Shown: positions 1 through 64,000 of the stretch, one piece after another | How the letters are laid out: each line of letters opens with the position of its first letter | Position numbering within the stretch: the stretch's first letter is position 1 | Virus record (IMG/VR): IMGVR_UViG_3300034068_000734 | Location: 1 to 64,000 of that record | Length of the DNA: 64,000 nucleotides | From: a virus | Strand: one strand, 5' to 3' | Notes under the pieces: model-generated | Told to the model about the DNA's origin: nothing | Database searches by the model: none | What the model saw: the letters and a program-made list of their open reading frames with translations, nothing else | Made by a program: the position numbers and the translations under genes

Positions 1-48
1 GGCCGCGAATGGCTTGTTCATGCACGTGTGACGGCTGGTTTTGGGCAC

Positions 49-90
49 AAAAAAATACCCTGTTGGGGGCCAGCCCGAAGGCTGGCCCCC
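49..90 (-). terminator. Rho-independent terminator of the leftmost leftward operon
   Basis: An 11-bp perfect stem (65-75 with 80-90) around a 4-base loop is followed, reading leftward, by a run of seven T at 49-55. It lies just downstream of the stop codon at 98, so it ends the leftward transcript. Confidence 0.85.
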
Positions 91-97
91 TAGGGGT

Positions 98-487
98 CTA
101 GAAGTTGTCCATGTCCATGATGCTCGTGAACGCCATGCCGTGCTTGACGGGCGGTGGCGAGTTGGGTGACGGCATCGCGTGTGGCGGCTGTGGGGGCCTC
201 GGCCCCGGCTGGCTGGCCCCCACGATGGGCGTCGGGACGGTGAGCGGCGGCTTGCTGATCCGCTGGTTCTCCATCCTTCTGCCGGTGTGGTCGCGAGGCC
301 ACGAGTCTGACCATTCGATGATGGAACGGAATGCGTCAATGGTGGTGAAGACGCGCGTGAGCACCCCTGCTGAGGCGCTGAACATGTTCAGGCGGTTAAG
401 CGCTGAGGTGCGGGTTGCCGAAGAAAATCCAGCGATTTGCTTGATTCCGAATACGGTGAGTAATGCTGCAAGTACCGTGATAAGCAT
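98..487 (-). CDS. Small protein with N-terminal membrane helix
   Basis: 129 residues. The start was chosen for the good ribosome-binding site AATGGAGA seven bases upstream of ATG. The N-terminus (MLITVLAALLTVFGIKQIAGF) is one hydrophobic helix or signal anchor; the C-terminal third is Pro-rich and low complexity. The 5' end overlaps the 3' end of the next gene by 100 bases in another frame. It is the last gene before a strong terminator. No family was recognised; an envelope-anchored accessory protein is only an inference. Confidence 0.6.
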   Translation of the reverse strand: MLITVLAALLTVFGIKQIAGFSSATRTSALNRLNMFSASAGVLTRVFTTIDAFRSIIEWSDSWPRDHTGRRMENQRISKPPLTVPTPIVGASQPGPRPPQPPHAMPSPNSPPPVKHGMAFTSIMDMDNF

Positions 488-1314
488 GCGTCTCCATTCT
501 CCATTTCGATGGCACGGTGCCATCCCTGCTTGTACCGGGTGATCGCGTAGTCCATGACTTCGTCGAACACCTGCGGGTCGGACATCCACTGCGATTCCTC
601 GAACCCGTCGCACGCGAACTTCACTGCCAGTTCGAAGACTTCCTCGAACGGGCAGTCGGGTCCGCTTTCGCACGAATCGTTGTCGCAGTAGTACTCGTGG
701 TAACCCGATCCATGGGCGCAGATAGGTATCGAGGAGGCTCCAATGGACTCCGAATATGCCATCCACATGTCCGTGACGTCCTTCGACCACTGCTCGAAGA
801 ACGCAGGATCGATCGGCGTGACCGTCCACATCGGAACGATCGCATCGACTGTTCCATACCAACCACTGGCATCCCTGGACAAGACGCCCGGAATGTTGTA
901 TTCCTGCGTATGCTGCTCGAATGTCTGGTCCGGGTACCGGAGCCCCTTCACTCGCACCCACGGGATGGCTTCAAGCCACTCTCGGTCTTCTTCACCGATG
1001 AGCATGCCGAAGCCGAAGAAATTGTCTCCCCTGTAGTCGGCGACCGAGTCTTCGCTGATCGGGATGTCGAGCTTGCCGTTGGCGTCGTACGCGCACGTCC
1101 ACGCCGTGGGCGCGGGCGTGAGGAACCCGCCGGACATGTCATGCGCAGACTGTGCTTCCTCGCGGCACCCGTACAGTGTCATGTTCCACACCATCAGCCC
1201 GTACCCCGAACTTCCGGGGGTGAGCATTTCTCGTGCCACGCCGTCGTCATAGCCCGCGTACCAGCCCTTGAACGCCTCGGAGGGGGCCTTGTGGGCCCCC
1301 TCCTCGCGCTGCAT
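388..1314 (-). CDS. Hypothetical acidic protein
   Basis: 308 residues, rich in Trp, Tyr, Asp and Glu, with a Cys/His patch near the middle (ICAHGSGYHEYYCDNDSC) that could bind a metal. The ATG overlaps the previous stop by one base (TGATG). The first 12 codons contain a 10-bp perfect hairpin (GGAGGGGGCC/GGCCCCCTCC) that resembles the intergenic hairpins of this arm, so translation might really begin further in, for example at the Met near residue 30. No family recognised. Confidence 0.6.
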   Translation of the reverse strand: MQREEGAHKAPSEAFKGWYAGYDDGVAREMLTPGSSGYGLMVWNMTLYGCREEAQSAHDMSGGFLTPAPTAWTCAYDANGKLDIPISEDSVADYRGDNFFGFGMLIGEEDREWLEAIPWVRVKGLRYPDQTFEQHTQEYNIPGVLSRDASGWYGTVDAIVPMWTVTPIDPAFFEQWSKDVTDMWMAYSESIGASSIPICAHGSGYHEYYCDNDSCESGPDCPFEEVFELAVKFACDGFEESQWMSDPQVFDEVMDYAITRYKQGWHRAIEMENGDACLSRYLQHYSPYSESSKSLDFLRQPAPQRLTA

Positions 1315-2282
1315 CAAGACGAGACTGCTTCCTTAGCGTCTTCGACGTCAAGGCTTTCAGCGTTCTCCAATGCCTCGGCCTTAGCGGACTTGGCAGTGGC
1401 CTTCAATGCCTTTGCCTCATCTGCCTGCGCCTGCTCCTTGGCGGCCTTATTTGCCCTAGAGACCTGCTTGGCCATCGCATCGGCCGCACGGATCGCTTCG
1501 GCCTCCGCGAACTTCGCCTTCGAGTCGGCGTCGATCTTGGCGATCTTCGCTGCCTCAGACTCGCTGCGCACTTCCTGCGTGCGGAACATCATCGTGTAGG
1601 CGATCCCTGCGAGGGCGAACCCTGCGAGGACCATCATGGAGCCGATACCTCCACCGACGATACCGGCGATGGTGCCGCCGATGACGGGGATGGATGCAGC
1701 CGCCGTGGCGACTACGCCGCCAGTGACAGCGTTGACACCGATGAGGGTGAAGAACGCCATTGCCGCGTAGTTCACGAACTTGGTGCAGAAGCGCGACAGC
1801 GCCGAGACGGTGAACCATTCGGACTGCTCGGCGGTGTACGACTTCACGACGTCAGCGGCGCTGGTGATCGCGCCTGTGATGGACCACGTGAGCCCCTGGA
1901 CCCAGTTGCCTGCGCCCTTGTTGGCCTTGCCGACGACCCGGGCAACCCGGTTGCCGATCCAGCCAATGCCCCTGCTTGCCCCGTGGAGGGTTCCGATGAC
2001 TGCCTTGGAGGCGATCTTCACGGTGCTGGTGATGGCGTTGACGGCCATCCCGTAGCCCTTCTCGGATGCGAGGAGGAGCGCGCCGCCCATGCTGATGCTG
2101 AAGGCGTTCTTGCGAACAGCAGTGGACGCGAACGTCCAGGCGTAGGTCCATCCGCCGCGTGCGGCGAGGAACGCCTTGGCCGAGAGCAGCTTCGCCCACG
2201 ACAGTGCGGTGGTAGCGGCGGCGTTGACCTTTGCCGCCACGGTGGTGCTTGTGCTGCGCGGTGCAGCAATCGATGCGCTCAT
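1314..2282 (-). CDS. Multi-pass membrane protein with Ala/Lys-rich coiled-coil tail
   Basis: 322 residues. Start chosen for the AAAGGACACGCGC leader before ATG. Several hydrophobic stretches span roughly residues 30-235, including a long Gly/Ala/Ile segment (VIGGTIAGIVGGGIGSMMVL) with glycine-zipper spacing. The last 80 residues are Ala/Lys/Glu-rich and predicted helical (AEAEAIRAADAMAKQ). It is likely an inner-membrane protein with a cytoplasmic coiled coil. It is coupled to the next gene by a one-base overlap and preceded by a terminator hairpin. The role is unknown; membrane remodelling or exclusion would be a guess. Confidence 0.65.
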   Translation of the reverse strand: MSASIAAPRSTSTTVAAKVNAAATTALSWAKLLSAKAFLAARGGWTYAWTFASTAVRKNAFSISMGGALLLASEKGYGMAVNAITSTVKIASKAVIGTLHGASRGIGWIGNRVARVVGKANKGAGNWVQGLTWSITGAITSAADVVKSYTAEQSEWFTVSALSRFCTKFVNYAAMAFFTLIGVNAVTGGVVATAAASIPVIGGTIAGIVGGGIGSMMVLAGFALAGIAYTMMFRTQEVRSESEAAKIAKIDADSKAKFAEAEAIRAADAMAKQVSRANKAAKEQAQADEAKALKATAKSAKAEALENAESLDVEDAKEAVSS

Positions 2283-2324
2283 TGCGCGTGTCCTTTCATG
2301 ATGCTGCTGGGACCTTCCCAGAAG

Positions 2325-2356
2325 CACGAAAGCCCCCAGTCGGATGACTGGGGGCC
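2325..2356 (-). terminator. Intergenic terminator hairpin
   Basis: Perfect 10-bp stem GCCCCCAGTC/GACTGGGGGC with a 4-base loop, followed leftward by TTTCGTG. It ends the small gene at 2377-2547. Confidence 0.7.
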
Positions 2357-2376
2357 AACGTGAAGCGGGGACGGTG

Positions 2377-2547
2377 CTACATGTCGCTGCCGCAGTTCGG
2401 GCAGTGGCAGCCCGAATCGGTTCCGTTCGCGCTCATGCGCATCCGGGACCGGACCTGCTTCGGCTGCGGGACATACCCCGGCGGCCGGTACGTGAGGAAC
2501 TTCGACAGCAGCACAACGCCGACGCCGAGCAGGAAAAGTGTGATCAT
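2377..2547 (-). CDS. 56-aa membrane peptide with C-terminal zinc knuckle
   Basis: Starts MITLFLLGVGVVLLSKF, a single hydrophobic helix, and ends with a compact CHCPNC motif eight residues before the stop. A GAAGGGAAACACC leader precedes the ATG. This architecture (one membrane helix plus a short Cys cluster) is common for phage accessory peptides, but no family can be named. Confidence 0.6.
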   Translation of the reverse strand: MITLFLLGVGVVLLSKFLTYRPPGYVPQPKQVRSRMRMSANGTDSGCHCPNCGSDM

Positions 2548-2558
2548 GGTGTTTCCCT

Positions 2559-2717
2559 TCAGTTGTTGACGCGAATGTCTTCGTAGATGCGCCCACGCTC
2601 ACTGCCGGTAAGGCACAGCCAGCATGAGAGCACATCTTCGATGACCTGGAGTGAGGAGACTCGGGCACGGCGGTTGCACCGCTCGCACTTCATCCGGTCC
2701 TCCGTAACCTCGTTCAT
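2559..2717 (-). CDS. 52-aa zinc-ribbon protein
   Basis: Two CxxC pairs (CERC near residue 10 and CWLC near residue 32) form a minimal zinc ribbon. The ATG has no clear Shine-Dalgarno; it lies 20 bases beyond the upstream gene's stop, so coupling is likely. Function unknown. Confidence 0.55.
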   Translation of the reverse strand: MNEVTEDRMKCERCNRRARVSSLQVIEDVLSCWLCLTGSERGRIYEDIRVNN

Positions 2718-2737
2718 GACCCGTGCTGATGACCGGC

Positions 2738-2914
2738 TCACTGTGTGCCGTCCGCTGCTTCCGAGTCCCAGTTCAACTGCAACTGGTCGTCTGTGGCGGG
2801 CTTCGGGTTGAGCGAGTTCAACGCCTCGTACAAGGCGACGCCGGCCAGGAGGACCGCGGTCATCTTCATGGCGATGTCGGTTGCCTTGCTGAGGTATTCG
2901 GCTGGATCTGCCAT
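2738..2914 (-). CDS. 58-aa single-helix membrane protein
   Basis: Strong leader AGAAAGGCACCAC before ATG. A hydrophobic segment (MKMTAVLLAGVALYEAL) spans about residues 16-32 and the tail is acidic and polar. Possible holin-like or accessory membrane peptide; no family assigned. Confidence 0.6.
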   Translation of the reverse strand: MADPAEYLSKATDIAMKMTAVLLAGVALYEALNSLNPKPATDDQLQLNWDSEAADGTQ

Positions 2915-2935
2915 GTGGTGCCTTTCTGCGGAAAT

Positions 2936-2961
2936 GGGAAAGCCCCGCCGATTGGCGGGGC
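2936..2961 (-). terminator. Intergenic terminator hairpin
   Basis: 8-bp perfect stem GCCCCGCC/GGCGGGGC with a 4-base loop, followed leftward by TTTCCC. It separates the genes at 2738 and 2977. Confidence 0.65.
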
Positions 2962-2976
2962 CGGGTGTTGCTCGTG

Positions 2977-3168
2977 CTACTTGCCTTCTTCGCTGCTCCA
3001 TTCGCAGGTGGTGTACCCGAACCCTGCGTTGTTCCAGCATTTCCCTGCCATGAGCGTCGCGGCAAGAAGTGACACCGTGACGATGGACAGGGCGAGGACG
3101 TACCATCCGAGTTTCGTCAGCCGTATTTCAGTAGTGCGCTCAGGCACTCTTTGCGCGGGACTCGTCAT
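2977..3168 (-). CDS. 63-aa membrane protein
   Basis: AAGGAGCACGGAG precedes the ATG. One strong transmembrane segment (WYVLALSIVTVSLLAATLMAG) at about residues 22-42, then a short Cys-containing C-terminus (CWNNAGFGYTTC). Overlaps the end of the next gene upstream by 29 bases. Unknown function. Confidence 0.6.
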   Translation of the reverse strand: MTSPAQRVPERTTEIRLTKLGWYVLALSIVTVSLLAATLMAGKCWNNAGFGYTTCEWSSEEGK

Positions 3169-3493
3169 CTCCGTGCTCCTTATCAGGGGATACGGGATTG
3201 ACAACGTGCAGCTTCTTGGGGCTGGGGTGGGTGTCGAACTGAGGCCAGCCTGGACGGTTTGCCTCGTCGTACACCCAGCGTGCCCCGTCGACGAGGTACT
3301 GACGGACTTGCCAATGCGCGTAGATGCCGACGGAGGCACCTGACACGAGGCACATGGCCTTGAGGGCCGGGTGCGGGGCGACGCGTGCGCCGATGACGAG
3401 CCCCGCTGCAACCGTGATCGCTGCCGCGTACTTGGCAGTTACGGGGTTGTCCATGTGCAGTTCAATGGAACTGATCGGATCTGGTGTACTCAC
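3140..3493 (-). CDS. Membrane protein, 117 aa
   Basis: The GTG start was chosen because it sits seven bases after GAAGGAGAC; reading further upstream would run through the terminator hairpin at 3511-3541. Two short hydrophobic stretches (YAAAITVAAGLVIGA, ALKAMCLVSGASVGIYAHW) are followed by a polar tail. It is preceded by a promoter and a leader terminator, so it may be controlled by read-through. Function unknown. Confidence 0.6.
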   Translation of the reverse strand: MSTPDPISSIELHMDNPVTAKYAAAITVAAGLVIGARVAPHPALKAMCLVSGASVGIYAHWQVRQYLVDGARWVYDEANRPGWPQFDTHPSPKKLHVVNPVSPDKEHGDDESRAKSA

Positions 3494-3510
3494 TGGTCTC
3501 CTTCGGAATA

Positions 3511-3541
3511 GGAAAAGCCCCCAAGCGCTTTGCTTAGGGGC
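3511..3541 (-). terminator. Terminator in the leader of the 117-aa membrane gene
   Basis: 10-bp stem with one mismatch, GCCCCCAAGC/GCTTAGGGGC (3517-3526 with 3532-3541), followed leftward by TTTTCC. It stands between a TATAAT promoter at 3595-3623 and the gene it should serve. Confidence 0.7.
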
Positions 3542-3594
3542 TGTGGATGTATCAAAAGGTTCTGGGCATAGATCTCCCGTCGCCTGATAGATCA

Positions 3595-3623
3595 ATTATA
3601 GCGCATTCTGAGACATAACTGAA
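3595..3623 (-). promoter_or_regulatory. Leftward sigma-A-type promoter
   Basis: Reading leftward: TTCAGT (3618-3623), 17 bases, perfect TATAAT (3595-3600). It overlaps an inverted repeat at 3614-3638. Confidence 0.65.
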
Positions 3624-3638
3624 CAGTGCTCAGTTATG
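3614..3638. promoter_or_regulatory. Perfect inverted repeat overlapping the -35 box
   Basis: CATAACTGA (3614-3622), seven bases, then its exact complement TCAGTTATG (3630-3638). It covers the -35 hexamer of the 3595 promoter and the stop codon of the gene at 3634, so it may be an operator or the terminator stem of that gene. Confidence 0.5.
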
Positions 3639-3912
3639 CCGTAACGACACGGAAGTCAGACTGGCTGTGCATGAAGTGGAACGTGCGGCAGAAATCGTCG
3701 ATCTCGGCTTGAGCTTCCTCGACGCTGTCGAACCGCCACGGGCTGTCGTCATGCGACCATCCGGCGTCGTCCCACCCGTAGGCGAAGAGCATCTCGACGC
3801 GGTACTTGGGGGTCTTGCGCTTGGTCGTGATGTCCTTCTTTTCGGTAACAGCGCGCCAGTAGGCGCGTCCCTCGCGAGTTGACCTGAACTCCGCGTCTCC
3901 CTTGTCCTGCAA
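3634..3912 (-). CDS. Hypothetical protein, 92 aa
   Basis: TTG start chosen for the ATGGAGACACACC leader. Charged and aromatic-rich with no Cys and no membrane segment (YRVEMLFAYGWDDAGWSHDD and EEAQAEIDDFCRTFHFM). Looks like a small globular alpha/beta protein. No family recognised. Confidence 0.6.
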   Translation of the reverse strand: MQDKGDAEFRSTREGRAYWRAVTEKKDITTKRKTPKYRVEMLFAYGWDDAGWSHDDSPWRFDSVEEAQAEIDDFCRTFHFMHSQSDFRVVTA

Positions 3913-3942
3913 GGTGTGTCTCCATTCATGTTGTTCGTAGAT

Positions 3943-4020
3943 TTGCCGCTAGGTGCTCCTAACGACAAGAAGCCCCACGACCTCACGGTCGTGGGGCAAC
4001 TTGCAGCGAGGCGCTACTTG
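3943..4020 (-). repeat. Copy 1 of a 78-bp terminator/intergenic cassette
   Basis: Aligns without gaps to 4210-4287 at about 83% identity (65 of 78). It contains the terminator stem at 3972-3997, and stem changes between the copies include at least one compensatory pair. Confidence 0.75.
3965..3997 (-). terminator. Terminator of the 57-aa gene
   Basis: Perfect 11-bp stem GCCCCACGACC/GGTCGTGGGGC with a 4-base loop, followed leftward by TTCTTGT. Confidence 0.75.
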
Positions 4021-4187
4021 TTTTTGAAGAATCCGACGACGCCGACCTGAAGGCCGAGGACCTCGAAGTGCTCGCGGATCTTCGCGAACTTCTTCATCGA
4101 CGTGTGCAGCTCCGCGAACGGAACCTCAGCCTTCGGGAGGGACAGGCTGAACACGACGTTGCTGTTCTTGGACTTGTTCTTGCTCAT
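4014..4187 (-). CDS. 57-aa basic protein
   Basis: CAAGGAGCACATC precedes ATG. Lys/Ser/Asn-rich start (MSKNKSKNSNVVF) and a helical middle (MKKFAKIREHFEVLG). Framed on both sides by the duplicated 78-bp cassette, so it may have been inserted or swapped as a unit. Unknown function. Confidence 0.6.
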   Translation of the reverse strand: MSKNKSKNSNVVFSLSLPKAEVPFAELHTSMKKFAKIREHFEVLGLQVGVVGFFKNK

Positions 4188-4209
4188 GATGTGCTCCTTG
4201 ATTCATTGG

Positions 4210-4287
4210 TTGCTGCTAGGCGTTCCTAACGGCAAGAAGCCCCACCACCGTCAGGTGATGGGGCAACTTGGGGCGAGGCGCTACTTG
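4210..4287 (-). repeat. Copy 2 of the 78-bp terminator/intergenic cassette
   Basis: Gap-free homologue of 3943-4020. Both copies end in the last codons and stop (AAGTAG) of the upstream gene, so the homology reaches into coding sequence. Confidence 0.75.
4233..4264 (-). terminator. Terminator of the DUF4192 gene
   Basis: 11-bp stem GCCCCACCACC/GGTGATGGGGC with one mismatch and a 4-base loop, followed leftward by TTCTTGC. Confidence 0.75.
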
Positions 4288-5303
4288 GAGATGACTTCCT
4301 CCGCTTTGGACCTGCTTATCTGCGCCATCACCATCGGCATTGACGAGATGAGCAGTTCCCGCACCTGCTTCGGCGGCGTGGGGATGCCCTGACTGATTCG
4401 CACGAGATCCGCGAGGGACTCATCCCCAGCGAGGTCGAGCATGCAGTTCACGGCGAGCGAGTTGCCCATGCTCGCGGCAAGCAATGCCGCAGCTGCACCA
4501 GCGATCCGGGGACGCAAATCCACTGGCGCTGTGAGGGCGGCCTGCACGACGACATCAGTCAAAGCATCGATGTTGCCTTCGCTGCCTGCGATGCTCGCGA
4601 TGACGAAGTCCCGAACGCTAATGTCGCTCATCCCGATCTGAAGCATGACGGTGAGGATTGGGATGAACGACATTCGGTAATCCCGGCGGCCGTCAAGCAA
4701 CTGAACTACATCCCAGCACTGATGACACCGCTCAATGAGATCCTCGTGGAGGAGCGGTGCCGCTTCCGCAAGCCGCTCAGGGGATGCAGCGAGATCCGGG
4801 AGGGGGCGGTACCGCTCGATGATGGCGTCCCGGTCCTCCGCCGTGGAAAGCAGTCCAGCGCCGATGCGCTCGGCCTCCAGCTCGTGGCCCTCTGGAATGA
4901 GGACGCCATCTGTTGAGCAGCAGTCCTCATTCATGCACTCGTATGACCAGTACCGGCCTGCGTCGATGAAGAGTGAGCCCTTCACGCGTATGCCCTCGTC
5001 CTCAATCGCGACGATGAGGTCGTCAACGGCCATGTCATAGGGAAGCGGGCCTTCGCGCCGTTCGCAGTACAGCGCGATGACGACCTCGTCTGCACCGATC
5101 TGCTCGGCCGTCGCCACGACATGCTCAGCGAACATGAGGATGCCGTCCAGGTCAATGCGGGACGTGAGCGTGACATTGCCTTCCATGAGGAACACTGCGA
5201 CGACCGAGTCGCTTGGGTTGAATCCCAGCAGCGCGGGGATCGTGGCGGCGACGTCCCCAGGGGACCTCAGCACAATCTTTGGGCGTTCGATATCAACGGA
5301 CAT
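4281..5303 (-). CDS. DUF4192-domain protein
   Basis: 340 residues, near the usual size for this actinobacterial family. The N-terminal signature (VLRSPGDVAATIPALLGFNPSDSVVAVFL) is typical of DUF4192, whose biochemical role is not established. A Cys pair (ECMNEDCC) near residue 125 is also visible. Preceded by the GAAGGAGACCATCC leader that recurs in this arm, by a leader hairpin at 5325-5357 and by a promoter at 5453-5481, so it is likely expressed on its own. Terminated at 4233-4264. Confidence 0.8.
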   Translation of the reverse strand: MSVDIERPKIVLRSPGDVAATIPALLGFNPSDSVVAVFLMEGNVTLTSRIDLDGILMFAEHVVATAEQIGADEVVIALYCERREGPLPYDMAVDDLIVAIEDEGIRVKGSLFIDAGRYWSYECMNEDCCSTDGVLIPEGHELEAERIGAGLLSTAEDRDAIIERYRPLPDLAASPERLAEAAPLLHEDLIERCHQCWDVVQLLDGRRDYRMSFIPILTVMLQIGMSDISVRDFVIASIAGSEGNIDALTDVVVQAALTAPVDLRPRIAGAAAALLAASMGNSLAVNCMLDLAGDESLADLVRISQGIPTPPKQVRELLISSMPMVMAQISRSKAEEVISK

Positions 5304-5324
5304 GGATGGTCTCCTTCAGAAATA

Positions 5325-5357
5325 GGAAAAGCCCCGAAGCTGTATGCCTCAGGGCTG
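5325..5357 (-). terminator. Hairpin with T-run in the DUF4192 leader
   Basis: Imperfect stem (GCCCCGAAGC 5331-5340 against TCAGGGC 5349-5355) followed leftward by TTTTCC. It stands between the promoter at 5453-5481 and the start codon at 5303. A five-codon ORF (MKYQP) ends inside the hairpin. Confidence 0.6.
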
Positions 5358-5392
5358 GTACTTCATCTCCTCTTCGCCTGCACTCTGGCGGG

Positions 5393-5575
5393 CTACTCGA
5401 TGAGGGGAACGGGCTTGGATTTGGATAGTGCTCTTCCGTTGCTCGTGTAACTATTATGACGCAAAGTGACAGTAAATGCAAGTGGTTTCTGGTCTTTATC
5501 TATGAAATCAGCAAGGCCCCGGTCAATCATCATTCGCGGGGGCGAGATGCTCTCAATCGGGGCCAAGCAGTTCAT
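5393..5575 (-). CDS. Doubtful 60-aa ORF
   Basis: An open frame with an ATG but only a weak ribosome-binding site (GCGAGAAT). The promoter for the DUF4192 gene lies inside it, and its base composition is more AT-rich than its neighbours. It could be a small regulator or just untranslated leader. No recognisable motif. Confidence 0.25.
   Translation of the reverse strand: MNCLAPIESISPPRMMIDRGLADFIDKDQKPLAFTVTLRHNSYTSNGRALSKSKPVPLIE
5453..5481 (-). promoter_or_regulatory. Leftward promoter for the DUF4192 gene
   Basis: Reading leftward: TTGCAT (5476-5481), 17 bases, CATAAT (5453-5458). The -35 hexamer TTGCAT is the same as at 25088-25093. Confidence 0.65.
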
Positions 5576-5609
5576 ATTCTCGCGCTTTTCAGGCTGCTGC
5601 GCAAGCATT

Positions 5610-5712
5610 TTGCCCGAAAACGGGAGCGGCCCCCGTACCCCACTCTGTCTGGAGGTACGAGGGCCGTTTACCCATTTCCGAATGGACACAGCATGTAGTG
5701 CAGCAACCACTA
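5610..5712 (-). ncRNA. Candidate small structured RNA
   Basis: About 100 bases downstream of the promoter at 5716-5744 and lacking a convincing ORF. Reading leftward there is an inverted repeat TGTAGTG/CACTACA near the expected transcription start, a small CCATT/AATGG stem, then a long stem GGCCCTCGTACC/GGTACGGGGGCC (5627-5672) followed within about 10 bases by TTTT. Promoter, compact hairpins and a terminator-like end fit a small RNA; a leader for downstream genes is the alternative. Confidence 0.4.
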
Positions 5713-5715
5713 CAA

Positions 5716-5744
5716 ATTGTATCAGTATGCGTCACTATGCACAA
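5716..5744 (-). promoter_or_regulatory. Leftward promoter with tandem 10-bp boxes
   Basis: Reading leftward: TTGTGC (5739-5744), 17 bases, TACAAT (5716-5721). The spacer carries two GCAT boxes exactly 10 bases apart (GCATAGTGAC, GCATACTGAT), matching the repeat seen at other promoters of this genome. Confidence 0.65.
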
Positions 5745-5765
5745 CCCTGACGCGCTTTGTTGCGC

Positions 5766-5999
5766 CTAGCGAGGGTTCTTCCTCCACCGAGACTTAGTTG
5801 CACCGCAGCAGGGACAACTGTGTGCTTCCCGAGTTTCGAGGGCAGAACTGATGAGCCCCCTTATTCGAGCTCGGTGAACGAGTTGCTTTGCGTTATCTTT
5901 CGTGACGCCGTAATGCGCTGCAACAGCGCCAGTGCCACCGAATCTGGCACCCCCTTCCATGTACAGCTTCGAGACCAATTCGTAGTCGTAAATCAACAC
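5766..5999 (-). CDS. Small helix-turn-helix protein with C-terminal Cys cluster
   Basis: 77 residues. The GTG start was chosen for the GAGAGGTGCAACC leader and because the protein-like sequence begins there (YDYELVSKLYMEGG). A helix-turn-helix-like stretch (GAVAAHYGVTKDNAKQLVHR) fills residues 25-45, and a CPCC motif near residue 65 may bind zinc. A likely transcription regulator and one candidate reader of the GCAT boxes. It lies just upstream (in transcription) of the candidate small RNA promoter. Confidence 0.55.
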   Translation of the reverse strand: MLIYDYELVSKLYMEGGARFGGTGAVAAHYGVTKDNAKQLVHRARIRGLISSALETREAHSCPCCGATKSRWRKNPR

Positions 6000-6102
6000 G
6001 GTTGCACCTCTCTTCGCGAACGTGATTCGAGTGCGATGGTGAGGGACACAGGATCGGAAAGCATCTACCCTTGGAACCGGATAGGACTGGTCTCCTTCCT
6101 GC

Positions 6103-6135
6103 GGCTGGGAGGGAGCCACGCGCCCCCTCCCAGCC
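6103..6135 (-). terminator. Hairpin after the DUF932-like gene
   Basis: Perfect 11-bp stem GGCTGGGAGGG/CCCTCCCAGCC with an 11-base loop, immediately downstream of the stop at 6140. No T-run, so efficiency is uncertain. Confidence 0.5.
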
Positions 6136-6139
6136 AGTC

Positions 6140-7120
6140 CTACATCCAGTGCCGAGCAGTGGCGAGCGCACGCGCCTTGTGCGGATGCTCGCCCAGCATG
6201 ATCCGAGCAGTCCTTGTCTCAAGGCTGCGCGCAGGGAAGTAGTGGTCGCACGCCTCAACAGCAGCCTCCACCACCCCGTACAACGTCCCGGTGATTCCCT
6301 CGCAGGTCTCCGAGTTGTACGCGAGCCAGAACGCATCCCGCTTCGCCTTCACCATCGTCCTGGACTTGTCCGGGGCGTTCTCGGCAGGCATCGGGAGCCA
6401 GCGCTCCACGAACATCTCCACATCGAGACGATCCACCTGCTTGCGGATCATGTCCTTCGCCAGCTCCTTCTGCGCCTCGATGCCGCCGATCGACGCCGCG
6501 ATCGCCCGCCGTGCGTCGTTCATCCGGTCGGCCCAGTTCGCCGTGTGCCGGATGTTGAACACGAAGCCGTTGCGGTCCATGATGGACTCCGACGCCCGCA
6601 TCGTGTTCGCGCAGACGACCCGGAACGTTCCCGGGCCTCCCTTCATCCCACCCATGCCGTCATGCCGGGTCCATGCGTTGAAGAACCCGTACGTGGTGCT
6701 GGGATCGCCGGGGATCTGGAACGGCTCCTTCATGAACAGGCTGACCGCGATGACCCGGCCCTTGCGCAGCACCGAGAGAGTCTCGTACTCGAATCCGGGC
6801 ATGCCCGGCAGATCGAGGCCCATGATGTACTCGATGACATTGCCGAACTCCGTGTTGGAGATGACGGCGTAGGAGTCCTCCTGGATGGACAGTGTGTCCC
6901 CCGTGTCGGAGCGCACGATCTGGTTCCAGCCCTCAATCTGCTCGTATGAGGACTGGAACGTTCCCGGGATCCGTGCGTAGATCGGCTGGGCTACTGGCTC
7001 CCAGTCGAGGTATCCGGCGCGGGCCTCGTCCCACGTCTTCGGACGCTCGCCCTTGATATCTGCGAGGCCATGCCATGCGGCGGTGTGCGCCACCCATCCG
7101 TTCTCATATTCGTGAGCCAT
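6140..7120 (-). CDS. DUF932 / phage-plasmid-like protein (TIGR03299 type)
   Basis: 326 residues. ATG chosen after AGAAAGGCAACACC. The sequence has the family hallmarks: an N-terminal WHGLG-like motif (TAAWHGLADIKGERP), a central replacement-type block (DSYAVISNTEFGNVIEYIMGL), then FFNAWTRHDGMGG and RVVCANTMRAS. DUF932 proteins are frequent in actinophages and plasmids; their biochemical role is unsettled. Ends with a hairpin at 6103-6135. Confidence 0.8.
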   Translation of the reverse strand: MAHEYENGWVAHTAAWHGLADIKGERPKTWDEARAGYLDWEPVAQPIYARIPGTFQSSYEQIEGWNQIVRSDTGDTLSIQEDSYAVISNTEFGNVIEYIMGLDLPGMPGFEYETLSVLRKGRVIAVSLFMKEPFQIPGDPSTTYGFFNAWTRHDGMGGMKGGPGTFRVVCANTMRASESIMDRNGFVFNIRHTANWADRMNDARRAIAASIGGIEAQKELAKDMIRKQVDRLDVEMFVERWLPMPAENAPDKSRTMVKAKRDAFWLAYNSETCEGITGTLYGVVEAAVEACDHYFPARSLETRTARIMLGEHPHKARALATARHWM

Positions 7121-7155
7121 AATGGTGTTGCCTTTCTGTTGTGGGAAATGGAACG

Positions 7156-7188
7156 AGGCAGGCACCCCATGGCCGGGGTGTCTGCCTC
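7156..7188 (-). terminator. Intergenic hairpin
   Basis: Imperfect stem GAGGCA..CACCCC/GGGGTG..TGCCTC around a short loop, in the gap between the genes at 6140 and 7205. No T-run. Confidence 0.5.
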
Positions 7189-7204
7189 TCTTGCTCGACC
7201 GCGC

Positions 7205-7543
7205 CTATACGTGGTCGAGCGCCTCGGTGATTGCGAGATCACTGAGGAGAATGTGTGACGGTACGCCGCAACTGTCCGACCAGCAGTGGATGAGTGCCGC
7301 TGCGATGAGCGACAACTGCTTGCCGATCATGACGGATTCCTCGTACTTGTCGAGGAGTTCTTCGACGTCCCGCAGGTTGGCTCGCCTGTCGGCTGCTACG
7401 CGCTCAGCGAGCCGGATCGCAGCGGGGGAGCGTTCGAATACCTCATTGGGGAACTGCTTCTCTTCAAGCACCCACGAGGAGATCATCGCCATGGCTTTCC
7501 CCCGCTGGTCAACGCTGGGCTGATCAACACTGACTTTCGTCAT
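7205..7543 (-). CDS. Hypothetical helical protein, 112 aa
   Basis: Mostly charged alpha-helical sequence (RLAERVAADRRANLRDVEELLDKYEESV) with a hydrophobic C-terminal half (LSLIAAALIHCW). GGGGATCCGA precedes the ATG. Overlaps the stop of the helix-turn-helix gene by 20 bases, so it is co-transcribed and probably coupled. Function unknown. Confidence 0.65.
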   Translation of the reverse strand: MTKVSVDQPSVDQRGKAMAMISSWVLEEKQFPNEVFERSPAAIRLAERVAADRRANLRDVEELLDKYEESVMIGKQLSLIAAALIHCWSDSCGVPSHILLSDLAITEALDHV

Positions 7544-7799
7544 TCGGATCCCCTCCCAACGACTTCACGTATGCGTAGAGGTCCTCGGGGAGGATCCGAG
7601 TCTTGGTGCCGCCGCTGCCAGGAACGGAGATGTCGACGCTTCGCAGAGTCCCGGTGTTGATGAGCCGGTATACGTGGGTCTTGCTCGTCCCGAGCTGGTC
7701 GGCCGCCTGCTGGATCGTGTAGACGACTGTTGTGGGCGGTTCCAGTATGAATGGTTCCAGTGTGGCTTCTGTTGTCATCTGTGTATCAAACCGCACCAT
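7524..7799 (-). CDS. Excisionase-like helix-turn-helix protein
   Basis: 91 residues from the first ATG; a start at 7778 (MTTEATLEP) is equally possible because neither has a clear ribosome-binding site. Residues 27-80 match the MerR-like / HTH_17 excisionase fold (VYTIQQAADQLGTSKTHVYRLINTGTLRSV ... ILPEDLYAYVKSL). It is transcribed divergently from the XRE repressor and lies near int and attP, so it may serve as excisionase (recombination directionality factor) or as the lytic-side regulator of the switch. Confidence 0.65.
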   Translation of the reverse strand: MVRFDTQMTTEATLEPFILEPPTTVVYTIQQAADQLGTSKTHVYRLINTGTLRSVDISVPGSGGTKTRILPEDLYAYVKSLGGDPNDESQC

Positions 7800-7824
7800 G
7801 ATGCGCTACGCAAGTGATTCGAGG

Positions 7825-7843
7825 ACATTCAGCAACAGAATGT
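7825..7843. promoter_or_regulatory. Inverted repeat in the switch region
   Basis: ACATTC, seven bases, GAATGT. It shares the CATTC half-site with the palindrome at 7871-7888, suggesting a second binding site of the same protein. Confidence 0.45.
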
Positions 7844-7862
7844 GACTGACAATGGAGTCTCT

Positions 7863-7891
7863 ATTTAAACACTGAATGCTCATTCAGTAAA
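7863..7891 (-). promoter_or_regulatory. Leftward early promoter with operator in its spacer
   Basis: Reading leftward: TTTACT (7886-7891), 17 bases, TTAAAT (7863-7868). The spacer is almost wholly occupied by a perfect palindrome ACTGAATG/CATTCAGT (7871-7888, 2-base centre), a classic repressor-operator position. Confidence 0.6.
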
Positions 7892-7934
7892 TACCTCCGT
7901 TCTGGGCGGGAATGCCTCACAAGCACCCGCGAAG

Positions 7935-7960
7935 ATGCACCAAATTGATCCATGGTGCAT
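7935..7960. promoter_or_regulatory. Inverted repeat upstream of the repressor gene
   Basis: Perfect 8-base arms ATGCACCA/TGGTGCAT separated by 10 bases, 65 bases before the repressor start. Possible autoregulatory site; it includes a GCAT box. Confidence 0.4.
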
Positions 7961-8024
7961 TATGTGTCGTGTGAATACCCGTATCAGCTCGATCCGGGGC
8001 ACGAGAGAGAACAGGTAGGTAACA

Positions 8025-8399
8025 ATGAGCGAGCGGAATATCGAACTCGGAGAAGAGTCCGCCAGAAGACTGGCAGACGCTCTCGTGCGCCGACGCACCG
8101 AACTCGGATGGCGCAGCGCCCGAGCGATGGGGATCGAGGCAGGCCTTGACTACCGAACGATCACGAACCTCGAAGCGTGCCGCCGCACCGAGGTGTCAAG
8201 GAACACCCTCGCCGTCCTTGAACTGAAACTCAAGTGGCCCGCTGGGTACCTCAACGCGCTGCTGGAGACACCGAACGCGAATAAGGAGGAGACGGTCGAG
8301 CTGACAGTCCCTGCTGGAACGACCCAGTCCGACATGCTGCGCGCACGCGCGATCGCCCAGGCAACGTTCAACGCGGCCATCAAGGGAATGTCAGAGTGA
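8025..8399 (+). CDS. XRE-type helix-turn-helix repressor (immunity repressor candidate)
   Basis: 124 residues, the only rightward gene of the left arm. Residues 10-75 have an XRE/HTH_3-type pattern (ARRLADALVRRRTELGWRSARAMGIEAGLDYRTITNLEA), followed by a short linker and a C-terminal segment (TTQSDMLRARAIAQATFNAA) that could dimerise. An ACAGGTAGGTAACA leader precedes the ATG. It is divergent from the excisionase-like gene across a 225-bp region with palindromic operators and stands next to attP and int, the usual immunity-switch layout. Target sites are inferred only. Confidence 0.7.
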   Translation: MSERNIELGEESARRLADALVRRRTELGWRSARAMGIEAGLDYRTITNLEACRRTEVSRNTLAVLELKLKWPAGYLNALLETPNANKEETVELTVPAGTTQSDMLRARAIAQATFNAAIKGMSE

Positions 8400-8419
8400 T
8401 GCGGTGCGCACGTAATGCT

Positions 8420-8441
8420 GATCTAACAAGGATCTAACAGG
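8420..8441 (+). repeat. Integrase arm-type site, left copy
   Basis: Two tandem GATCTAACA units separated by AG. The same 22 bases recur at 8684-8705 on the other side of the attP core. Such paired direct repeats flanking a core are typical arm-binding sites of tyrosine integrases. Confidence 0.7.
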
Positions 8442-8544
8442 TAGCCTGAGAAGCTATGAAACTCTATGCGTCACAATGCTTCACTCATGAGGGCTTAGGG
8501 GCTGCAAAAGAAACACTATGACACACAGTGCGGTTCTATAACCG

Positions 8545-8590
8545 GACTGTTAATCGAAGGGTTTCTGGTTCGAGTCCAGATGGGGGAGCA
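8545..8590 (+). other. attP: attP core copying the 3' half of a tRNA-Asn gene
   Basis: The sequence begins in an anticodon loop CTGTTAA (anticodon GTT, Asn), continues through the variable region, a complete T-arm (TCTGG, loop TTCGAGT, CCAGA) and the acceptor strand TGGGGGA with discriminator G. No 5' acceptor strand or proper D-arm lies upstream, so it is not a whole tRNA. Integration would therefore restore a host tRNA-Asn 3' end. It lies beside int and between two arm-type repeats. Confidence 0.85.
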
Positions 8591-8591
8591 A

Positions 8592-8630
8592 ATGGCCCAG
8601 CACCGAAAGGTGTTGGGCCATAACGCTTTT
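8592..8630 (+). terminator. Strong hairpin between attP and int
   Basis: 13-bp stem with one mismatch, ATGGCCCAGCACC/GGTGTTGGGCCAT, with loop GAAA. The rightward side runs into GCTTTT, so it would stop transcripts from the repressor side; it may also end int transcripts from the other direction. Confidence 0.65.
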
Positions 8631-8683
8631 CAGGGCCAAAACCCTTTCCTTAGCCGCTTCCCTGAAAATAGTCTCAGGGTCCC

Positions 8684-8705
8684 GATCTAACAAGGATCTA
8701 ACAGG
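8684..8705 (+). repeat. Integrase arm-type site, right copy
   Basis: Identical 22-base copy of 8420-8441 (two GATCTAACA units), ending five bases before the int stop codon. Confidence 0.7.
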
Positions 8706-8709
8706 GGTG

Positions 8710-9837
8710 TTATCCGCCGTCGCTCAGCAGCTTCGCCGCGAACACGTCCGCGGCCTGCCTGGACTGCTTCCTCGTCACCTGCGCGTACGTGTTCATCGTC
8801 ACGACCGGGCTCGCATGCCCGAGCCGCTCCGCGACCACATGCGGTGAGACGCCCTCCTCCAGCAGCCACGTCGCATGCGTGTGGCGCAGCCCGTGCGGCT
8901 TGAGGTACTCGACGCCCGCCTCCGCGCAGATCGCATGCCAGGTGACGTAGATCTTCGTCGGGTCCAGCCCGCCTCCGTTCGGGTTCGTGAACACCAGCCC
9001 GGAGTCGACCCACCGCCGGGATGCCATCTTCTTCTCCAGGTGGCGCTTGTAGTGGACGGAGAGCACATGGAGCGTCGCGTCGTCGACGGCAACCTGCTTG
9101 CCCTTCCCCTCCTTGAGCGTCCCGGTGATGATCTTCCCGCCGACGACGGTCCGGTTCTCGATGAACGTCACGGTCTTGCCCTTGTAGTCGATGTCCTTCC
9201 ACCGCAGCCCCAGAGCCTCGCCCCTGCGGCATCCGGTCGCCGCGAACAGCAGGTACAGCGCCCCGGCTGGATGCTTGACGAGCACCGCGTTGACCTTGTG
9301 CATCTCCTCCTCGCCCCACGTGCGCTTCGCGACACGCTTGGGGCGGGGGATGGGAACATGCTCGGCCGGGTTTGTCTCGATGAGCCGGTAGACGACGACG
9401 GCGTGCTTGAACGCCATCTTCAGGAGCGTCCCCGTGTACTCCACGGTCCTGCGCGACTGGGTCTCGCACAGCGTGGAGTACAGGTCGGAGACGGTCATGC
9501 TCGTGACGGCCTGCATCTTCATCCCGCCGATATGCGGCTTGACGTACAGCTCGATCTGCCGTTCGTAGGAGTATTCGGTGGAGGGCTTGAGCGGCTTGGT
9601 GAGCGCATGCGAGGGGAGCCACCTGTCGAGGTACTCGCTGACGGTGATCTTGTCCTTGCGGACGGCGTGCCCCCTGCGCAGTGCGACACGCCGCTCGTCC
9701 CTGAACGCCTTCGCCTCGTCCTCGCTGCGGAAACCGGAGTGCACCACGACCTTGGTCTTGCCCGTGGCCGGGTCCGGTTCCCGCAGCGTGACGTAGTAGA
9801 AGGACCCTTTCGAGGAGATCCCGTCTTTCATTGCCAT
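8710..9837 (-). CDS. int: Tyrosine integrase
   Basis: 375 residues, normal size for actinophage tyrosine recombinases. N-terminal AP2-like arm-binding region (GSFYYVTLREPDPATGK), a SAM-like core-binding domain (YLDRWLPSHALTKPLKPSTEYSYERQI) and the catalytic domain. The first catalytic Arg lies in GCRRGEALGLRW near residue 204, the HxLRH box (HGLRHTHATWLLEEG) near 314, and the nucleophilic Tyr in MNTYAQVT near 347. It integrates the phage at tRNA-Asn through the adjacent attP. Transcribed leftward toward attP. Confidence 0.95.
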   Translation of the reverse strand: MAMKDGISSKGSFYYVTLREPDPATGKTKVVVHSGFRSEDEAKAFRDERRVALRRGHAVRKDKITVSEYLDRWLPSHALTKPLKPSTEYSYERQIELYVKPHIGGMKMQAVTSMTVSDLYSTLCETQSRRTVEYTGTLLKMAFKHAVVVYRLIETNPAEHVPIPRPKRVAKRTWGEEEMHKVNAVLVKHPAGALYLLFAATGCRRGEALGLRWKDIDYKGKTVTFIENRTVVGGKIITGTLKEGKGKQVAVDDATLHVLSVHYKRHLEKKMASRRWVDSGLVFTNPNGGGLDPTKIYVTWHAICAEAGVEYLKPHGLRHTHATWLLEEGVSPHVVAERLGHASPVVTMNTYAQVTRKQSRQAADVFAAKLLSDGG

Positions 9838-9847
9838 GCGCCGGACG

Positions 9848-10144
9848 CTACTCCGGGCGCAGGGCGATGAGGAACTTCCCGTCTTGCGACATGCCCATCG
9901 GGCTGTCCGGGTCGATGAGGAGCAGTTGCTTGGCGAGCCATCCTGCGGTCCAGCGCCCGGTGGAGATGTTGTAGGCGACGGACATGCCCTCGGCGAGAAT
10001 GCCGTTGCCTGCCTCCGGGATGATCCCCGGAGGCAGGAACGCTCTCGCTACCCGATCCTCGCAAGCACGGAGTTCGGGGCAGATGCAGATGAATGGTGGG
10101 TCAGGGACGCTTTCTGGCTGGCACTCCAGTAGATGCTCAGTCAT
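9848..10144 (-). CDS. MTEHL-family small protein, 98 aa
   Basis: Begins MTEHLLEC like three relatives upstream. Short Cys motif (CICPELRAC) near residue 20. Overlaps the next stop by 8 bases. Member of the coupled run of tiny genes from 9.8 to 12 kb; function unknown. Confidence 0.65.
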   Translation of the reverse strand: MTEHLLECQPESVPDPPFICICPELRACEDRVARAFLPPGIIPEAGNGILAEGMSVAYNISTGRWTAGWLAKQLLLIDPDSPMGMSQDGKFLIALRPE

Positions 10145-10277
10145 TCCTGAACTCCCTCGGGGTCGCTGCTAAGTATTCGCGTTCGCAGTCACGGCATTCG
10201 TAAACCATCTTCTCCGGGTTGTGCTTGCATCCTCCATCAGCGATAGCGGGGTGCAGGACCGATAATGGTTCTGTCAT
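10137..10277 (-). CDS. 46-aa Cys-containing protein
   Basis: Start MTEPLSVLHP with ATGA overlap to the previous stop; the ribosome-binding site AAGGGAGATCAGGA is the end of the upstream gene. One CKHN...CRDCE cluster suggests zinc binding. Function unknown. Confidence 0.6.
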   Translation of the reverse strand: MTEPLSVLHPAIADGGCKHNPEKMVYECRDCEREYLAATPREFRND

Positions 10278-10561
10278 TCCTGATCTCCCTTGATGGCGGC
10301 GATGACACCGGGGCCAAACCCCGCCAAGTCTGAGTAGCCCTCGCCATTGAGCGTTGCCCTCCAACCATTGTCGTCAAGCATGATGAGATGCGTCTCTACC
10401 CGATGCACGGCAGCAGCGATGGTGTCCCGCTTTCCTTTCTCCGAGACCGCTATCGCAGCAGCGATTACCCGCTTTTCGCAGGCACGTATCACGTCGCAGA
10501 AGCAATCAAGGCTGTGCGGCATGACACTCTTGTCCGCGCATTCCGGCAGATGCTCAGTCAT
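10274..10561 (-). CDS. MTEHL-family small protein, 95 aa
   Basis: Starts MTEHLPEC and ends VIAAIKGDQE. The last codons ATCAAGGGAGATCAG double as the Shine-Dalgarno of the next gene. A CFCDVIRAC motif is near residue 20. Related to the genes at 10558, 10827 and 11362. Confidence 0.65.
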   Translation of the reverse strand: MTEHLPECADKSVMPHSLDCFCDVIRACEKRVIAAAIAVSEKGKRDTIAAAVHRVETHLIMLDDNGWRATLNGEGYSDLAGFGPGVIAAIKGDQE

Positions 10562-10830
10562 GACTGATCTCCCTTGATAGCGGCGATGACCGCCGCCTTC
10601 GGGACAACTGACGACAGCGTGACGCCAATGGTGCTGATGTATTCGTACGCCTCTACCCGCTGCACGGCAGCAGCAAGCACTTGGTCAATCAGGGCGCATT
10701 CGCAGTCAGCACCGCACATCCAGCAATAAATAGCGTCGGGCACTGACGGGTTCTCTGTGTCTCTGGAATGCTTCTGGTTCTCGCCGTGTATGCATGGTGT
10801 TGACCATTCGCATAGCGGGTCGTGGGTCAT
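10558..10830 (-). CDS. Small Cys-rich protein with IKGDQ terminus, 90 aa
   Basis: Three Cys pairs or clusters (CEWSTPC, CWMCGADCEC) suggest a zinc-bound fold. C-terminus VIAAIKGDQS encodes the next gene's ribosome-binding site. ATGA coupling on both sides. Function unknown. Confidence 0.65.
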   Translation of the reverse strand: MTHDPLCEWSTPCIHGENQKHSRDTENPSVPDAIYCWMCGADCECALIDQVLAAAVQRVEAYEYISTIGVTLSSVVPKAAVIAAIKGDQS

Positions 10831-11141
10831 GGCTGATCTCCTTTGATAGCGTCAAGCGCATCGCCCCGCAGGCAGTTGCACGGACGCTTGTAGTTCGGAT
10901 CGCGGGTCACGCATTCGAGCGCGTGCGGCAGAGCCTCTACCCGCTGCGCGGCCTCGTCTAGAGCTGCCTTGATGTGGCCCGGTTCACCCCACCCGTCTTC
11001 CATCGCAGCGCCGTAGCCGATCAAGTAGCCACGGTGCTCAGCCTTTGTGAGAGATTCACACAGGCATACCAGTTTGCTGTGAAAGCAGTCCGGCGATTCG
11101 CACATATATAAAGCCGGGGACTCGGGCAGATGCTCGGTCAT
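10827..11141 (-). CDS. MTEHL-family small protein, 104 aa
   Basis: MTEHLPES start preceded by GAGGAGAAGCA. Cys cluster CESPDCFHSKLVCLC near residues 14-28, a helical middle (AALDEAAQRVEAL), and C-terminus ALDAIKGDQP with embedded Shine-Dalgarno. Function unknown. Confidence 0.65.
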   Translation of the reverse strand: MTEHLPESPALYMCESPDCFHSKLVCLCESLTKAEHRGYLIGYGAAMEDGWGEPGHIKAALDEAAQRVEALPHALECVTRDPNYKRPCNCLRGDALDAIKGDQP

Positions 11142-11365
11142 TGCTTCTCCTCGCTTAGTTCGTCGATGGCGTTGAGGGCCTCGAATCTGGAGCATTTGCA
11201 GTAATTTCTGATCGTCTCCCTGCAATGGTCTTCGTGGGCAAGCACTGCCGATACCGCTTTCCAAGCTTCGGCGTATGCCTCCGCCTTGATCGCTTCGATG
11301 GTCTTCGGGTGAATCTTCAACAAGCGTTCCGCGTTGTCGGGGTCCACCATGAAGTTCCTCATCAC
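11138..11365 (-). CDS. 75-aa helical protein
   Basis: ATGA overlap upstream; its own end (GAGGAGAAGCAATGA) is the next ribosome-binding site. Predicted mostly helical (TIEAIKAEAYAEAWKAVSAVL) with a CRETIRNYCKC motif. Function unknown. Confidence 0.65.
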   Translation of the reverse strand: MMRNFMVDPDNAERLLKIHPKTIEAIKAEAYAEAWKAVSAVLAHEDHCRETIRNYCKCSRFEALNAIDELSEEKQ

Positions 11366-11592
11366 TCTCCCTTGGTTCCGGCGGAGTAGCCTGCTTCGAA
11401 CTGGTCACGCGCGAACGTCTCCCACTCTTTTGCTATCCGCTGCGCGCAGGCACGGAGCGCGTCGCAGATGCATTCAGCCATGCAATGCAGGCAAGGACCA
11501 CCCACGAAATTGCCGCAGAAGCCATGCTCTGGGAACTGCTCGTCATCGCAGCATGGCTTGAGCATGGGGCATTCTGGCAAATGCTCAGTCAT
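11362..11592 (-). CDS. MTEHL-family Cys-rich protein, 76 aa
   Basis: Starts MTEHLPECPM and has nine Cys within the first 45 residues (CCDDEQ, CGNF, CLHCMAECIC). Likely zinc-binding. Coupled to both neighbours by ATGA. Function unknown. Confidence 0.65.
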   Translation of the reverse strand: MTEHLPECPMLKPCCDDEQFPEHGFCGNFVGGPCLHCMAECICDALRACAQRIAKEWETFARDQFEAGYSAGTKGE

Positions 11593-11593
11593 G

Positions 11594-11809
11594 TCAGTAC
11601 CGATCGTCCGGGTCACGGCCGAACCGGTCCTCGGGGTCCTCGTGATGCTCGTGCTCGCATTCGGGGCACTCCCAAGTGAGGTTGTTGCCAGCGATGTAGC
11701 AGACAACGTCGCCCTCCCAGTCGCACCTATCGCACACTGCGTCCTTGAGGGTTTCCTCGTCAGCCTCTGGGGGAGACGCAAGTTTCCACGAGTCATATGT
11801 GGTGCTCAT
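11594..11809 (-). CDS. 71-aa zinc-ribbon protein
   Basis: Classic two-pair ribbon CDRC (near residue 26) and CPEC (near 48), followed by an Asp/Arg-rich acidic tail. ATGA overlap with the upstream gene. Likely zinc-binding accessory protein. Confidence 0.65.
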   Translation of the reverse strand: MSTTYDSWKLASPPEADEETLKDAVCDRCDWEGDVVCYIAGNNLTWECPECEHEHHEDPEDRFGRDPDDRY

Positions 11810-12336
11810 GAGGTGGCCTGTGCCTTGCGCAGGTGCTGCTCGACGTTCTTAGACGCCCACCAAGGCGGTCCTGAATCAACCCATTCTTGGGCTTCGGTGA
11901 TGGTCAAATAGAACTTGACTTCAACGTACGTGGACGCCTCATAGTCCGGCGCGGTGGCTTCCGAGAAGAAGACCTTGGACTTCGAGGCCGCCCTCTGCTT
12001 ATCTCCATTCCATTTAGTGGGAAGGAATCCTCCTGCCGTCAACCAGTCGTCAAGTGATTGGAATGCGTCCATCATCTCGGTGACTGCGGATTCCTTGACC
12101 TCTTCGTCATTGGTCATGCACGCGACTGACATGGATTGCTTGGCTACCTTCAGTGCTTCGTTGGGATCCATTTCGGTCTCTTCGGCTTCCTCCTGCGCAT
12201 CCCAGGCCTCGCTGGCTCTCCTCAAGTCCTCTTGATCGTCATCCACGGGCCATCCGCTTGCACGGCAGACGGCTTCCGCAAAATCCATTGCCTCCGCGCG
12301 ACTCACCATGCGAACTGGCTTCTTCTCTTCGTTCAT
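11806..12336 (-). CDS. Hypothetical acidic protein, 176 aa
   Basis: The start MNEEKK is taken for its ATGA overlap with the HNH gene; two in-frame ATGs slightly upstream (12342, 12357) are possible. Glu/Asp-rich N-terminal half, then a globular C-terminal half (YVEVKFYLTITEAQEWVDSGPPWW). No family recognised. Confidence 0.6.
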   Translation of the reverse strand: MNEEKKPVRMVSRAEAMDFAEAVCRASGWPVDDDQEDLRRASEAWDAQEEAEETEMDPNEALKVAKQSMSVACMTNDEEVKESAVTEMMDAFQSLDDWLTAGGFLPTKWNGDKQRAASKSKVFFSEATAPDYEASTYVEVKFYLTITEAQEWVDSGPPWWASKNVEQHLRKAQATS

Positions 12337-12599
12337 TCCCATGATTGCTTCACCCATCCTTCTTCTCTCGCCCGTTTCGGGTTGTCAGTGATGACCGTGT
12401 GGCACGGCCGGCACAGGCAGGCGAGGTTCCCCTCGTCGTCCAAACTGCCGCCCCTGGCACGGGTCTTGATCTCATGCACGTCCACGGCCCGCTGCGAATG
12501 GCAGCGGGCACAGACGGGGTTCTCATCCAGCAGTCGTTTCACCAGCGGAATGCGGACATTCCGGTAGTAGGCCTGTCGTTTCTTGCTACGTGCCTTCAC
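12333..12599 (-). CDS. HNH endonuclease
   Basis: 88 residues from the preferred GTG (12599), which limits overlap with the upstream gene to 14 bases; a GTG at 12650 is the alternative. The HNH core is clear: CARCHSQRAVDVHEIKTRARGGS, then N-LACLCRPCHTVIT with paired CxxC zinc ligands. Phage HNH proteins of this size often assist terminase in genome packaging, but this one lies in the leftward arm far from the large terminase, so a nicking or homing role is equally possible. Confidence 0.8.
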   Translation of the reverse strand: MKARSKKRQAYYRNVRIPLVKRLLDENPVCARCHSQRAVDVHEIKTRARGGSLDDEGNLACLCRPCHTVITDNPKRAREEGWVKQSWE

Positions 12600-12774
12600 G
12601 TGGCCCGCCGGGGAAGTACCGAACAACCTCCTTGTACGGGTGGATTTCACGCGGTGTCACGCCGCATTCGTGGTATTTCGCTTGCGTCTGCGCGGCCCCA
12701 GCGGACCTGTGAGGCCCGAACATGCGCCCGCACGTCTGGCATTGGATGAAGATGGAATAGCCGTCGATCGCCAC
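12586..12774 (-). CDS. 62-aa zinc-finger protein
   Basis: CQTCGRMFG-x(16)-H-C arrangement (residues 12-36) resembles a single C2HC finger. Followed by a Pro/Gly-rich end. Overlaps the HNH start by 14 bases. Confidence 0.6.
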   Translation of the reverse strand: MAIDGYSIFIQCQTCGRMFGPHRSAGAAQTQAKYHECGVTPREIHPYKEVVRYFPGGPREGT

Positions 12775-12786
12775 GAGGGCTCCTTC

Positions 12787-13134
12787 CTACGTGTACTGCC
12801 CGGTCGCCTCGGATGCGAACTCCGCGCGACGGGCAGCAGAAATGGACCGAATGGCGTCGAACGCCACTTCGAGGTACTTGATGCGCGCTTTTGCGGCCCG
12901 GACCCTCATGTCGGCGAGTTCCCGTTCGAGGGTTAAGCCGCTCGTGTCGAGGATCGACTGCTGCTTGCGGATCTCCATGGATCCGTTCATGGACATGAAC
13001 GCCTGGGCATACGCCTGGCGTTCCTTCCATTCGGCTCGTACCGCGAGTTCGTCAAGGTCGGCGAGTTCAGTCACGGTGGTTTTCAACTCGGTGGTGAGTT
13101 CGGTGAGTTGGGTGACTATTTCCTGAGCGTTCAA
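12787..13134 (-). CDS. Coiled-coil protein, 115 aa
   Basis: TTG start chosen because it follows GAAGGAGACCAG, the leader repeated in this arm. Long amphipathic helices (QLTELTTELKTTVTELADLDEL and ELADMRVRAAKARIKYLEVAF) suggest a coiled-coil oligomer. No family recognised. Confidence 0.6.
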   Translation of the reverse strand: MNAQEIVTQLTELTTELKTTVTELADLDELAVRAEWKERQAYAQAFMSMNGSMEIRKQQSILDTSGLTLERELADMRVRAAKARIKYLEVAFDAIRSISAARRAEFASEATGQYT

Positions 13135-13154
13135 CTGGTCTCCTTCTCTAGTTG

Positions 13155-13559
13155 TTACGTGCCGTAGCCGCAGTGCGTGCCCCGCCAGTTCAAGACGCCG
13201 CCTTCTTCGATGGAGTGCATGAACACGAGGTCTTGGATGTGGGCGGGTGCGTGGTTCGCGGCCTTGTACTTGGCGGCGACGTATACGCCTCGGTATTTCG
13301 TCCACTTCGCGTTGCCCTGCCACGTCCCGTCGAGGAACTGGTAGGCACCGGCTGCGGAACTGGTGGCGTTGTGCGCCTTGTAGTCGTGGCGGCTTTCGTG
13401 CTTCCTGATGCAGGTAGCGAGTTCGCGCACCCATTTTGGAGCGTTGCTCCAGGCGTCGTGCCCGGAGTCCTGGTACAGGTTCGGCATTGCTCTCAGTGCC
13501 TGCTGCGGGGTCTCCCTCGGGGTGAGGATGATGAGTGCCGCCGCCATCTGCTCGATCAT
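13155..13559 (-). CDS. Rpf/transglycosylase-like muralytic protein
   Basis: 134 residues. Residues 45-100 match the resuscitation-promoting-factor / lysozyme-like fold: WVRELATCIRKHESRHDYKA with the catalytic-type Glu in HES, then SSAAGAYQFLDGTWQ. No clear signal peptide. It has its own promoter (13639-13666) and leader hairpin, and stands apart from the main lysis block at 33.4-34.4 kb, so a virion-associated or peptidoglycan-remodelling role is as likely as lysis. Confidence 0.75.
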   Translation of the reverse strand: MIEQMAAALIILTPRETPQQALRAMPNLYQDSGHDAWSNAPKWVRELATCIRKHESRHDYKAHNATSSAAGAYQFLDGTWQGNAKWTKYRGVYVAAKYKAANHAPAHIQDLVFMHSIEEGGVLNWRGTHCGYGT

Positions 13560-13574
13560 GGGTGTCCTTTCACG

Positions 13575-13604
13575 AAGTCTGGCTCCCTCTCATCGGGAGC
13601 CTTG
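13575..13604 (-). terminator. Hairpin in the leader of the transglycosylase-like gene
   Basis: Perfect 7-bp stem GGCTCCC/GGGAGCC (13581-13587 with 13595-13601) between the promoter at 13639 and the ATG at 13559. No T-run; it could attenuate or protect the mRNA. Confidence 0.45.
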
Positions 13605-13638
13605 AATATTCAGTTGTAATCACCGTGCATCAAAACAA

Positions 13639-13666
13639 CCTATAGCAGTGGTGCAGAATGTGTCAG
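13639..13666 (-). promoter_or_regulatory. Leftward promoter for the transglycosylase-like gene
   Basis: Reading leftward: CTGACA (13661-13666), 16 bases, extended -10 TGCTATAGG (TATAGG at 13639-13644). Confidence 0.55.
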
Positions 13667-13689
13667 CAGAACACGGTGATACCCCGGAA

Positions 13690-13730
13690 ATGCGAAAGGC
13701 CCCGCCGGACCGAAGTCCGACAGGGCCTTT
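13690..13730 (-). terminator. Strong terminator ending the FN3/replication transcript
   Basis: 16-bp stem with two mismatches (13695-13710 with 13715-13730) capped by a TTCG-type loop; reading leftward the stem ends in TTT then CGCATTTCC. It closes the long leftward operon that begins at the helicase. Confidence 0.8.
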
Positions 13731-13902
13731 CAACCGCATCATTGATGCGGGCATTTGTTACATCAGCGCCTAACTGATGACTCCCACTCGCCAGCGTCGT
13801 TACGGGCCCACCTGGGCGGTGGCCTCGGCTTACCCCAATACGGGTCGTGCTGGTGACGGCAGCTTTAGGGCAAGCCCTTGGCTATGACATTACGTTCCTA
13901 TT
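13731..13902 (-). ncRNA. Candidate structured RNA / 3' untranslated region
   Basis: 172 bases without an ORF between the stop at 13903 and the terminator. Reading leftward it folds locally: GGGC/GCCC, CCAGC pairing with GCTGG over about 60 bases, CACC/GGTG, ATCAG/CTGAT, and a perfect CCGCATCA/TGATGCGG. This is far longer and more paired than other gaps of the genome. No known RNA family could be named. Confidence 0.4.
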
Positions 13903-14061
13903 TTATCGCGCGTCCGTCTTTGAGTTTCTCCAAATGCCGTCAGCGCCGAGGACGAGCGTGTCTCCTGCCTGCGGATCCACGATGACCACGTCAGCGAGGT
14001 CGTCAAGCCGGTGAACATGCCCACCGGTCGCCCCGGATGCCTGTATGAGTCCACGATTCAT
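13903..14061 (-). CDS. 52-aa structural-type protein
   Basis: Contains the fibre/decoration-like phrase LDDLADVVIVDPQAGDTLVL followed by GADGIWRN, a motif that recurs in phage head fibres and tail spikes. Start MNRGLIQ after CGTGGAC. It lies 8 bases after the FN3 gene, so both probably belong to a surface structure. Confidence 0.6.
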   Translation of the reverse strand: MNRGLIQASGATGGHVHRLDDLADVVIVDPQAGDTLVLGADGIWRNSKTDAR

Positions 14062-14068
14062 GTCCACG

Positions 14069-15133
14069 TCAGGCCACCGTGACCCGGATGTCGCCGATAC
14101 GAGGCGACGTCCCATACGGCATGTTCTTGCTCAACTGGTACCGCTCAGGCACGCCTCCCCATGCAACACCGTTGGCGAACGCCCCGATGATGAGCTGCGT
14201 CGCCCACTCGGTCGGCACCTCCACCCACGCGGACTCGCCACGCGACAGCGTCCCCGCATCGACTTGGCTGTTCGTGGGGAACGGCTCCCCGTCTGGCTTG
14301 CCCTGGTAGGTGTGCAATGCCAGCCGCGACAGGACAGGACCGGGGTCGCCGCCAGCGGAGTACCGGTCGATGAACACCTCGCACTTCGACACAACCGCGC
14401 CCCTCAGCATCCCGAACGGGTTGGGGGAGCCGTAGAAGAAGTACGTCGTCTGCACGCCGTTGTTGTCGTTCCACTCGTACCCGTCGCCATGGAACCAGTC
14501 GGATTGGGCGGGAATCCAGTACGGATCCGTCGAACCGGGCCTCCCGGCCGCCCAGGTGTAGATCGATATGGGACTGAACGAGTACACCCCGGGGGTGATG
14601 GAGTCGGGTGGGAGAGTGAAGAAGGTGACAGGCGCGCTCCAGCGGGATGTCTCGGCGGCCAGTTTCGACCTGACCGAGTACGAGTAGCGCGCACTGGGCG
14701 TCAACCCACTCACGGTCAGCGATGTATCCGGGCCGGAGTGGATGACCCGGTAGGAGTCGGTGACGTCGCACACCTCATACACGGACGTACCGGACTGCGC
14801 GTTCCACTTGAGCGTGACGGCGGTATCGCCGATCGATGCCACCTCCAGCCCGATCGGGGAAGGCAGGCTGGACGTGTACGTCATGATCGTCTTGTCGTAC
14901 GTCGTCGCCCCCACGGTCGTCTCGACCCGAAAGTCATACCTGCTGCTTGGTTCCCCGATGAACCCGAACTGTCGTTCGGTGCCCGTGTAGAGGGGTGTCG
15001 TCTCACCGACTCGGTACAGGCTCCACTCGGTGCCGGACCCATTCCATCTCAGGACGAGGTCAGTCCACGAGTCGGTTCCGTAGTAGGCGAGAAGGTACTT
15101 GATTGGTGGTGCCTCAGGTGCGGTGACGCTCAT
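14069..15133 (-). CDS. Fibronectin type III structural protein
   Basis: 354 residues; ATG overlaps the upstream stop (ATGA). At least one clear FN3 domain spans about residues 95-185 (SPIGLEVASIGDTAVTLKWNAQ ... LTVSGLTPSARYSYSVRS), with a weaker one before it. The C-terminal half (TDPYWIPAQSDWFHGDGYEWNDN ... VSKCEVFIDRYSAGGDP) is unrecognised. Likely a virion surface protein, yet encoded among replication genes on the leftward transcript, away from the other fibre genes at 28-33 kb. Confidence 0.7.
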   Translation of the reverse strand: MSVTAPEAPPIKYLLAYYGTDSWTDLVLRWNGSGTEWSLYRVGETTPLYTGTERQFGFIGEPSSRYDFRVETTVGATTYDKTIMTYTSSLPSPIGLEVASIGDTAVTLKWNAQSGTSVYEVCDVTDSYRVIHSGPDTSLTVSGLTPSARYSYSVRSKLAAETSRWSAPVTFFTLPPDSITPGVYSFSPISIYTWAAGRPGSTDPYWIPAQSDWFHGDGYEWNDNNGVQTTYFFYGSPNPFGMLRGAVVSKCEVFIDRYSAGGDPGPVLSRLALHTYQGKPDGEPFPTNSQVDAGTLSRGESAWVEVPTEWATQLIIGAFANGVAWGGVPERYQLSKNMPYGTSPRIGDIRVTVA

Positions 15134-15603
15134 TTCCCCTCCACGATCTCTACCTGCACGGCCCGCAGGGCGGCGACGTACTCCACGGTGTTCCCGGGGA
15201 CGACGATGGTGTTGTTCGTGACAGTCTGGCCGGCCGTGTTCTCCAGCCCGAGCAGTTTGGCCCGCTTGTCGATGATCTTCAGGCACGTGTCCACGGCACG
15301 GGTGTCGCCGCCAATGGCGTCAGTCCACACGGCCTGCTGCAACTGGTCGAGCCGGTCGAGTTCGAGGGCGAGCAGGGTGCGCCGCTGCCCGATGTCGACG
15401 AGGCTCGCCGCGGTGGCGATCCTGTCGGACACGAGACCTGATGCGACATGCTCGCTTACGCCGAGAGCCTCGGCTATGTCCCACCATGCGACGCCGTCGC
15501 GGCGCATCCGGTACGCGCGCAGCGACAGGTCATTGAACCGTGCCCGCTCCTCCGCGTCCGCGAGGGCCTGCCTTGTCCTGGACAGGTCTGTTGTCTTGGT
15601 CAT
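15130..15603 (-). CDS. Helix-turn-helix protein, small terminase candidate
   Basis: 157 residues. An N-terminal helix-turn-helix (MRRDGVAWWDIAEALGVSEHVASGLV) is followed by a helical oligomerisation segment (LDRLDQLQQAVWTDAIGGD) and RAVDTCLKIIDKRAKLLGLE, a phrase typical of phage small terminase subunits. It is on the opposite strand and about 11 kb from the large terminase, which is unusual; a DNA-binding regulator is the alternative. Coupled to WhiB by ATGA. Confidence 0.55.
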   Translation of the reverse strand: MTKTTDLSRTRQALADAEERARFNDLSLRAYRMRRDGVAWWDIAEALGVSEHVASGLVSDRIATAASLVDIGQRRTLLALELDRLDQLQQAVWTDAIGGDTRAVDTCLKIIDKRAKLLGLENTAGQTVTNNTIVVPGNTVEYVAALRAVQVEIVEGK

Positions 15604-15920
15604 GCGCTCAACCTTTCCGGCTGCTTGGCGAGCGCAGCCTGCGCTGCTTCCTGCCAGTTCCACTTGTGCTCCGACAGGAGCGCGTGCCGTTCCCGGTTCG
15701 TGATGCCAGCCCATACCCCGTGCGGCTCCTTCGACTCGAAGGATGCGATGAGGCAGTCGGTGCGCACGGGGCAGGGGCCGCATATCTTGCGCGCCATGCC
15801 GATCTCCTTGCGGGTGATCGGCTCAGTGAGGGTTCCGTAGAAGATCTCGACAGGCATGCCGAGGCAGGCCGCGCTAGCCGTCCACTGGCTCCGTGGCGCT
15901 AAGCGCAAGGCAGGTGGCAT
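15600..15920 (-). CDS. whiB: WhiB-family Fe-S transcription regulator
   Basis: 106 residues from the ATG at 15920; N-terminal 47 bases overlap the RuvC gene. The four Fe-S Cys are visible: one in TASAACLG and three in KICGPCPVRTDC. They are followed by the family turn GVWAGIT and the basic C-terminus. WhiB proteins bind host sigma-A region 4 and are a marker of actinobacteria and their phages. It likely modulates host or phage transcription in the early operon. Confidence 0.9.
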   Translation of the reverse strand: MPPALRLAPRSQWTASAACLGMPVEIFYGTLTEPITRKEIGMARKICGPCPVRTDCLIASFESKEPHGVWAGITNRERHALLSEHKWNWQEAAQAALAKQPERLSA

Positions 15921-16344
15921 CAACGAGGTCTTGGGAGTGGGCTTCCGCACGAAGCTCTGGGTGTTCAGACTGTAGCCAGAGTGCGACTTGCTCCTTGTTC
16001 GCATTGCCATACCCGACGACCATCTTCTTCCATGAGGCGGGAGGCACGAGCTGGACGCTCGCACCGGCCTGCCTGGCTGCGACGCAGAGCGCTCCTGCGA
16101 CCATCCCGAGCGAGATGCCTACCCGCACATTACGGCTCGCGCCCTGTATAGGCGACTCAACTACCACCACGTCGGCGTGTGTGCGCGTCACTGCGTTCCA
16201 TAGCGTTTCGGCCAGTACGTCAAGCGCCCCGAGGTTATCCCCGGGGCGCAAAATGACTTCCTCGAAATGCATGATCGACGGGCCTGCGATGGCGATCCTC
16301 GCTGTGCCGTAGTCGACGCCGAGGACGATCTCACCGGCCGTCAT
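15874..16344 (-). CDS. RuvC-like Holliday junction resolvase
   Basis: 156 residues. RNase H-like fold with acidic residues in order: Asp in VLGVDYGTARIAI (residue 11), Glu in VVVVESPIQG (near 67), and Asp pair in HSQDLVDATCLALSA (near 143). K/N-rich loop YGNANKEQVALWL matches RuvC. It would resolve recombination or branched replication intermediates before packaging. Start chosen at MTAGEIVLG where the fold begins; it overlaps the upstream gene by 14 bases. Confidence 0.85.
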   Translation of the reverse strand: MTAGEIVLGVDYGTARIAIAGPSIMHFEEVILRPGDNLGALDVLAETLWNAVTRTHADVVVVESPIQGASRNVRVGISLGMVAGALCVAARQAGASVQLVPPASWKKMVVGYGNANKEQVALWLQSEHPELRAEAHSQDLVDATCLALSATEPVDG

Positions 16345-16522
16345 CGACGCTCCATTCGCTCGTGACGACGATGATGCAGAACTCGCAGAAGCACCGCCGT
16401 GAGCCTCTGGATCCGATGACGACGGCATCTGCTCTCTCACCGCATGTCGCGCACCTGTCCGACGGGTCGACGAAATGGTCTTCTTGCGTGAAGCCGGTCT
16501 TGTTTCTGCGGTGCCATGGCAT
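16331..16522 (-). CDS. 63-aa zinc-ribbon protein
   Basis: Start MPWHRRNK chosen for the excellent CGGAGGTGAAG leader. CATCGE (near residue 24) and CFCEFC (near 44) form a zinc ribbon. Overlaps RuvC by 14 bases. Accessory role in recombination is only suggested by neighbours. Confidence 0.65.
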   Translation of the reverse strand: MPWHRRNKTGFTQEDHFVDPSDRCATCGERADAVVIGSRGSRRCFCEFCIIVVTSEWSVDDGR

Positions 16523-16542
16523 CTTCACCTCCGTGAAGCCCT

Positions 16543-17403
16543 TCATGACTGCGCCGATGTGGGCATGCCAATCTGATGCACCTCGGGGAACGAGGCCCCG
16601 GCACACACTTCGTGGTAGTTGCACCAGTCGTGCTGCTTGGACCATTCCTTCACTTCAGCCTTGGTGCAGTCATCAATGACATCGCCCCGCATCACCCGCA
16701 GGCATCCGGGCAGGATGTCGGGGATCTTCTGGGAATTGATCAATGCGATCATCTCCTGAATGAAATGACTGAGCGAGGCCATGCGGTTCGTGTCGCGCAG
16801 CACCCTGAACTCGCGAAATGCCCCCGAATCACGGTTGATGTACACGAGTGATGCAGCGTGAGCCCCTGTGGCGTACATATAGGCATCGACCTGCCGCACG
16901 TGCTCCAATACCGGTTCGTCCCATTCGGACACGGGCTTTGTCCCCCGGCGGCCGTAGTACTTGTCGTTGCCGAGGGTCTTCGCCTCGAAGATGGAGCCGT
17001 CGGACATGATTCCGTCCACTGATCCGCGCAGTCCCCACTCCTGGATCTCTATCTGCACCTCGACCCCGGTCAGCCAGCCTGCGCTCAGTCCCTCCGCCTG
17101 CCACTTGTAGTGCAGCCAAGACCCGGCGTCCGCCATCTGCGTGTACACCTCGACGGATGCGCGCTGCGGGAACCCAAGATAGGACAGGACCTGAGCGCGC
17201 TGGCAGGGGTTGCCGATCATCGACGGACGGAACCTTCCGCTCCCATCCGAGCGCCTGTCGGACCCGAAGTCGGTCTTCATCACGTCGGTGACGGTGGCGA
17301 TCGCCTCCGCAGTGATCCTTCCCTTCCCCGTGCGCCACGACTCCACCCATGCGGTGACGGGCAGTCCGACTGCCTGCTTTGTTGCGAGTTCTGCGAGGCT
17401 CAT
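16543..17403 (-). CDS. Cas4/RecB-like PD-(D/E)XK nuclease
   Basis: 286 residues. Ordered motifs: RPSMIGNPCQRAQVL (first Cys, near 67), GSVDGIMSDGSIFEAKTL (the D...ExK active site, near 125-142), QVDAYMYATG (motif QxxxY), then three Cys toward the end (CTKAE..., CNYHEVC) that with the first could hold an Fe-S cluster, as in Cas4 and AddB. Lies between RuvC and the polymerase, so a phage exonuclease for recombination-dependent replication is the best reading. No other CRISPR component is present. Confidence 0.8.
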   Translation of the reverse strand: MSLAELATKQAVGLPVTAWVESWRTGKGRITAEAIATVTDVMKTDFGSDRRSDGSGRFRPSMIGNPCQRAQVLSYLGFPQRASVEVYTQMADAGSWLHYKWQAEGLSAGWLTGVEVQIEIQEWGLRGSVDGIMSDGSIFEAKTLGNDKYYGRRGTKPVSEWDEPVLEHVRQVDAYMYATGAHAASLVYINRDSGAFREFRVLRDTNRMASLSHFIQEMIALINSQKIPDILPGCLRVMRGDVIDDCTKAEVKEWSKQHDWCNYHEVCAGASFPEVHQIGMPTSAQS

Positions 17404-17636
17404 TTGGCCATCTCCAATGCATACTCGGTGGCGAACCCGTGGACGCTGTTCTTGGCGTCCTCTATCTCGGCGTCGATCTTCTGTGATGACAGGAACCCCG
17501 CCACGGAATCCAGTCCCTCAAGCACGCCTGCGTAGAAGAACAGTCCCTCACGGGACTCGTGGTCATTCCCTTCTTCGGCAAGGTTGAGCATGGCCCTCTT
17601 TGCTGCGTAGGCGCGGTTGCCCTTGGTGTTCTTCAT
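17400..17636 (-). CDS. 78-aa hypothetical protein
   Basis: GAAGGGATACCAGC before ATG, which overlaps the polymerase stop (ATGA). Basic N-terminus, helical C-terminus (EIEDAKNSVHGFATEYAL). Coupled between polymerase and nuclease; function unknown. Confidence 0.6.
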   Translation of the reverse strand: MKNTKGNRAYAAKRAMLNLAEEGNDHESREGLFFYAGVLEGLDSVAGFLSSQKIDAEIEDAKNSVHGFATEYALEMAK

Positions 17637-20263
17637 GCTGGTATCCCTTCTAATGCCCCGGCTTCGCCGAGGGCTGCAATGACGCCGCCGCACGCGGATG
17701 GCGTGTGACCTGACTTGAGACCTTTCGTGCCTGAAACGGACGCCTTATCGGCCAGTTGTGTGAGCGACTCGTATGGTGCGCTGTCGATGAGTTTGGAGGC
17801 GGCCTTCTCGCCGACACCCTTCACTGACAGCAGCCCCTTGCGGATCGACTTGTTGCGGATGTCAGCCGAATAGCCCATGAGGGACCGGTTGACGTTCGGG
17901 GGCCTGATGCTGATCCCCGCCTCGCGGGCAGCAGCGAGATACTTCGCCTCCTGCGGCGCGCCCGTGTACGCGTCGAGCATCGCCGCCCAGAACGCCACCG
18001 GATGGTGGACCTTGTACCAGGCAGTGACATAGGCGAGCGTCCCGTACGCCGTGGCATGTGCCCGGTTGAATCCGTACGAGGAGTACGCGTCCAACGCACG
18101 CTCAAGCCACAGCAAGTCGTCCTGCGACAACGGGATCGGCAACGCTTTGGAGTTCTCCTTGACCTTGCCGATGATGTCCCGCATGACGTCACGGGCACCG
18201 CCGATGTCGCCGTTGGAGGCCTTGATCGCCTTGCGTGCCCGTTCGATGTCCTCGATCGGCAGGCCGAACCTTCTCAGCACGCTGATCGCCTGCTCCTGGT
18301 ACAGCAGGATCCCGTACGTCTCGGATGTCTCCTCCGAGATGATCGGATGCCGCTTAGGTACCTCTGCGTCGCCGTTCCTGCGCCGGATGTAGTCCTCGGT
18401 GGCTCCCGAGTCCATGGTGGCCGGCCTGAACAGCGCCATCGCTGCGATGACATCACCGATCTTCGTCGGCTTGAGCCGCCTGACGCCTGAGCGTGTCGCG
18501 CCTCCTTCGAGCTGGAAGCAGCCGATGACATCGCCTTTGGACATGGCTGCGAACGTCCTCCTGTCCTTCAGGGGAATGTCCTGCCGGTCGATGCCCGTGT
18601 AGGTGTGCATCGCCTTCAGCGCCGTCATCGTCTTCAGCCCGAGGAGGTCCACTTTCAGCATCCCCATCGCCTCCACGTCGTCCTTGTCGAAGGCGGTCAC
18701 CCACGTCTTGGACGAAGCGACCCACTGCATCGGTATCGCGCTCATCGACGCCTCATCAGGGGCGACGACCAGACCTGCGGCATGCACCCCGTACCCGGAG
18801 TACGGGGCGTGCCTTGACAGGCTGGTGAGCGTGTCCCATTCAGCAGGCGGGATTGGCTCGTCGTAGGCGGCCCCAGTCTTGCGGGCGCGTGTCTTCCACC
18901 GGACGATGAGCGACCCCTTCTGCTCGTCGCTGTCGTCGTTCACGCTCAGTTTCGTCCACGTGGAGATGCGGGCGGTCGTGTACGAGTCGGACAGCCAGGC
19001 GATGACCTCGTCTCGGCGCAGATGCTCGATGTCGATGTCGATGTCTGGCGGCTTCGTACGGTCCCGTGACAGGAACCGGTCGAAGCGCAGGCTCCACGCG
19101 ATCGGATCGAACTCGGTGATGCCGATAAGCCAGCACAGCAGTGAACCCGACGCGGACCCGCGAACGGCGTGAATAATGCCCCGTTCCCTCATTCGCTCGG
19201 TGATGAGCGCCGTGAACAGCAGGTATCCGGAGAATCCGGCCTCAATGACGACATCAAGTTCCTCTTCGAGACGGTCCTCGTACTCTTTCCTGCGCTTCGC
19301 GCTCACAAACTTCTTCCCGATCGCGTCGCTCAACGCCCTGGCTGACCGGATGATGAGTTCGTCGTCTGGGTTTCCGGACTTCGACGTGTCGGGGACTTTG
19401 AGGGTGAAGTCGTCCAGTTCGGGGATCGACACCTTTGCCTTCGACAGCAGGTCCGTCAGCCCCTCCATGCCAGCGGCGTACACCTCCGGAGTGTGGTGTC
19501 CGGCCATCCACTCCGAGTCGACCATGTGGTACCCGTCGCCGGGGAATACGGCGTCGTCCACGTCATCCGACCAGGACATGAGGGTCTTGAGCGTCTCGTG
19601 GTCCTTGCGGTCCTCGTAGGCGACGTAGTGGCTGTCCTGAGTGATGATGACGGGCACGCCGCACGACTGGGCGATGGCGTGGAGGAACCCGGAGTTGAGT
19701 TCCTCCTCGTTGTCGGGCACGTTGTGGCGCTGGATCTCCACGTACACCCCGGACCCGAACCATGAGGACAGCGACGTGATGACGTTCCTCACGCTGCGCG
19801 GGCTGCCTTCGCGCAGCAGCGTCGGGATTACCCCGAACCAGCAGCCGGTCATTGCTGCGATGCCGTCGAGCATGCCGTCCTCGGAGAACTGGGCGAAGTC
19901 GGCGAAGTCGATGACCGGCTTGTACCGGAACGACTCGTTCATGTGGTTGTTGAGGCCGACGAGGTTGCGGTAGCCCTTGGCGTTAGTGGCGAGCAGCCCC
20001 ATGTGCCATGTCTTGAGTTGCCTGCCACCCGCTCCCCGGTCGAATGCGACGTATGCCTCCATGCCGGGCATGGGGAGGATGCCGGCCTTGCGGCAGGACT
20101 TGTACAACTGGACTGACCCTGCCATCGTCCCGTGGTCGGTGAGCCCGAGCGCTGGGTACTGCAACTGCTGGGCCTTCATGACGATGTCCTGCACTGAGGG
20201 CAGGGCGTCCTTGGCCGAGAACCTTGAGTGTGTGTGGGCGCTGTAGAACGGTGCGTGTGCCAT
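17633..20263 (-). CDS. dnaE-like: DnaE-type DNA polymerase III alpha subunit (compact)
   Basis: 876 residues, shorter than the usual bacterial length of about 1,150. N-terminal PHP domain (FYSAHTHSRFSAKDA, LGLTDHGTMAG). Palm and fingers include GIIHAVRGSASGSLLCW, the catalytic pair in PPDIDIDIEH (near 405) and the third Asp in MLKVDLLGLKTM (near 533). Thumb and fingers continue to GFNRAHATAYGTLAY; a helix-hairpin-helix (LLSVKGVGEKAASKLID) closes the protein. The C-terminal OB and tau-binding regions seem missing. It would replicate phage DNA with the primase and helicase encoded upstream. A GAAGGAGACCA leader variant precedes ATG. Confidence 0.95.
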   Translation of the reverse strand: MAHAPFYSAHTHSRFSAKDALPSVQDIVMKAQQLQYPALGLTDHGTMAGSVQLYKSCRKAGILPMPGMEAYVAFDRGAGGRQLKTWHMGLLATNAKGYRNLVGLNNHMNESFRYKPVIDFADFAQFSEDGMLDGIAAMTGCWFGVIPTLLREGSPRSVRNVITSLSSWFGSGVYVEIQRHNVPDNEEELNSGFLHAIAQSCGVPVIITQDSHYVAYEDRKDHETLKTLMSWSDDVDDAVFPGDGYHMVDSEWMAGHHTPEVYAAGMEGLTDLLSKAKVSIPELDDFTLKVPDTSKSGNPDDELIIRSARALSDAIGKKFVSAKRRKEYEDRLEEELDVVIEAGFSGYLLFTALITERMRERGIIHAVRGSASGSLLCWLIGITEFDPIAWSLRFDRFLSRDRTKPPDIDIDIEHLRRDEVIAWLSDSYTTARISTWTKLSVNDDSDEQKGSLIVRWKTRARKTGAAYDEPIPPAEWDTLTSLSRHAPYSGYGVHAAGLVVAPDEASMSAIPMQWVASSKTWVTAFDKDDVEAMGMLKVDLLGLKTMTALKAMHTYTGIDRQDIPLKDRRTFAAMSKGDVIGCFQLEGGATRSGVRRLKPTKIGDVIAAMALFRPATMDSGATEDYIRRRNGDAEVPKRHPIISEETSETYGILLYQEQAISVLRRFGLPIEDIERARKAIKASNGDIGGARDVMRDIIGKVKENSKALPIPLSQDDLLWLERALDAYSSYGFNRAHATAYGTLAYVTAWYKVHHPVAFWAAMLDAYTGAPQEAKYLAAAREAGISIRPPNVNRSLMGYSADIRNKSIRKGLLSVKGVGEKAASKLIDSAPYESLTQLADKASVSGTKGLKSGHTPSACGGVIAALGEAGALEGIPA

Positions 20264-20289
20264 TGGTCTCCTTATGGGTAAAGACGGCT

Positions 20290-20319
20290 GAGGGGGCCGG
20301 GCCTAAGCCCGGCCCCCTC
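20290..20319 (-). terminator. Hairpin between ssDNA-binding candidate and polymerase
   Basis: Perfect 13-bp stem GAGGGGGCCGGGC/GCCCGGCCCCCTC with a 4-base loop. No T-run. May reduce polymerase expression relative to the upstream gene. Confidence 0.6.
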
Positions 20320-20327
20320 GCATTCGG

Positions 20328-21272
20328 CTAGAGGTCCTCTGCCGTGAGGTGCAGCTTCCCGAGCTCGATCAGCTCGTCGTTGCGGATGCGCTGCGGCACG
20401 TTCACGCCGACGGCCACGAGCTTGCGCTTGAGCGCCGTCGGAGCGATCGACGTCCAGTCGATGACGCCGACACCCTGTGCGGTGACGTTCGCCTCGAACT
20501 GGTCGACGATCTCGTCGTCATCGCCGTAGAAGGACGTCGTGCCCTCCTCCTGTGATGCCGAGTCCAGCCCGAAAACGAACTTCTCGGCACTGGCACGCAG
20601 GTCGTTGACCCACGCGACGGTGTCGATCGGGTCAGGCATGTCGACCGGCGGCTCACCGTTCGCACGAGTAACGATGAGGCGTGCAGTGGCACCCTTGCCT
20701 TCGATGACGAGGTCCCAGACAGCACCGATGGGGGTGAAGTTCGGGTCCGCGTTCTTGTAGATCGCGAACGCCTTCCTCAGGTCCCCGTAGCCCGTCTTGG
20801 ACATCTTCAGCAGGATGAGCTGGCCCGGAGCCGGGTTGTACTGCGTGTTCTTCTCCAGGTCACCGCTCTCGTACACGGCGTTGCCGACGACACGATCGCG
20901 GGCGGACGCGTAGTTGCGACCGTCCTCCATGTCCCACTTGGACGGGCGTACCCGCTTGAGGAGGATGTCGGGCTTGCGGGTCTGCATGCGCCGCCCCGTC
21001 TCGGGGTCGGTGAGGAGCTCGAGGTCGTCCACAGGGAACTCCTTCAGACCGTTGGGCATCTCAGCCCCGCCGATGAGGCCGTTGAACGCGTTGACCTCGC
21101 GGTAGAAGCACCATCCGAAGTCAGCGGACAGCGTTGCGGGGTCGGTGACGAACCGGACGCGGATCTTGCGCCCCGAGGGGATCGACCAGCAGACCTTGCG
21201 GCTCCCTGATGACTTCATCCATTCGACCTCGCCGTTCATGAGGTCCTCGTCGACGTATCCGTAATTTGCCAT
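20328..21272 (-). CDS. Probable single-stranded DNA-binding protein
   Basis: 314 residues; start MANYGYVDEDLM after AAGGAAAAGAC. Begins with a short acidic arm, then a beta-rich region (SGRKIRVRFVTDPATLSADFGWCFYREV) like phage gp32-type binding proteins, and a long acidic stretch (FYGDDDEIVDQFEANV) before the C-terminus. Position between polymerase and primase, with a strong hairpin behind it as expected for a protein made in excess, supports ssDNA binding. The family assignment is inferred, not certain. Confidence 0.55.
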   Translation of the reverse strand: MANYGYVDEDLMNGEVEWMKSSGSRKVCWSIPSGRKIRVRFVTDPATLSADFGWCFYREVNAFNGLIGGAEMPNGLKEFPVDDLELLTDPETGRRMQTRKPDILLKRVRPSKWDMEDGRNYASARDRVVGNAVYESGDLEKNTQYNPAPGQLILLKMSKTGYGDLRKAFAIYKNADPNFTPIGAVWDLVIEGKGATARLIVTRANGEPPVDMPDPIDTVAWVNDLRASAEKFVFGLDSASQEEGTTSFYGDDDEIVDQFEANVTAQGVGVIDWTSIAPTALKRKLVAVGVNVPQRIRNDELIELGKLHLTAEDL

Positions 21273-21309
21273 AGTTGTCTTTTCCTTCTTTTCTGTGTGG
21301 GTGTGGTGG

Positions 21310-21588
21310 TTACTGGCTCTTTTTGGCATTGACCTGCTGCATGACGTACTTCGCGTTCTCCGCGATGGTGAACGCTCCGTCGAGGGTGACCTCGATGACG
21401 CGTGCCTGGAGGTCGGCTGCCGACTCGCCAGGCAGGGCGGTGTCGCCGAACTCGAACTTGGGCCAAGCGGTGCGCCCGTCCACGATGATCGTCATGCCGA
21501 GCGATGACGTGGCGTGGGCGTTCTCACTGACGGGCAGTGGAAGCGCTTCCTCGTCGTACTCCTCGGGCTCATGCGCGATGTCAGTCAT
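21310..21588 (-). CDS. Hypothetical acidic protein, 92 aa
   Basis: Acidic N-terminus (EPEEYDEEALPLP) and a compact alpha/beta body (GMTIIVDGRTAWPKFEFGD). Overlaps the upstream stop by 8 bases. Function unknown; located in the replication cluster. Confidence 0.65.
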   Translation of the reverse strand: MTDIAHEPEEYDEEALPLPVSENAHATSSLGMTIIVDGRTAWPKFEFGDTALPGESAADLQARVIEVTLDGAFTIAENAKYVMQQVNAKKSQ

Positions 21589-22021
21589 TGCTGTCGGTCT
21601 CCTTCTTCGGTTTCGCCGTGAACTTCACGTACGGCTTCTTGGGTGCGGTGATCACCGAACTGGCCTCGGCGCGACCGCCTGCGAAGAAGCCAAGGTTCTG
21701 GGCTTCCTTCAAACGGGTGTTGTCGACGACCTGCTTGGTGATCTGCTCCGCGAGGTCGGGGTTGATCCCGCGGAGAACTTCGAGGTCCACTGAGGTGGAC
21801 GCCCCGCGTACGACGGATACGGTGACGATGGTGTCCCCGTCCTCGTATGCGTAGGACTTGCCGATGGACTTGGCGGCCCACTCGGTCAGGAACTCGATCT
21901 CCTGGTCGAGTGAGTCGCGGTCGCGCTTGAGGCGGGACAGGCGCTTGATGTCGTCAAGGTCCTGATCGCTGATGTCGATCGTTTCGATCTGTTCTGCCTG
22001 CACTGCGGTCTCCTCCTTCAT
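21581..22021 (-). CDS. Coiled-coil replication-cluster protein, 146 aa
   Basis: Start MKEETAVQAEQ with ATGA overlap to primase; GAAGGAGGAGA upstream is a strong ribosome-binding site. Residues 20-50 are coiled coil (DDIKRLSRLKRDRDSLDQEIEFL), with a Lys-rich end (KKPYVKFTAKPKK). Possibly an accessory to exonuclease or primase; no family named. Confidence 0.65.
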   Translation of the reverse strand: MKEETAVQAEQIETIDISDQDLDDIKRLSRLKRDRDSLDQEIEFLTEWAAKSIGKSYAYEDGDTIVTVSVVRGASTSVDLEVLRGINPDLAEQITKQVVDNTRLKEAQNLGFFAGGRAEASSVITAPKKPYVKFTAKPKKETDSND

Positions 22022-22845
22022 GCGAACTTGCGATAGGTGGTGCGTGAGATGGCATCGCCCAGTCCCCGTATCCGCGTTCCTGCGGGTACTTCTCCCGGGT
22101 CCTTGCCTCCGATACTGCCCCAGGGGTATGACATACAAGGGGCGATATTGGTCATGGATGCCTCGGCACGTTGCATTGCCGAGCGTCCTGCATCATCGTC
22201 ATCGAAGGCGGCCACGACCAGATACGGTGCGAGATCCTCGACGATGCGAGCCTGTGGGGAGTGGAGCCCAGCTCCGAAGCAGCCCAGGACTGTCCAATGG
22301 CCCGGAATGCCGTCCTGAGCGAGCGCCATGACGTCGGCCGCGCCCTCGACGAGGACGACGACCGGGTTGGGCTTGATATGCCCGTAGAGCGTCCGGGAGG
22401 TGCTCACCCCGAACGGGTAGCGGTACTTCGGCTGCTCGTCCGACCTGACCACGACCCCCACCGGCCTGCCTGCGGTGTCACGGACCGGGTAGGTCGGCAG
22501 GCCGCTGACAGGGTGGGTGCCGCACCGGTACTCCGATGCGACGTCGTGCCCGAACCGGGACACCCAGTAGGGGCTGGGTTCATGCGCATCGAACAGGTCC
22601 AGCCACGACTCGGTCATGACCCGCTGCGGGCTGGTGCCCCTCATCACATCGAGGAGTTCCTTCGCCTCAGGGATGAGATCAAGGCCGTCGACAGCGCCAT
22701 GGGCGGAGCAGGCGTAACACACCCACAGGCCCTTAATCACGTTGACGGACGCCGAGGCGTTGGTGTCGTCGTGGACGTGGCACTTGAAGGGCCGTTCCGT
22801 GCCTCTCCCTGTTGCGAGCGCCTCCGCGAGGGTGTGGGTGCTCAC
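22018..22845 (-). CDS. DnaG-type primase
   Basis: 275 residues; GTG start taken for the GTGA overlap. CHC2-like zinc site (FKCHVHDDTNAS ... VCYACSAHG), then a TOPRIM domain with the catalytic Glu in VVLVEGAADVMALAQ (near 167) and the DxD in VVAAFDDDDAGRSA. Shorter than cellular DnaG and lacking the helicase-binding C-terminus. Together with the helicase and polymerase it forms a nearly self-sufficient replication set. Confidence 0.9.
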   Translation of the reverse strand: MSTHTLAEALATGRGTERPFKCHVHDDTNASASVNVIKGLWVCYACSAHGAVDGLDLIPEAKELLDVMRGTSPQRVMTESWLDLFDAHEPSPYWVSRFGHDVASEYRCGTHPVSGLPTYPVRDTAGRPVGVVVRSDEQPKYRYPFGVSTSRTLYGHIKPNPVVVLVEGAADVMALAQDGIPGHWTVLGCFGAGLHSPQARIVEDLAPYLVVAAFDDDDAGRSAMQRAEASMTNIAPCMSYPWGSIGGKDPGEVPAGTRIRGLGDAISRTTYRKFA

Positions 22846-23141
22846 GTATGTTCTGCGATCCACGCGGCAACAAGCAGCGTTGCTCGTTCGGCTGGCAATT
22901 CGGCTTTGGAGAAGTCGCCGTCTTCGACCATGTCCGCATACAGCGAATAGACACTCTGGTACCGGACTTGAATCCCCTGAGAATGCAACTTCCCGATGGC
23001 TGTGCGCGTCACTGTCGCGCCGAAGGCCCGCGCTTCATCAGTTGGCGCTTCTGGCCAAAGTCTCCGGTGGTGGGTGATTTGGTGCATATGCCAGCGCGAA
23101 AGTATGGCTGCTCCATGCTGCCGATCGGTGTCGGTGCTCAC
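22842..23141 (-). CDS. Hypothetical protein, 99 aa
   Basis: GTG start with GTGA overlap on both sides. His/Arg-rich N-terminus (RWHMHQITHHRRLWPE), helical C-terminus (AELPAERATLLVAAWI). Possible small nucleic-acid-binding protein; unknown. Confidence 0.6.
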   Translation of the reverse strand: MSTDTDRQHGAAILSRWHMHQITHHRRLWPEAPTDEARAFGATVTRTAIGKLHSQGIQVRYQSVYSLYADMVEDGDFSKAELPAERATLLVAAWIAEHT

Positions 23142-23440
23142 GTAGCCACCTCGTAAGGCTCCAGGACCGTCTCCCAGTCGGGGCACATGACCCCAGGCCA
23201 GAACACCAGCATGTAGTTGGGGCCCTGCGGTTCAATGATCGCGTCGCGGCCGAGCGTGTCGACGAGTTCGTCGCTGCCGATGACGCGGGCGATGGCGATT
23301 CCGAGTGCGACGACCTTGTCCGTGTCGAGCATGATGCCGAAGCAGTGGCTGCGGTCCTCGTCGTAGCAGAGGGTGACGGCGTCCTTGCCGAGGCGCATCT
23401 CTTCGAGCAGTCCGTTGACGTGGTTGTTGCTGATGTTCAT
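23138..23440 (-). CDS. Hypothetical protein, 100 aa
   Basis: AAGGAGACCAGCA precedes ATG. Alpha/beta pattern (CFGIMLDTDKVVALGIAIARVIG). No catalytic motif recognised. First gene after the 118-base gap downstream of the helicase. Confidence 0.6.
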   Translation of the reverse strand: MNISNNHVNGLLEEMRLGKDAVTLCYDEDRSHCFGIMLDTDKVVALGIAIARVIGSDELVDTLGRDAIIEPQGPNYMLVFWPGVMCPDWETVLEPYEVAT

Positions 23441-23558
23441 TGCTGGTCTCCTTGTTGTGGTGTTGTTGTGGTGTTGCGTTTGGTTCCGTGGGGACGGCGG
23501 CGCTTCCCTTCGCTTCAAGCCGCTCCGCTTCTGTCACGGCTTTCACCGCCCCCACGGG

Positions 23559-24842
23559 TCAGTGGGCCTCGGCGATCTCGCGGTCGGCTTCCATGAGGGA
23601 CAGGGCGGTATCTGCGCCGATGTCCTCGAACCTGCGCAGCCCCGGCTCGAACCGGGCGTACCAGCGGGCCCCTGAGGTCCCGTGGCGGTTCTTCACGAGT
23701 GAGTACTCGTGGACGCGGCTGACGTTCTTGTCCCGCTGGATGGTGACGAGGACGTCTGCGTCCTGCCCGAGTGCGTCTGACTGGGCGAGATGCTCAGGGG
23801 ATGCGTCCCGGCTCCTTGCCCCTTCGCGGTTGACCTGCGCGGCCGACACGATGGGGATGGAATGCTCCAGGGCGACTTCCTTGAGCTGGTTGGAGATCAT
23901 CGCCGCAGCCCGCCAGTCCTCGACTGCGCGCTGGCCGGTGGCCGAGCGCATGAGGCCTATGTAGTCAACGATTGCGATCGAGCCGTCCTCGTGGTTGGCC
24001 GCGATGACAGACGCATCAACGGGTCCACCTGTGGGGTCGGCTATGTCAACGCGACCGCACCTCCCAGCCCATTCGTCCATGAGCTCAGCGCGCTCCGACT
24101 TGCCGAGGTCCTCCCACACTCCGTGGTAGGCATCGCGCAGGGCAATCATGTGGAGCCGATCGACGACTTCCCTCGTGCTCATCTCCAGGCTGTAGAACTT
24201 CACGTTCCAGCCGGCCTCCGCTGCTGCGACGGCGATAGTGAGGAGCTTCCAGCTCTTCCCCACTCCGAGGCGTGCCGCGATATACCAGAGGTTGCCGGGG
24301 GCGATGCCTCCAGTGAGGCGGGTGAGGCGGCCATCACCACCGAGATCCACTGGTACCCGGGAGAGGCGTGCATCCACGTCGAGGATGTCGTAGTCGGTGA
24401 TGGAACTGGACTTCGAAGTGCCGATCACGTACCTGCCAAGGCCTTGCATGAGCCGCTGGTAGGCCTCGTAGGTGTCGGCATCCGGATCACCGACTTCAGT
24501 GAGGTAGTCGCTGACCTCCCTACGGGTTCCGCGGAAGTTCCATGCCCTGATGAGGTTCGCTGCTGCCCAGTACGGGTCCTGGTTGACCATGTAGGCGAAT
24601 GCCGGGTACTTGCGGCGTACCAGCCCGAGGTCAGGTGCCCTGCCTGCGCGTGCCTGGTGGTCGAGGCAGAAGTTGTGGATCTGCCTGGTGGTCATGATGT
24701 GGTGGTCGAGGACTTTGTATGTCTCCGGCGAGTACTGGCCGCAGTCGATGAGTGCCGAGATGAGGAGTGATTCCGGGATGAGGTGCTTGTCCCGCTCTTC
24801 CTTGATGTCGTAGACGTTGTCGTCGTAGATTGAAAGTGTCAC
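23559..24842 (-). CDS. dnaB-like: DnaB-type replicative helicase
   Basis: 427 residues. GTG start with the recurrent GGAGACCTGC leader. RecA-fold motifs: Walker A in AARLGVGKSWKLL (near 193-205), motif H1a-like FYSLEMSTREV, Walker B in IAIVDYIGLM (near 290), and SAAQVNREG plus the basic loop KNRHGTSG near the end. The N-terminal domain (ESLLISALIDCGQYSPETYKVL) matches DnaB primase-interacting domains. First well-supported gene of the leftward replication operon, behind the promoter at 25065-25093. Confidence 0.93.
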   Translation of the reverse strand: MTLSIYDDNVYDIKEERDKHLIPESLLISALIDCGQYSPETYKVLDHHIMTTRQIHNFCLDHQARAGRAPDLGLVRRKYPAFAYMVNQDPYWAAANLIRAWNFRGTRREVSDYLTEVGDPDADTYEAYQRLMQGLGRYVIGTSKSSSITDYDILDVDARLSRVPVDLGGDGRLTRLTGGIAPGNLWYIAARLGVGKSWKLLTIAVAAAEAGWNVKFYSLEMSTREVVDRLHMIALRDAYHGVWEDLGKSERAELMDEWAGRCGRVDIADPTGGPVDASVIAANHEDGSIAIVDYIGLMRSATGQRAVEDWRAAAMISNQLKEVALEHSIPIVSAAQVNREGARSRDASPEHLAQSDALGQDADVLVTIQRDKNVSRVHEYSLVKNRHGTSGARWYARFEPGLRRFEDIGADTALSLMEADREIAEAH

Positions 24843-25027
24843 GCAGGTCTCCGTTCGCCAGTGTGCATTCGGTGGTAGTGGGTGGGTTGATCAGTCTGTC
24901 TCATAACTGCTGTGAATGTCTCAAGGACATGCATTTTGATTGCTGATTTGCTGCACGCGATGCTGCCGGGGCATGAGAAAAGCCCCCGGAGGATCTCCGA
25001 GGGCTTGATCGGTTCGGCAAGACTCAT
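24839..25027 (-). CDS. Doubtful leader ORF overlapping a terminator
   Basis: 62 codons from ATG (MSLAEPIKPSEILRG) to a GTGA overlap with the helicase start. The first third runs through the terminator hairpin at 24976-25006 and no ribosome-binding site is seen. It may be untranslated leader, or a leader peptide whose translation decides read-through. Confidence 0.25.
   Translation of the reverse strand: MSLAEPIKPSEILRGLFSCPGSIACSKSAIKMHVLETFTAVMRQTDQPTHYHRMHTGERRPA
24976..25006 (-). terminator. Terminator inside the helicase leader
   Basis: 12-bp stem with one mismatch (24980-24991 with 24995-25006), 3-base loop, followed leftward by TTTTCTC. It lies between the promoter at 25065-25093 and the helicase start at 24842, so it must be read through or antiterminated for replication genes to be expressed. 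Confidence 0.7.
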
Positions 25028-25064
25028 ATGCAAGCGGGCAGTATTGCCCTACCCACTAATGAGC

Positions 25065-25093
25065 ATTCTACCGGGTGATGTTTCACTATGCAA
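25065..25093 (-). promoter_or_regulatory. Leftward early promoter
   Basis: Reading leftward: TTGCAT (25088-25093), 17 bases, TAGAAT (25065-25070). Overlaps the edge of the phased GCAT array. Confidence 0.7.
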
Positions 25094-25158
25094 CGCTATG
25101 GTGCATTACCGTGCATATACCGGGGCAACAACAAGCATTGAAAGGCATTCAAGTGCTT
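25090..25158. promoter_or_regulatory. Phased GCAT repeat array in the divergent control region
   Basis: GCAT or GCTT/GCAA tetramers begin at 25103, 25113, 25125, 25135, 25145 and 25155 (steps of 10, 12, 10, 10, 10), with another at 25090. They stand between the leftward promoter at 25065 and the rightward promoter at 25157, so one bound protein array could control both arms. Confidence 0.55.
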
Positions 25159-25185
25159 GCGCTGCTTGACACAGGTGTGTAGACT
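25157..25185 (+). promoter_or_regulatory. Rightward promoter of the packaging operon
   Basis: TTGCGC (25157-25162), 17 bases, TAGACT (25180-25185). The same TAGACT -10 occurs at 28210 and 55695. A TTGACA at 25166 is too close to serve as -35. Confidence 0.55.
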
Positions 25186-25547
25186 CAACACGTCACGTGG
25201 CGAAGTAGCAGGGCAATTTGCTCCTCGCCATGACGCAATCACACAGGGGAGAAGCACTCGTGTGCTCTTGAACCTGAGAGGCAGACCTTCCAGTAGCCAA
25301 GCGCCACCTGCCCTGGTGGTGAGGCGGGCAGTCTAAGGGGAAGCAGCTACAACTCCAGAAGCGTCAGACAGCAACATTCAACGCCTCCCGCGCAGAGCGC
25401 GTCCGGCGTCAACAGCAACACTCGCATGCGTGATGGCGAACGACACCAACACGCATGCGACGAGCCACAGACACGCGCGCCACGCCCATGCCCTGACACA
25501 CGCCAGAAACACCAAACGGCACCAAGAATGAATCACCGTGTGCCAGA
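25186..25547 (+). other. 360-base leader without a convincing gene
   Basis: Contains GC-rich hairpin potential near 25199-25229 and a CCACC/GGTGG stem near 25310, two GGGGAGAAGC/GGGGAAGCAGC ribosome-binding-like spots followed by no long ORF, and an AC-rich second half. Two CRCATGCG motifs (25421-25430 and 25450-25458 area) repeat there. A His-rich 32-codon ORF (25433-25531) lacks a ribosome-binding site. Could be a regulatory leader or packaging site near terminase. Confidence 0.4.
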
Positions 25548-25748
25548 ATGCAGCGCATGAGACTTACAAGTACATCGCTGCGCACGGAAAACAACGACCT
25601 CAGGCTCACCATCAAAAGCCTCGTCGCAGAAAACATCAACCTCACAGCCCGCAACGCCCGACTCGAACTCACCCTCGAATCAGGGCAGCGGGCTGCTTTT
25701 GCATTCCCGGCAACCGTCAAGAAGAAGAAAGGGAAGACCAGCCCGTGA
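25548..25748 (+). CDS. 66-aa coiled-coil peptide
   Basis: First gene of the rightward operon. Start uncertain between 25548 and 25557; neither has a ribosome-binding site. A heptad-rich helix (RTENNDLRLTIKSLVAENINL) fills residues 12-50 and the end is Lys-rich. Its stop overlaps the next GTG. Likely a small DNA-associated or assembly peptide; unknown. Confidence 0.5.
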   Translation: MQRMRLTSTSLRTENNDLRLTIKSLVAENINLTARNARLELTLESGQRAAFAFPATVKKKKGKTSP

Positions 25749-26095
25749 CAACCAGACAGGCCCACACCCTTCACCGCATCAGCGACCCAGTCACCTCCCG
25801 GCAGGCAGCGCACGCCCTCGACACCACCAGCATGCGCGCAGCACTCCTCGCCGTATTCGCATGCAGCGCCGCAGGACTCACCAGCGAGGAAGCATCCACC
25901 CTCGCCGGATACGGTGCAGGAGCAGGCCCCTGGAAGCGCGTGTCAGACCTCGAATACGAGCAGCTCATCGAACGCGCCAAGACATCAGACGGCAAAGACA
26001 AGGTCCGCACAGCCGCATCAGGAAGAGCACAACTCGTTCGGGTTATCACCAGCGCCGGCATGGCAGAACACGCCTACCTGGGCAAGGCCTGCTGA
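25745..26095 (+). CDS. Winged-helix DNA-binding protein, 116 aa
   Basis: GTG with GTGA overlap. Helical array (DPVTSRQAAHALDTTSMRAALLAVFA, LTSEEASTLAGYGAGAGPWKRVSDLEYEQLIER) fits the winged-helix proteins commonly encoded beside phage terminases. It could be the true small terminase or a regulator of packaging genes. Confidence 0.6.
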   Translation: MTTRQAHTLHRISDPVTSRQAAHALDTTSMRAALLAVFACSAAGLTSEEASTLAGYGAGAGPWKRVSDLEYEQLIERAKTSDGKDKVRTAASGRAQLVRVITSAGMAEHAYLGKAC

Positions 26096-26262
26096 TGGCT
26101 GTCATCGGCTCAGTCATCACCATCGACGGTGAACGCCTCATGCTGTGGTGCGAGGCACCAGCCCAAGGACAGTGGTGGGCACGCAGACAGGACGGGAAGA
26201 CCACGGCACTCGTACGCAAATCCAAGGCCAAAGACACCGCTGGATCATGGGTGTGGGCATGA
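26095..26262 (+). CDS. 55-aa hypothetical protein
   Basis: TGATG overlap. Small beta-rich protein (VIGSVITIDGERLMLWCEAPA). No family. Confidence 0.5.
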   Translation: MAVIGSVITIDGERLMLWCEAPAQGQWWARRQDGKTTALVRKSKAKDTAGSWVWA

Positions 26263-26417
26263 AGCCGTGCGACTGCCAGGCGCAGAACCCCGTCTTGGGC
26301 AAGCCGTACCTCGTCGCGCACCTCATCGCCACACAGCTCCACAAGCAAGGAATGCGGCAAGTCAAATGCCCGAACTGCCACCTGTTCACTGTATGGACTG
26401 ACAAGAAGACGACATGA
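26259..26417 (+). CDS. 52-aa zinc-binding protein
   Basis: ATGA overlap. CDC near the N-terminus and CPNC near residue 40 form a zinc ribbon. Unknown role. Confidence 0.55.
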   Translation: MKPCDCQAQNPVLGKPYLVAHLIATQLHKQGMRQVKCPNCHLFTVWTDKKTT

Positions 26418-26623
26418 GCTTCGACCCAAATGAGAAACGTCCAAAGCATTGCTGGGTGCTGCGCACAAATGGCATCCACATCATGTACGCGTGCGCTCAC
26501 TGCAAGTTCAATCCCCGGCAACGGATGTGGCCATTCACGCCTGATGAGCATGTCAAAGTGGTCCAGTCGCTAGAGCAGCATTCGACGCACTGCTGGTTTG
26601 TGCGACACAAGGTGGCAATATGA
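26414..26623 (+). CDS. 69-aa Cys/His-rich protein
   Basis: ATGA overlap both sides. CAHC near residue 28 plus additional HC pairs (KHCW, THCW). Probably zinc-binding; directly upstream of terminase. Confidence 0.55.
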   Translation: MSFDPNEKRPKHCWVLRTNGIHIMYACAHCKFNPRQRMWPFTPDEHVKVVQSLEQHSTHCWFVRHKVAI

Positions 26624-28176
26624 CCGCGGAACTCACGAGGACCACACTCAGCCTCGACGACGACGGCAACCGCATCTACCCCAAGCTGCAACTGTCCCGG
26701 CCCCCAGCGAACCCTGAAGAACTCTGGTGGCTGGTCAAAGCACTATGGAACGTGGAGATCCCTCGGGTGAAAGTGTGCCCGGATCACGTCGCCCCATTCG
26801 ACGCCTTCTCGGAAGGCTACTTCGGCAATGAGAACAACTTCTGCCTCTGGTACGGGTCACGCGGAACTGGCAAAAGTTACATGCTCGCGCTCCTCGCCGT
26901 CACCAAGAGCATGGTGCAGGAGACGAACACCGTCCTCCTCGGCGGATCAATGGCTCAGGCCGCGAACGTCCAAGAGCACATCGAGAACATGCTCCTCACC
27001 CCAGGCGCACCCACATGGGCGGTCGCACGCCAGATCCAGACGGAGATCACGTTCAATGGCGGCAACTGGATCAGGCCACTTCCCGCATCGCAGAAGACCG
27101 TCCGAGGACCCCACCCTTCGAATACGTTCCTGGACGAGATCGATGAGATGGACGAGAAGGTGTACGACGCCGCCATGGGGCAGGCGATGGCGAAGCCGAA
27201 CGTACGCGGCATCGTCATCCCGGAGATGGTCGTTGCCTCCAGCACGTGGCAGAACCCGGTCGGGAACTTCTCACGGGTGCTCGGCATGTGCCGGGACAAG
27301 GGGCTGCCAGTCCGAACGTGGTGTTTTCAAGAAGTTTTGAGGACGGAGTCGAACCCGACTGGGTGGATGGACCCGGCCTTCATCGAGCGTAAGCGTGCCT
27401 CCGTCCCCGCCGAGCTGTTCCGCGTCGAATACGAACTGGGCGAGCCAGCAGGAGGATCGAGGGCATTCGACCTGGTCTTGTTGAACAAGGCCTTCACGCA
27501 GATGGACACTGTCAGCGAACGCCATAGTTCCGATGACGACGAATGGGTGTTCGAGGAGCCGCAGGCAACCGGCTGGTATGCGATCGGCGCTGACTGGGCG
27601 AAGGAGAAGGACAAGACGGTCATCGTCGTGGCCAGGGTGGACGAGAAGCCGTGGAGGATCGTGTACCTGCGGGCAGTGAACAGGAAGCCGTACCCGGAGA
27701 TGGCGGCAATGTTCAACGACGCCCTCATGAAGTATCAGGCGGTCGCCGCCCATGACGGCACGGGTATCGGCAACGTCATCAACGACTACATCGATGAGCG
27801 GGCCCACAAGGTGCTGATGGTGGGCAGGGGCCGGACGGAACTGCTCGTGGACTACATCAACGCGGTGGAGAAGGGCGTGTACCGGCTTCCGGCGAACACC
27901 CCGGCATTCGACGCGCACAAGGGCACGACAGTGGATGAGGTGTACGCGCCGGGGAAGTGGAACAGCCACTTGTCGGATTTCGTGGCGGCGTTCTCGATCA
28001 TGCACAACGCGGCAACGAAGCAGGCCCCTGCGGCTGCCGGTGAGGGCGTGAAGAAGACGGCGTACGTGTCCCGGTCGCAGCGTGACCTGGAGTACGGGCC
28101 ACAGGAGACGGTGATCGCAGTGATGGGTGACGTGCGGATGGTTGAGGGGGATTTCAACCCGTACTTGGTTACGTAG
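26620..28176 (+). CDS. terL: Terminase large subunit
   Basis: 518 residues, normal size. ATPase: Walker A in YGSRGTGKSYMLALL (near 78-88), Walker B in NTFLDEIDEMDE (near 168). Nuclease: first Asp in YAIGADWAKEKDKT (near 322), second in AAHDGTGIGNVIND (near 385), with a likely third acidic residue near SDFVAAFS. It cuts and pumps phage DNA into the procapsid through the portal encoded 8 kb downstream. Confidence 0.93.
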   Translation: MTAELTRTTLSLDDDGNRIYPKLQLSRPPANPEELWWLVKALWNVEIPRVKVCPDHVAPFDAFSEGYFGNENNFCLWYGSRGTGKSYMLALLAVTKSMVQETNTVLLGGSMAQAANVQEHIENMLLTPGAPTWAVARQIQTEITFNGGNWIRPLPASQKTVRGPHPSNTFLDEIDEMDEKVYDAAMGQAMAKPNVRGIVIPEMVVASSTWQNPVGNFSRVLGMCRDKGLPVRTWCFQEVLRTESNPTGWMDPAFIERKRASVPAELFRVEYELGEPAGGSRAFDLVLLNKAFTQMDTVSERHSSDDDEWVFEEPQATGWYAIGADWAKEKDKTVIVVARVDEKPWRIVYLRAVNRKPYPEMAAMFNDALMKYQAVAAHDGTGIGNVINDYIDERAHKVLMVGRGRTELLVDYINAVEKGVYRLPANTPAFDAHKGTTVDEVYAPGKWNSHLSDFVAAFSIMHNAATKQAPAAAGEGVKKTAYVSRSQRDLEYGPQETVIAVMGDVRMVEGDFNPYLVT

Positions 28177-28186
28177 GCAGCGATGC

Positions 28187-28215
28187 CTGCATTGGCGCAT
28201 TTTGGGGCATAGACT
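28187..28215 (+). promoter_or_regulatory. Rightward promoter / GCAT box before the fibre block
   Basis: CTGCAT (28187-28192), 17 bases, TAGACT (28210-28215), with GCAT boxes at 28197 and 28207 exactly 10 apart. One of the recurring gap motifs. Confidence 0.6.
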
Positions 28216-28244
28216 CGGAGCATTCTGATCCAAGGAGTCTGTCA

Positions 28245-29834
28245 GTGAACCAGAAGATGAGTGCGGAGCAGGCAGCGACCAGTGGCACGCTGCTGGGCGA
28301 GCCGTACAAGCCACCGGACCGCACGGGCACGTTCGACGTGCCGTCGTATGACGATGTCGCGGACTTGAACCAGTTGTTCAAGCGGTTCGCGAACACGGCG
28401 GTCGCCAATGGCGGCGACACGATGATCGGCGTCTACAACATTGCAGGGTCGTTGTACGTGAACGGCCAGCCGTTGAACCCGGCAGACGCGTACACACTGG
28501 TTGACAAGACGGCGTCATTCACGGTCGTGATCCAAGACGTTCTGGCTCAGTCACGCTTCATGTGCTCCTCGGCAACGGACATGGCCGTTGCGATGCCTGC
28601 GGACGGCACGACGTTGCCTGACGGCGCTCGGGTGACAATCGTCCAGGCGGGCAAGGGCAAGGTGACGGTCACCGGCTTAAACGTCATCGGCTCACAGAAG
28701 ACCGGCGGCCAGTATTCGACGCTTGAGGTGATGTGGCACGCAGGGAACTGGTGGTGCCTGTCTTCCGGCTCTGGTGGTGGCGGGGGCGGCACGGGAACCC
28801 CATCGGCTCCGATCATCGCGTTCAACGAGGACTTCACCGAGGTGACGTGGGTGCCGGTGAACGACGGCACGGCTGGCGTAACGATCGGTTACGGGGTGCT
28901 GGCGAACCCGCCTGACATCAGGTATCGGATCCTGCAACCGACAACCGAAGGGTCGCCGGTCATCATGGAGATCGACCGGGTCACTGGTGGCACGGATGTC
29001 ACGATCGAGGTGTGGGCGGTGAACTCGGCCGGGCGTGGCGAGTCATCGAACTCGCTGTCCCACACGTACCCGGCAGTCACGGCTACGGCGCTCACGGGTG
29101 CTTCCGGTGCCGGTTCGGTCACCTTGAACTGGAATGACGTGCCTGGCGTGACGGAATGGGATCTTGAATGGCGTGCGTCAGGCGACACGGTGTGGTCGTT
29201 GGTCCCCGACATCCCGAAGACGCTCTTCTCCTACACGGTAACTGAACTGCTGGAGAAGCCGTACCAGTTCAGGGTGTTCGCTGTGGTTGGATCGTCGTTC
29301 TCTGCTGCGTCGAACATCGCGGTTGTCACCCCTGGGCCTGCTGTTCCTCCGGTGGGGCCTGTGCTGTCCCATGATCCTGACACCGTCGGTAAATGGACGA
29401 TCACGAACTTTGACGCGCAGCTCACGTACAGCGTGACTGTCGACGATGGGCCTGTGCCGATCTTGAGCGGCAACAAGATGACGGTGTACGACACGCAGCA
29501 GCAGTTCACTGTGTCTGTTCGACGTGGTGCCGGGTTGCCTGCGAACACGACGGCGCAATGCACGCCGTACACGTACCCGTACACAGGTGGCTACTACCAG
29601 TGCACGAATCAGACGTATGACGAATGCGATGGCAATTCAGGGTACTGCCCGTGTGGGACTTGGCACCAGAGCGAGGGGTCATGCGCTGGCTGGGTGTGTC
29701 ATGCCGGGTATGACGTGCCCGGCTATTACTCGATCGGCGGTGGTGGTGCCGGTTGGACTGCTTCCTCTAATTCCGGTGCGACGTTCGGTTCACCCCCGAG
29801 CCCTCCGCCCGGGGAATGGTACCGGGTGCTGTGA
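28245..29834 (+). CDS. Large FN3 tail/fibre protein with Cys-rich C-terminus
   Basis: 529 residues; GTG after AAGGAGTCTGTCA. N-terminal virion-type region (SYDDVADLNQLFKRFANTAVANGGDTMIG), a glycine linker (GSGGGGGGTGTPS), then FN3-like domains (SAPIIAFNEDFTEVTWVPV; ATALTGASGAGSVTLNWNDV). The last 90 residues hold about ten Cys with aromatic residues (YYQCTNQTYDECDGNSGYC), an uncommon small disulfide- or metal-bonded module. Likely a host-binding appendage protein. Confidence 0.7.
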   Translation: MNQKMSAEQAATSGTLLGEPYKPPDRTGTFDVPSYDDVADLNQLFKRFANTAVANGGDTMIGVYNIAGSLYVNGQPLNPADAYTLVDKTASFTVVIQDVLAQSRFMCSSATDMAVAMPADGTTLPDGARVTIVQAGKGKVTVTGLNVIGSQKTGGQYSTLEVMWHAGNWWCLSSGSGGGGGGTGTPSAPIIAFNEDFTEVTWVPVNDGTAGVTIGYGVLANPPDIRYRILQPTTEGSPVIMEIDRVTGGTDVTIEVWAVNSAGRGESSNSLSHTYPAVTATALTGASGAGSVTLNWNDVPGVTEWDLEWRASGDTVWSLVPDIPKTLFSYTVTELLEKPYQFRVFAVVGSSFSAASNIAVVTPGPAVPPVGPVLSHDPDTVGKWTITNFDAQLTYSVTVDDGPVPILSGNKMTVYDTQQQFTVSVRRGAGLPANTTAQCTPYTYPYTGGYYQCTNQTYDECDGNSGYCPCGTWHQSEGSCAGWVCHAGYDVPGYYSIGGGGAGWTASSNSGATFGSPPSPPPGEWYRVL

Positions 29835-30463
29835 TGGAGTACGAGGTTGAGCAGGGCAATGCGATCGACATCGTCTGGGAACTTCCGGGTGTCGAGGATC
29901 TCCCGGACGGGAACATCACCCTCGATACAGTGAAGTCTTCGTTGACGCTCGCGTTTCCTGATGGGTCAGTGCGGGTATTGAGGCTGATGCGCGATGTCGT
30001 CATTCAGAGGGAACTTCCGTCGATGAAGGTCACGGCGCTCCTTCGTAAGGACGACACATCCGACTGGCCGATTGGCGACATCGGGTACGTGGCGGATTTT
30101 CTGCTCAAGGACGGGGCCGTGAGCAATCATGATGTCGGCACGATTTCGGTACTGCCATTGACGGGGAAGTTGAAAGCCAAGCCCGTGCGGCCGTGGAATC
30201 TGCTGAATCCATTGGAGATGCGGGTGTCCGCGGAGGAGCAGGCAGAGCGTCTTGCCGTGTGCAAGGGATGCCCAAGTTTGAAGAAGGGCGTCTGCGTTGA
30301 GTGCGGTTGCGTGATGAAATTGAAGTCGAAACTGGCCCGCGCCGCGTGCCCGAAGGGCTTGTGGGGTATGAGCGACAGCCCTATCCCGAATGAGGATGTC
30401 GGATCATTCAATGCGGAGCGTGAGCGAATCTTCGCGGAGCGGTTCCCTGACGACACGCCCTGA
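29834..30463 (+). CDS. Structural-associated zinc protein, 209 aa
   Basis: TGATG overlap. Beta-rich N-terminal half resembling baseplate/tail accessory proteins (ITLDTVKSSLTLAFPDGSVRVLRL). The C-terminal part has CKGCPSLKKGVCVECGCVMKLK, a zinc site of the DUF6171 type, and ends ACPKGLWGM. Such fusions occur in phage tail-fibre operons. Role unknown. Confidence 0.6.
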   Translation: MEYEVEQGNAIDIVWELPGVEDLPDGNITLDTVKSSLTLAFPDGSVRVLRLMRDVVIQRELPSMKVTALLRKDDTSDWPIGDIGYVADFLLKDGAVSNHDVGTISVLPLTGKLKAKPVRPWNLLNPLEMRVSAEEQAERLAVCKGCPSLKKGVCVECGCVMKLKSKLARAACPKGLWGMSDSPIPNEDVGSFNAERERIFAERFPDDTP

Positions 30464-30492
30464 ATCTGATGCCTCATAGTGTGGTGCGTGGG

Positions 30493-30512
30493 GCATTATG
30501 AGGCGTTAGTGT
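30493..30512 (+). promoter_or_regulatory. TGAGGC-type box before the glycosidase gene
   Basis: GCATTATGAGGCGTTAGTGT: GCAT and GCGT boxes 10 apart, then TAGTGT as a -10-like hexamer. Same pattern as 31588-31607 and 35072-35091. Confidence 0.6.
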
Positions 30513-30559
30513 AGGTGGAGAGCAGCCTTCTGCTGCATCTAGCCTCAAAGGAGCCCCAC

Positions 30560-31564
30560 ATGAGCATCGGCATGGGCATCACAAGCCTTGAAGGCCAGTG
30601 GCCGTACAACGTCACCTGGTCGCGTATCTGGGATATCGGCTGCCATTGGGGTGCGATCAACACCGCGAAGGGCGTGTACGACTGGACGAAACTTGATGCC
30701 GTCGTGGATCGCATGATCGGTCAGGGCATGCGCATTATCTACACGATCGGTGGCGCACCGCAATGGAACTCGTCGAACCCGAACTCGACAACGTACGCCC
30801 CATGGCTGGGCAAGGGATCAAATGGCCTGCCAGCGGATCAGAATGAGTTCAACGCGTTCTGCTACGCCCTTGTCACCCGGTACAAGGGATGGATTAGCGC
30901 GTACGAGATGTGGAATGAGCCGCAGCTCATCGAGTTCCTTGACCCGTACACGCCTGCGAACACGGACATTCTCGCGCAGATGACGAAGCGGTTCTACACG
31001 AACGCGAAACTGTGGGACCCGGATTGCCTGGTGCTTGGCGCACCGATCCTGCCTAGGCCGACGTCCGGTGGGATGAAGAAGGCAACGACGTACCTGACAT
31101 CCATGCAGACGAAGGGCTGGAACGTCGATTACATGACGTGCCACATCTACCCGAAGACGGGTGAGGGTGATCAGTGGACACCGTATTTGAATGATGTACG
31201 GGCGAAACTGGTGGAGATGGGCGCACCGAAGCCTCGTGTGCCGTGGGTGACGGAGACGATGTTCAACCTCCTCGGGGATGACCCGGGCGATGCGGCGATC
31301 GCGGCGTGGACGAAGGCCGCGTATGACGGGGCGAAGACCGCTGGCGTGTCGGTGATCGTCTGGTATGCGTGGAACCGCCCTGACTTGAAGGGGCCGTGGA
31401 TCTTCACTGGCACCCAGCAGTGGGATGACATTCAACGGTATGGCCCAACTCTCGCAGAATTCGATGACGACCTGTCGTTCATCGACGACGCGTGGGCTGC
31501 TGTTGTGGAGTGGGCGCAGGACGCGTGGAGCGCGACGGGACGTTGGCTGCGCCGCATCTTTTGA
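30560..31564 (+). CDS. Tail-associated glycoside hydrolase
   Basis: 334 residues; AAAGGAGCCCCAC before ATG. TIM-barrel glycosidase of clan A type (GH5/GH39-like): N-terminal WSRIWDIGCHWGAINT, acid/base Glu in YEMWNEPQ (near 120), THx-type CHIYPKTG, nucleophile Glu in WVTETMF (near 232), and WYAWNRPD. No signal peptide; the C-terminus is Trp-rich. Most likely a virion enzyme cutting host surface glycan during infection. Polysaccharide specificity cannot be read. Confidence 0.75.
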   Translation: MSIGMGITSLEGQWPYNVTWSRIWDIGCHWGAINTAKGVYDWTKLDAVVDRMIGQGMRIIYTIGGAPQWNSSNPNSTTYAPWLGKGSNGLPADQNEFNAFCYALVTRYKGWISAYEMWNEPQLIEFLDPYTPANTDILAQMTKRFYTNAKLWDPDCLVLGAPILPRPTSGGMKKATTYLTSMQTKGWNVDYMTCHIYPKTGEGDQWTPYLNDVRAKLVEMGAPKPRVPWVTETMFNLLGDDPGDAAIAAWTKAAYDGAKTAGVSVIVWYAWNRPDLKGPWIFTGTQQWDDIQRYGPTLAEFDDDLSFIDDAWAAVVEWAQDAWSATGRWLRRIF

Positions 31565-31577
31565 TGCATCAATATGC

Positions 31578-31607
31578 GCATTGTTAGGCATCCTGAGGCA
31601 TTAGGCT
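31578..31607 (+). promoter_or_regulatory. Triple phased box before the collagen-like fibre gene
   Basis: GCAT at 31578, 31588 and 31598 (10-base steps; another at 31566), ending in TTAGGCT. The clearest late-gene example with 35052-35091. Confidence 0.65.
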
Positions 31608-31674
31608 GTTCACCGGAGACCAATCCCCCTGTCGCTTGTTCACGACGCCCACGGGCCCTCTGGAGGAATCTGCC

Positions 31675-33411
31675 ATGCACAACCTTGAAACGATTGTCGG
31701 GGCCGAGCGAGTCTTGCAGGACATCTCCGGCGCGTACACGCTGGCCAACTATGACAACAACAAGTACATGCAGGCCACCGCTGAAACGGTGATCACGGTT
31801 CCGAACGGGACCGTTGACTGGCGGGGCAGCAGCGGGACGACGTATTACGTGTTCGCGGTCGGCGGTTCGGTGACGTGGGTGTTTGACCCCAGTCAGTCGT
31901 TCGTTGCTGCTCAAGGCTTGACCTGTACGCAGGGCGGATACACGACGGCCTACAACTATGCACCGAACATGTGGATGGTGTTCCAGCCGTCGCAGGTCGG
32001 TTCCGGCAAGCCGGGCCCTGATGGTCCCGTTGGTCCGGTCGGCCCTGGTGGCCCTGCCGGTAAGGATGGCACGCCGGGTACGCCTGGCACTCCAGGTCGT
32101 GATGGGCAGCAGGGCCCGACTGGGCCCCAAGGCTCCGTTGGTCCAGCGGGCGTTGCAGGCAAGGATGGGAAGAGCTTCGAGATCAAGGGCTTCTACGACA
32201 CGCTGGCACAGTTGAAGGCTGCCCGGCCGGTGGGTGTGGCTGGCGACTGCTACCTCGTCGGTTCGCCGGGGCATTTGTTCACATGGGATCTCACTGACAC
32301 CCAGTGGCAGGATTCTGGCGTTGTCGAGGGTCCTGCCGGGCCTACCGGTCCTCTTGGTCCGCAGGGGCCGATTGGTTCGCAGGGCGATCAGGGCATTCAG
32401 GGCGTGAAGGGCGATACCGGCCCGGTTGGCCCTCCCGGTCCCGGCGGTGGCGGTTCGAGCCTCATCACTGTTGTGGTGAAGTCCGGCGACTACACAGTGA
32501 AGTCTGATGACCTCGCGACGTTGTTCGTGGCCCACGAGAAGCCGCTTACGGTGTGGCTGCCGTCTTCTGCTGAGTCGGCGATGCCGGTCGGCACGTGGGT
32601 TGAGATCACTGACGAGGATGTCGTTGACGACCAGACGGTTGCCCGGTTCTATCCGACGGCGAACGCACGGATCATCGCACCGTTGGGGAACGTGGCGGGC
32701 GCGTCCGGTCAGTCGATTCGTGCGATCAAGGTCGATGAAGACTCGTGGCTCATCAATGGCTTGACGAAGATCGACGCGAACCCGCCTGCCCCGAGGCCGT
32801 TCGCTCATTTCGGCGGAGGCACTGGCGTTGGGCCCGACGGCAAGCCGCTTCCGGATGTGCTGCAACTGGACTGGACGATTGACCAGCTCGGTGTGGTGTC
32901 CCAGTTCTTGGAGGTGTTCCTTCCTGACCAGACTCCTGTGTGGTCCGGGAGTGCCGCCCCTGGCGTATCCCAGTTTGTGAGCACGCAGTACCAGTTCCCA
33001 GCGTGGACGAAGTTCTTGGCTCGGGTGACGGTCACCGATAAGCAGGGCCGGGTGTCGCAGCGTGTGTCGAGCGCGTTCTACGCAATGGGGAAGCCGACGA
33101 TGGCGACTCCTGATCAGCCGTACGGGTACAAGTCGACGGTGAATCAGTTCCAGTCGTACTCAGTTCCTGCGAATGGGGCGATCAAGGAGCAGATGCCTGA
33201 TCGCGGGTTCTTCGAGAGCCACGCGGAAGTGAAGATGGATGGTTTCGATTCGTGGGTGTCGTCCAACACGGAGACGGGCCGGTATTACGCCACTCCACTG
33301 ATCGTGAATTACCCGAATCCTGTGTCGAAGGGCACGGCCCGTGAAGCCCGGTATGTCGCCAAGAACGATTTCGGCACGACGATCTCGACGTTCTTCATCA
33401 CCCCGGCGTGA
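31675..33411 (+). CDS. Collagen-like tail fibre protein
   Basis: 578 residues; TGGAGGAATCTGCC before ATG. Two Gly-X-Y collagen-like blocks, residues about 111-166 (GKPGPDGPVGPVGPGG ...) and 218-260 (GPAGPTGPLGPQGP ...), flanked by globular domains (N-terminal AYTLANYDNNKYMQAT; C-terminal AHFGGGTGVGPDG onward). The trimeric collagen rod is typical of phage fibres. It follows the glycosidase and FN3 proteins, forming a host-recognition block. Confidence 0.88.
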   Translation: MHNLETIVGAERVLQDISGAYTLANYDNNKYMQATAETVITVPNGTVDWRGSSGTTYYVFAVGGSVTWVFDPSQSFVAAQGLTCTQGGYTTAYNYAPNMWMVFQPSQVGSGKPGPDGPVGPVGPGGPAGKDGTPGTPGTPGRDGQQGPTGPQGSVGPAGVAGKDGKSFEIKGFYDTLAQLKAARPVGVAGDCYLVGSPGHLFTWDLTDTQWQDSGVVEGPAGPTGPLGPQGPIGSQGDQGIQGVKGDTGPVGPPGPGGGGSSLITVVVKSGDYTVKSDDLATLFVAHEKPLTVWLPSSAESAMPVGTWVEITDEDVVDDQTVARFYPTANARIIAPLGNVAGASGQSIRAIKVDEDSWLINGLTKIDANPPAPRPFAHFGGGTGVGPDGKPLPDVLQLDWTIDQLGVVSQFLEVFLPDQTPVWSGSAAPGVSQFVSTQYQFPAWTKFLARVTVTDKQGRVSQRVSSAFYAMGKPTMATPDQPYGYKSTVNQFQSYSVPANGAIKEQMPDRGFFESHAEVKMDGFDSWVSSNTETGRYYATPLIVNYPNPVSKGTAREARYVAKNDFGTTISTFFITPA

Positions 33412-33797
33412 TGACGATGAACAGGTTTCTGGACTACTTCGCGCTGTGGCTGGCGATGAACATGATCGCCTGGTCGACGCTGTGGTGGACGTACGACAAG
33501 ACGGTCACGTGGGATCAGGAAGGACAGCTCCTCGTTCAAACGAGCCTCGGGTCGCTGGCGGCCACGCTGGCAATTTGGGGTGTGGCGAGGGCAACCCGTT
33601 CCGGTTCGTTCGTGCCTGGGAAGTACTCGAAGGTCGTTGAGGACAGCCTGGACAAGACGATGCGCGTGAACACGCAGGAGACGCAGGTGATCGCGCCCTC
33701 CTACGACGAGACCAGATCGCTGCTGGCGTATCGGGTCCATGGCGTGCAGGAGATCGATCCGATTGTGGAGGTGCCTGATGTCGACGCCAACGCATGA
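33408..33797 (+). CDS. Holin candidate
   Basis: 129 residues; GTGA overlap. Two hydrophobic segments (FLDYFALWLAMNMIAWSTLWW and SLAATLAIWGVARA) separated by a short polar turn, then a charged tail. Placed immediately before the CHAP endolysin, the normal holin position. A membrane-anchored fibre accessory is the alternative. Confidence 0.6.
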   Translation: MMTMNRFLDYFALWLAMNMIAWSTLWWTYDKTVTWDQEGQLLVQTSLGSLAATLAIWGVARATRSGSFVPGKYSKVVEDSLDKTMRVNTQETQVIAPSYDETRSLLAYRVHGVQEIDPIVEVPDVDANA

Positions 33798-34197
33798 TGT
33801 GACGCAGGCGAGGGTGTACGCCCTCGGCCAGATTCATGCCCCTAGCCAGTCGTGGGCGGGTTTGTGCCAGTCGTTCGTGAGGCATTGCCACGGTGTGCCT
33901 GCGTGGTCCCCGACGGCGTATGACGCGTGGTTGAAGATCCCTGCGATCCGCAGGAGCTACGTGGGCGACGCGCCGCTTGGCGCGGCGGTGTACTTCGAAC
34001 GGAACCATGCGGGCGCTGAGCGTCCAGGGCATGTGGTGTTCTCTCTCGGCGACGGCATGTGCGTGTCGAATGACATCTACCGGCACGGAATGGTGGACAA
34101 GGCCCCGATCAGCGTGTTCGCCCCGCATTGGAACATGCGGATGCTGGGCTGGTCATTTTGGACGCCGTACGGCTACATGCCGAAGGCGGCGTCATGA
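33778..34197 (+). CDS. CHAP-type endolysin
   Basis: 139 residues. Catalytic order of a CHAP/NlpC-like Cys-His hydrolase: Cys in WAGLCQSFVRHC (near 23), His in RPGHVVFSLGDG (near 85), and a polar third residue in SNDIYRHG. Ends WSFWTPYGY as in phage CHAP proteins. No cell-wall-binding domain, so it is a single-domain amidase or endopeptidase. Overlaps the holin candidate by 20 bases. Confidence 0.75.
   Translation: MSTPTHDVTQARVYALGQIHAPSQSWAGLCQSFVRHCHGVPAWSPTAYDAWLKIPAIRRSYVGDAPLGAAVYFERNHAGAERPGHVVFSLGDGMCVSNDIYRHGMVDKAPISVFAPHWNMRMLGWSFWTPYGYMPKAAS
33940..33966 (+). repeat. 27-base repeat, copy 1
   Basis: CCTGCGATCCGCAGG (inverted repeat with 3-base centre) followed by AGCTACGTGGGC. One mismatch to 40852-40878. 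Both encode PAIRRSYVG but in unrelated proteins. Confidence 0.6.
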
Positions 34198-34310
34198 GGG
34201 CGATGGTCGCGGCTCGTTCCGCCGGGGCAGCGGCGGGGGCGGTGGCGCTGGTGTTGGTGCCGTTCGCGCTGGGGTTGCTGACCGCGCGCTGGTTGGGCGG
34301 GCAGTCATGA
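34194..34310 (+). CDS. 38-aa one-helix membrane peptide
   Basis: ATGA overlap. Positively charged start then GAAAGAVALVLVPFALGLLTARW, one helix. Typical accessory lysis (second holin/spanin-type) peptide. Confidence 0.55.
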   Translation: MRAMVAARSAGAAAGAVALVLVPFALGLLTARWLGGQS

Positions 34311-34423
34311 GGGAGCCGGTAGCAGTTCGGGCTGTCATCGTGGGGCTTACGTCCTTGCTGGTCGCGTCGTATGTCGCACTGTGGGCGCTGAGTTCGCACT
34401 GGCCGATCGGGCAGCAACCGTGA
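34307..34423 (+). CDS. 38-aa one-helix membrane peptide
   Basis: ATGA overlap. One helix (VIVGLTSLLVASYVALWAL). Pairs with the preceding peptide; together they may form an accessory membrane lesion or exclusion unit. Confidence 0.55.
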   Translation: MREPVAVRAVIVGLTSLLVASYVALWALSSHWPIGQQP

Positions 34424-35007
34424 GGCGGGTAGCGGCTTCTCTCCTGTGCGCTGCTGCCGTGATGCTCGGGGTAGGCGTGAGCACGCCTGCGCATTCGGTT
34501 GATCTGGGCACTTTCGGCTTTGGCTGCACTGCCAGCCCTGCTGATCTGGTTATCACCGCTGCCGTGGGCGACACCTTCACGGTGGATTTCCCTGGCTGCA
34601 AGATCACTTCGTATTCCTCGTATTTCACTGCGTCGTCTGATTTCCCTGCATTCACATACCTATGGGTAGGACCAAGGGTCATCACTATGGCTGGTCCCGC
34701 TACGTACGCACTCCAGGTCGTTAACCCTGCGATCCCCGGGGTCACATACTCGGTCGGGTTTGCCGTAAGCGCTCCTGCTCCTGCTCCTGCTCCTGCGGCA
34801 GCCGATGCGGTCGTCGCGCCAGCGCCGCCGCAGCACCTCCAGCAGGTACCGGTTCCGGGTGGCGGGTGCGGAGCGGTCGTCGATGATCCGTTCGCGTGGG
34901 ACACGGGCCTGTCTGGCGGCTGGTCGATGTCGTGGGCTGAGTGGAACAACGGACCGGTGTGCTCACGCTCACTCGCGCTTGTCGGTGGGTCGTGGCAACT
35001 CCGTTAA
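34420..35007 (+). CDS. Secreted protein with signal peptide
   Basis: 195 residues; GTGA overlap. N-terminus VRRVAASLLCAAAVMLGVG with cleavage expected after PAHS. The mature part has three or four Cys and a beta-rich pattern (SPADLVITAAVGDTFTVDF), an AP repeat linker (APAPAPAPAA) and a terminal domain with CGAVVDDPFAWDTG. Secreted phage proteins at this position can modify the host surface or block superinfection, but no family was recognised. Confidence 0.65.
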   Translation: MRRVAASLLCAAAVMLGVGVSTPAHSVDLGTFGFGCTASPADLVITAAVGDTFTVDFPGCKITSYSSYFTASSDFPAFTYLWVGPRVITMAGPATYALQVVNPAIPGVTYSVGFAVSAPAPAPAPAAADAVVAPAPPQHLQQVPVPGGGCGAVVDDPFAWDTGLSGGWSMSWAEWNNGPVCSRSLALVGGSWQLR

Positions 35008-35051
35008 TGTTTCACGAGGAACCAAGACGCTTCGGGTTATGAAATTGTTAT

Positions 35052-35091
35052 GCGTTGTGACGCAACGCTCTGCATTGTGAGGCGTTAGGCT
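35052..35091 (+). promoter_or_regulatory. Four phased boxes before the portal operon
   Basis: GCGT, GCAA, GCAT and GCGT at 35052, 35062, 35072 and 35082, exact 10-base steps, ending TTAGGCT (TAGGCT 35086-35091). Confidence 0.65.
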
Positions 35092-35118
35092 GGGCGTATC
35101 AGCCCCATGGAGGTACAC

Positions 35119-35592
35119 GTGACCGCGCTCTCCCACCTCGCTGCCGAGGTCCGAAAGGACGAGTTCGGCTACCCTCCGAAGTCGCGAGCCCCCGAGGGGG
35201 TGATCGCTGGCGGTGCGCTTGTCGGCGGATTTGGCGCTCTGGGCGTGAACAACGCCGTGCAACTGCCGAGACGGTCGAGGGACGCGGTGGTCTACCACCA
35301 GAGGCGCTTGAACGATTCGAAGCAGAAGGCGACAGAGACGAAGGCCCGCGCCGCCTCCGCCAGCAGGCTCAACCCGAAGAGGGGCTCGTTCGAGCGTGCA
35401 GCGTTGAACGCCCGCGCGGACGCAGTGAGGGACGTGAACAACCTTCGAGCAAACAAGCACATCATCCGCAACATGCGCTCCCACCAGCTTCGCATGGGCA
35501 TGTCGGGTGGAGCGCTGCTCACTGCTGGTGCAGGACTGGCAGCGCTCGGTACGCGGATGCGCGGGAGGCGTGATGACTACTCAGCAGCCTAG
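35119..35592 (+). CDS. Basic protein with glycine-rich hydrophobic segments, 157 aa
   Basis: GTG chosen after GGAGGTACAC. Two hydrophobic Gly/Ala stretches (VIAGGALVGGFGALGVNN and MGMSGGALLTAGAGLAALG) flank a Lys/Arg/Ala-rich helix (SKQKATETKARAASASR). Same style as the genes at 35573, 48955 and 53270. Possibly an internal head protein injected with DNA; unproven. Confidence 0.6.
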   Translation: MTALSHLAAEVRKDEFGYPPKSRAPEGVIAGGALVGGFGALGVNNAVQLPRRSRDAVVYHQRRLNDSKQKATETKARAASASRLNPKRGSFERAALNARADAVRDVNNLRANKHIIRNMRSHQLRMGMSGGALLTAGAGLAALGTRMRGRRDDYSAA

Positions 35593-36253
35593 GTTCGGCA
35601 GCCCCAACGACTCTGGCAGGCGTGAACGCGGAGCGGCGTACACGGGGATGGGCACGGCGTTGGCCGGTGGCGGCGCGTACGCGTATGGACGCGGGCAGCG
35701 GCGCATGGGGCTTTCCGCGCAGGACGCGGGATCGGAACGGCATGCCGCGGGGGTCGCCGGGGCGAAGAAGATCATCGATGAGGCTCAACGCGCGTCTTCG
35801 ACGGGGAAGATCGATGGCCGTTCGAGGGCTGGACGGCAGTTGAAGGGCTTCAAGGTCGAGGTGGAGGCCGGGCGCGACCAGTACTGGTCTGGGAAGAAGA
35901 TGGTGTCCCGTTCGAAGCCGTACCGTATCGGCGGCCTTGCTGCGCTCGCTGCGGGCGCTGGACTGCTGGGCGCTGGCGTTATCGGCAATGACCGCGCGCG
36001 CGCTACGTCGCTGCGGCCGAGGAAGTCGAACGTGACGAGCATGGACGAGTACCGGCACAAAGCCGCGCAGGCGGACGGCGGCTTCGTCGCGCAGGCAGAC
36101 GGCAAGGCGCGTCAGGGCTACCACGACCCGGCCCCGAAGCCGGTGGACCCCAAGAAGCGGGCTTACTTCGAGCGCAACGGGATGGTCGCCGATGGCGCGT
36201 CCGAGGCGGATGTCCAGGCTTTGGCACGGAGGATGCGCGCGAATGGCCGTTGA
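35573..36253 (+). CDS. Basic protein with glycine-rich hydrophobic segment, 226 aa
   Basis: GGGAGGCGTG before ATG. Hydrophobic segment IGGLAALAAGAGLLGAGVIG near residues 123-142 within a basic protein, and an N-terminal YTGMGTALAGGGAYAYG. Overlaps both neighbours. Just upstream of portal; function unknown. Confidence 0.6.
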   Translation: MTTQQPRFGSPNDSGRRERGAAYTGMGTALAGGGAYAYGRGQRRMGLSAQDAGSERHAAGVAGAKKIIDEAQRASSTGKIDGRSRAGRQLKGFKVEVEAGRDQYWSGKKMVSRSKPYRIGGLAALAAGAGLLGAGVIGNDRARATSLRPRKSNVTSMDEYRHKAAQADGGFVAQADGKARQGYHDPAPKPVDPKKRAYFERNGMVADGASEADVQALARRMRANGR

Positions 36254-37796
36254 CCCGAACTACGCGAATGTCGGGCAGAACATCGGCGCGTTGAAGACCG
36301 TGGACGTGAACCCGGTCGATGAGGCGGCGATGGTCGAGAATGAGCGCCTGAGCCCGTTCATGGAACTGGGCACGACTGGTTTGAAGCGTGCCGCCGGGTA
36401 CATCGATGAGGAGTTCCTGCCGCAGCTGCGGGGCCGCAAGTCGGTGCAGGTCTTCAAGGAGATGAGCGAGAACGACCCACTGGTGGGAGCGTTGCTGTTC
36501 TCCATCGACCGGCTGCTGCGCAACGTGGAGTGGACGGTGAAGCCGGGCGGGAAGACCGCCGAGGATGCCCGCGCCGCTGAGTTCGTCGAGCAGTGCATGG
36601 GGGACATGTCGGAGCCGTGGAGCAACTTCATCGGTGAGGTTCTCACGATGCTGCCATTCGGATGGTCGTGGCATGAGGTCGTGTACAAGCGCCGCGGCGG
36701 CCAATGGAACCGCAACCCGAAGACGCGCAGCAAGTTCAACGACAACCTCATCGGATGGCGCAAGATGCCGATCCGGTCGCAGGAGACGCTGATGCGCTGG
36801 GTGTTCGATGACTCGGGCGACACGAAGGCAATGGTGCAGTTGGCCCCGCCGTTCTACAAGACGACTGTCCTGCCGATGGAGCGGAGCCTGCTGTTCCGGT
36901 ACAAGTCGAACAAGGGGAACCCTGAAGGCATTTCGATGCTCCGGAACGCCTACCGGCCGTGGTACATGAAGAAGCGCCTTGAGGAGTTCGAGGCTGTTGG
37001 TGTGGAGCGTGATCTCGCGGGCCTGCCGGTGGTGAAGGTTCCTGCGGAGATGCTGCGGGCGAAGCCGGGCACGGAGCAGGCGAAGGCTGTGGAGTCGTTC
37101 AAGCGGATGGTGAAGAGCGTCCGCAGGGATGAGCAGGAGGGCATCGTGTTCCCGATGGCCTACGACCAGGACACGAAGCAGCCGCTGTACAGCTTCGAGC
37201 TGATGGGCGGCGGCGGGGGCAGGCAGTTCAACACGGACGAGATCATCAAGCGGTATGAGGAGCGCATCCTCATGACGGTCCTCGCGGACTTCATCCTGGT
37301 GGGCCATCAGTCGGTGGGGTCGTATTCCTTGCACACGGATAAGACGGGCATTTTCCGGACGAGCCTGAACTCGATCGCAGAGACGATCGCTGACGTGCTG
37401 AACCGCTATGCGCTGCCTCGCCTGTTCATGGTGAATGGCTGGCGTCCTGAGCACCTTCCGGAGATCGTCCCGACGGACGTGGATTCGCCGGATATCGCGC
37501 AACTGGGCCAGTTCATGCAGGCGATGGCGGGTACTGGGGTGGCGTGGTTCCCGGATGGGGAACTGGAGAACTTCGTCAGGTCGGCGGCACGGCTGCCGAA
37601 ACTGGACAAGGACCAGGTGGAGATCCGGCGGAAGATGCAGATGCGCAGCGATGCGACGGCATTCGCGGACGCGAACACGGCGTACGTGCAGTCGGAGCAG
37701 GCGTCCGAGATGGCCGAGTCGGGGCAGTTGCCGTTGCCGGGCATGGAGGGCATGGATTCGCAGGGGAAGCCGCAGCAGGAGAAGGGTGCGCCGTGA
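36243..37796 (+). CDS. Portal protein (DUF935/Mu gp29-like)
   Basis: 517 residues. Portal features: YIDEEFLPQLRGRKSVQVFKEM, NDPLVGALLFSIDRLLRNVEW near the N-terminus, LPFGWSWHEVVYKR, NPEGISMLRNAYRPWYMKKR, and the long wing/stem with ILMTVLADFILVG. Matches portals of the DUF935 type. It forms the dodecameric DNA channel for terminase docking and head-tail joining. Start taken after GCGCGA with overlap to the previous gene. Confidence 0.88.
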   Translation: MAVDPNYANVGQNIGALKTVDVNPVDEAAMVENERLSPFMELGTTGLKRAAGYIDEEFLPQLRGRKSVQVFKEMSENDPLVGALLFSIDRLLRNVEWTVKPGGKTAEDARAAEFVEQCMGDMSEPWSNFIGEVLTMLPFGWSWHEVVYKRRGGQWNRNPKTRSKFNDNLIGWRKMPIRSQETLMRWVFDDSGDTKAMVQLAPPFYKTTVLPMERSLLFRYKSNKGNPEGISMLRNAYRPWYMKKRLEEFEAVGVERDLAGLPVVKVPAEMLRAKPGTEQAKAVESFKRMVKSVRRDEQEGIVFPMAYDQDTKQPLYSFELMGGGGGRQFNTDEIIKRYEERILMTVLADFILVGHQSVGSYSLHTDKTGIFRTSLNSIAETIADVLNRYALPRLFMVNGWRPEHLPEIVPTDVDSPDIAQLGQFMQAMAGTGVAWFPDGELENFVRSAARLPKLDKDQVEIRRKMQMRSDATAFADANTAYVQSEQASEMAESGQLPLPGMEGMDSQGKPQQEKGAP

Positions 37797-38050
37797 TGCT
37801 TCAGGAGTTGGCACGGAGGTACGCAGTGGGGATCTGCGTGCTGGCTGCGTCTGGTGACGGTGCTGCCGCGCAGGAGGCGACTCGTGTGTTCCTGTCGGAG
37901 GCGATGGCATCCGGTCATACGGCGCTTGAGGCGATGTTCGCGTTGTTCCAGTCGTCGGTGGGGTGCGCGATCGCCGCTGCTGACAGTGTTCCGGGCGGTG
38001 CGACGGAGTATTTCTCCGGGTGCGCGCTGGGCTTGGCAGTGAAGTCGTGA
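37796..38050 (+). CDS. 84-aa helical Ala-rich protein
   Basis: ATG overlaps portal stop. Ala/Gly-rich helices with mild hydrophobicity (YAVGICVLAASGDGAAAQEA, ALEAMFALFQSSVGCAIAAA). Unknown; between portal and the 959-aa gene. Confidence 0.55.
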   Translation: MLQELARRYAVGICVLAASGDGAAAQEATRVFLSEAMASGHTALEAMFALFQSSVGCAIAAADSVPGGATEYFSGCALGLAVKS

Positions 38051-40926
38051 CGGTCTCTGACCGGGTGGAGTCGTATGCGAATCCGCGTGAGGCGGAGGAT
38101 CGCAGACGGGCGCTTAAGCACATCGCGGTGGGCGGCTTGATCACGGGCAGTGCTGCGGCTGCGGAGTATGGGCTTGATCGCCGGTTGAAGGCGGCTGGCG
38201 TGAAGGGCCCGCTGGTGTCGGCAGTGAAGCGCAAGTTCAAGCCGAAGACTCATGGCCCTCATATTGCGGGACGCCTCGGGACCCGTGCGCTGTCGGCGAC
38301 TGGCCTGCCGGTCATGGCGTACGGGTTGTGGAATATCGCGAACCCGAAGGACGAGGTCGAGGACCTTGATTTCAAGCGTCATGTGGTGCGCCCGGCGGTG
38401 GATCACGTGACGTTGCGCGATCAGCGGAACAAGCTGAAGTCGATCCGCAAGTCGCTGACGCTGGAGGAGCAGGACACGCTGGTGCATCGCAAGGAGCGCG
38501 GCACCCGGATCAGCCATGCGGCCGGCGGGCTTGGCGTTGCGGCGTTGGCGTTGCGCGTCCCGCAGGCAGCGAAGTTCGCGGTGCAGCGGTCTGCTCGGGC
38601 GGGGTCGCTTCGCCCGGTGCTGCGTGCGGCCATGTCGGAGCCGAAGGCAACGGCGGCGTCGAACACTCTTGGCGTGGCGTCGATCGGCACTGGGTCTATT
38701 GGGTCGTTCAATTACGCGGCGCAGCAGAAGCTTGAGGCGAAGCAGGTGAAGAAGTCCCTGTATGACGGCATGGTGAAGGGCATCGGCCGGGTTCGCGTGG
38801 TGGAGCGTTCGAAGCCGGGGTACGTGACGGTGGTCGATTCTCGGGATACGCGCCGGTTCATGCCGGAGTCGCGGGTGACGCCCGTGCGCAAGCCGCGACC
38901 GGTCGAGGTTGATAAGCCGTCGATGGCGCAGGACGAGCAGTTGACGCTGTTCAAGGCCGACCGGTTCCTGCGCGACTATGGCGACCGGATCAGCCCGAAG
39001 GCCGAGGCGGGATACAAGTACTTGAAGGACGGCCGCGACCAGCGCCGGGTCAACGCAGGGATCGGCGCTACGGTGTCGGGCTTGTCTGGTGCGATGGCGT
39101 ATTCGGCGGCTCGTGGCCGTCGTTTCGGCTGGGCTGGTGGCCATGGCGCGCTCGCGGGCCTGTCTGCTGTGAGCGCGGTGAGAAGTGCCCGTGAGTCGGG
39201 ACGCTGGGATGCGCGGATGGGGAAGATCAAGGCGAAGGCGATGGAGCGTGCCGCTGCCGGTGAGTATGGCCGCGACCGGGTGGTGGCGAAGGCTGATGAG
39301 CGCAGGAAGGACGACAAGCGCGGTGCGTTCGCTGCGGGTGCCGGTCTGGGCGCTGCGGCGATCGCCGGGGTTCCGCTGCCGATGCGTCTGCCTATTAATA
39401 GGGAAGCGTCGAGGGGGATCGCGGGCAGGCTGGATGGCGCTGACTCCGGTCGCGCCTCAGTGAGGGACGTGCGCGGCGTGGCGACTGGCGAGGGAACTCG
39501 CTGGGCTGCAAGCAGGAACCAGGACCGTCTCGCGGCGTCAATGGCTGCCCGTCGTGAGGCTGGCAGCCCTGCGCAGGACCCGGGACGTCCAGTGCGCCTA
39601 CGCCGTGCCCCTGACGGGAGCATGCGGGTGATTGACGGCCATCACCGGATCAAGGCGCTGATGGACTTGGGCGAGAAGGACGTGGACGTGAGGGTGGAGC
39701 ATTCGGGCCGCCCGCATCGGACGTGGGTTCCGCTCGCGCAGCGGGCGAAGTACTTGAGGGACGTGGGCAGTGCCCGCGAGTTCACTGGCCAGCGTGACCT
39801 CGGGGAGATACGGGCGAATGCGGCCCGCCCCATCCCGCGTGCGGCACGAGTGGGGAACCGTGTGCGATCTCGCGTGGAGCGTGGGGCGCTGGCGTTGCGC
39901 CGTCCTGCCGGGGTGGCTGGCCTTGCTGCGGCTGCCGGTTTGGCGACGGGCGGCGTGGTGGCGCATCGGATGACGAACCGGAGGGTCGAGAAGTCGTTCA
40001 CCTATGACAGCAAGGGGCGGCCGAATGGTGCGACCCCGGTGTCGCAGATGTCGGTCGATCAGCGCGGGTCGTTGCGGGAGCAGGTCGAGCGGATGGCCCG
40101 TACCCGCAAGGAGAAGGGCGCGAAGTTCCCGGGGTTGAAGCCGTTGGTGGAGCGTGGGGTTCGGGCGCAGCGCCCGGCGACGTCACGTGCAGAGCAGTCG
40201 GCGAAGTACCGGGCGACGCGTATCGAGCGCCGTCATGGGGAGGCTCTCGCGGAGAACGCGTCCCGGTCTACGAATGCGTTGAAGCGGCGCAGCCTCGTCT
40301 CGGGGAGCCAACTGGGCAAGTGGGGCACTGGGCTGGCGATCGCTGGTGGTGGCGCGGCGATGCTGGCTGCGCGCAGCAATGACAAGGACCGTAGCGGGGG
40401 CAGGGCAGCGGATGCGGTGATCGCCGCCGGGGCCGGGCTGGGCGCTCGGGAGGCGGTGATGGGCGCTGGCGGCTGGGCGACGAAGCGCAGCATCGAACGG
40501 TACCGGGAACGCAAACTGCGTAACCCTGAGGCGAAGGCCGCATACAACCGGGACTGGAAGGCGTTCCAGGAGCGCGAGGGGTTCAAGCAGTTCGGGGTGA
40601 AGCATCCGGGGGACCGCATCGACATGACGAACCATGACACGCAGGTCCGGGTGGGCCGCCGATATCCGACGTCTATCCCTGGCGGTCGTGCGGCCCGGGC
40701 ACTGGCGTTCAAGAACTCCCGTCAGGTGTCGTGGGGGTCGAAGGTGGCGGTGCCGCTTACGGCGGCGTCACTGATGCTGTCGGGGAAGCGCGATGACGTC
40801 GGCAAGGCCCTCATCCCGAGGTTGCCGAGACTGGGCGGCCGGATCGCGAGGCCTGCGATTCGCAGGAGCTACGTGGGCACAAGCTCCCGCGGCAGGAAGT
40901 TCACCGTTCGTGGAACGGTCAGGTAG
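38047..40926 (+). CDS. Giant basic head-module protein with ParB-like domain
   Basis: 959 residues; GTGA overlap. Many Arg/Lys-rich stretches alternate with about nine glycine/alanine-rich hydrophobic segments (HIAVGGLITGSAAAAEYG, AGVAGLAAAAGLATGGVVAH, LAIAGGGAAMLAA). A ParB/sulfiredoxin-like core (RVIDGHHRIKALMDLGEKDV) sits near residue 528. Size, basicity and membrane-compatible segments between portal and protease suggest an internal virion or ejection protein; the ParB-like part might add nuclease or nucleotide-binding activity. No whole-protein homologue recognised. Confidence 0.6.
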   Translation: MTVSDRVESYANPREAEDRRRALKHIAVGGLITGSAAAAEYGLDRRLKAAGVKGPLVSAVKRKFKPKTHGPHIAGRLGTRALSATGLPVMAYGLWNIANPKDEVEDLDFKRHVVRPAVDHVTLRDQRNKLKSIRKSLTLEEQDTLVHRKERGTRISHAAGGLGVAALALRVPQAAKFAVQRSARAGSLRPVLRAAMSEPKATAASNTLGVASIGTGSIGSFNYAAQQKLEAKQVKKSLYDGMVKGIGRVRVVERSKPGYVTVVDSRDTRRFMPESRVTPVRKPRPVEVDKPSMAQDEQLTLFKADRFLRDYGDRISPKAEAGYKYLKDGRDQRRVNAGIGATVSGLSGAMAYSAARGRRFGWAGGHGALAGLSAVSAVRSARESGRWDARMGKIKAKAMERAAAGEYGRDRVVAKADERRKDDKRGAFAAGAGLGAAAIAGVPLPMRLPINREASRGIAGRLDGADSGRASVRDVRGVATGEGTRWAASRNQDRLAASMAARREAGSPAQDPGRPVRLRRAPDGSMRVIDGHHRIKALMDLGEKDVDVRVEHSGRPHRTWVPLAQRAKYLRDVGSAREFTGQRDLGEIRANAARPIPRAARVGNRVRSRVERGALALRRPAGVAGLAAAAGLATGGVVAHRMTNRRVEKSFTYDSKGRPNGATPVSQMSVDQRGSLREQVERMARTRKEKGAKFPGLKPLVERGVRAQRPATSRAEQSAKYRATRIERRHGEALAENASRSTNALKRRSLVSGSQLGKWGTGLAIAGGGAAMLAARSNDKDRSGGRAADAVIAAGAGLGAREAVMGAGGWATKRSIERYRERKLRNPEAKAAYNRDWKAFQEREGFKQFGVKHPGDRIDMTNHDTQVRVGRRYPTSIPGGRAARALAFKNSRQVSWGSKVAVPLTAASLMLSGKRDDVGKALIPRLPRLGGRIARPAIRRSYVGTSSRGRKFTVRGTVR
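40852..40878 (+). repeat. 27-base repeat, copy 2
   Basis: CCTGCGATTCGCAGG plus AGCTACGTGGGC, one mismatch to 33940-33966, near the end of the 959-aa gene. Confidence 0.6.
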
Positions 40927-40934
40927 GAGATGAC

Positions 40935-43900
40935 ATGGCAGTGATGAGCGTGCTGGAGACGATCACCAAGAATGATGAGGCGGCTGGCTGCTTCCTCATC
41001 GATACGGTCGTGTACGACTACCTGGCTGACGTTGCGAAGGCGCATGAGGATGACTTGCGGGAGGTGTACTCGCTGTGGTCGCTGGACCGGGTGCAGGTCG
41101 CGAAGCGGGCGTTGGGCCGCAGGTACGTGTCGGACATGGTGTCTGGGGAGTACCCGGGCGATGACGTGCTGGGCATGTCGGGCTGGCTGTCGGGCATCGA
41201 GCGTTTCGTGTCCGCTGCATCCGTGTCGAAGGGCTTCGAGATGTTCGACATCGATGGCCGCAAGGTGCGCCGCGATGTGAACCGTGATTCGCGCGGCCAG
41301 TTCGCCCGTGGCGTGAACCAGAACAAGTCGACGAAGCTGCGTGACGTGGCGGGCCAGCCGGATCGGATCAGCCCGACGTTGAAGGGGTATTTCGACGGGA
41401 ACCTGGTACCCCATGCTGGTCTTGACGCCGATGAGCAGAAGGGTGCGGAGCGTCATCAGGGCCAGTGGGATCAGGTGAGCCGGATCGTGTCGGGGTTCTC
41501 CCGTGACTTCAAGGGCTCGGAGAAGTCGGTGGACGTGCTGCTGACGGTGCAGGATTCGGAGTCGGGTGATATTCGCGAGGTCGGGTTCCCGCTGTCCCGG
41601 TTCAACCGGAAGGACGGTGACTCCCCGGAGAACTCGCTTCCTGACCTGCGGGATTTGAAGCCGTTGACGAACGAGTCGATCATGTCGGTTCGGATAGAGC
41701 CGAACAGGGGCGCGTCTGACACGGACGTGGCTCGGCTGGCCGCGTACAACTCGCTTGGCTCTGTCGGTGGCCAGGCGCTGGCATCGCTGGCGAACGCGGA
41801 CCCGGCCCGGCTTGAGAGCTTGCGCGATGCGCTGCGGATGCCGGGGTCTGGTGATGCTGCTCCGAAGCCGGGGCTGTCCCGCTTGTTCGGGCTGCTGGGT
41901 TCTGGCGCGAAGGTGCTGGAGGAGGGCTTCGGCTCGAACAAGGTGACGCAGATGGCGCGGTTCGTGGGCGCAGTGGGGCCGCAGGCTGAGGAAGTGCTGA
42001 GCCCGTACGTGCGCCGCGCCGCCTACCGATATCGGGGCACGGAGGTGAAGCCATCAACGGCGTTGAACCCCGCGACGATGGATCCGAACATCATGACTTC
42101 GCTGTCCGAGACGCAGACAGTGGACCGAAATGGCGGGACTCGTACGACGGGCAGCGGCCTTACTGGGGATGCGCTCACGCAGCAGGCCATTGCCGACAAT
42201 GCGAGCCTGTACTTGGCGACGACACTGCCGAAGAACCCGATCCTTGCGCGCCTGTCGGAGAAGTCGGGGCAGGTGCTGCCAAGCCGTGGAGCGATCTTCG
42301 ACTCGCAGGGCAAGCCGGTGACGGAGGCCGTCGGGTTCACGGATGATCACTATCTGCCGTTCGACTTGAAGAACCTTGCGTCGCTGCGGGGAGGCCAGTA
42401 CGTGCGGACGCGGGTGACGGGCGGGCTGACTGGCGAGGACGTGTACACGGCGGTGATGACGGGCACGAGGAACGTGCAGGTGGTGAGCGAGTCCGGGGTA
42501 TTCACGCTGGAGTTCCAGCCAGATTTCCGTGGTGCGCGTGCGAACTCAGACAAGGCGAGGTCGATGTACGACCGGTACTTGAAGATCCTCGATGCTGTCG
42601 ACAGGTCGGGCTTGTATTTGCTGGACCTGCCTACGCAGAAGGTCCGTGAGATCAACCGGATGGCGAGGGATCAGGCGAAGTACGGCGGCGACGAGGATGC
42701 GATCCGCGATGAGCTGACGCAGGCGGCGCGGGACGAGATGGATGATGTCAACGACACGGAGTTGAAGTCTCTCGCGGCGCAGGCGTTCAAGATCGCGACG
42801 GGTAAGGAAGTCGATCCTGAGAATGCGCTGGCGGAGGGCGCTGCACTGCCGAGCCGTCAGCGTCAGACGTTCAACGAGTCGCTGGAGGATGCCGAGGCGA
42901 TGGCCCGGTCGTCGAAGGTGAATCGGCTTCGGCTGAACGGTGAGGGCTATGCGACGGCGTTGAAGACGTTGGAGGCGCAGTTCCCGCAGTTCATCCGACG
43001 GACGGAGCGCCGCGACCTGTCGGCACTGGGCCGGGAGGCTGGCAGGGACATGCCGAAGACCCGCAGGTTGCAGCAGGACCGCGGATACGTGTCTCCGGGT
43101 GGCTTGCGGGCCGACAAGGTGCAGAGCGGGTTCTACGCCAGTGGAGCCGTCAACCAGTCGCCCAAGTCTCAGAGTGCCAGAAATGGTTCAAATCCCGCCA
43201 GCGTTCCTCCCTCGGCCTCTGAAGGCCAGTCTGCTGGGACAACTGGGGAGAAAACGACCCCGAAGACTGGTGGGGATGCGGATTCACGCCCGGAAGCGCC
43301 GGACCCGGCGACGGCACGCGGAGCCGAGCAGCGCTTCATCGCCCGGCAGAAGCAGGCAGACACGACGTTCAAGAAGAAGGCCGCTGAACTCGGCGGCGAC
43401 CTGTCGCTCATCGTCTCCGACATCGACCCCGAAACCGCCGACTCCTACCAGACGAGCGACTTCGCGTCGATGACGACGCCGCAGCGCCGGGCAATGTGGC
43501 TCATCGCGAACATCGAGGGCGACCGGACGGTCCAGGCGCTCACCGACCGGGGCACCCGTTCGGACGCGATCGGCGCGCTGACAACACCGAAAGTCATCAA
43601 GGCGGCATTCACCCAGCTGATGAAGATCACCGAGGCAAGCGCAGGCGGGGTGGTGGACATCGGCGGGGAGCAGATGAGCATCGACGACGCCGTCGATGCG
43701 CTGTCGGAACGTGCAGGCGAACTCGCCGAACTGTCCGCGATGGCAGAGCCGTTCGCCGCGTTCCAGACAGACCAGGCGAAAGCCGCGTTCCACACCGGGC
43801 TGTCGCCGATGAGACTCCCGGAGATCTCGGGCATCGGCAGCGTCGATCAACTGGAGGCCTACGCCGCGAAGAACCCGACTGTCGCGAGTGCGGCTGCGGC

Positions 43901-44327
43901 CATGGGCAAGGAGAGCATGTCCAAACTCGGTGGACTCGTCACGAAGCAGATCGCAGCGATGGCGAAGGTGTCCGCCGCGAAGGCATCCGGGGTGAAGGGA
44001 ACGGACCCGTCTGCCTACGTGACCAATGACGAGTTCGCTGCCGCGTACCCGGGCCAGGAGTTCACGATCCAGTCGCTGCGCGCAGTAGACCCGCAAAAGA
44101 ATGCGATGGACATCCAACGCGCATGGTCACTCGCCGTCACAGTGAAAGTGCTGCAATCTTTGGGGGATGATCTCCCAAAAGATGGAGCGGCCAACAGGCC
44201 GCTGTCGAAGGCGGCAACCGGAGTGAGGGTTCTGTCCCCGACGGACCCGCTGTCGGTCGCAGTGGCGGACAGGGTGATGAAGGGCCTGCCCTTCGTTCCG
44301 AGGATGGTATCGACTGGCCTGCGGTAG
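40935..44327 (+). CDS. Very large head-module protein (zero-frame product)
   Basis: 1130 residues if no frameshift occurs; AGGAGATGAC before ATG. N-terminal helical domain (VVYDYLADVAKAHEDDLREVY), a DxxGQF-type phrase (NRDSRGQFARG near 116), a long middle with no known motif, and a Gln/Ala-rich end. Codon 1082 (AAA) is the P-site of a -1 slippery heptamer, after which about 49 residues are read before TAG at 44325. The shorter zero-frame form would then be the abundant species and the fusion the minor one. Function unknown; likely a minor capsid or core protein. Confidence 0.7.
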   Translation: MAVMSVLETITKNDEAAGCFLIDTVVYDYLADVAKAHEDDLREVYSLWSLDRVQVAKRALGRRYVSDMVSGEYPGDDVLGMSGWLSGIERFVSAASVSKGFEMFDIDGRKVRRDVNRDSRGQFARGVNQNKSTKLRDVAGQPDRISPTLKGYFDGNLVPHAGLDADEQKGAERHQGQWDQVSRIVSGFSRDFKGSEKSVDVLLTVQDSESGDIREVGFPLSRFNRKDGDSPENSLPDLRDLKPLTNESIMSVRIEPNRGASDTDVARLAAYNSLGSVGGQALASLANADPARLESLRDALRMPGSGDAAPKPGLSRLFGLLGSGAKVLEEGFGSNKVTQMARFVGAVGPQAEEVLSPYVRRAAYRYRGTEVKPSTALNPATMDPNIMTSLSETQTVDRNGGTRTTGSGLTGDALTQQAIADNASLYLATTLPKNPILARLSEKSGQVLPSRGAIFDSQGKPVTEAVGFTDDHYLPFDLKNLASLRGGQYVRTRVTGGLTGEDVYTAVMTGTRNVQVVSESGVFTLEFQPDFRGARANSDKARSMYDRYLKILDAVDRSGLYLLDLPTQKVREINRMARDQAKYGGDEDAIRDELTQAARDEMDDVNDTELKSLAAQAFKIATGKEVDPENALAEGAALPSRQRQTFNESLEDAEAMARSSKVNRLRLNGEGYATALKTLEAQFPQFIRRTERRDLSALGREAGRDMPKTRRLQQDRGYVSPGGLRADKVQSGFYASGAVNQSPKSQSARNGSNPASVPPSASEGQSAGTTGEKTTPKTGGDADSRPEAPDPATARGAEQRFIARQKQADTTFKKKAAELGGDLSLIVSDIDPETADSYQTSDFASMTTPQRRAMWLIANIEGDRTVQALTDRGTRSDAIGALTTPKVIKAAFTQLMKITEASAGGVVDIGGEQMSIDDAVDALSERAGELAELSAMAEPFAAFQTDQAKAAFHTGLSPMRLPEISGIGSVDQLEAYAAKNPTVASAAAAMGKESMSKLGGLVTKQIAAMAKVSAAKASGVKGTDPSAYVTNDEFAAAYPGQEFTIQSLRAVDPQKNAMDIQRAWSLAVTVKVLQSLGDDLPKDGAANRPLSKAATGVRVLSPTDPLSVAVADRVMKGLPFVPRMVSTGLR
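44174..44203 (+). promoter_or_regulatory. Programmed -1 ribosomal frameshift signal
   Basis: Slippery C CCA AAA in phase (44174-44180), 5-base spacer, then a perfect 7-bp hairpin AGCGGCC/GGCCGCT with loop AACA (44186-44203). A purine-rich GGGGGA lies 7-12 bases upstream and could act as the internal Shine-Dalgarno that stimulates such sites. The -1 frame is blocked by TGA at 44168 and opens only three bases before the heptamer. Confidence 0.8.
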
Positions 44328-45211
44328 ACAAGGTCAAGGCGCGCCTGAACAAGCTGACTGGCATGGACACGGTCGCGACCCAGATCGACGATCTCATCAA
44401 CGACGTTCGGCTCAACCGGGAACGCGAGGAGGCGGGCCTTCCCGTGTCTGACACGGGACCGGCGAACCTCATCTTCTCCGGGCCTTCAGGGACGGGCAAG
44501 ACGACGATCGCGAATCTCGTTGCCCCGCTGTATCACGCGCTCGGTATCACGCCGTCGTCGAAGATCGTCTCGGTGAACCCAGCAGACCTGTACGGATCGT
44601 TCCTTGGCGTGACGCAGGAGAAGGTCCAGCAGGCGTTCAAGGACGCGAAGGGCGGTGTCCTGTTCATCGACGAGGCGTACGGACTCGTCACCCAGGATCG
44701 CGGTAATCGCGACATATACGGATTGCAGGCGCTGGCAGTCATGGCGTCGGAGATGACGAAGAACCCTGACACGGTTGTGATCCTCGCCGGGTACGAGAAG
44801 AACCTGAAGGAAATGCTGTCGAACAATGAGGGCATGCCTCGCCGGTTCCAGCGGGTCATCAACTTCAAGAGGTTCGACCAGGACGAACGGTTCGACATCC
44901 TTCTTGGCGCTCTCGATGAGGGCAAGTACAAGCTCGCGTCCCCTGATCTCATGGATGCCCTTGAGGACTCAGTGCTCGACACGGGCGGAGGCAATGCCGG
45001 TGACGTGCAGAACCTCGCCCTTGAGATCCTGTCCGCGCAGAAGCAGCGGCTGTCCGTAGAGAAGCCGGCGGAGGATCGAAAGGCACAGCTCGCGACGATC
45101 ACTGCTGCGGATATCAAGACGGGCTCGAAGCGGTACCGAGAGATGGGGTCGGTGACTGATCCGCTGCGTGGCGCTCTCGTGCCGACGAGCCGGAAGCGCA
45201 AGGTCGCATGA
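44180..45211 (+). CDS. AAA+ ATPase domain (CbbX/CfxQ type), expressed by -1 frameshift
   Basis: 343 codons from the slip point; a full fusion would have about 1,425 residues. The ATPase begins near WPAVDKVKARLNKLTGM and shows Walker A GPSGTGKTT, Walker B VLFIDEAYG, sensor-type VVILAGYEKN and an arginine-finger-like MPRRFQRVI, the order of CbbX/SpoVK-type AAA+ proteins. The in-frame ATG at 44363 has no ribosome-binding site, there is no ATG, GTG or TTG between 44171 and it, and the ATPase homology starts upstream of it, so frameshifting is the best explanation. Such hexameric motors remodel proteins; here it may act on the capsid or on ejected proteins. Confidence 0.8.
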   Translation, partial: RWSGQQAAVEGGNRSEGSVPDGPAVGRSGGQGDEGPALRSEDGIDWPAVDKVKARLNKLTGMDTVATQIDDLINDVRLNREREEAGLPVSDTGPANLIFSGPSGTGKTTIANLVAPLYHALGITPSSKIVSVNPADLYGSFLGVTQEKVQQAFKDAKGGVLFIDEAYGLVTQDRGNRDIYGLQALAVMASEMTKNPDTVVILAGYEKNLKEMLSNNEGMPRRFQRVINFKRFDQDERFDILLGALDEGKYKLASPDLMDALEDSVLDTGGGNAGDVQNLALEILSAQKQRLSVEKPAEDRKAQLATITAADIKTGSKRYREMGSVTDPLRGALVPTSRKRKVA

Positions 45212-47862
45212 AGCGCTGGTGGGATGACGCAGGCGAGTCACTCGGCATCCTCGACCGTGTCGACGACTCGGACGTGGTGCAGGGGGTGGGGACGGCGCTG
45301 CTCGGATACCACGGCCTCGGCACTGGCGTCTTGAGGCCGCTAGCGCAGGCGACGCTCGTGGACGAGCAGGCCGTGTGCGATGCGCTGGCCCGTATCGACC
45401 TGGTGCCGGTGGCGAAGGCGCTGGCTGCGGCGACCCGACCGGTGATGGGTGATGCGTCGGACAGGTATGGGGAGTTGCTCGCATGCGACATGCATGAGCA
45501 GGCGGTGGATTCGACGACCCGGTTTGTCAGGGCGCTGACGGCGACAGGGGTGGACTGGCCGAGTGCGCTTTCGCGTGCGGCAGACGTTCATGGGGTTCCG
45601 GCTGACCGGATGGGCATTGCCGGTGAGCGGCTTCGAGCCCAGCGGCTTCCTGTCGCGGCGCAGCAGGATTGGGCGGACCGCGCACTCGTCGGGTATGCGG
45701 CACATGTGGGCAAGCGCGAAGCCGATGGGGTGGTGTCGAAGTCCATCCGGGTCCGGACGGCTGAATGGGATGAGGGCAGCCATCCTCGGGACGATGATGG
45801 GCAGTTCGCGGAGAAGACCCGCGCTTCCACCAGTGATGTGGATGACGGCATTGGCAGTCTTCGGAGCGCTGGCCAGTCGAGGAAGGCCCGCTTGGAGAGC
45901 CGCAGGCGACGGATGTCACGCGGCGGCAAGGCTTCCCCTTCTCATGGAGTGGTCTTCGCCGGGTCTTCGACTGGTGGCGTGACGTTCGCGGGGTCTGGGG
46001 GAGATGATCCGTCGCCGGGGGCGCGGAGCCGTCCGGCATCCGTCCGTGAACAGCAGCCGTCTGCGCGGGAGCGCATCGCCGAACGTCGACGGATGCGGAT
46101 ACGGGACCGCAGGAGCGCCGCCCGCAGGGAGCGCATCAATGCTTTGCTCACTACGACGCCGCCGGAGTCGCCGGATACCTTCACCGGCCTGCTCGGGGAT
46201 CCGTTCCCGAACGAGCCACGCGACGGGAACGGAAAGTACTTTGGTCACCGCATGTTGCAGCGTAGGGACCTGTACACGCTCATCCCCGGTCATCTTGCGG
46301 AGGAGATTGCCAAAGACGGCGCGTTCAACATCGCCCGTGTCACCGAGACGCGCTGGCCGGGTGAGATGTCGGCGCTGACTGCCAAGCAACTGAAAGTGGA
46401 GATCGCCGAACTCCAGGAGCGGGACAAGGCGATGCGGGCGGCAGGCGAGCACGTTCACAACGCAGTCGGATCACAGGTCATCATTCGGTTCGTCGGCAGG
46501 GAGATGGCGTGGGCACCCGATTCGTCCTCGCACAAGGATGACGAGTCGGAGATCGCTACTGGTGCGACATTCAAGGTTCGTAGGGATAACGCTGACCTGC
46601 ATAGTCCGGAATGGCTTGAGGTTAATGCGACGGATTTCACGTGGCGGGCGACCGCAGCATCGCCGAGTAAGAAATTCCGGTCGATGTCGGTGATGCTTGA
46701 CAATCCGAACGAGTTCACGACTCAAGGCTCTGACAACGACGGCTACGGGGATGACGAAGATGACGACGACGAAACCCCGCCGCTGCCGTATGACACTCTC
46801 CACCTCTTCAATAAGGAAGATGACTGGAAAGAGAGCCTGCATCCTCGTGACACGGACGGAACGTTTCGCGCGAAGGGGTCAGGGCTGAGCGGGGTGGCAT
46901 CGGACAGGGATGAGCAGTGGGCGGCGTACCGGAAGGCACGCAAGGAGCGCCGGGCCAAGCGTCTGAAGCGCGAGGCACGCCGGGCACCTGACCGGGTCGG
47001 CGTGCAGTTCGCCGGGTCCGAGCGGCTTGCTGATGTCGCAGGTACCAGGCCTGCTGCGGCTGTCTCCGAGGACCGTGCGACGTCTACTCCTACGCGCGCG
47101 CAGGGGAGCAGGGAACGTATCCGTCAGCGCATCAGGGACCGTCGCAGGGAGCGGATGCACGAGCGCCGCAGGGCCCTGCGCGACACCGGGTATAAGGGCG
47201 ACCCGGCGAATGACTTGACCGGACTTAGGTCGGTGTTTCCTAGTGATGAGGAAGCCGAGTTCCTTCTGCGCGTCGGAGAGGACGGCGGCACCGTTGATGA
47301 CGAGGAGCCTTTCAAGAAGGTCATGGACGTGCTGATGCTCAGGAGGCGCGCTGCAAAGAAGGCTATTGCGTACATTGATAATGACGCTGTTCTGGGCGAA
47401 GAAATGGTTGCGATGCCGAATTACGAGTCGGATGTCCCGGTGTTTGACACCGCGAACGAGGCAGACGTGTTCGCAGTGAAGTACATCTCCGATGTCTACG
47501 CGGCGTGGGACGCAGACGAGAAACTGCCCCCACGGTTGTTGGCGTTCTTGCAGGATGCTGAGCAGACTGGCGAGTACGTGTATTCAAAGGCGGCCCCGCA
47601 CGACACATTGAAGGGCAAGTGGGTGCCGATGATGTTCTGGTCGCATCATCGAAATGACGATGCGCATCAGATCATCGTCGCGACGGAAGCGCAGTGGGAT
47701 CGGGCTGCCGCGGGTGAAATCCCGAAGTTTGTCGCAAGCGACCCGGTGCCGATGTCGGAGATGCTTGCCGCGAATGGATATGGTGCAGAACGCATCGAAA
47801 TGACGAATGATGCCTTGGTACAGGCAATTCGGATGGATTTCATGGACAATGTGAGGCATTAG
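45208..47862 (+). CDS. Large minor head protein with repeated HPRD motifs
   Basis: 884 residues; ATGA overlap with the ATPase. N-terminal helical domain, then two copies of the phage motif HPRDxDGxF (HPRDDDGQFA at residue 192, HPRDTDGTFRA at 545), each followed by a basic low-complexity arm (SRRRRMSRGG; RKERRAKRLKREARRA) and a globular block. The C-terminal domain has WDADEKLPPRLLAFLQDAEQTG. Repeated architecture suggests internal duplication. Likely a capsid or core protein processed by the following protease; no enzyme motif recognised. Confidence 0.6.
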   Translation: MKRWWDDAGESLGILDRVDDSDVVQGVGTALLGYHGLGTGVLRPLAQATLVDEQAVCDALARIDLVPVAKALAAATRPVMGDASDRYGELLACDMHEQAVDSTTRFVRALTATGVDWPSALSRAADVHGVPADRMGIAGERLRAQRLPVAAQQDWADRALVGYAAHVGKREADGVVSKSIRVRTAEWDEGSHPRDDDGQFAEKTRASTSDVDDGIGSLRSAGQSRKARLESRRRRMSRGGKASPSHGVVFAGSSTGGVTFAGSGGDDPSPGARSRPASVREQQPSARERIAERRRMRIRDRRSAARRERINALLTTTPPESPDTFTGLLGDPFPNEPRDGNGKYFGHRMLQRRDLYTLIPGHLAEEIAKDGAFNIARVTETRWPGEMSALTAKQLKVEIAELQERDKAMRAAGEHVHNAVGSQVIIRFVGREMAWAPDSSSHKDDESEIATGATFKVRRDNADLHSPEWLEVNATDFTWRATAASPSKKFRSMSVMLDNPNEFTTQGSDNDGYGDDEDDDDETPPLPYDTLHLFNKEDDWKESLHPRDTDGTFRAKGSGLSGVASDRDEQWAAYRKARKERRAKRLKREARRAPDRVGVQFAGSERLADVAGTRPAAAVSEDRATSTPTRAQGSRERIRQRIRDRRRERMHERRRALRDTGYKGDPANDLTGLRSVFPSDEEAEFLLRVGEDGGTVDDEEPFKKVMDVLMLRRRAAKKAIAYIDNDAVLGEEMVAMPNYESDVPVFDTANEADVFAVKYISDVYAAWDADEKLPPRLLAFLQDAEQTGEYVYSKAAPHDTLKGKWVPMMFWSHHRNDDAHQIIVATEAQWDRAAAGEIPKFVASDPVPMSEMLAANGYGAERIEMTNDALVQAIRMDFMDNVRH

Positions 47863-47866
47863 GAGG
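47851..47866 (+). promoter_or_regulatory. TGAGGCATTAG box overlapping the protease ribosome-binding site
   Basis: GTGAGGCATTAGGAGG contains the recurrent box, the TAG stop of the preceding gene and the AGGAGG of the protease gene. Promoter function here is doubtful, but the match is exact over 11 bases. Confidence 0.4.
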
Positions 47867-47870
47867 ATTC

Positions 47871-48680
47871 ATGGATTCGCGTACTGCTGTAGACGTGCTG
47901 CTCGATGTGGACCCGGGTTTCGTTGAGCTGTGCAAGTCGCTGCTCGGGGACGCTGTTGACCCTGCCGATGTGTGGGAGTTCATGTACGCGACCGGCCCGG
48001 TGGTGAAGATGTCGCCGGATTCCGCTGACGTGGCGGTCCGTCGCGGCCTTGGTGCTGCGCGTGGCGCGCTGCGCAAGGTGACGGGGTCCCGGAAGGCGAA
48101 GACGGGCGCGCTGATGCTCGTGAGCGGTGCGGCGGGTGCTTCGGCGTCTGACGCGATCCGGTCGAAGGGCGGCGACTCGTCCCGGCAGTACGGCTACTCC
48201 ATCACCCGTGAGGAGCCTGCCATGAGCGGCGGTGTCGGGAAGGCTGACGACGATGACACGTTCGGCGTGACGTGGTCGGGTGAGTTCTCGAAGACCGATG
48301 ACGACAAGCGGCAGGTGTTCGGGTGGGCATCCGTCGTGGAGATCGACGGCCAGCCGGTGGTGGACCGCCAAGGCGACTGGATCACCCCTGACGAGATTGA
48401 GAAGGCCGCGTACCAGTATGTGGTGAAGTCTCGTAAGGGCGGCCATCAGCACAAGCGTGACGGGGAGAACCCGTTCCATGCGTCGGACATGATCGAGAGC
48501 ATCGTGTTCACACCGGAGAAGATCTCGAAGATGGGGCTTCCGGATGACTTCCCGGTCGGCTGGTGGGTCGGCTACAAAGTGAATGACGATGACACGTGGG
48601 CGAAGGTGAAGCAGGGCGACGTGACGGGCTTCTCGATCCATGGGAAGGGCAAACGGAGTGCTGTGGGGAGTGATCTGTGA
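47871..48680 (+). CDS. XkdF-like capsid maturation protease
   Basis: 269 residues; AGGAGG before ATG. The C-terminal half matches the XkdF family (KRQVFGWASVVEIDGQPVVDRQGDWITPDEIEKAAYQYV; HASDMIESIVFTPEKISKMG; FPVGWWVGYKVNDDDTW; GDVTGFSIHGKG). The His in HKRDGE and Ser in GFSIHG are the probable catalytic residues. The N-terminal 110 residues are unrelated and basic. It would trim scaffold and minor proteins during head maturation. Confidence 0.82.
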   Translation: MDSRTAVDVLLDVDPGFVELCKSLLGDAVDPADVWEFMYATGPVVKMSPDSADVAVRRGLGAARGALRKVTGSRKAKTGALMLVSGAAGASASDAIRSKGGDSSRQYGYSITREEPAMSGGVGKADDDDTFGVTWSGEFSKTDDDKRQVFGWASVVEIDGQPVVDRQGDWITPDEIEKAAYQYVVKSRKGGHQHKRDGENPFHASDMIESIVFTPEKISKMGLPDDFPVGWWVGYKVNDDDTWAKVKQGDVTGFSIHGKGKRSAVGSDL

Positions 48681-48958
48681 TGCCGGAGATGCCGAATGCG
48701 AAGTCACTGGCCGTGGGTCAGGCCGAGGAGCTGCCGATCCCGGTTTGGGCGCGGGTGCCGTTCTCGCTTCCTCGTGTGGTAGCGAACCCGCTGGACATGG
48801 CGGCGGGCAGCCGGATGACGGCATTGAACACCAGGCGCGTGCTGGCGATCCCTACGTGGCCGTGGAATGAGGGACGCGTCGGGCGCGCTGGTCTTGGTGT
48901 CGCCCGGGGCGCTGCGGCCACGTTCAACCCCATTGGATACGGACAGAGGTACTCATGA
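48677..48958 (+). CDS. 93-aa head-module protein
   Basis: GTGATG overlap. Pro/Arg/Ala-rich with a short hydrophobic middle (VWARVPFSLPRVVANPL). Unknown; ATGA overlap with the next gene. Confidence 0.55.
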   Translation: MMPEMPNAKSLAVGQAEELPIPVWARVPFSLPRVVANPLDMAAGSRMTALNTRRVLAIPTWPWNEGRVGRAGLGVARGAAATFNPIGYGQRYS

Positions 48959-50064
48959 TTGTGTCGAAGCGTCAGATGACTGAGGAGCAGCGCCGTCAGC
49001 GCACGGAGGCTCGGGTGGGCTTGGCGAGCAACGTGCTTGGGATCGCTGCTGGTGGTGCTGCCCTTGCGGGCGCGGCGAGGAACCCGGCACTGCGCGGCCC
49101 GACTGCTCAAAACGCCGGTCCAGTGACGGGCAAGCTCGTGCATCGCGGCGGTGTCTTGAACGGCCGGGGTAGGACGCTTGTGCGGGCTGGTGCTGGTGCG
49201 GCGATCGGATTGCAGACGGCGAATCTTGTCGGTGATCTCGTGACGAACAGGGTGTTGTCGCGTGAGGCGAAGAAGGGCGATTCAGTGGCGAAGAGCGTGG
49301 AGCAGTCGATCGTGAGCAAGTCCTCGCAGGTGCGGGTGACGGGCCGTGGCGTGAACATTGAGAAAGCGGGGAAGTTCACGGACAAGGAGCACGCTTGGTA
49401 TGGCGAGCAGGCGCGTAAAACCCGTGATCTGAATCGGCGCAAGGGGCAAGTTTCGGGCGCTGTCAGTGGCGCGACGGTCGGTGGCCTCAGCGGTTATAGC
49501 TTGGGGGCGATTGCGCACAACGCGAAGGCCCGGCGGTACAACGAAAATCTGTGGGGTTCACTCATTCGCCCCGAGGATGGTCGAAATATCATGAGGAAGC
49601 CCAAGAAGGCCGTGGTTGGTCTGATCACCGGGGCTGCGGGCGTTGGCGGTGCGGCCCTTGGCAGCGTGCTCACCGGTCGGCTTGCGGATACCAGGGCGAA
49701 GCGGGTCATGGACAACCCGAACGTGAAGTACTTGGCAATGTCTGGCAAGCGTGAACTGGATCGCCGGGAGAAGGCCATTGAGAAGCGCTACTACGACCCG
49801 GAGATGGACCGCCAGCGGCGTCTTGGCATGTACGCGGGCGCTGGCATCGGGGGTGGCGCTGGCCTGATCGCCATGGGTGCCAGTGGGGTGAAGCCGTCGT
49901 CACGTGAGGTCGAAGGGGGCCGGGTGGTGCGCGGCCTGTCGATGCCGAAGGGCAAGAAGGCTCGCGGGAAACTGGCGCTCCTCGCTGCGGGGCTTGCGTC
50001 TACTGGTGGCGGTATCGCCGCGTACAAGCATTCGAACAGCCGGGAGAACGACCCTTGGGACTGA
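48955..50064 (+). CDS. Basic protein with glycine-rich hydrophobic segments, 369 aa
   Basis: Several Gly/Ala-rich hydrophobic segments (SNVLGIAAGGAALAGAAR, AGAGAAIGLQTANLVGDLV, VVGLITGAAGVGGAALGSVL, YAGAGIGGGAGLIAMGA, ALLAAGLASTGGGIAAY) joined by Arg/Lys-rich loops. Same style as the 157-, 226- and 959-residue head-module proteins. Candidate internal head / ejection protein. Followed by a strong terminator. Confidence 0.6.
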   Translation: MIVSKRQMTEEQRRQRTEARVGLASNVLGIAAGGAALAGAARNPALRGPTAQNAGPVTGKLVHRGGVLNGRGRTLVRAGAGAAIGLQTANLVGDLVTNRVLSREAKKGDSVAKSVEQSIVSKSSQVRVTGRGVNIEKAGKFTDKEHAWYGEQARKTRDLNRRKGQVSGAVSGATVGGLSGYSLGAIAHNAKARRYNENLWGSLIRPEDGRNIMRKPKKAVVGLITGAAGVGGAALGSVLTGRLADTRAKRVMDNPNVKYLAMSGKRELDRREKAIEKRYYDPEMDRQRRLGMYAGAGIGGGAGLIAMGASGVKPSSREVEGGRVVRGLSMPKGKKARGKLALLAAGLASTGGGIAAYKHSNSRENDPWD

Positions 50065-50085
50065 GTCCTGGTCGTTCCACTCGTT

Positions 50086-50113
50086 AAGGGGTCGCCTTCG
50101 GGCGGCCCTTTTG
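50086..50113 (+). terminator. Terminator before the scaffold/capsid operon
   Basis: Stem AAGGG..CGCC/GGCG..CCTT with loop TTCG followed by TTTTGCG, 20 bases after the stop at 50064. Confidence 0.8.
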
Positions 50114-50173
50114 CGTTGCCATGAATCGGTATGCATCAGAACACCGAAAAGATCACAAATTGGTAACAGAAAT

Positions 50174-50208
50174 GCATCAATATGGCGTGCGTGAGGCATT
50201 GTGATACC
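50174..50208 (+). promoter_or_regulatory. GCAT box promoter of the capsid operon
   Basis: GCAT at 50174, GCGT at 50185 and 50189, GTGAGGCAT at 50191-50199, then an extended -10-like TGTGATACC (50200-50208). Placed just after a terminator, so a new transcript must start here. Confidence 0.55.
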
Positions 50209-50210
50209 CC

Positions 50211-51137
50211 ATGATTGGGCTCATGGGACGCACCGTGAGCAAGTTGATCGACCTCGACATAGACGAGGTGTCGCTCGTTGACCGAGCGGCAAATCAGCAC
50301 TCACTGGTCGCGTTCTCCAAAAGCCTCCAGGAGGGGGCTTCCAACCATCTGGAGGAATCCGTGAGTGCTGATCTCTCAGTGTTCAGCGATACCGGCGAGG
50401 AAGTGGACGCCGACGAACTTGAGCATGGTGACACCGTCTTCGACGCCGCTGGAAACGAGTACGTGTTCGTCGAGGACGGCGAGGAGGACGAGGTAGGCAA
50501 GGCAGACCTCATCCGTACCGCGCGCGTGATGGGACGCCGCAAGGGGCGTCAGGCCAAGGACATGTTCAACCGGGTCCCGACTGGCGCAAAGTACGGCGCT
50601 GCTGCGGGTGCAGGACTCGGCGCTGGCATGGCCGCAGGATCGCAGTTCGGCAAGTCGCTGTCAGAGGAGATCCTTGAGGACTTCTCCAAGGCCGTCACCG
50701 ACCGCGACCGCGACTACGTCATCGCAAAGGCCATGGACGAGGTGTCCAAGGCACAGGAGATCGCCCAGGAGGCGATGGAGTGGGCCGAGTACGAGCATGA
50801 CACGCGCATGACTGAGGCGTTCATCTCCAAGGCTGCGGAGTACAACCTCCCGGTCGCGCCCGACATCCTCGGACCGATCCTCAAGTCGCTCGCCGAGGCC
50901 CTCACCGACGAGCAGCTCGACGTGCTTGACGAGATCTTCAACGCCGTCGGGGACAGCCTCTACGACGAGATCGGCTACGTGGGCGGAGGCTCCAACAGCT
51001 CGGTCTTCGACCAGGTCGATGCGTTCGCTTCCGAGTACGTCGGCAAGTCCGACCTCTCCCGCGAGCAGGCAACCACGCTCATGTTCGAGGCCAATCCTGC
51101 GGCCTACGACGCATACATCTCCGAGTTGGGACGGTAA
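50211..51137 (+). CDS. Scaffold / prohead core protein candidate
   Basis: 308 residues from ATG 50211, which lies only 3 bases after the -10-like element; a second ATG is at 50223, and neither has a Shine-Dalgarno, so translation may be leaderless. The N-terminus has the prohead phrase LIDLDIDEVSLVDRAANQHSLV. The rest is very acidic and helical (EEVDADELEHGDTVFDAAGNEYVFVEDGEEDEVG) with a Gly-rich hydrophobic patch (YGAAAGAGLGAGMAAGS). Position before decoration and major capsid proteins supports scaffold. Confidence 0.65.
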   Translation: MIGLMGRTVSKLIDLDIDEVSLVDRAANQHSLVAFSKSLQEGASNHLEESVSADLSVFSDTGEEVDADELEHGDTVFDAAGNEYVFVEDGEEDEVGKADLIRTARVMGRRKGRQAKDMFNRVPTGAKYGAAAGAGLGAGMAAGSQFGKSLSEEILEDFSKAVTDRDRDYVIAKAMDEVSKAQEIAQEAMEWAEYEHDTRMTEAFISKAAEYNLPVAPDILGPILKSLAEALTDEQLDVLDEIFNAVGDSLYDEIGYVGGGSNSSVFDQVDAFASEYVGKSDLSREQATTLMFEANPAAYDAYISELGR

Positions 51138-51142
51138 CGGCA

Positions 51143-51550
51143 ATGGCTTTTGAAGAGAACATCTATAGCGCCTCCTTCGCGGCTGACGCATCTCTCGCGA
51201 AGTACACGGGTGTCCCCGGCCAGCCGGGATCGGCTGTCCCGAACAGCGGCTTCCAGTACCGCTTCGTGAAGGTCACCGGCAAGGCCCAGGTGGGGCTTGC
51301 CACTGACTCTGGTGACCGGCTCATCGGGGTCATGCAGTCGAAGCCCCAGGTCGTCGGCCAGGCAGCGACCATCGGAATCTGGGGTATCAGCCTCGTCAGC
51401 GCCGGTGGCGTTGTCGCAGCAGGCGATGAAATCACAACGAACACGGTGGGTCAGGCCATTAAGTCAGTGGACCCGGCGACATCCCGTGGGGTCGCAATCA
51501 CATCTTCAGCGAACGCAGGCGAGCTCATCTCCGTCCTGCTCCAGAACTAG
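51143..51550 (+). CDS. Capsid decoration protein (DUF2190-like)
   Basis: 135 residues, small beta-rich protein: FKYRFVKVTG-like QYRFVKVTGKAQVGLAT, IGVMQSKPQVVGQAATIGIWG, GGVVAAGDEITTNTVGQAI, GVAITSSANAGELISVLL. Typical of capsid spike/decoration proteins that precede the major capsid gene. Confidence 0.8.
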   Translation: MAFEENIYSASFAADASLAKYTGVPGQPGSAVPNSGFQYRFVKVTGKAQVGLATDSGDRLIGVMQSKPQVVGQAATIGIWGISLVSAGGVVAAGDEITTNTVGQAIKSVDPATSRGVAITSSANAGELISVLLQN

Positions 51551-51570
51551 GAACAGGAAGGTAGAGACAA

Positions 51571-52551
51571 ATGCCTAGCCCCTCGCAATCCGATCTTCAC
51601 GTCAACGTACCGCTGACGAACGTCAGCATCGCGTACATGCAGTCTTCGGACGCCTACATCGCGGACAAGATCTTCCCGAAGGTCCCCGTGAAGAAGCAGT
51701 CTGACCTGTACTGGAAGTACAGCAAGTCCGACTGGCGTCGTACCGATGTCGCCCGCCGTGCCCCCTCGACTGAGTCGAAGGGTGTCGGCTGGAATATGGA
51801 CACCGACCAGTACTTCGCGCATGTCTACGCCGTCCACAAGGACGTCGACGACCAGTTGCGGTCGAACGCTGACTCCAACTTCAACCTGGACCGCGACGCT
51901 ACGGAGTTCATCACGAACCAGCTCCTGCTCAAGCGGGACATCGACTGGAACGCTTCGTACTTCCAGCCGGGTATCTGGGCGACGGACCTCGCTGGCGGGA
52001 CGGACTTCACTAAGTGGAGCGACGCCGGTTCTGACCCGATCGGTGACGTCGCGGACTGGATCCTTGAGTTCCGCAAGCTCACGGGCTTCGCCCCGAACAA
52101 GATGATCCTTGGCGCTCAGGTCATGAAGGCCCTCAAGCAGCATCCGGACATCATCGACCGCATCAAGTACACGCAGAAGGGCATCGTCACGGAGGATCTC
52201 ATCGCGACCCTCTTCAATGTCGATCAGCTCTTCACGTCGTACGCAACGGTCGCGACTGGACCTCAGCTCGATGACGCCCGCACTCAGGACGCGGCGTCGA
52301 CGTTCGACTTCATCAGCAACGCGAAGTCGGTCCTCCTCGCCTACGCCCCGGGCGCTCCGTCGCTCATGACCCCGTCTGCCGGGTACACGTTCACGTGGAA
52401 CGGATACCTGGGCGGGAATGGCGAGGGCGTGAAGATCAAGCGGTTCCGCATGGAGCAGATTGCATCTGACCGCGTGGAAGCGGAAATGACGTACGACATG
52501 AAGGTCGTCGCCAAGGACCTTGGTTCCTTCGCAAAAGAGGTCGTCGCCTGA
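51571..52551 (+). CDS. Major capsid protein
   Basis: 326 residues; GGAAGGTAGAGACAA before ATG. Matches the long-form phage major capsid type: IAYMQSSDAYIADKIFPKVPVKKQSDLYWKY, DTDQYFAHVYAVHKDVDDQLRSNAD, NKMILGAQVMKALKQHPDI and the C-terminal KIKRFRMEQIASDRVEAEMTYDMKVVAKD. Located after scaffold and decoration genes. Forms the icosahedral shell. Confidence 0.9.
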   Translation: MPSPSQSDLHVNVPLTNVSIAYMQSSDAYIADKIFPKVPVKKQSDLYWKYSKSDWRRTDVARRAPSTESKGVGWNMDTDQYFAHVYAVHKDVDDQLRSNADSNFNLDRDATEFITNQLLLKRDIDWNASYFQPGIWATDLAGGTDFTKWSDAGSDPIGDVADWILEFRKLTGFAPNKMILGAQVMKALKQHPDIIDRIKYTQKGIVTEDLIATLFNVDQLFTSYATVATGPQLDDARTQDAASTFDFISNAKSVLLAYAPGAPSLMTPSAGYTFTWNGYLGGNGEGVKIKRFRMEQIASDRVEAEMTYDMKVVAKDLGSFAKEVVA

Positions 52552-53048
52552 TGTTTCAGATGCCGAACAGCGTTGTCGTCCGTCGGCCCATCACCCTTGA
52601 CGGGGTGCTGGTGCCGGCGGGCACTTCGCTTTCCAAAGGTCAGGTCATCGATCTGGGCCGGGAGTTGAACGCGCTGCTGGACTCTGGCTTCGTGGTTGCC
52701 CTCCCGGACCCGTATGAGCGGCCCGGTAGGCCTCCTCGCCCGACGAGCCTGCCCCCGGTTATCCGCAACGCGATGCTGGGGAAGATGAGCGCGCCACTGG
52801 CCGTGTCTGCGACGGTCGCCGGGGATGCGATCAGCGCGGTGGTGACGGGCGGCGTGCCGCAGTTCACTGTCACGATCAACAGTGCGCTACCGCAGTCGAA
52901 GTCGTCCCGGACGTTCGCGTTCACGGGCGTGGTTCCCGGGGATCACCGGATCGAGGTCACGGACGGCGCGGGTTCAACGAGTGCGTTCACGGCTCGTGTG
53001 ACCGTTGCCGATGAGGCTAAGCGGCCTGTGCGCAAGAAGGCGGAGTAG
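52551..53048 (+). CDS. Head-associated protein with Ig-like domain
   Basis: 165 residues; ATG overlaps the capsid stop. N-terminal DUF-type head segment (TLDGVLVPAGTSLSKGQVIDLGRELNALLDSG) followed by an Ig-like beta sandwich (SAPLAVSATVAGDAISAVVTGGVPQFTVTINS). Likely a head surface or completion protein. Confidence 0.7.
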   Translation: MFQMPNSVVVRRPITLDGVLVPAGTSLSKGQVIDLGRELNALLDSGFVVALPDPYERPGRPPRPTSLPPVIRNAMLGKMSAPLAVSATVAGDAISAVVTGGVPQFTVTINSALPQSKSSRTFAFTGVVPGDHRIEVTDGAGSTSAFTARVTVADEAKRPVRKKAE

Positions 53049-53051
53049 CCG

Positions 53052-53267
53052 ATGACTACTGAGGCGTTCGAGGTTGTTACCTCAGACCGGGTGCGTCCCA
53101 GGGAGGTCGCGAAGAAGCGCCCTGCCGGTCCTCGTTACGTGGCGCGCAAGCCCATGGTTATCGGCGAGAAGAAGATCAAGATCGGGGACTTGGTTCCCGA
53201 GGCGAGTAAGTGGCCGCGCGTCGAGGCGTGGGTGCGCAGCGGTTACATCGACATCGTGGAGGGCTAG
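53052..53267 (+). CDS. 71-aa head completion-type protein
   Basis: Short basic protein (KKRPAGPRYVARKPMVIGEKKIKIGDLVPEAS) ending VEAWVRSGYIDIVEG, a pattern common among small head proteins behind the capsid gene. Role inferred from position. Confidence 0.6.
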   Translation: MTTEAFEVVTSDRVRPREVAKKRPAGPRYVARKPMVIGEKKIKIGDLVPEASKWPRVEAWVRSGYIDIVEG

Positions 53268-53269
53268 TC

Positions 53270-53950
53270 ATGTTTGATGCTCGTGAGGTTGCCGTGTCGA
53301 AGACGGTGCTGTCCCGCAGGATCGCGGAGGTTACTGGCGAGGCGACGATGGCGGCGGCAACGCGGTCGGGTCGCAGGGCGGCGTTTGCTGCTGATGATGC
53401 ATCCGTGCAGGTGGCACACGCTGGTCGTGGCGGCATGTCGTCGCGTAAGAAGGCGCTGATTGCTACTGGTGTGGCTGTTCCGGTTGTTGGTGGGGCGCTC
53501 ATCGCGACACGGCGCGGTAAGGGCGTGGAGAAGGCCTTGAACGCCGGGCAACTGGCGGGGCATTTCTCGAACAAGATTGCTGGTACGACGGTGCGCCGAG
53601 GCGGGATGCTCAAGCCGAAGCGCGTGAAGTCGACCGGGGCGCTGATGCTCGATTCCCGGTCGTCTGCGGTCGCTGGCCGCAAGGTGCGTCCGGAAGGCAC
53701 TGCGCCGAAGGGCATGGTCGAGACGCTTCCTGGTCGTCGTGCTGGCGGTGCGAATCGAGCGATCGCCTCGCAGGGATATCGGGCGAATCTTGAGTCCATC
53801 GCTGGGACGGCACCTGCGAAACTTGAGGGCTACTCGGCCCGCAGCCAGTTGGAACGCTGGCATCAGGGTGCGCTGCGCGCTGAACGTAAGCGAGTCGGCA
53901 CGGAGCCGCGCCGGGTGGCGCTGCGCTCGAAGCGCGACCCCTGGTCGTAG
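53270..53950 (+). CDS. Basic protein with hydrophobic segment, 226 aa
   Basis: Basic protein with one Gly/Ala/Val hydrophobic segment (KKALIATGVAVPVVGGALIATR) near residues 64-85 and very Arg/Ala-rich remainder. Another member of the scattered head-module set. Unknown function. Confidence 0.55.
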   Translation: MFDAREVAVSKTVLSRRIAEVTGEATMAAATRSGRRAAFAADDASVQVAHAGRGGMSSRKKALIATGVAVPVVGGALIATRRGKGVEKALNAGQLAGHFSNKIAGTTVRRGGMLKPKRVKSTGALMLDSRSSAVAGRKVRPEGTAPKGMVETLPGRRAGGANRAIASQGYRANLESIAGTAPAKLEGYSARSQLERWHQGALRAERKRVGTEPRRVALRSKRDPWS

Positions 53951-53956
53951 GTAGCC

Positions 53957-54487
53957 GTGACGTGGACGTACAGCGGCAGCCCGGCGTCGAGCCATCGTGA
54001 CGCGATCCGGTTCTACGTGGGGGACATCGATCCTTCGCTGCCGTTGCTCCAGGACGAGGACATCGACTTTCTGCTCGACAAGTGGCTGGACCTGTACGGG
54101 TCTGACTTGATGGTGGCGGCTGGTGCTGCGGAGATCATCTCGAATCATTTCGGGCGCGAGGTGTCGGTGTCTGCCGATGGCGTGTCGGTTGGGTCGAGCG
54201 AGTTGCAGCAGAAGTACAACGACATCGCGATGAACCTGCGGGATATGTACAAGATCGAACAGATCGGCACACCGATCATCCCTGGCTTGTGGGACACGTC
54301 ATGGGATCCGTCGATCAAGGTGCTGCGGTTCGGTATCGGGTTCACGGACAACTACTTGGCCGGCCGTCAGGACTATGGGGATTACGACCCGGACGGCTAT
54401 CCGAACACTGGCGGTGGCGGGGACTGGAACCAGTTGACCGGTGGTGCGGGCGGCGGCAGCGACGTGGCTGCGGATGGCGCTACCTGA
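53957..54487 (+). CDS. Head-tail connector (adaptor) protein
   Basis: 176 residues; GTG start. Adaptor-like opening (HRDAIRFYVGDIDPSLPLLQDEDIDFLLDKWL) and helical body (LMVAAGAAEIISNHFGREVSV; LQQKYNDIAMNLRDMYKI). Standard first connector after the capsid genes. Confidence 0.78.
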   Translation: MTWTYSGSPASSHRDAIRFYVGDIDPSLPLLQDEDIDFLLDKWLDLYGSDLMVAAGAAEIISNHFGREVSVSADGVSVGSSELQQKYNDIAMNLRDMYKIEQIGTPIIPGLWDTSWDPSIKVLRFGIGFTDNYLAGRQDYGDYDPDGYPNTGGGGDWNQLTGGAGGGSDVAADGAT

Positions 54488-54999
54488 TGTGGCAGTGGAG
54501 CGCGGTGACGCCGCGCTTCTCGACGAATGCGAGCGCCTACATCGCGCGGGTGTACGCGGAGCGGAACATGGATTCGATGGTGCGGATCTGGCGTCCTGAC
54601 AGTCCGGGGTTCGTCCCGCAGTCGGGGACGCTGCTGGCCGAGGAGATGTTCGAGGTGTACTTGGGCAAGGCCCGGGTGTACACGGTGTCAGGGCCGATCA
54701 CGATGGGCATTGGAGATGAGCCGACGTACTACTCGTCTACGTTCGTGAGCATCCCGCTGACGACGGAGGACCCGTTCGCGTCTCCGGCTGTGGAGCCGGT
54801 CGCACAGTCCCCTCGGGTGGACGACATCGTGCAGGTGGACAGGCATCGTGACCCGTTGATGGTGGACAGGTATTTCCGGGTGGTGGACGTGGAGGCTGGT
54901 TCCCAGTTCCCGGTGTCCCGCCGGTTGCAGTGCGTGGGCATTCAGGCGTCGAAGCAGTGGGGTAGTTCGCAGATCCCGACGGAATGGATCATCAGGTGA
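54487..54999 (+). CDS. Head-tail stopper protein (DUF6093-like)
   Basis: 170 residues; ATG overlaps the previous stop. RVYAERNMDSMVRIWRPDS, GKARVYTVSGPI and the ending RRLQCVGIQASK resemble actinophage DUF6093 stoppers. Position between adaptor and tail terminator agrees. Confidence 0.72.
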   Translation: MWQWSAVTPRFSTNASAYIARVYAERNMDSMVRIWRPDSPGFVPQSGTLLAEEMFEVYLGKARVYTVSGPITMGIGDEPTYYSSTFVSIPLTTEDPFASPAVEPVAQSPRVDDIVQVDRHRDPLMVDRYFRVVDVEAGSQFPVSRRLQCVGIQASKQWGSSQIPTEWIIR

Positions 55000-55238
55000 A
55001 GCCTGATGAGCTGATTACCCGCCTTGAGGGTTTGAGGGATGTGGCGGGGCGCGCTGACGCGGCTGCCATCGCGGGTGCTCGTGACGCGATTAAGGGCGTG
55101 AGGGTGCCTGGTCACCGGGTGTCGATGTCGGGGTCGCGCATCCGGGTGACGGGGCCGGTCGCGCCGAAGGTCGCGGAGCGTCTGGCCCGTGAGGCTGGCA
55201 AGGGCGCGCAGGCGTCCGTGAGGGGACTGCTGCCATGA
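54996..55238 (+). CDS. 80-aa minor tail/neck protein
   Basis: GTGA overlap. Helical start (PDELITRLEGLRDVAGRADA) then a short beta part (HRVSMSGSRIRVTG). Sits where HK97 gp10-like neck proteins are found but is shorter. Confidence 0.6.
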   Translation: MKPDELITRLEGLRDVAGRADAAAIAGARDAIKGVRVPGHRVSMSGSRIRVTGPVAPKVAERLAREAGKGAQASVRGLLP

Positions 55239-55672
55239 TCGACATCGGACAGTTGACGACGCAGGTGGTGACGGCACTGTCGGAGTCGTCTGGGCAGAGG
55301 ATCGGCGACGGGATCGCCCCTCAGGGGGTCGGATGGCTGTCCGGTCAGCCGAACGTGTCCGCGTTCATCCCGTACTCGGTGGTGGCGTTCCAGGGCGGGC
55401 AGTTGGCTGAGACGGCATGGTCGTACAGCGAGCAGGTTCGGGCGTGGACGACGTCGTGGCGGGTGTCTTCCTACGGGGGTTCTCGGGAGCAGTGCGACTG
55501 GATGGCGACGGCCGCACGCGATGGCGTGTACCACTGCATCGGCCGGCTGTTCGGCTCATATCGGGTGAGCATGGCCTCGTGGGGGTCGTTGGGGCCGATG
55601 ACGCGCAACGATTCGGTCGATCCGCCCATGTGGAGCGTCACCGATATGTTCACGTTGCGCTGCGATGCTTAA
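55235..55672 (+). CDS. Tail terminator protein
   Basis: 145 residues; ATGA overlap. IGQLTTQVVTALSESSGQRIGDG opening helix, FIPYSVVAFQGGQ, WTTSWRVSSYGGSREQCDWMATAARDGVY are typical of tail terminators that cap the tail tube. Precedes the major tail gene. Confidence 0.75.
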   Translation: MIDIGQLTTQVVTALSESSGQRIGDGIAPQGVGWLSGQPNVSAFIPYSVVAFQGGQLAETAWSYSEQVRAWTTSWRVSSYGGSREQCDWMATAARDGVYHCIGRLFGSYRVSMASWGSLGPMTRNDSVDPPMWSVTDMFTLRCDA

Positions 55673-55681
55673 CGACAAGAC

Positions 55682-55700
55682 GCCTTGAGGCATCTAGACT
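55682..55700 (+). promoter_or_regulatory. Box and -10 before the major tail gene
   Basis: GCCTTGAGGCATCTAGACT: TTGAGGCAT followed by TAGACT (55695-55700). In the 74-base gap before the major tail gene. Confidence 0.55.
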
Positions 55701-55746
55701 CATTCATAGTCACTCTCGCGAGTACCGACAACCGAAAGGCACCACC

Positions 55747-56259
55747 ATGAGAATCATCCCGAATGAGAACTCCTGGATCGGATTCACGAAGGTCCGTCCG
55801 GCGAACGTCAAGGCACCGTCTGCTGCGGAGATCGCCGCCGCGGAGGACCTGACAAGTTTCATCATCAGCATCACTGCGCAGTCGCAGGGCAATACGGTTC
55901 CGACCCCGAACATCGACTCGCTGTTTGAGACATCAGTCCCGGGTACGAGCCAGGCATCGTTCATGGCGGACATGTACCGAGACGACGCCTTGGACACCGC
56001 GTGGGAGACCCTTCCTAGGGGCACCGTCGGCTACTTCTACATCTCCCGCTTCGGCGGCACTGGCCCGGGCTTCACCCCCGTGATCGGTGAGTCTGTCGAG
56101 GTGTGGCCGGTTCGTATCGTGTCGCGCACCGCTTCGGCAATGGCGAGCAACACGGCGCAGACGTTCTCATGCACCGCATCGGTGCCTGAGGAGCCCTCTG
56201 AGAACGCGAAGGTAGCGGCGACATTCGCCAGCAATCCGGTTGCGAAGCCCTCAGCATGA
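55747..56259 (+). CDS. Major tail protein
   Basis: 170 residues; GAAAGGCACCACC before ATG. Beta-rich protein with N-terminal SWIGFTKVRPANVKAPSAAEIA, central SQASFMADMYRDD and VGYFYISRFGG, and C-terminal EVWPVRIVSRTASAMASNTAQTF. Fits small phage tail-tube proteins, and is followed by gpG/gpGT and tape measure genes. Confidence 0.8.
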   Translation: MRIIPNENSWIGFTKVRPANVKAPSAAEIAAAEDLTSFIISITAQSQGNTVPTPNIDSLFETSVPGTSQASFMADMYRDDALDTAWETLPRGTVGYFYISRFGGTGPGFTPVIGESVEVWPVRIVSRTASAMASNTAQTFSCTASVPEEPSENAKVAATFASNPVAKPSA

Positions 56260-56267
56260 GCTATTCG

Positions 56268-56310
56268 CAGGAGCCACTGGACGGCTTGGCCGCCGAACCG
56301 GTGGCTCCTG
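56268..56310 (+). terminator. Hairpin between tail tube and chaperone genes
   Basis: Perfect 10-bp stem CAGGAGCCAC/GTGGCTCCTG with an inner small stem, no T-run. May partially terminate to keep tail-tube mRNA in excess. Confidence 0.55.
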
Positions 56311-56360
56311 CGACGCACGAATCACCGGGCCCTAGGGCACAGACCAGTCGGAGGAAGAAG

Positions 56361-56786
56361 ATGAGCACCGCAACGGAGACTCGCCGTCAGGCGACATTGA
56401 AGGACCTGCTGAACAAGCCCGCCCGTGTGAAGGACGTCGTCCTGACGGTCCCGGACGAGGACGGCACGATGATCGAGTACGTGTTCTCGATGCGCGCGAT
56501 CGGGTCGAAGGCGTATGACGTCCTCGTGGGGATGCACCCGCCGACGCCGGACCAAAAGCGCGAGGGCTCGACGTACAACCCTGACTCGTTCGGCCCGGCA
56601 CTGATCTCGATGTGCTCGGCGAATCCCCGGATGACGCCGAATGAGGCGAAGGAACTGTGGGAGTCCGACGAGTGGAGCCGCGGGGAGGTCATGGAGATCT
56701 TCATGGCGTCTGTCGAGGTGAACAGCCGGGGGCTTGATGTCCCTTTTACCGCAGCCGACTCCGGTACGACCCGGCGTTCCAGTTAG
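56361..56786 (+). CDS. Tail assembly chaperone gpG
   Basis: 141 residues; GGAGGAAGAAG before ATG. Acidic/helical chaperone with RQATLKDLLNKPARVKDVVLTVPD and NPRMTPNEAKELWESDEWSRGEVMEIFMASVEVNSRGLDVP. Contains the slippery CCCTTTT near its end that yields the gpGT fusion. Confidence 0.82.
   Translation: MSTATETRRQATLKDLLNKPARVKDVVLTVPDEDGTMIEYVFSMRAIGSKAYDVLVGMHPPTPDQKREGSTYNPDSFGPALISMCSANPRMTPNEAKELWESDEWSRGEVMEIFMASVEVNSRGLDVPFTAADSGTTRRSS
56741..56747 (+). promoter_or_regulatory. -1 frameshift slippery site CCCTTTT of the tail chaperone
   Basis: C CCT TTT in phase, 42 bases before the gpG stop; the -1 frame then stays open to 57103. The expected arrangement of dsDNA tailed-phage tail chaperones. 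Confidence 0.85.
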
Positions 56787-57103
56787 AGGTCGGCTGGTGC
56801 TCGGATCACGGGCTCTCCCATTCGGCGCTGCTGGACTGGGAGCCGGAGGACAGGGCGAAGCTGGTCGCGTACCTGCTGGAGTCCAGTAGCAAGTGCCAGC
56901 AGTGCGGCACCGCCGCATGGGAGTGGGAGGAGGACCGTTTTGCGTACGAGCCGACGGTCACCCAATGCTGGGGCTGCTACCTCAAGGATCTCGTGCACAG
57001 CGAGGCTGACATGCCTGGTTCGCGGATCACGCTGCTGCCGAAGGAGTCGGCGCGCCTGCTGCGGGAGTCGCCGCCTGAGCCTCCGACGAGGAGGCGCACA
57101 TGA
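56747..57103 (+). CDS. Tail assembly chaperone extension gpT (part of gpGT)
   Basis: 118 residues read in the -1 frame: YDPAFQLEVGWCSDHGLSHS ... CQQCGTAAWEWEEDRFAYEP ... CWGCYLKD, a zinc-ribbon-containing extension typical of actinophage gpT. No own start codon is needed. Ends with ATGA overlap to the tape measure. Confidence 0.85.
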   Translation, partial: YRSRLRYDPAFQLEVGWCSDHGLSHSALLDWEPEDRAKLVAYLLESSSKCQQCGTAAWEWEEDRFAYEPTVTQCWGCYLKDLVHSEADMPGSRITLLPKESARLLRESPPEPPTRRRT

Positions 57104-60100
57104 GTGAGTACATGGTCGATGTCGGCCTGAACGTCAACGCCGGGTCGTACATGACGTCGATGGGCCAAGCCGTCGCGGTGACCCGCCAGTACTCGGAGGT
57201 CGTTGACGGTATTCCGGCCGTTGCGACGAAGATGACGAGCGCCCTCGTGGGTGCGGCGAACAAGATGACCGGGTTCAACGCGGTGAACACCCTCGCGGTG
57301 GACACTGCCGCGTCGTACCAGAAGGCGCTGAGCGGGATCGAGGCTGGCGCTTCCGCTTCTGGCCGGTCGTTCACGGCGCTGGAGAAGACGACGAAGCAGT
57401 TCGGCAGGAACTTCTCTGGCGGTATGGGTCAGGCCATTCAGGTCGTGGAGACCTTGCAGAAGCAGGGCATCAAGTCCGAGAAGCAGATCGACTCGCTGGG
57501 TAAGGCGTGGATCAAGATGGGCGCGGCGACTGGGTCGAACGCTGCGCAGATCGGCGCTGATTTCACGCAACTGTCCCGGTCGATGGGCAATGGGGTCAGC
57601 CAGTTCACGAAACTGTCGGATTCGCTGGTGACGACGACGGCGAAGATCGGCGGGTCCGCTGAGTCAGTGGTGTCGTTCTCGAAGGCGCTCGCGCCGGTTG
57701 CGGCGACGATCGGGATCAACCAGACGGCGGTGATGGGCCTGTCGGCGGCGATGTCGAGCCTCGGTGAGGACGGGTACCGGTCAGCGAACGTGCTGAACAA
57801 GGTCATGCTGGACATGAACAGGGCGGTCCGCGATGGCGGCCCTGAGTTGAAGGCGTACGCCGACGTGATGGGGACGACGTCGGAGAAGCTGCGCGACTTG
57901 ATGAAGCAGGACCCGACGGAGTTCATGACTCGGTTCGCGGAGTCGCTGGGCAAGGCTGGCCCGCAGATGTCCCGACAGTTGGAGATGCTCGGGTTCGACT
58001 CGGTGCGGGACACAAGGTCGCTGGCGGCGCTCACCCGGTCAGGGAACATGCGCGAGGCGATCGATACGGCGCAGAAGTCGTACGGTGATGGTTCGACGGA
58101 GCGTGCGGCATCGAAGGCCCTTGAGGGGGTCACGGACCAAGCGGACAAGTTGAAGGAGTCGATGACGCAGGTCGTCGTGAACATGGGTCGCCCCTTGCTC
58201 GGCGTGGCGGCGAACCAGTTGGGCGTGGCAAACGCGATCGCTGGCGGCGTTGCGGGCGCGACGGAGGGGAAAGTCCCCCAGGTTCTTACCGGAGTCGCGG
58301 GTGCTGCTGGCGCAGTGGGAAGCATCGGCATGAATGCGCTGACGCTGGCGTCGTTCTACGCGCTGGCAAAAATCGGCGGGAAGAAACTCGGGGAGTCGGA
58401 CACGGTCCAGGAGGGCAAGCGGGCACTCGTCCAGCGGTCCCAAGGCCTGCCGGTGGCGACTTCGACCACGACCATGGGACGGTTCGGCCAGGTGATCGGC
58501 AGCGCGGTCGGGTCCACACTCATGACCCCGTCCGGGATACCGATGACGGCCGGTGAGCGCTTCGCGTCGGCTAGTAGGACGGCGATTCGCACGGGTGCTG
58601 GAGTGGCGGCGTTCGGACTGAACTCGACGTACGGGAATTTGTTCCGCAACGCTCAGGGATTGGACCCGATTCGGGGTGTTGCGTACAACAATTTCAGGGA
58701 TTCGGTGAAGTCCGCCGGGGCGCAGTTCAAGACCGGTGATATGCGCGGCGCGTTGCAGACGGTCGCGATGTCCGGCGGGAGAAGCCTGGGGTCGCTTGCG
58801 GATCCGACTCAGCGCGTGACGCTCCCTCAGGCGATCGGCAGCACGGCAGTGGGCGCGACGAAGATGATCGGCGGCGGGCTCGGGCTCGCGGCGTCAAGCG
58901 TTGGCAGGGTTGCGACATCCATCATGAACCCCTACATGATGGGCATCATGGCTGCGGCCGGTACCGGCATGTACGCGGCTGGGCAGATCAAGGAGTCGGA
59001 CTCCCGTGTGCAACAGGTCGCTACTGCCGGGCAGGACTTGAACTCGACATTCAACTCGTTCGCGGCAGCGATGGGGATGGCGTCTCGGGGACTTGAGTCG
59101 TTCAGTGCGACGGCGTTGAAGTCGGCTGGCGACGTGGCGAAGACGAACACGTCGAATCGCGAGGCGACGACGATCGATCCGAACGAAGCCGCCGCATCGA
59201 ACGCGGCCGGGTACGTTCCCCAGAAGCGGTCAGACCGGGCGGAGGGCACGAATCTTGCTGCCGGTACGGCGATCGCGACGCTCGGGTTCTCAGCGAAGCC
59301 TGAGGAGATCGCCGCCTACGTGAACGATCTCGCGTCGTCGAAGTCCATGGGCAAGTTTGAGGCGCAGAATGTCGCCGATGTCCTGAAAGAGGTGTACGGC
59401 GACGGGAACACCCGGCCGAACAGCGAGATGGGCTACACGCTCATGCAGGACGCAGTCCGGGCGAACGGCGGCACGGTGCTGGGTTTGACCGGCCGGGTCA
59501 CTGAGTCTCAGGCAGAGATCGGCGTCGGGATGACGCAGGCTGCCCAGGCGCAGGCGAATAACGCCGGGAAACTGTTCGGCGGCGAAGTGTCGGTCTACTC
59601 GCCGAAGGACGGATCGAAGCTGTCGGCTACGTATGGGGATGTCGTGGCCGGTTCGGAGGCGAAGCAGATCTACGACGCCGCATACGCGCAACAGTTGGAC
59701 GGTGAAGGCGATAAGAGCGCCGCTGCAATCACCGGTCAGACAGTGAGTGACCTCATTGGAATTAATGAGGTGGACGCGTACAACGCGGGTCTTCCGACTC
59801 AGGCAACGTCCCGAGGGGCGGCGTACGGATTGTTGAAAGAGGACAAGCAGACGTTCGAGGAGATGCTGGCACGTGCTGCGGAGGGCGGAAATACGAATGC
59901 CGCACGTACCCTCGCATTGATCAACGAGGGGTACATCACTGAGTCTGGGGCGAACTACAGCAAGTTCAGCCCGACGACGCCGGACAATGAGAAGGCCGCA
60001 CGTTCGCTGGACAAGTCGTTCGTGCTGACGAGCAAGGCCGCGGGGAAACTGTCGGACTCCCTGTATGAGGCTGAGGCCGCTGGTCGTGCGCTGAAGAAGC

Positions 60101-63100
60101 CGATGGAAGAGCTGACGGCCCTCGACACGAAGGGGATGTCCGCTGCCGGGCGGGACATCAACGCCTACCGCATGGATCGCACGGAGACATCGAGGAGGGA
60201 TGCTGGACTGAGTGTCCTGGGTTCGGCCTTGACGAACTCCGGCGGCAGCCAGGGCGAGGCTGCGGTGTCGATCAGGCTTCAGCAGGCGATGGCGACGAAT
60301 GACGACTTGAAGAACGTACTGGGCAGCGCACTGTCATTGCAGGAGCCGCGCAGGTCCGCGCAGGAGGCTGGACGCACCCAGATGCAGTCCCTGCGGTCGA
60401 GCGCAGCGTCCGCGTATTCCACGTACGGCATGCAGTACACGCCGAGCAACACTGAACTGAACGACATTCTTGCCGCGCAGGAGGCCGGCCGATACCAGTG
60501 GCAGGAGGCGACGAGGGCTGACGCTATTGGAATGAACCGGTCGTCGGGCTCGATGCAGACGTCGATCAACGCGATGCAGCGCTCCACTGGGGTAACGATC
60601 GGGATGATCAACCGGGACACTGCGACGGGCGAACGGTACGGGCGTGAGGACTTCGCCCGCCAGCAGGACCTGTCGAGGTTCGAGCGGGACAAGACGATCA
60701 AGCGTTCGAACAGGGATTTCGGGACACAGCGCACTCGTGCGACCGTCGAGTACGGCAAGCAGGAGCAGTACTCGACCGAGGACAAGGGGCTTCAGGAGTC
60801 CCGGGCGAACCGTGACTTCACCCGGCAGATGACCCAGTCCGATGACGACTACCGCAAGAGCAAGTACCGCGCCGATGAGGATTTCAGCACGCAGAAGCTT
60901 CGCGCGCAGCGCGACTTCGATAAGCAGATGTCACGTGGGCAACGAGACTTCGATAAGGGGTCGCTGCGCGGACAGGAGGACTTCGACCGTGCGCGGGTGC
61001 GTGCAACTGAGGACTTCAACAAGCAGATCGCCCGCATGGTGGAGGATTCCGCGAAGCAGATGTATGACCCGTGGAAGCGGATCAGCGCCCAAATGGTGAT
61101 GGATGCCGGGCAACTGGTGACGAACTTGAAGGATCAGACGGCGGCCGTTGACAAGCAGGTGTCGAATCTTGCGGAGGCACGGGGGATGGGCCTGTCGGAT
61201 GCGGCGATCAAGGCGTTGAACCTGTCGGATGCGTCGAACGCCCAGCAGTTGTCCCGGGTCGTTGACGACATTCGCGGGAACTCCTCGTACGCGGGGCAGA
61301 TCAATGACGCGGTGGGCGCGAAGGCGGCGAGTTCTCAGGTACTGGTGCAGGACCAGGGGAACACGTCGTTTGCGCGGGCGCAGGAGGACTTCTCAACGCA
61401 GATGCAGCGCGGCGGCGACGACTTCGCGATTTCGAAGTCTCGTGCGCTCGCGGACTTCGACCAGTCGAAGGCGGACACGAAAGAGGACTTCAAGAAGTCA
61501 CTGGACGACTCGCAGGCCGACTTCGACAAGAACATGGTCCGGATGGACACGGATTTCGCGGTGAGCGTCGTGCGAGCGAATCTGGCGTTCGACACGTCGA
61601 TGGCCGACATGCAGCAGTCGTTCGACATCTCACGGGCGCGCGCGAAGGAGATGTTCGTCCAGCAGCTTGCCTACTCGAAGGCCGACCACGATCTGGCGAT
61701 GTCGGACTTGAACGCGGACTTCGACCATGCGAGCAAGGTCGCAGCGGACAGCCTCGAACTGTCTGTGAAGCGGATGTGGGAGCGGGCACGCACGTCGATC
61801 TCGGATGCGGGCGCTGCGGCATCAGCGCAGATCAAGTCGATGATGGAGCAGTTCTACCAGGTCGGCCAGTCGTCTGCGGCGGGCGATGGCGGCGTGACGC
61901 AGATGCTTTCCGATGCGATGAAGAACGGGATCGACCCGAAGACGATGGGCGAGGACTGGCAGGCCCGTATCCAGAACTCGCTGGACTACATCAAGACGAA
62001 CGGCATCAAGGTGCCGAAAGCGCTGACGGACTTCTATGCGGGCAAGGGGTTCACGGGCGAGGACTTGAAGCCAGCATCACCGACTGTGAGGGAAGCAGAG
62101 GGGCTTACCCCAGCGAAGCCGATCAATGTCCGCGATGAGCACGGTAATCGCCGTCCCGGCATTCCTGACGACGGGATCGACTGGAGCATTGGCGCTCTAC
62201 AGAAGCAGCACGCCTTGCTCTTGGAAAAGGCCGGGAACGGGGATTTCAAGGAGATCGGCACGGCCATGTGGGATGGAGTGAAGGAGGGGTGGGAGACCGC
62301 TAACCACAACATCTTCGCCGCCCCGTTCACTATCGCGATCGAAATGGTGAAGAACCTCCTCGGCATCAAGTCCCCTTCGACGGTGTTCAAGGAGATCGGC
62401 GAGAACGTCGTCCAAGGGCTGAAGGATGGCATCACGGGCACGATCGGCGGGGTGTGGGAGAAGATCACGGACCCGATCAAGGACTTGGACATCGGCGGGA
62501 AGGTGACCGGGGCGTTCAAGACCGCGATGGAGTACTTGAAGAAGCTCGGCACCACGATCGGGACGTGGGTGACGGGCGCGTGGGATTCGATCGCCAGTCC
62601 CCTGACATCCATTGACATCGAGGCGTCGGTGAAGACGGCGTTCTCGAAGGCGAAGGAATGGATCGGCGGCCTGGGGGACAAGACCGGGGGCGCGGCGGAC
62701 TCGGTGTCGAAGTGGATCGGGACTGCCTGGGAGAGCATCATGTCAGGCATCCCAACGATCGAGAAGGTCATGGGGAAGGTGCAGGCGGCATTCGGCCTTG
62801 GGGATGCGAATGGCGGCGGCATCGCCCAGTGGCTTCAAGGGCTGAAGGACGCTGAGAAAGACGGCAAGGACACGGTCATGGGCTGGATTGGTGACGCGTG
62901 GGGGATGATCCTCACCGGTATTCCTGGGCTGGAGATGGTCAAGGAAGCGTTCCGTCCGATGGGCGACGGGATCGTAAAGGTGGTGAACGCGTTGATCGAC
63001 GCGTGGAACAGTCTCCAGATCACGATCCCCATACCGGACTGGGCGAAGGTCCTTCCGGGGCCTCAAAACGGACAAGACTCGATCTCATTCGGCACGAAGA

Positions 63101-63456
63101 AGATAAAGAATGTTGAGCTGAACCTCGCTGAGGGTGGTATCGCGACCCGTCAGATGCATGCACTCATCGGTGAGGCCGGATACCCGGAGGCTGTCATCCC
63201 GCTCAACCAGCGGGGCGCGGAAGTACTCGCAGCGACGATGGCCCGATACGTGGACCGCACATCAGTGCAGGGCGCGATGGTGTCCCAGTATGCGACCCCG
63301 GTCGTGAACAACTACTCCAGCCAGTCATTCGACCAGTCGACGCAGTTCAACGGCCCGATCACGGTGAAGGCCCAGAGCCCCGACGACATGGCGCAGGCGT
63401 TGCAGGCACGCGCGAGGCGCAGGGCGCTGTCGCAGCCGATCCAAGGGAGACGTTGA
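57100..63456 (+). CDS. Tape measure protein
   Basis: 2118 residues; GAGGAGGCGCAC before ATG. N-terminal TMP domain (SEYMVDVGLNVNAGSYMTSMGQ, FGRNFSGGMGQAIQVV), a hydrophobic hairpin (MNPYMMGIMAAAGTGMYAAG near 609), a long helical rod whose residues 1230-1320 and 1430-1560 repeat RDF/EDF/ADF every 7 to 11 residues, and C-terminal QMHALIGEAGYPEAVIPL found in many TMPs. At about 0.15 nm per residue this predicts a tail near 300 nm. Confidence 0.93.
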   Translation: MSEYMVDVGLNVNAGSYMTSMGQAVAVTRQYSEVVDGIPAVATKMTSALVGAANKMTGFNAVNTLAVDTAASYQKALSGIEAGASASGRSFTALEKTTKQFGRNFSGGMGQAIQVVETLQKQGIKSEKQIDSLGKAWIKMGAATGSNAAQIGADFTQLSRSMGNGVSQFTKLSDSLVTTTAKIGGSAESVVSFSKALAPVAATIGINQTAVMGLSAAMSSLGEDGYRSANVLNKVMLDMNRAVRDGGPELKAYADVMGTTSEKLRDLMKQDPTEFMTRFAESLGKAGPQMSRQLEMLGFDSVRDTRSLAALTRSGNMREAIDTAQKSYGDGSTERAASKALEGVTDQADKLKESMTQVVVNMGRPLLGVAANQLGVANAIAGGVAGATEGKVPQVLTGVAGAAGAVGSIGMNALTLASFYALAKIGGKKLGESDTVQEGKRALVQRSQGLPVATSTTTMGRFGQVIGSAVGSTLMTPSGIPMTAGERFASASRTAIRTGAGVAAFGLNSTYGNLFRNAQGLDPIRGVAYNNFRDSVKSAGAQFKTGDMRGALQTVAMSGGRSLGSLADPTQRVTLPQAIGSTAVGATKMIGGGLGLAASSVGRVATSIMNPYMMGIMAAAGTGMYAAGQIKESDSRVQQVATAGQDLNSTFNSFAAAMGMASRGLESFSATALKSAGDVAKTNTSNREATTIDPNEAAASNAAGYVPQKRSDRAEGTNLAAGTAIATLGFSAKPEEIAAYVNDLASSKSMGKFEAQNVADVLKEVYGDGNTRPNSEMGYTLMQDAVRANGGTVLGLTGRVTESQAEIGVGMTQAAQAQANNAGKLFGGEVSVYSPKDGSKLSATYGDVVAGSEAKQIYDAAYAQQLDGEGDKSAAAITGQTVSDLIGINEVDAYNAGLPTQATSRGAAYGLLKEDKQTFEEMLARAAEGGNTNAARTLALINEGYITESGANYSKFSPTTPDNEKAARSLDKSFVLTSKAAGKLSDSLYEAEAAGRALKKPMEELTALDTKGMSAAGRDINAYRMDRTETSRRDAGLSVLGSALTNSGGSQGEAAVSIRLQQAMATNDDLKNVLGSALSLQEPRRSAQEAGRTQMQSLRSSAASAYSTYGMQYTPSNTELNDILAAQEAGRYQWQEATRADAIGMNRSSGSMQTSINAMQRSTGVTIGMINRDTATGERYGREDFARQQDLSRFERDKTIKRSNRDFGTQRTRATVEYGKQEQYSTEDKGLQESRANRDFTRQMTQSDDDYRKSKYRADEDFSTQKLRAQRDFDKQMSRGQRDFDKGSLRGQEDFDRARVRATEDFNKQIARMVEDSAKQMYDPWKRISAQMVMDAGQLVTNLKDQTAAVDKQVSNLAEARGMGLSDAAIKALNLSDASNAQQLSRVVDDIRGNSSYAGQINDAVGAKAASSQVLVQDQGNTSFARAQEDFSTQMQRGGDDFAISKSRALADFDQSKADTKEDFKKSLDDSQADFDKNMVRMDTDFAVSVVRANLAFDTSMADMQQSFDISRARAKEMFVQQLAYSKADHDLAMSDLNADFDHASKVAADSLELSVKRMWERARTSISDAGAAASAQIKSMMEQFYQVGQSSAAGDGGVTQMLSDAMKNGIDPKTMGEDWQARIQNSLDYIKTNGIKVPKALTDFYAGKGFTGEDLKPASPTVREAEGLTPAKPINVRDEHGNRRPGIPDDGIDWSIGALQKQHALLLEKAGNGDFKEIGTAMWDGVKEGWETANHNIFAAPFTIAIEMVKNLLGIKSPSTVFKEIGENVVQGLKDGITGTIGGVWEKITDPIKDLDIGGKVTGAFKTAMEYLKKLGTTIGTWVTGAWDSIASPLTSIDIEASVKTAFSKAKEWIGGLGDKTGGAADSVSKWIGTAWESIMSGIPTIEKVMGKVQAAFGLGDANGGGIAQWLQGLKDAEKDGKDTVMGWIGDAWGMILTGIPGLEMVKEAFRPMGDGIVKVVNALIDAWNSLQITIPIPDWAKVLPGPQNGQDSISFGTKKIKNVELNLAEGGIATRQMHALIGEAGYPEAVIPLNQRGAEVLAATMARYVDRTSVQGAMVSQYATPVVNNYSSQSFDQSTQFNGPITVKAQSPDDMAQALQARARRRALSQPIQGRR

Positions 63457-63890
63457 TGGACATCCTTCCGGTGACATGCCGGTTGACGACCCCTGGCGGA
63501 TGGCTGGTCCTCACGGACGGCCCGTACCGGCTGAGTTCGACAGCGTTCGGTGAGCAGGCAACGACATTCAGGCGGTCTGAGGTGAGCAACCCGTTCACTG
63601 AAGGATCGTGGACGGTGAATGCGCAGCGTGAGAACGTCACAGAGTCCTTGGACGTGTATGTGCGAGCTGACACGCCTGCGGGCGTGCAAGGGGCGGTGTC
63701 GGGGCTGCTGGAGGCATTGCGGCAGGTGAACTTCGGGATGGAGGTCACGTTCGACGGTATCCAGACGTTCTACCAGTGCTACTGCGCGGACGTGTCGGTG
63801 AAGACCCCTCGCGAGTTCCGGTTCTCCCGGATGGCGCAGGTGTCTGCGCAGGTCCCTCGACATCCGGGCACTGAATGGAAGGCTGTCTGA
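63456..63890 (+). CDS. Minor/distal tail protein
   Basis: 144 residues after AAGGGAGACGTTG. Beta-rich (WLVLTDGPYRLSSTAFG, NPFTEGSWTVNAQRENVTESLDVYV) and directly behind the tape measure, where distal-tail proteins lie. Family not certain. Confidence 0.65.
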   Translation: MDILPVTCRLTTPGGWLVLTDGPYRLSSTAFGEQATTFRRSEVSNPFTEGSWTVNAQRENVTESLDVYVRADTPAGVQGAVSGLLEALRQVNFGMEVTFDGIQTFYQCYCADVSVKTPREFRFSRMAQVSAQVPRHPGTEWKAV

Positions 63891-64000
63891 TGGGCTCACT
63901 TTCGACTTGGGGCCGGTCTGTGGTCGTGAACTCGACGTTTCGACCTGAGGCTGCCCCAGCACTGGGCACGATCTGGCTGGCGTTGACGACACAGGTCCCG
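63890..64000 (+). CDS. Tail protein, cut by the window edge
   Basis: Starts MGSLSTWGRSVVVNSTFRP at a TGATG overlap and runs off the end. Only 37 residues are visible; probably a minor tail protein by position. Confidence 0.55.
   Translation, partial: MGSLSTWGRSVVVNSTFRPEAAPALGTIWLALTTQVP

Follow-up and report, generated by a model that had tools for sequence, protein, structure and literature searches.

A candidate programmed -1 ribosomal frameshift joining a head-module protein to a CbbX-like AAA+ ATPase in uncultured phages

The stretch of DNA analyzed here (the window) comprises positions 1 to 64,000 of the IMG/VR virus record IMGVR_UViG_3300034068_000734, and the head-module genes and the signal described below lie on its + strand. 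The gene order is portal, carrier, ATPase, downstream gene, protease, and capsid. The portal protein (36192..37796) is assigned by Portal_Mu and PHROG portal matches, the prohead protease (47871..48680) by Peptidase_S78_2, and the major capsid protein (51571..52551) by Pfam/PHROG-type matches. Between portal and protease are the 1130-aa ORF that we call the carrier (40935..44327, stop TAG at 44325-44327), which is defined as an ORF and by the family that it forms with its relatives; the ATPase frame; and an 884-aa ORF (45208..47862), read from the sequence, whose ATG overlaps the ATPase stop (ATGA). A 968-aa ORF at 38020-40926, between the portal and the carrier, has a weak ParB-like match (phrog_1033, E 0.001). 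We use the label “head protein” for the carrier because of its gene position in the portal-to-capsid region; where the original prediction called it a head protein, the head-module position (portal, then protease and capsid) is borne out, and what that wording claims beyond position is not.

The carrier belongs to a protein family without a cultured representative in the collection searched: no cultured phage in that collection encodes it, and it has no match in Pfam or PHROG. A first scan of prokaryote genomes found no relative, and a second, made with the carrier alignment, returned a single weak match, on a 5-kb contig of an Acidobacteria MAG. The predicted fold of the conserved core is confident (pLDDT 84). 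A fold search of the full model against the PDB gave no match, and the fold matches of the core and the full model were weak viral “minor capsid” entries plus one homolog from an uncultured phage. We considered whether the carrier might be a MuF minor capsid protein. The genome of the window gave no match to PF04233. Some relatives do have a MuF gene between portal and capsid, but the PF04233 matches of G004-G007 are not in the carrier ORF (that of G005 is in the gene directly after it), and a second profile round aimed at linking the downstream gene to MuF found nothing. Judged by Pfam, the carrier is not itself MuF.

Near the 3' end of the carrier ORF lies what reads as a complete bacterial-type frameshift signal. 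The slippery heptamer C CCA AAA (44174..44180) has the form X XXY YYZ and is in phase with the ORF, since the codons of 40935-44327 at the site are CTC CCA AAA GAT; it is kept in relatives. A 5-nt spacer, GATGG (44181-44185), separates it from a predicted stimulatory hairpin (44186..44203) in which AGCGGCC (44186-44192) and GGCCGCT (44197-44203) form seven perfect pairs around an AACA loop, an assignment that draws on both the sequence and the relatives. Upstream is the Shine-Dalgarno-like (SD-like) sequence GGGGGA (44162..44167), and in most relatives the SD-like pairing at this site exceeds that in the rest of the ORF. A search of Rfam matched no family. The in-phase heptamer, the 5-base spacer, and the perfect 7-bp hairpin of the original prediction were thus recovered at exactly the coordinates that it gave, and GGGGGA is likewise present, 6 nt 5' of the heptamer by our count rather than “about 8” bases.

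The -1 frame (44171..45211) opens at 44171, right after the TGA at 44168-44170, and ends in the TGA at 45209-45211. From 44174 it supplies 345 residues that contain an AAA+ ATPase, as judged by its translation and domain matches: a Pfam AAA domain (PF00004, 44468..44869, E 2.1e-15) with intact Walker A (GPSGTGKT) and Walker B (LFIDEA) motifs, followed by a Pfam-matched AAA lid domain (PF17866, 44948..45115). The closest solved chains are CbbX and EccA (3zuh, 3syk, and 9lur; E about 1e-29). Together, the AAA domain, the Walker motifs, the lid, and the nearest solved chains assign the translated domain to the CbbX/EccA-like class. There is no ATG, GTG, or TTG in the -1 frame before 44363, and the first in-frame ATG (44363..44365) lacks an SD-like sequence and encodes an internal Met of a motif common to relatives. 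On its face, then, the ATPase in the window is without a credible start of its own. The boundaries of the -1 frame, the weakness of the ATG, and the CbbX-type assignment had all been proposed beforehand, and each withstood this closer look. ATPase matches in the cultured phages Adler, Emery, and phage G and in fecal contigs were excluded because no recognizable carrier adjoins them. In one fecal contig, MT839463 (L008, 4103-5011), the ATPase homology does not start until well into the ORF, which is preceded by an overlapping ORF in a different frame; this layout may reflect a further frameshift or an error of assembly.

Relatives were gathered from uncultivated viral contigs by means of the capsid and portal genes and, later, the carrier itself, and clustering of the carrier 3' ends gave 65 clusters, with carriers mostly 22-40% identical to that of the window. 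Several contigs of 106-136 kb (IMGVR_UViG_3300027749_000047, with L027/L092 and L028/L094, and also 3300028392_000043) may be chimeric or joined genomes, as each holds two related-phage portal/capsid regions. In the usual layout, the ATPase frame is -1 to that of the carrier, with an in-phase CCCAAAA close to where the overlap starts. Wherever the ATPase is out of frame, it is in the -1 frame, with exactly one in-phase CCCAAAA per ORF (18/18 clusters). The heptamer is also present in all five clusters in which the ATPase is fused in frame, and it is absent over the whole ORF from every one of the 38 clusters that have neither the ATPase nor another long -1 tail. The remaining four clusters lack the ATPase and keep the heptamer, each with a -1 tail of a different kind. 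The conservation of heptamer and hairpin in related phages, which the original prediction had proposed as a check, is thus borne out, with some loci where the hairpin is less clean.

The placement of the heptamer is equally strict. Across 21 loci and 21,699 carrier codons, there are exactly 21 in-phase copies of CCCAAAA, one per ORF and always 34-72 codons 5' of the 0-frame stop; when codons are shuffled synonymously, a locus has a 0-7.5% chance of a heptamer within the last 80. L159, L163, and L171, which were located after this rule had been noticed, obey it. In GC-rich relatives (e.g., L077, L125, and L035), no CCA proline or AAA lysine codon occurs in the ORF as read except those of the heptamer. 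In 23/23 loci, no stop interrupts the -1 frame anywhere in the overlap, whereas of equally long stretches elsewhere in the same ORFs a mean of 28% are open. The ATPase motifs are intact in all 20 of the out-of-frame loci examined.

The stimulators, for their part, are kept across relatives by position and not by sequence. Stems located 4-8 nt 3' of the heptamer include AGCGGCC/GGCCGCT, GATGGC/GCCATC, GGCTCC/GGAGCC, and AGCCCCT/AGGGGCT. When the site is compared with other in-phase positions of the same ORFs, its hairpin and its anti-Shine-Dalgarno pairing are both stronger, with median percentiles of 1.8% for hairpin energy and 1.3% for the pairing. The combined p-values are too small because they count related loci as independent, though the carriers are mostly only 22-40% identical to that of the window. 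A clean simple hairpin is absent at L034, L125, L163, L171, and L191; elsewhere, a predicted downstream structure with a short spacer is kept.

In one clade (L111, L115, L119, and L120), the ATPase is fused in frame, and the heptamer and a hairpin of 6-7 bp are found 52-58 nt 5' of the ATPase domain. A -1 shift there would run into a stop after 3-6 codons, an outcome with a background chance of 4-11%, and in L115 the heptamer holds the sole CCA and the sole AAA codon. With the ATPase in frame, the signal kept, and an early -1 stop, the roles of the two products appear to be reversed. On these features, the four members of the clade carry what is, by sequence, a dnaX-like two-product switch. 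The case is weaker for L041, which has the same arrangement at a different place, with a -1 stop background of 45% and a synonymous-shuffle chance of 4%. Sister lineages would then make both products from opposite frames. In a quick, unrooted carrier tree, all frameshift rows but L047 fall on one side, with the in-frame fusions nested within the other. The signal is also kept where the -1 tail is something other than an ATPase, and these tails differ from one another: about 190-300 aa in L034 (1081-1725), L047 (2057-2638), and L174 (8803-9705) and 62 aa in L191 (8415-8603). Because these four loci retain the signal but have no ATPase, the signal does not always serve the motor.

In total, the cluster pattern (18/18, 5/5, and 0/38), the reversed group, and the four non-ATPase tails lead us to conclude that the locus holds a deeply conserved, putative two-product switch between carrier and carrier plus motor rather than a chance heptamer. 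We put at roughly 90% the probability that a dnaX-type -1 programmed ribosomal frameshift yields two proteins from one start, namely, the carrier and the carrier joined to the AAA+ ATPase. Fusion of a large head-module protein to a CbbX-type ATPase by a -1 frameshift is the central claim of the original prediction, and conservation supports it strongly.

Could the ATPase instead be made as a separate protein, through termination at 44325-44327 and a restart 36 nt on, at ATG 44363, with the heptamer being incidental? Many relatives do have an ATG some 27-66 nt past the carrier stop and 38-41 residues before Walker A, but these ATGs mostly lack an SD-like sequence and lie inside the common domain motif, and reinitiation leaves the heptamer, the hairpins, the open -1 frame 5' of the ATG, and the in-frame fusions unexplained; we regard it as very unlikely. 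Alternatively, does the frameshift mainly bring ribosomes to where the next gene starts, with the -1 product being secondary? In the window (45208, ATGA) and in L163, L174, L175, and L178, the -1 frame extends to or overlaps the next gene's start, and the signal of L191 is retained with its 62-aa tail alone. Yet the intact ATPase motifs at all 20 out-of-frame loci, together with a reversed group that keeps the ATPase in frame while its -1 frame stops at once, make translational coupling as the main purpose slightly less probable still. Given the overlap at 45208, translation of the next gene may nonetheless be coupled as an added role. Finally, a sequencing or assembly error, a pseudogene split, or transcriptional slippage is scarcely credible: a pair of ORFs in adjacent frames is the usual look of such frame errors, but the same layout recurs with conserved signals in 18 clusters, which excludes frame errors, and the site's run of four As is short for polymerase slippage.

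How does the frameshift reading compare with known systems? The lambda-type G/GT tail chaperone resembles it in that a phage late gene yields a longer fusion by a -1 shift close to its end, but G/GT belongs to the tail module, acts as a nonvirion chaperone, and is made at low efficiency. The window has a separate, likely tail chaperone frameshift of its own at 56202-57103, where C CCT TTT (56741-56747) joins ORF 56202-56786 to the -1 ORF 56738-57103, directly preceding a 2125-codon, tape-measure-sized ORF (57079-63456). Bacterial dnaX (gamma/tau) is alike in its two products with a common N-terminal part, in its SD-like sequence, X XXY YYZ site, and hairpin, and in the role reversal that has been described between lineages (PMC5009743). 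It differs in being a cellular clamp loader with the site A AAA AAG and an AAA+ domain in the common part (PMC5009743), whereas the present gene is viral, has C CCA AAA as its site, and makes its AAA+ domain optional. Phage capsid frameshifts in T3, T7, A2, and PSA also extend a head-gene product at its C terminus, but what they lengthen is the major capsid protein, to which Ig-like domains are often added (PMC5009743), and here a different head-module protein would gain an ATPase. Retroviral Gag-Pol, too, arises by a frameshift late in a structural-type ORF, which adds an enzyme and can carry it into the particle (PMC5009743); the present case is that of a DNA phage with an AAA+ motor, a bacterial-type signal, and a putative virion location. 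CbbX and EccA (3zuh, 3syk, and 9lur) share the Walker motifs and AAA lid and are the closest solved sequences; unlike them, the ATPase here is fused to a phage carrier, and neither a Rubisco nor an ESX secretion role is implied. In the literature searched, which covered few of the subscription journals, we found no phage frameshift onto an AAA+ ATPase.

Frame swapping also bears on the ratio of the two products. According to a review (PMC5009743), it is expected where frameshifting efficiency is near 50%, whereas low-level frameshifting of the Gag-Pol type does not lend itself readily to it; a straightforward swap is closed to Gag-Pol, and the carrier family appears to have made one. Because a dnaX-type reversal of this kind is seen here by sequence, the earlier suggestion that the motor is added at “low stoichiometry” is doubtful; it is not supported, and the reversed arrangement argues against it. 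The reversal of frames in one lineage suggests instead that the phage may need similar amounts of the two forms.

In the model that we favor, ribosomes would slip -1 at C CCA AAA, aided by the SD-like sequence and by the hairpin 5 nt downstream. Without a slip, the product would be the 1130-aa carrier; with a slip, it would be a carrier in which the AAA+ ATPase replaces the last ~50 residues; and in relatives with the ATPase in frame, slipping would make the short form instead. From the gene position and the AAA+ family, we infer that the carrier is in the virion and that the role is one of remodeling. The carrier would put a set share of motor-bearing subunits into the forming head, the motor would probably be a hexamer of fusion proteins surrounded by bare carrier, and it may remodel head or ejected proteins at assembly or delivery, with both forms needed in a set, perhaps comparable, ratio. 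We speculate, tentatively and with more doubt than confidence, that this is a phage counterpart of Gag-Pol: the head carrier would load a set, possibly near 1:1, share of motor into the virion, where rings would remodel or push proteins at head maturation or genome delivery; selection would hold the ratio and not the frame, hence the swapped frames; and the -1 slot would accept different cargo once the motor had gone.

Among a large set of phages that have yet to be cultured, one head-region gene thus appears to give both a plain and a motor-bearing protein, in a manner that resembles the retroviral attachment of enzymes to a shell protein. If this is true, it would be a widely conserved phage frameshift that attaches an ATP-driven machine to a head-module protein. 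Annotation pipelines could join the two ORFs by their signature, a single in-phase CCCAAAA near the carrier end. One signal with opposite roles in sister lineages is also a natural experiment, and it bears on two broader questions: what sets the ratio of frameshift products, and why do phages place CbbX-like motors among their head genes?
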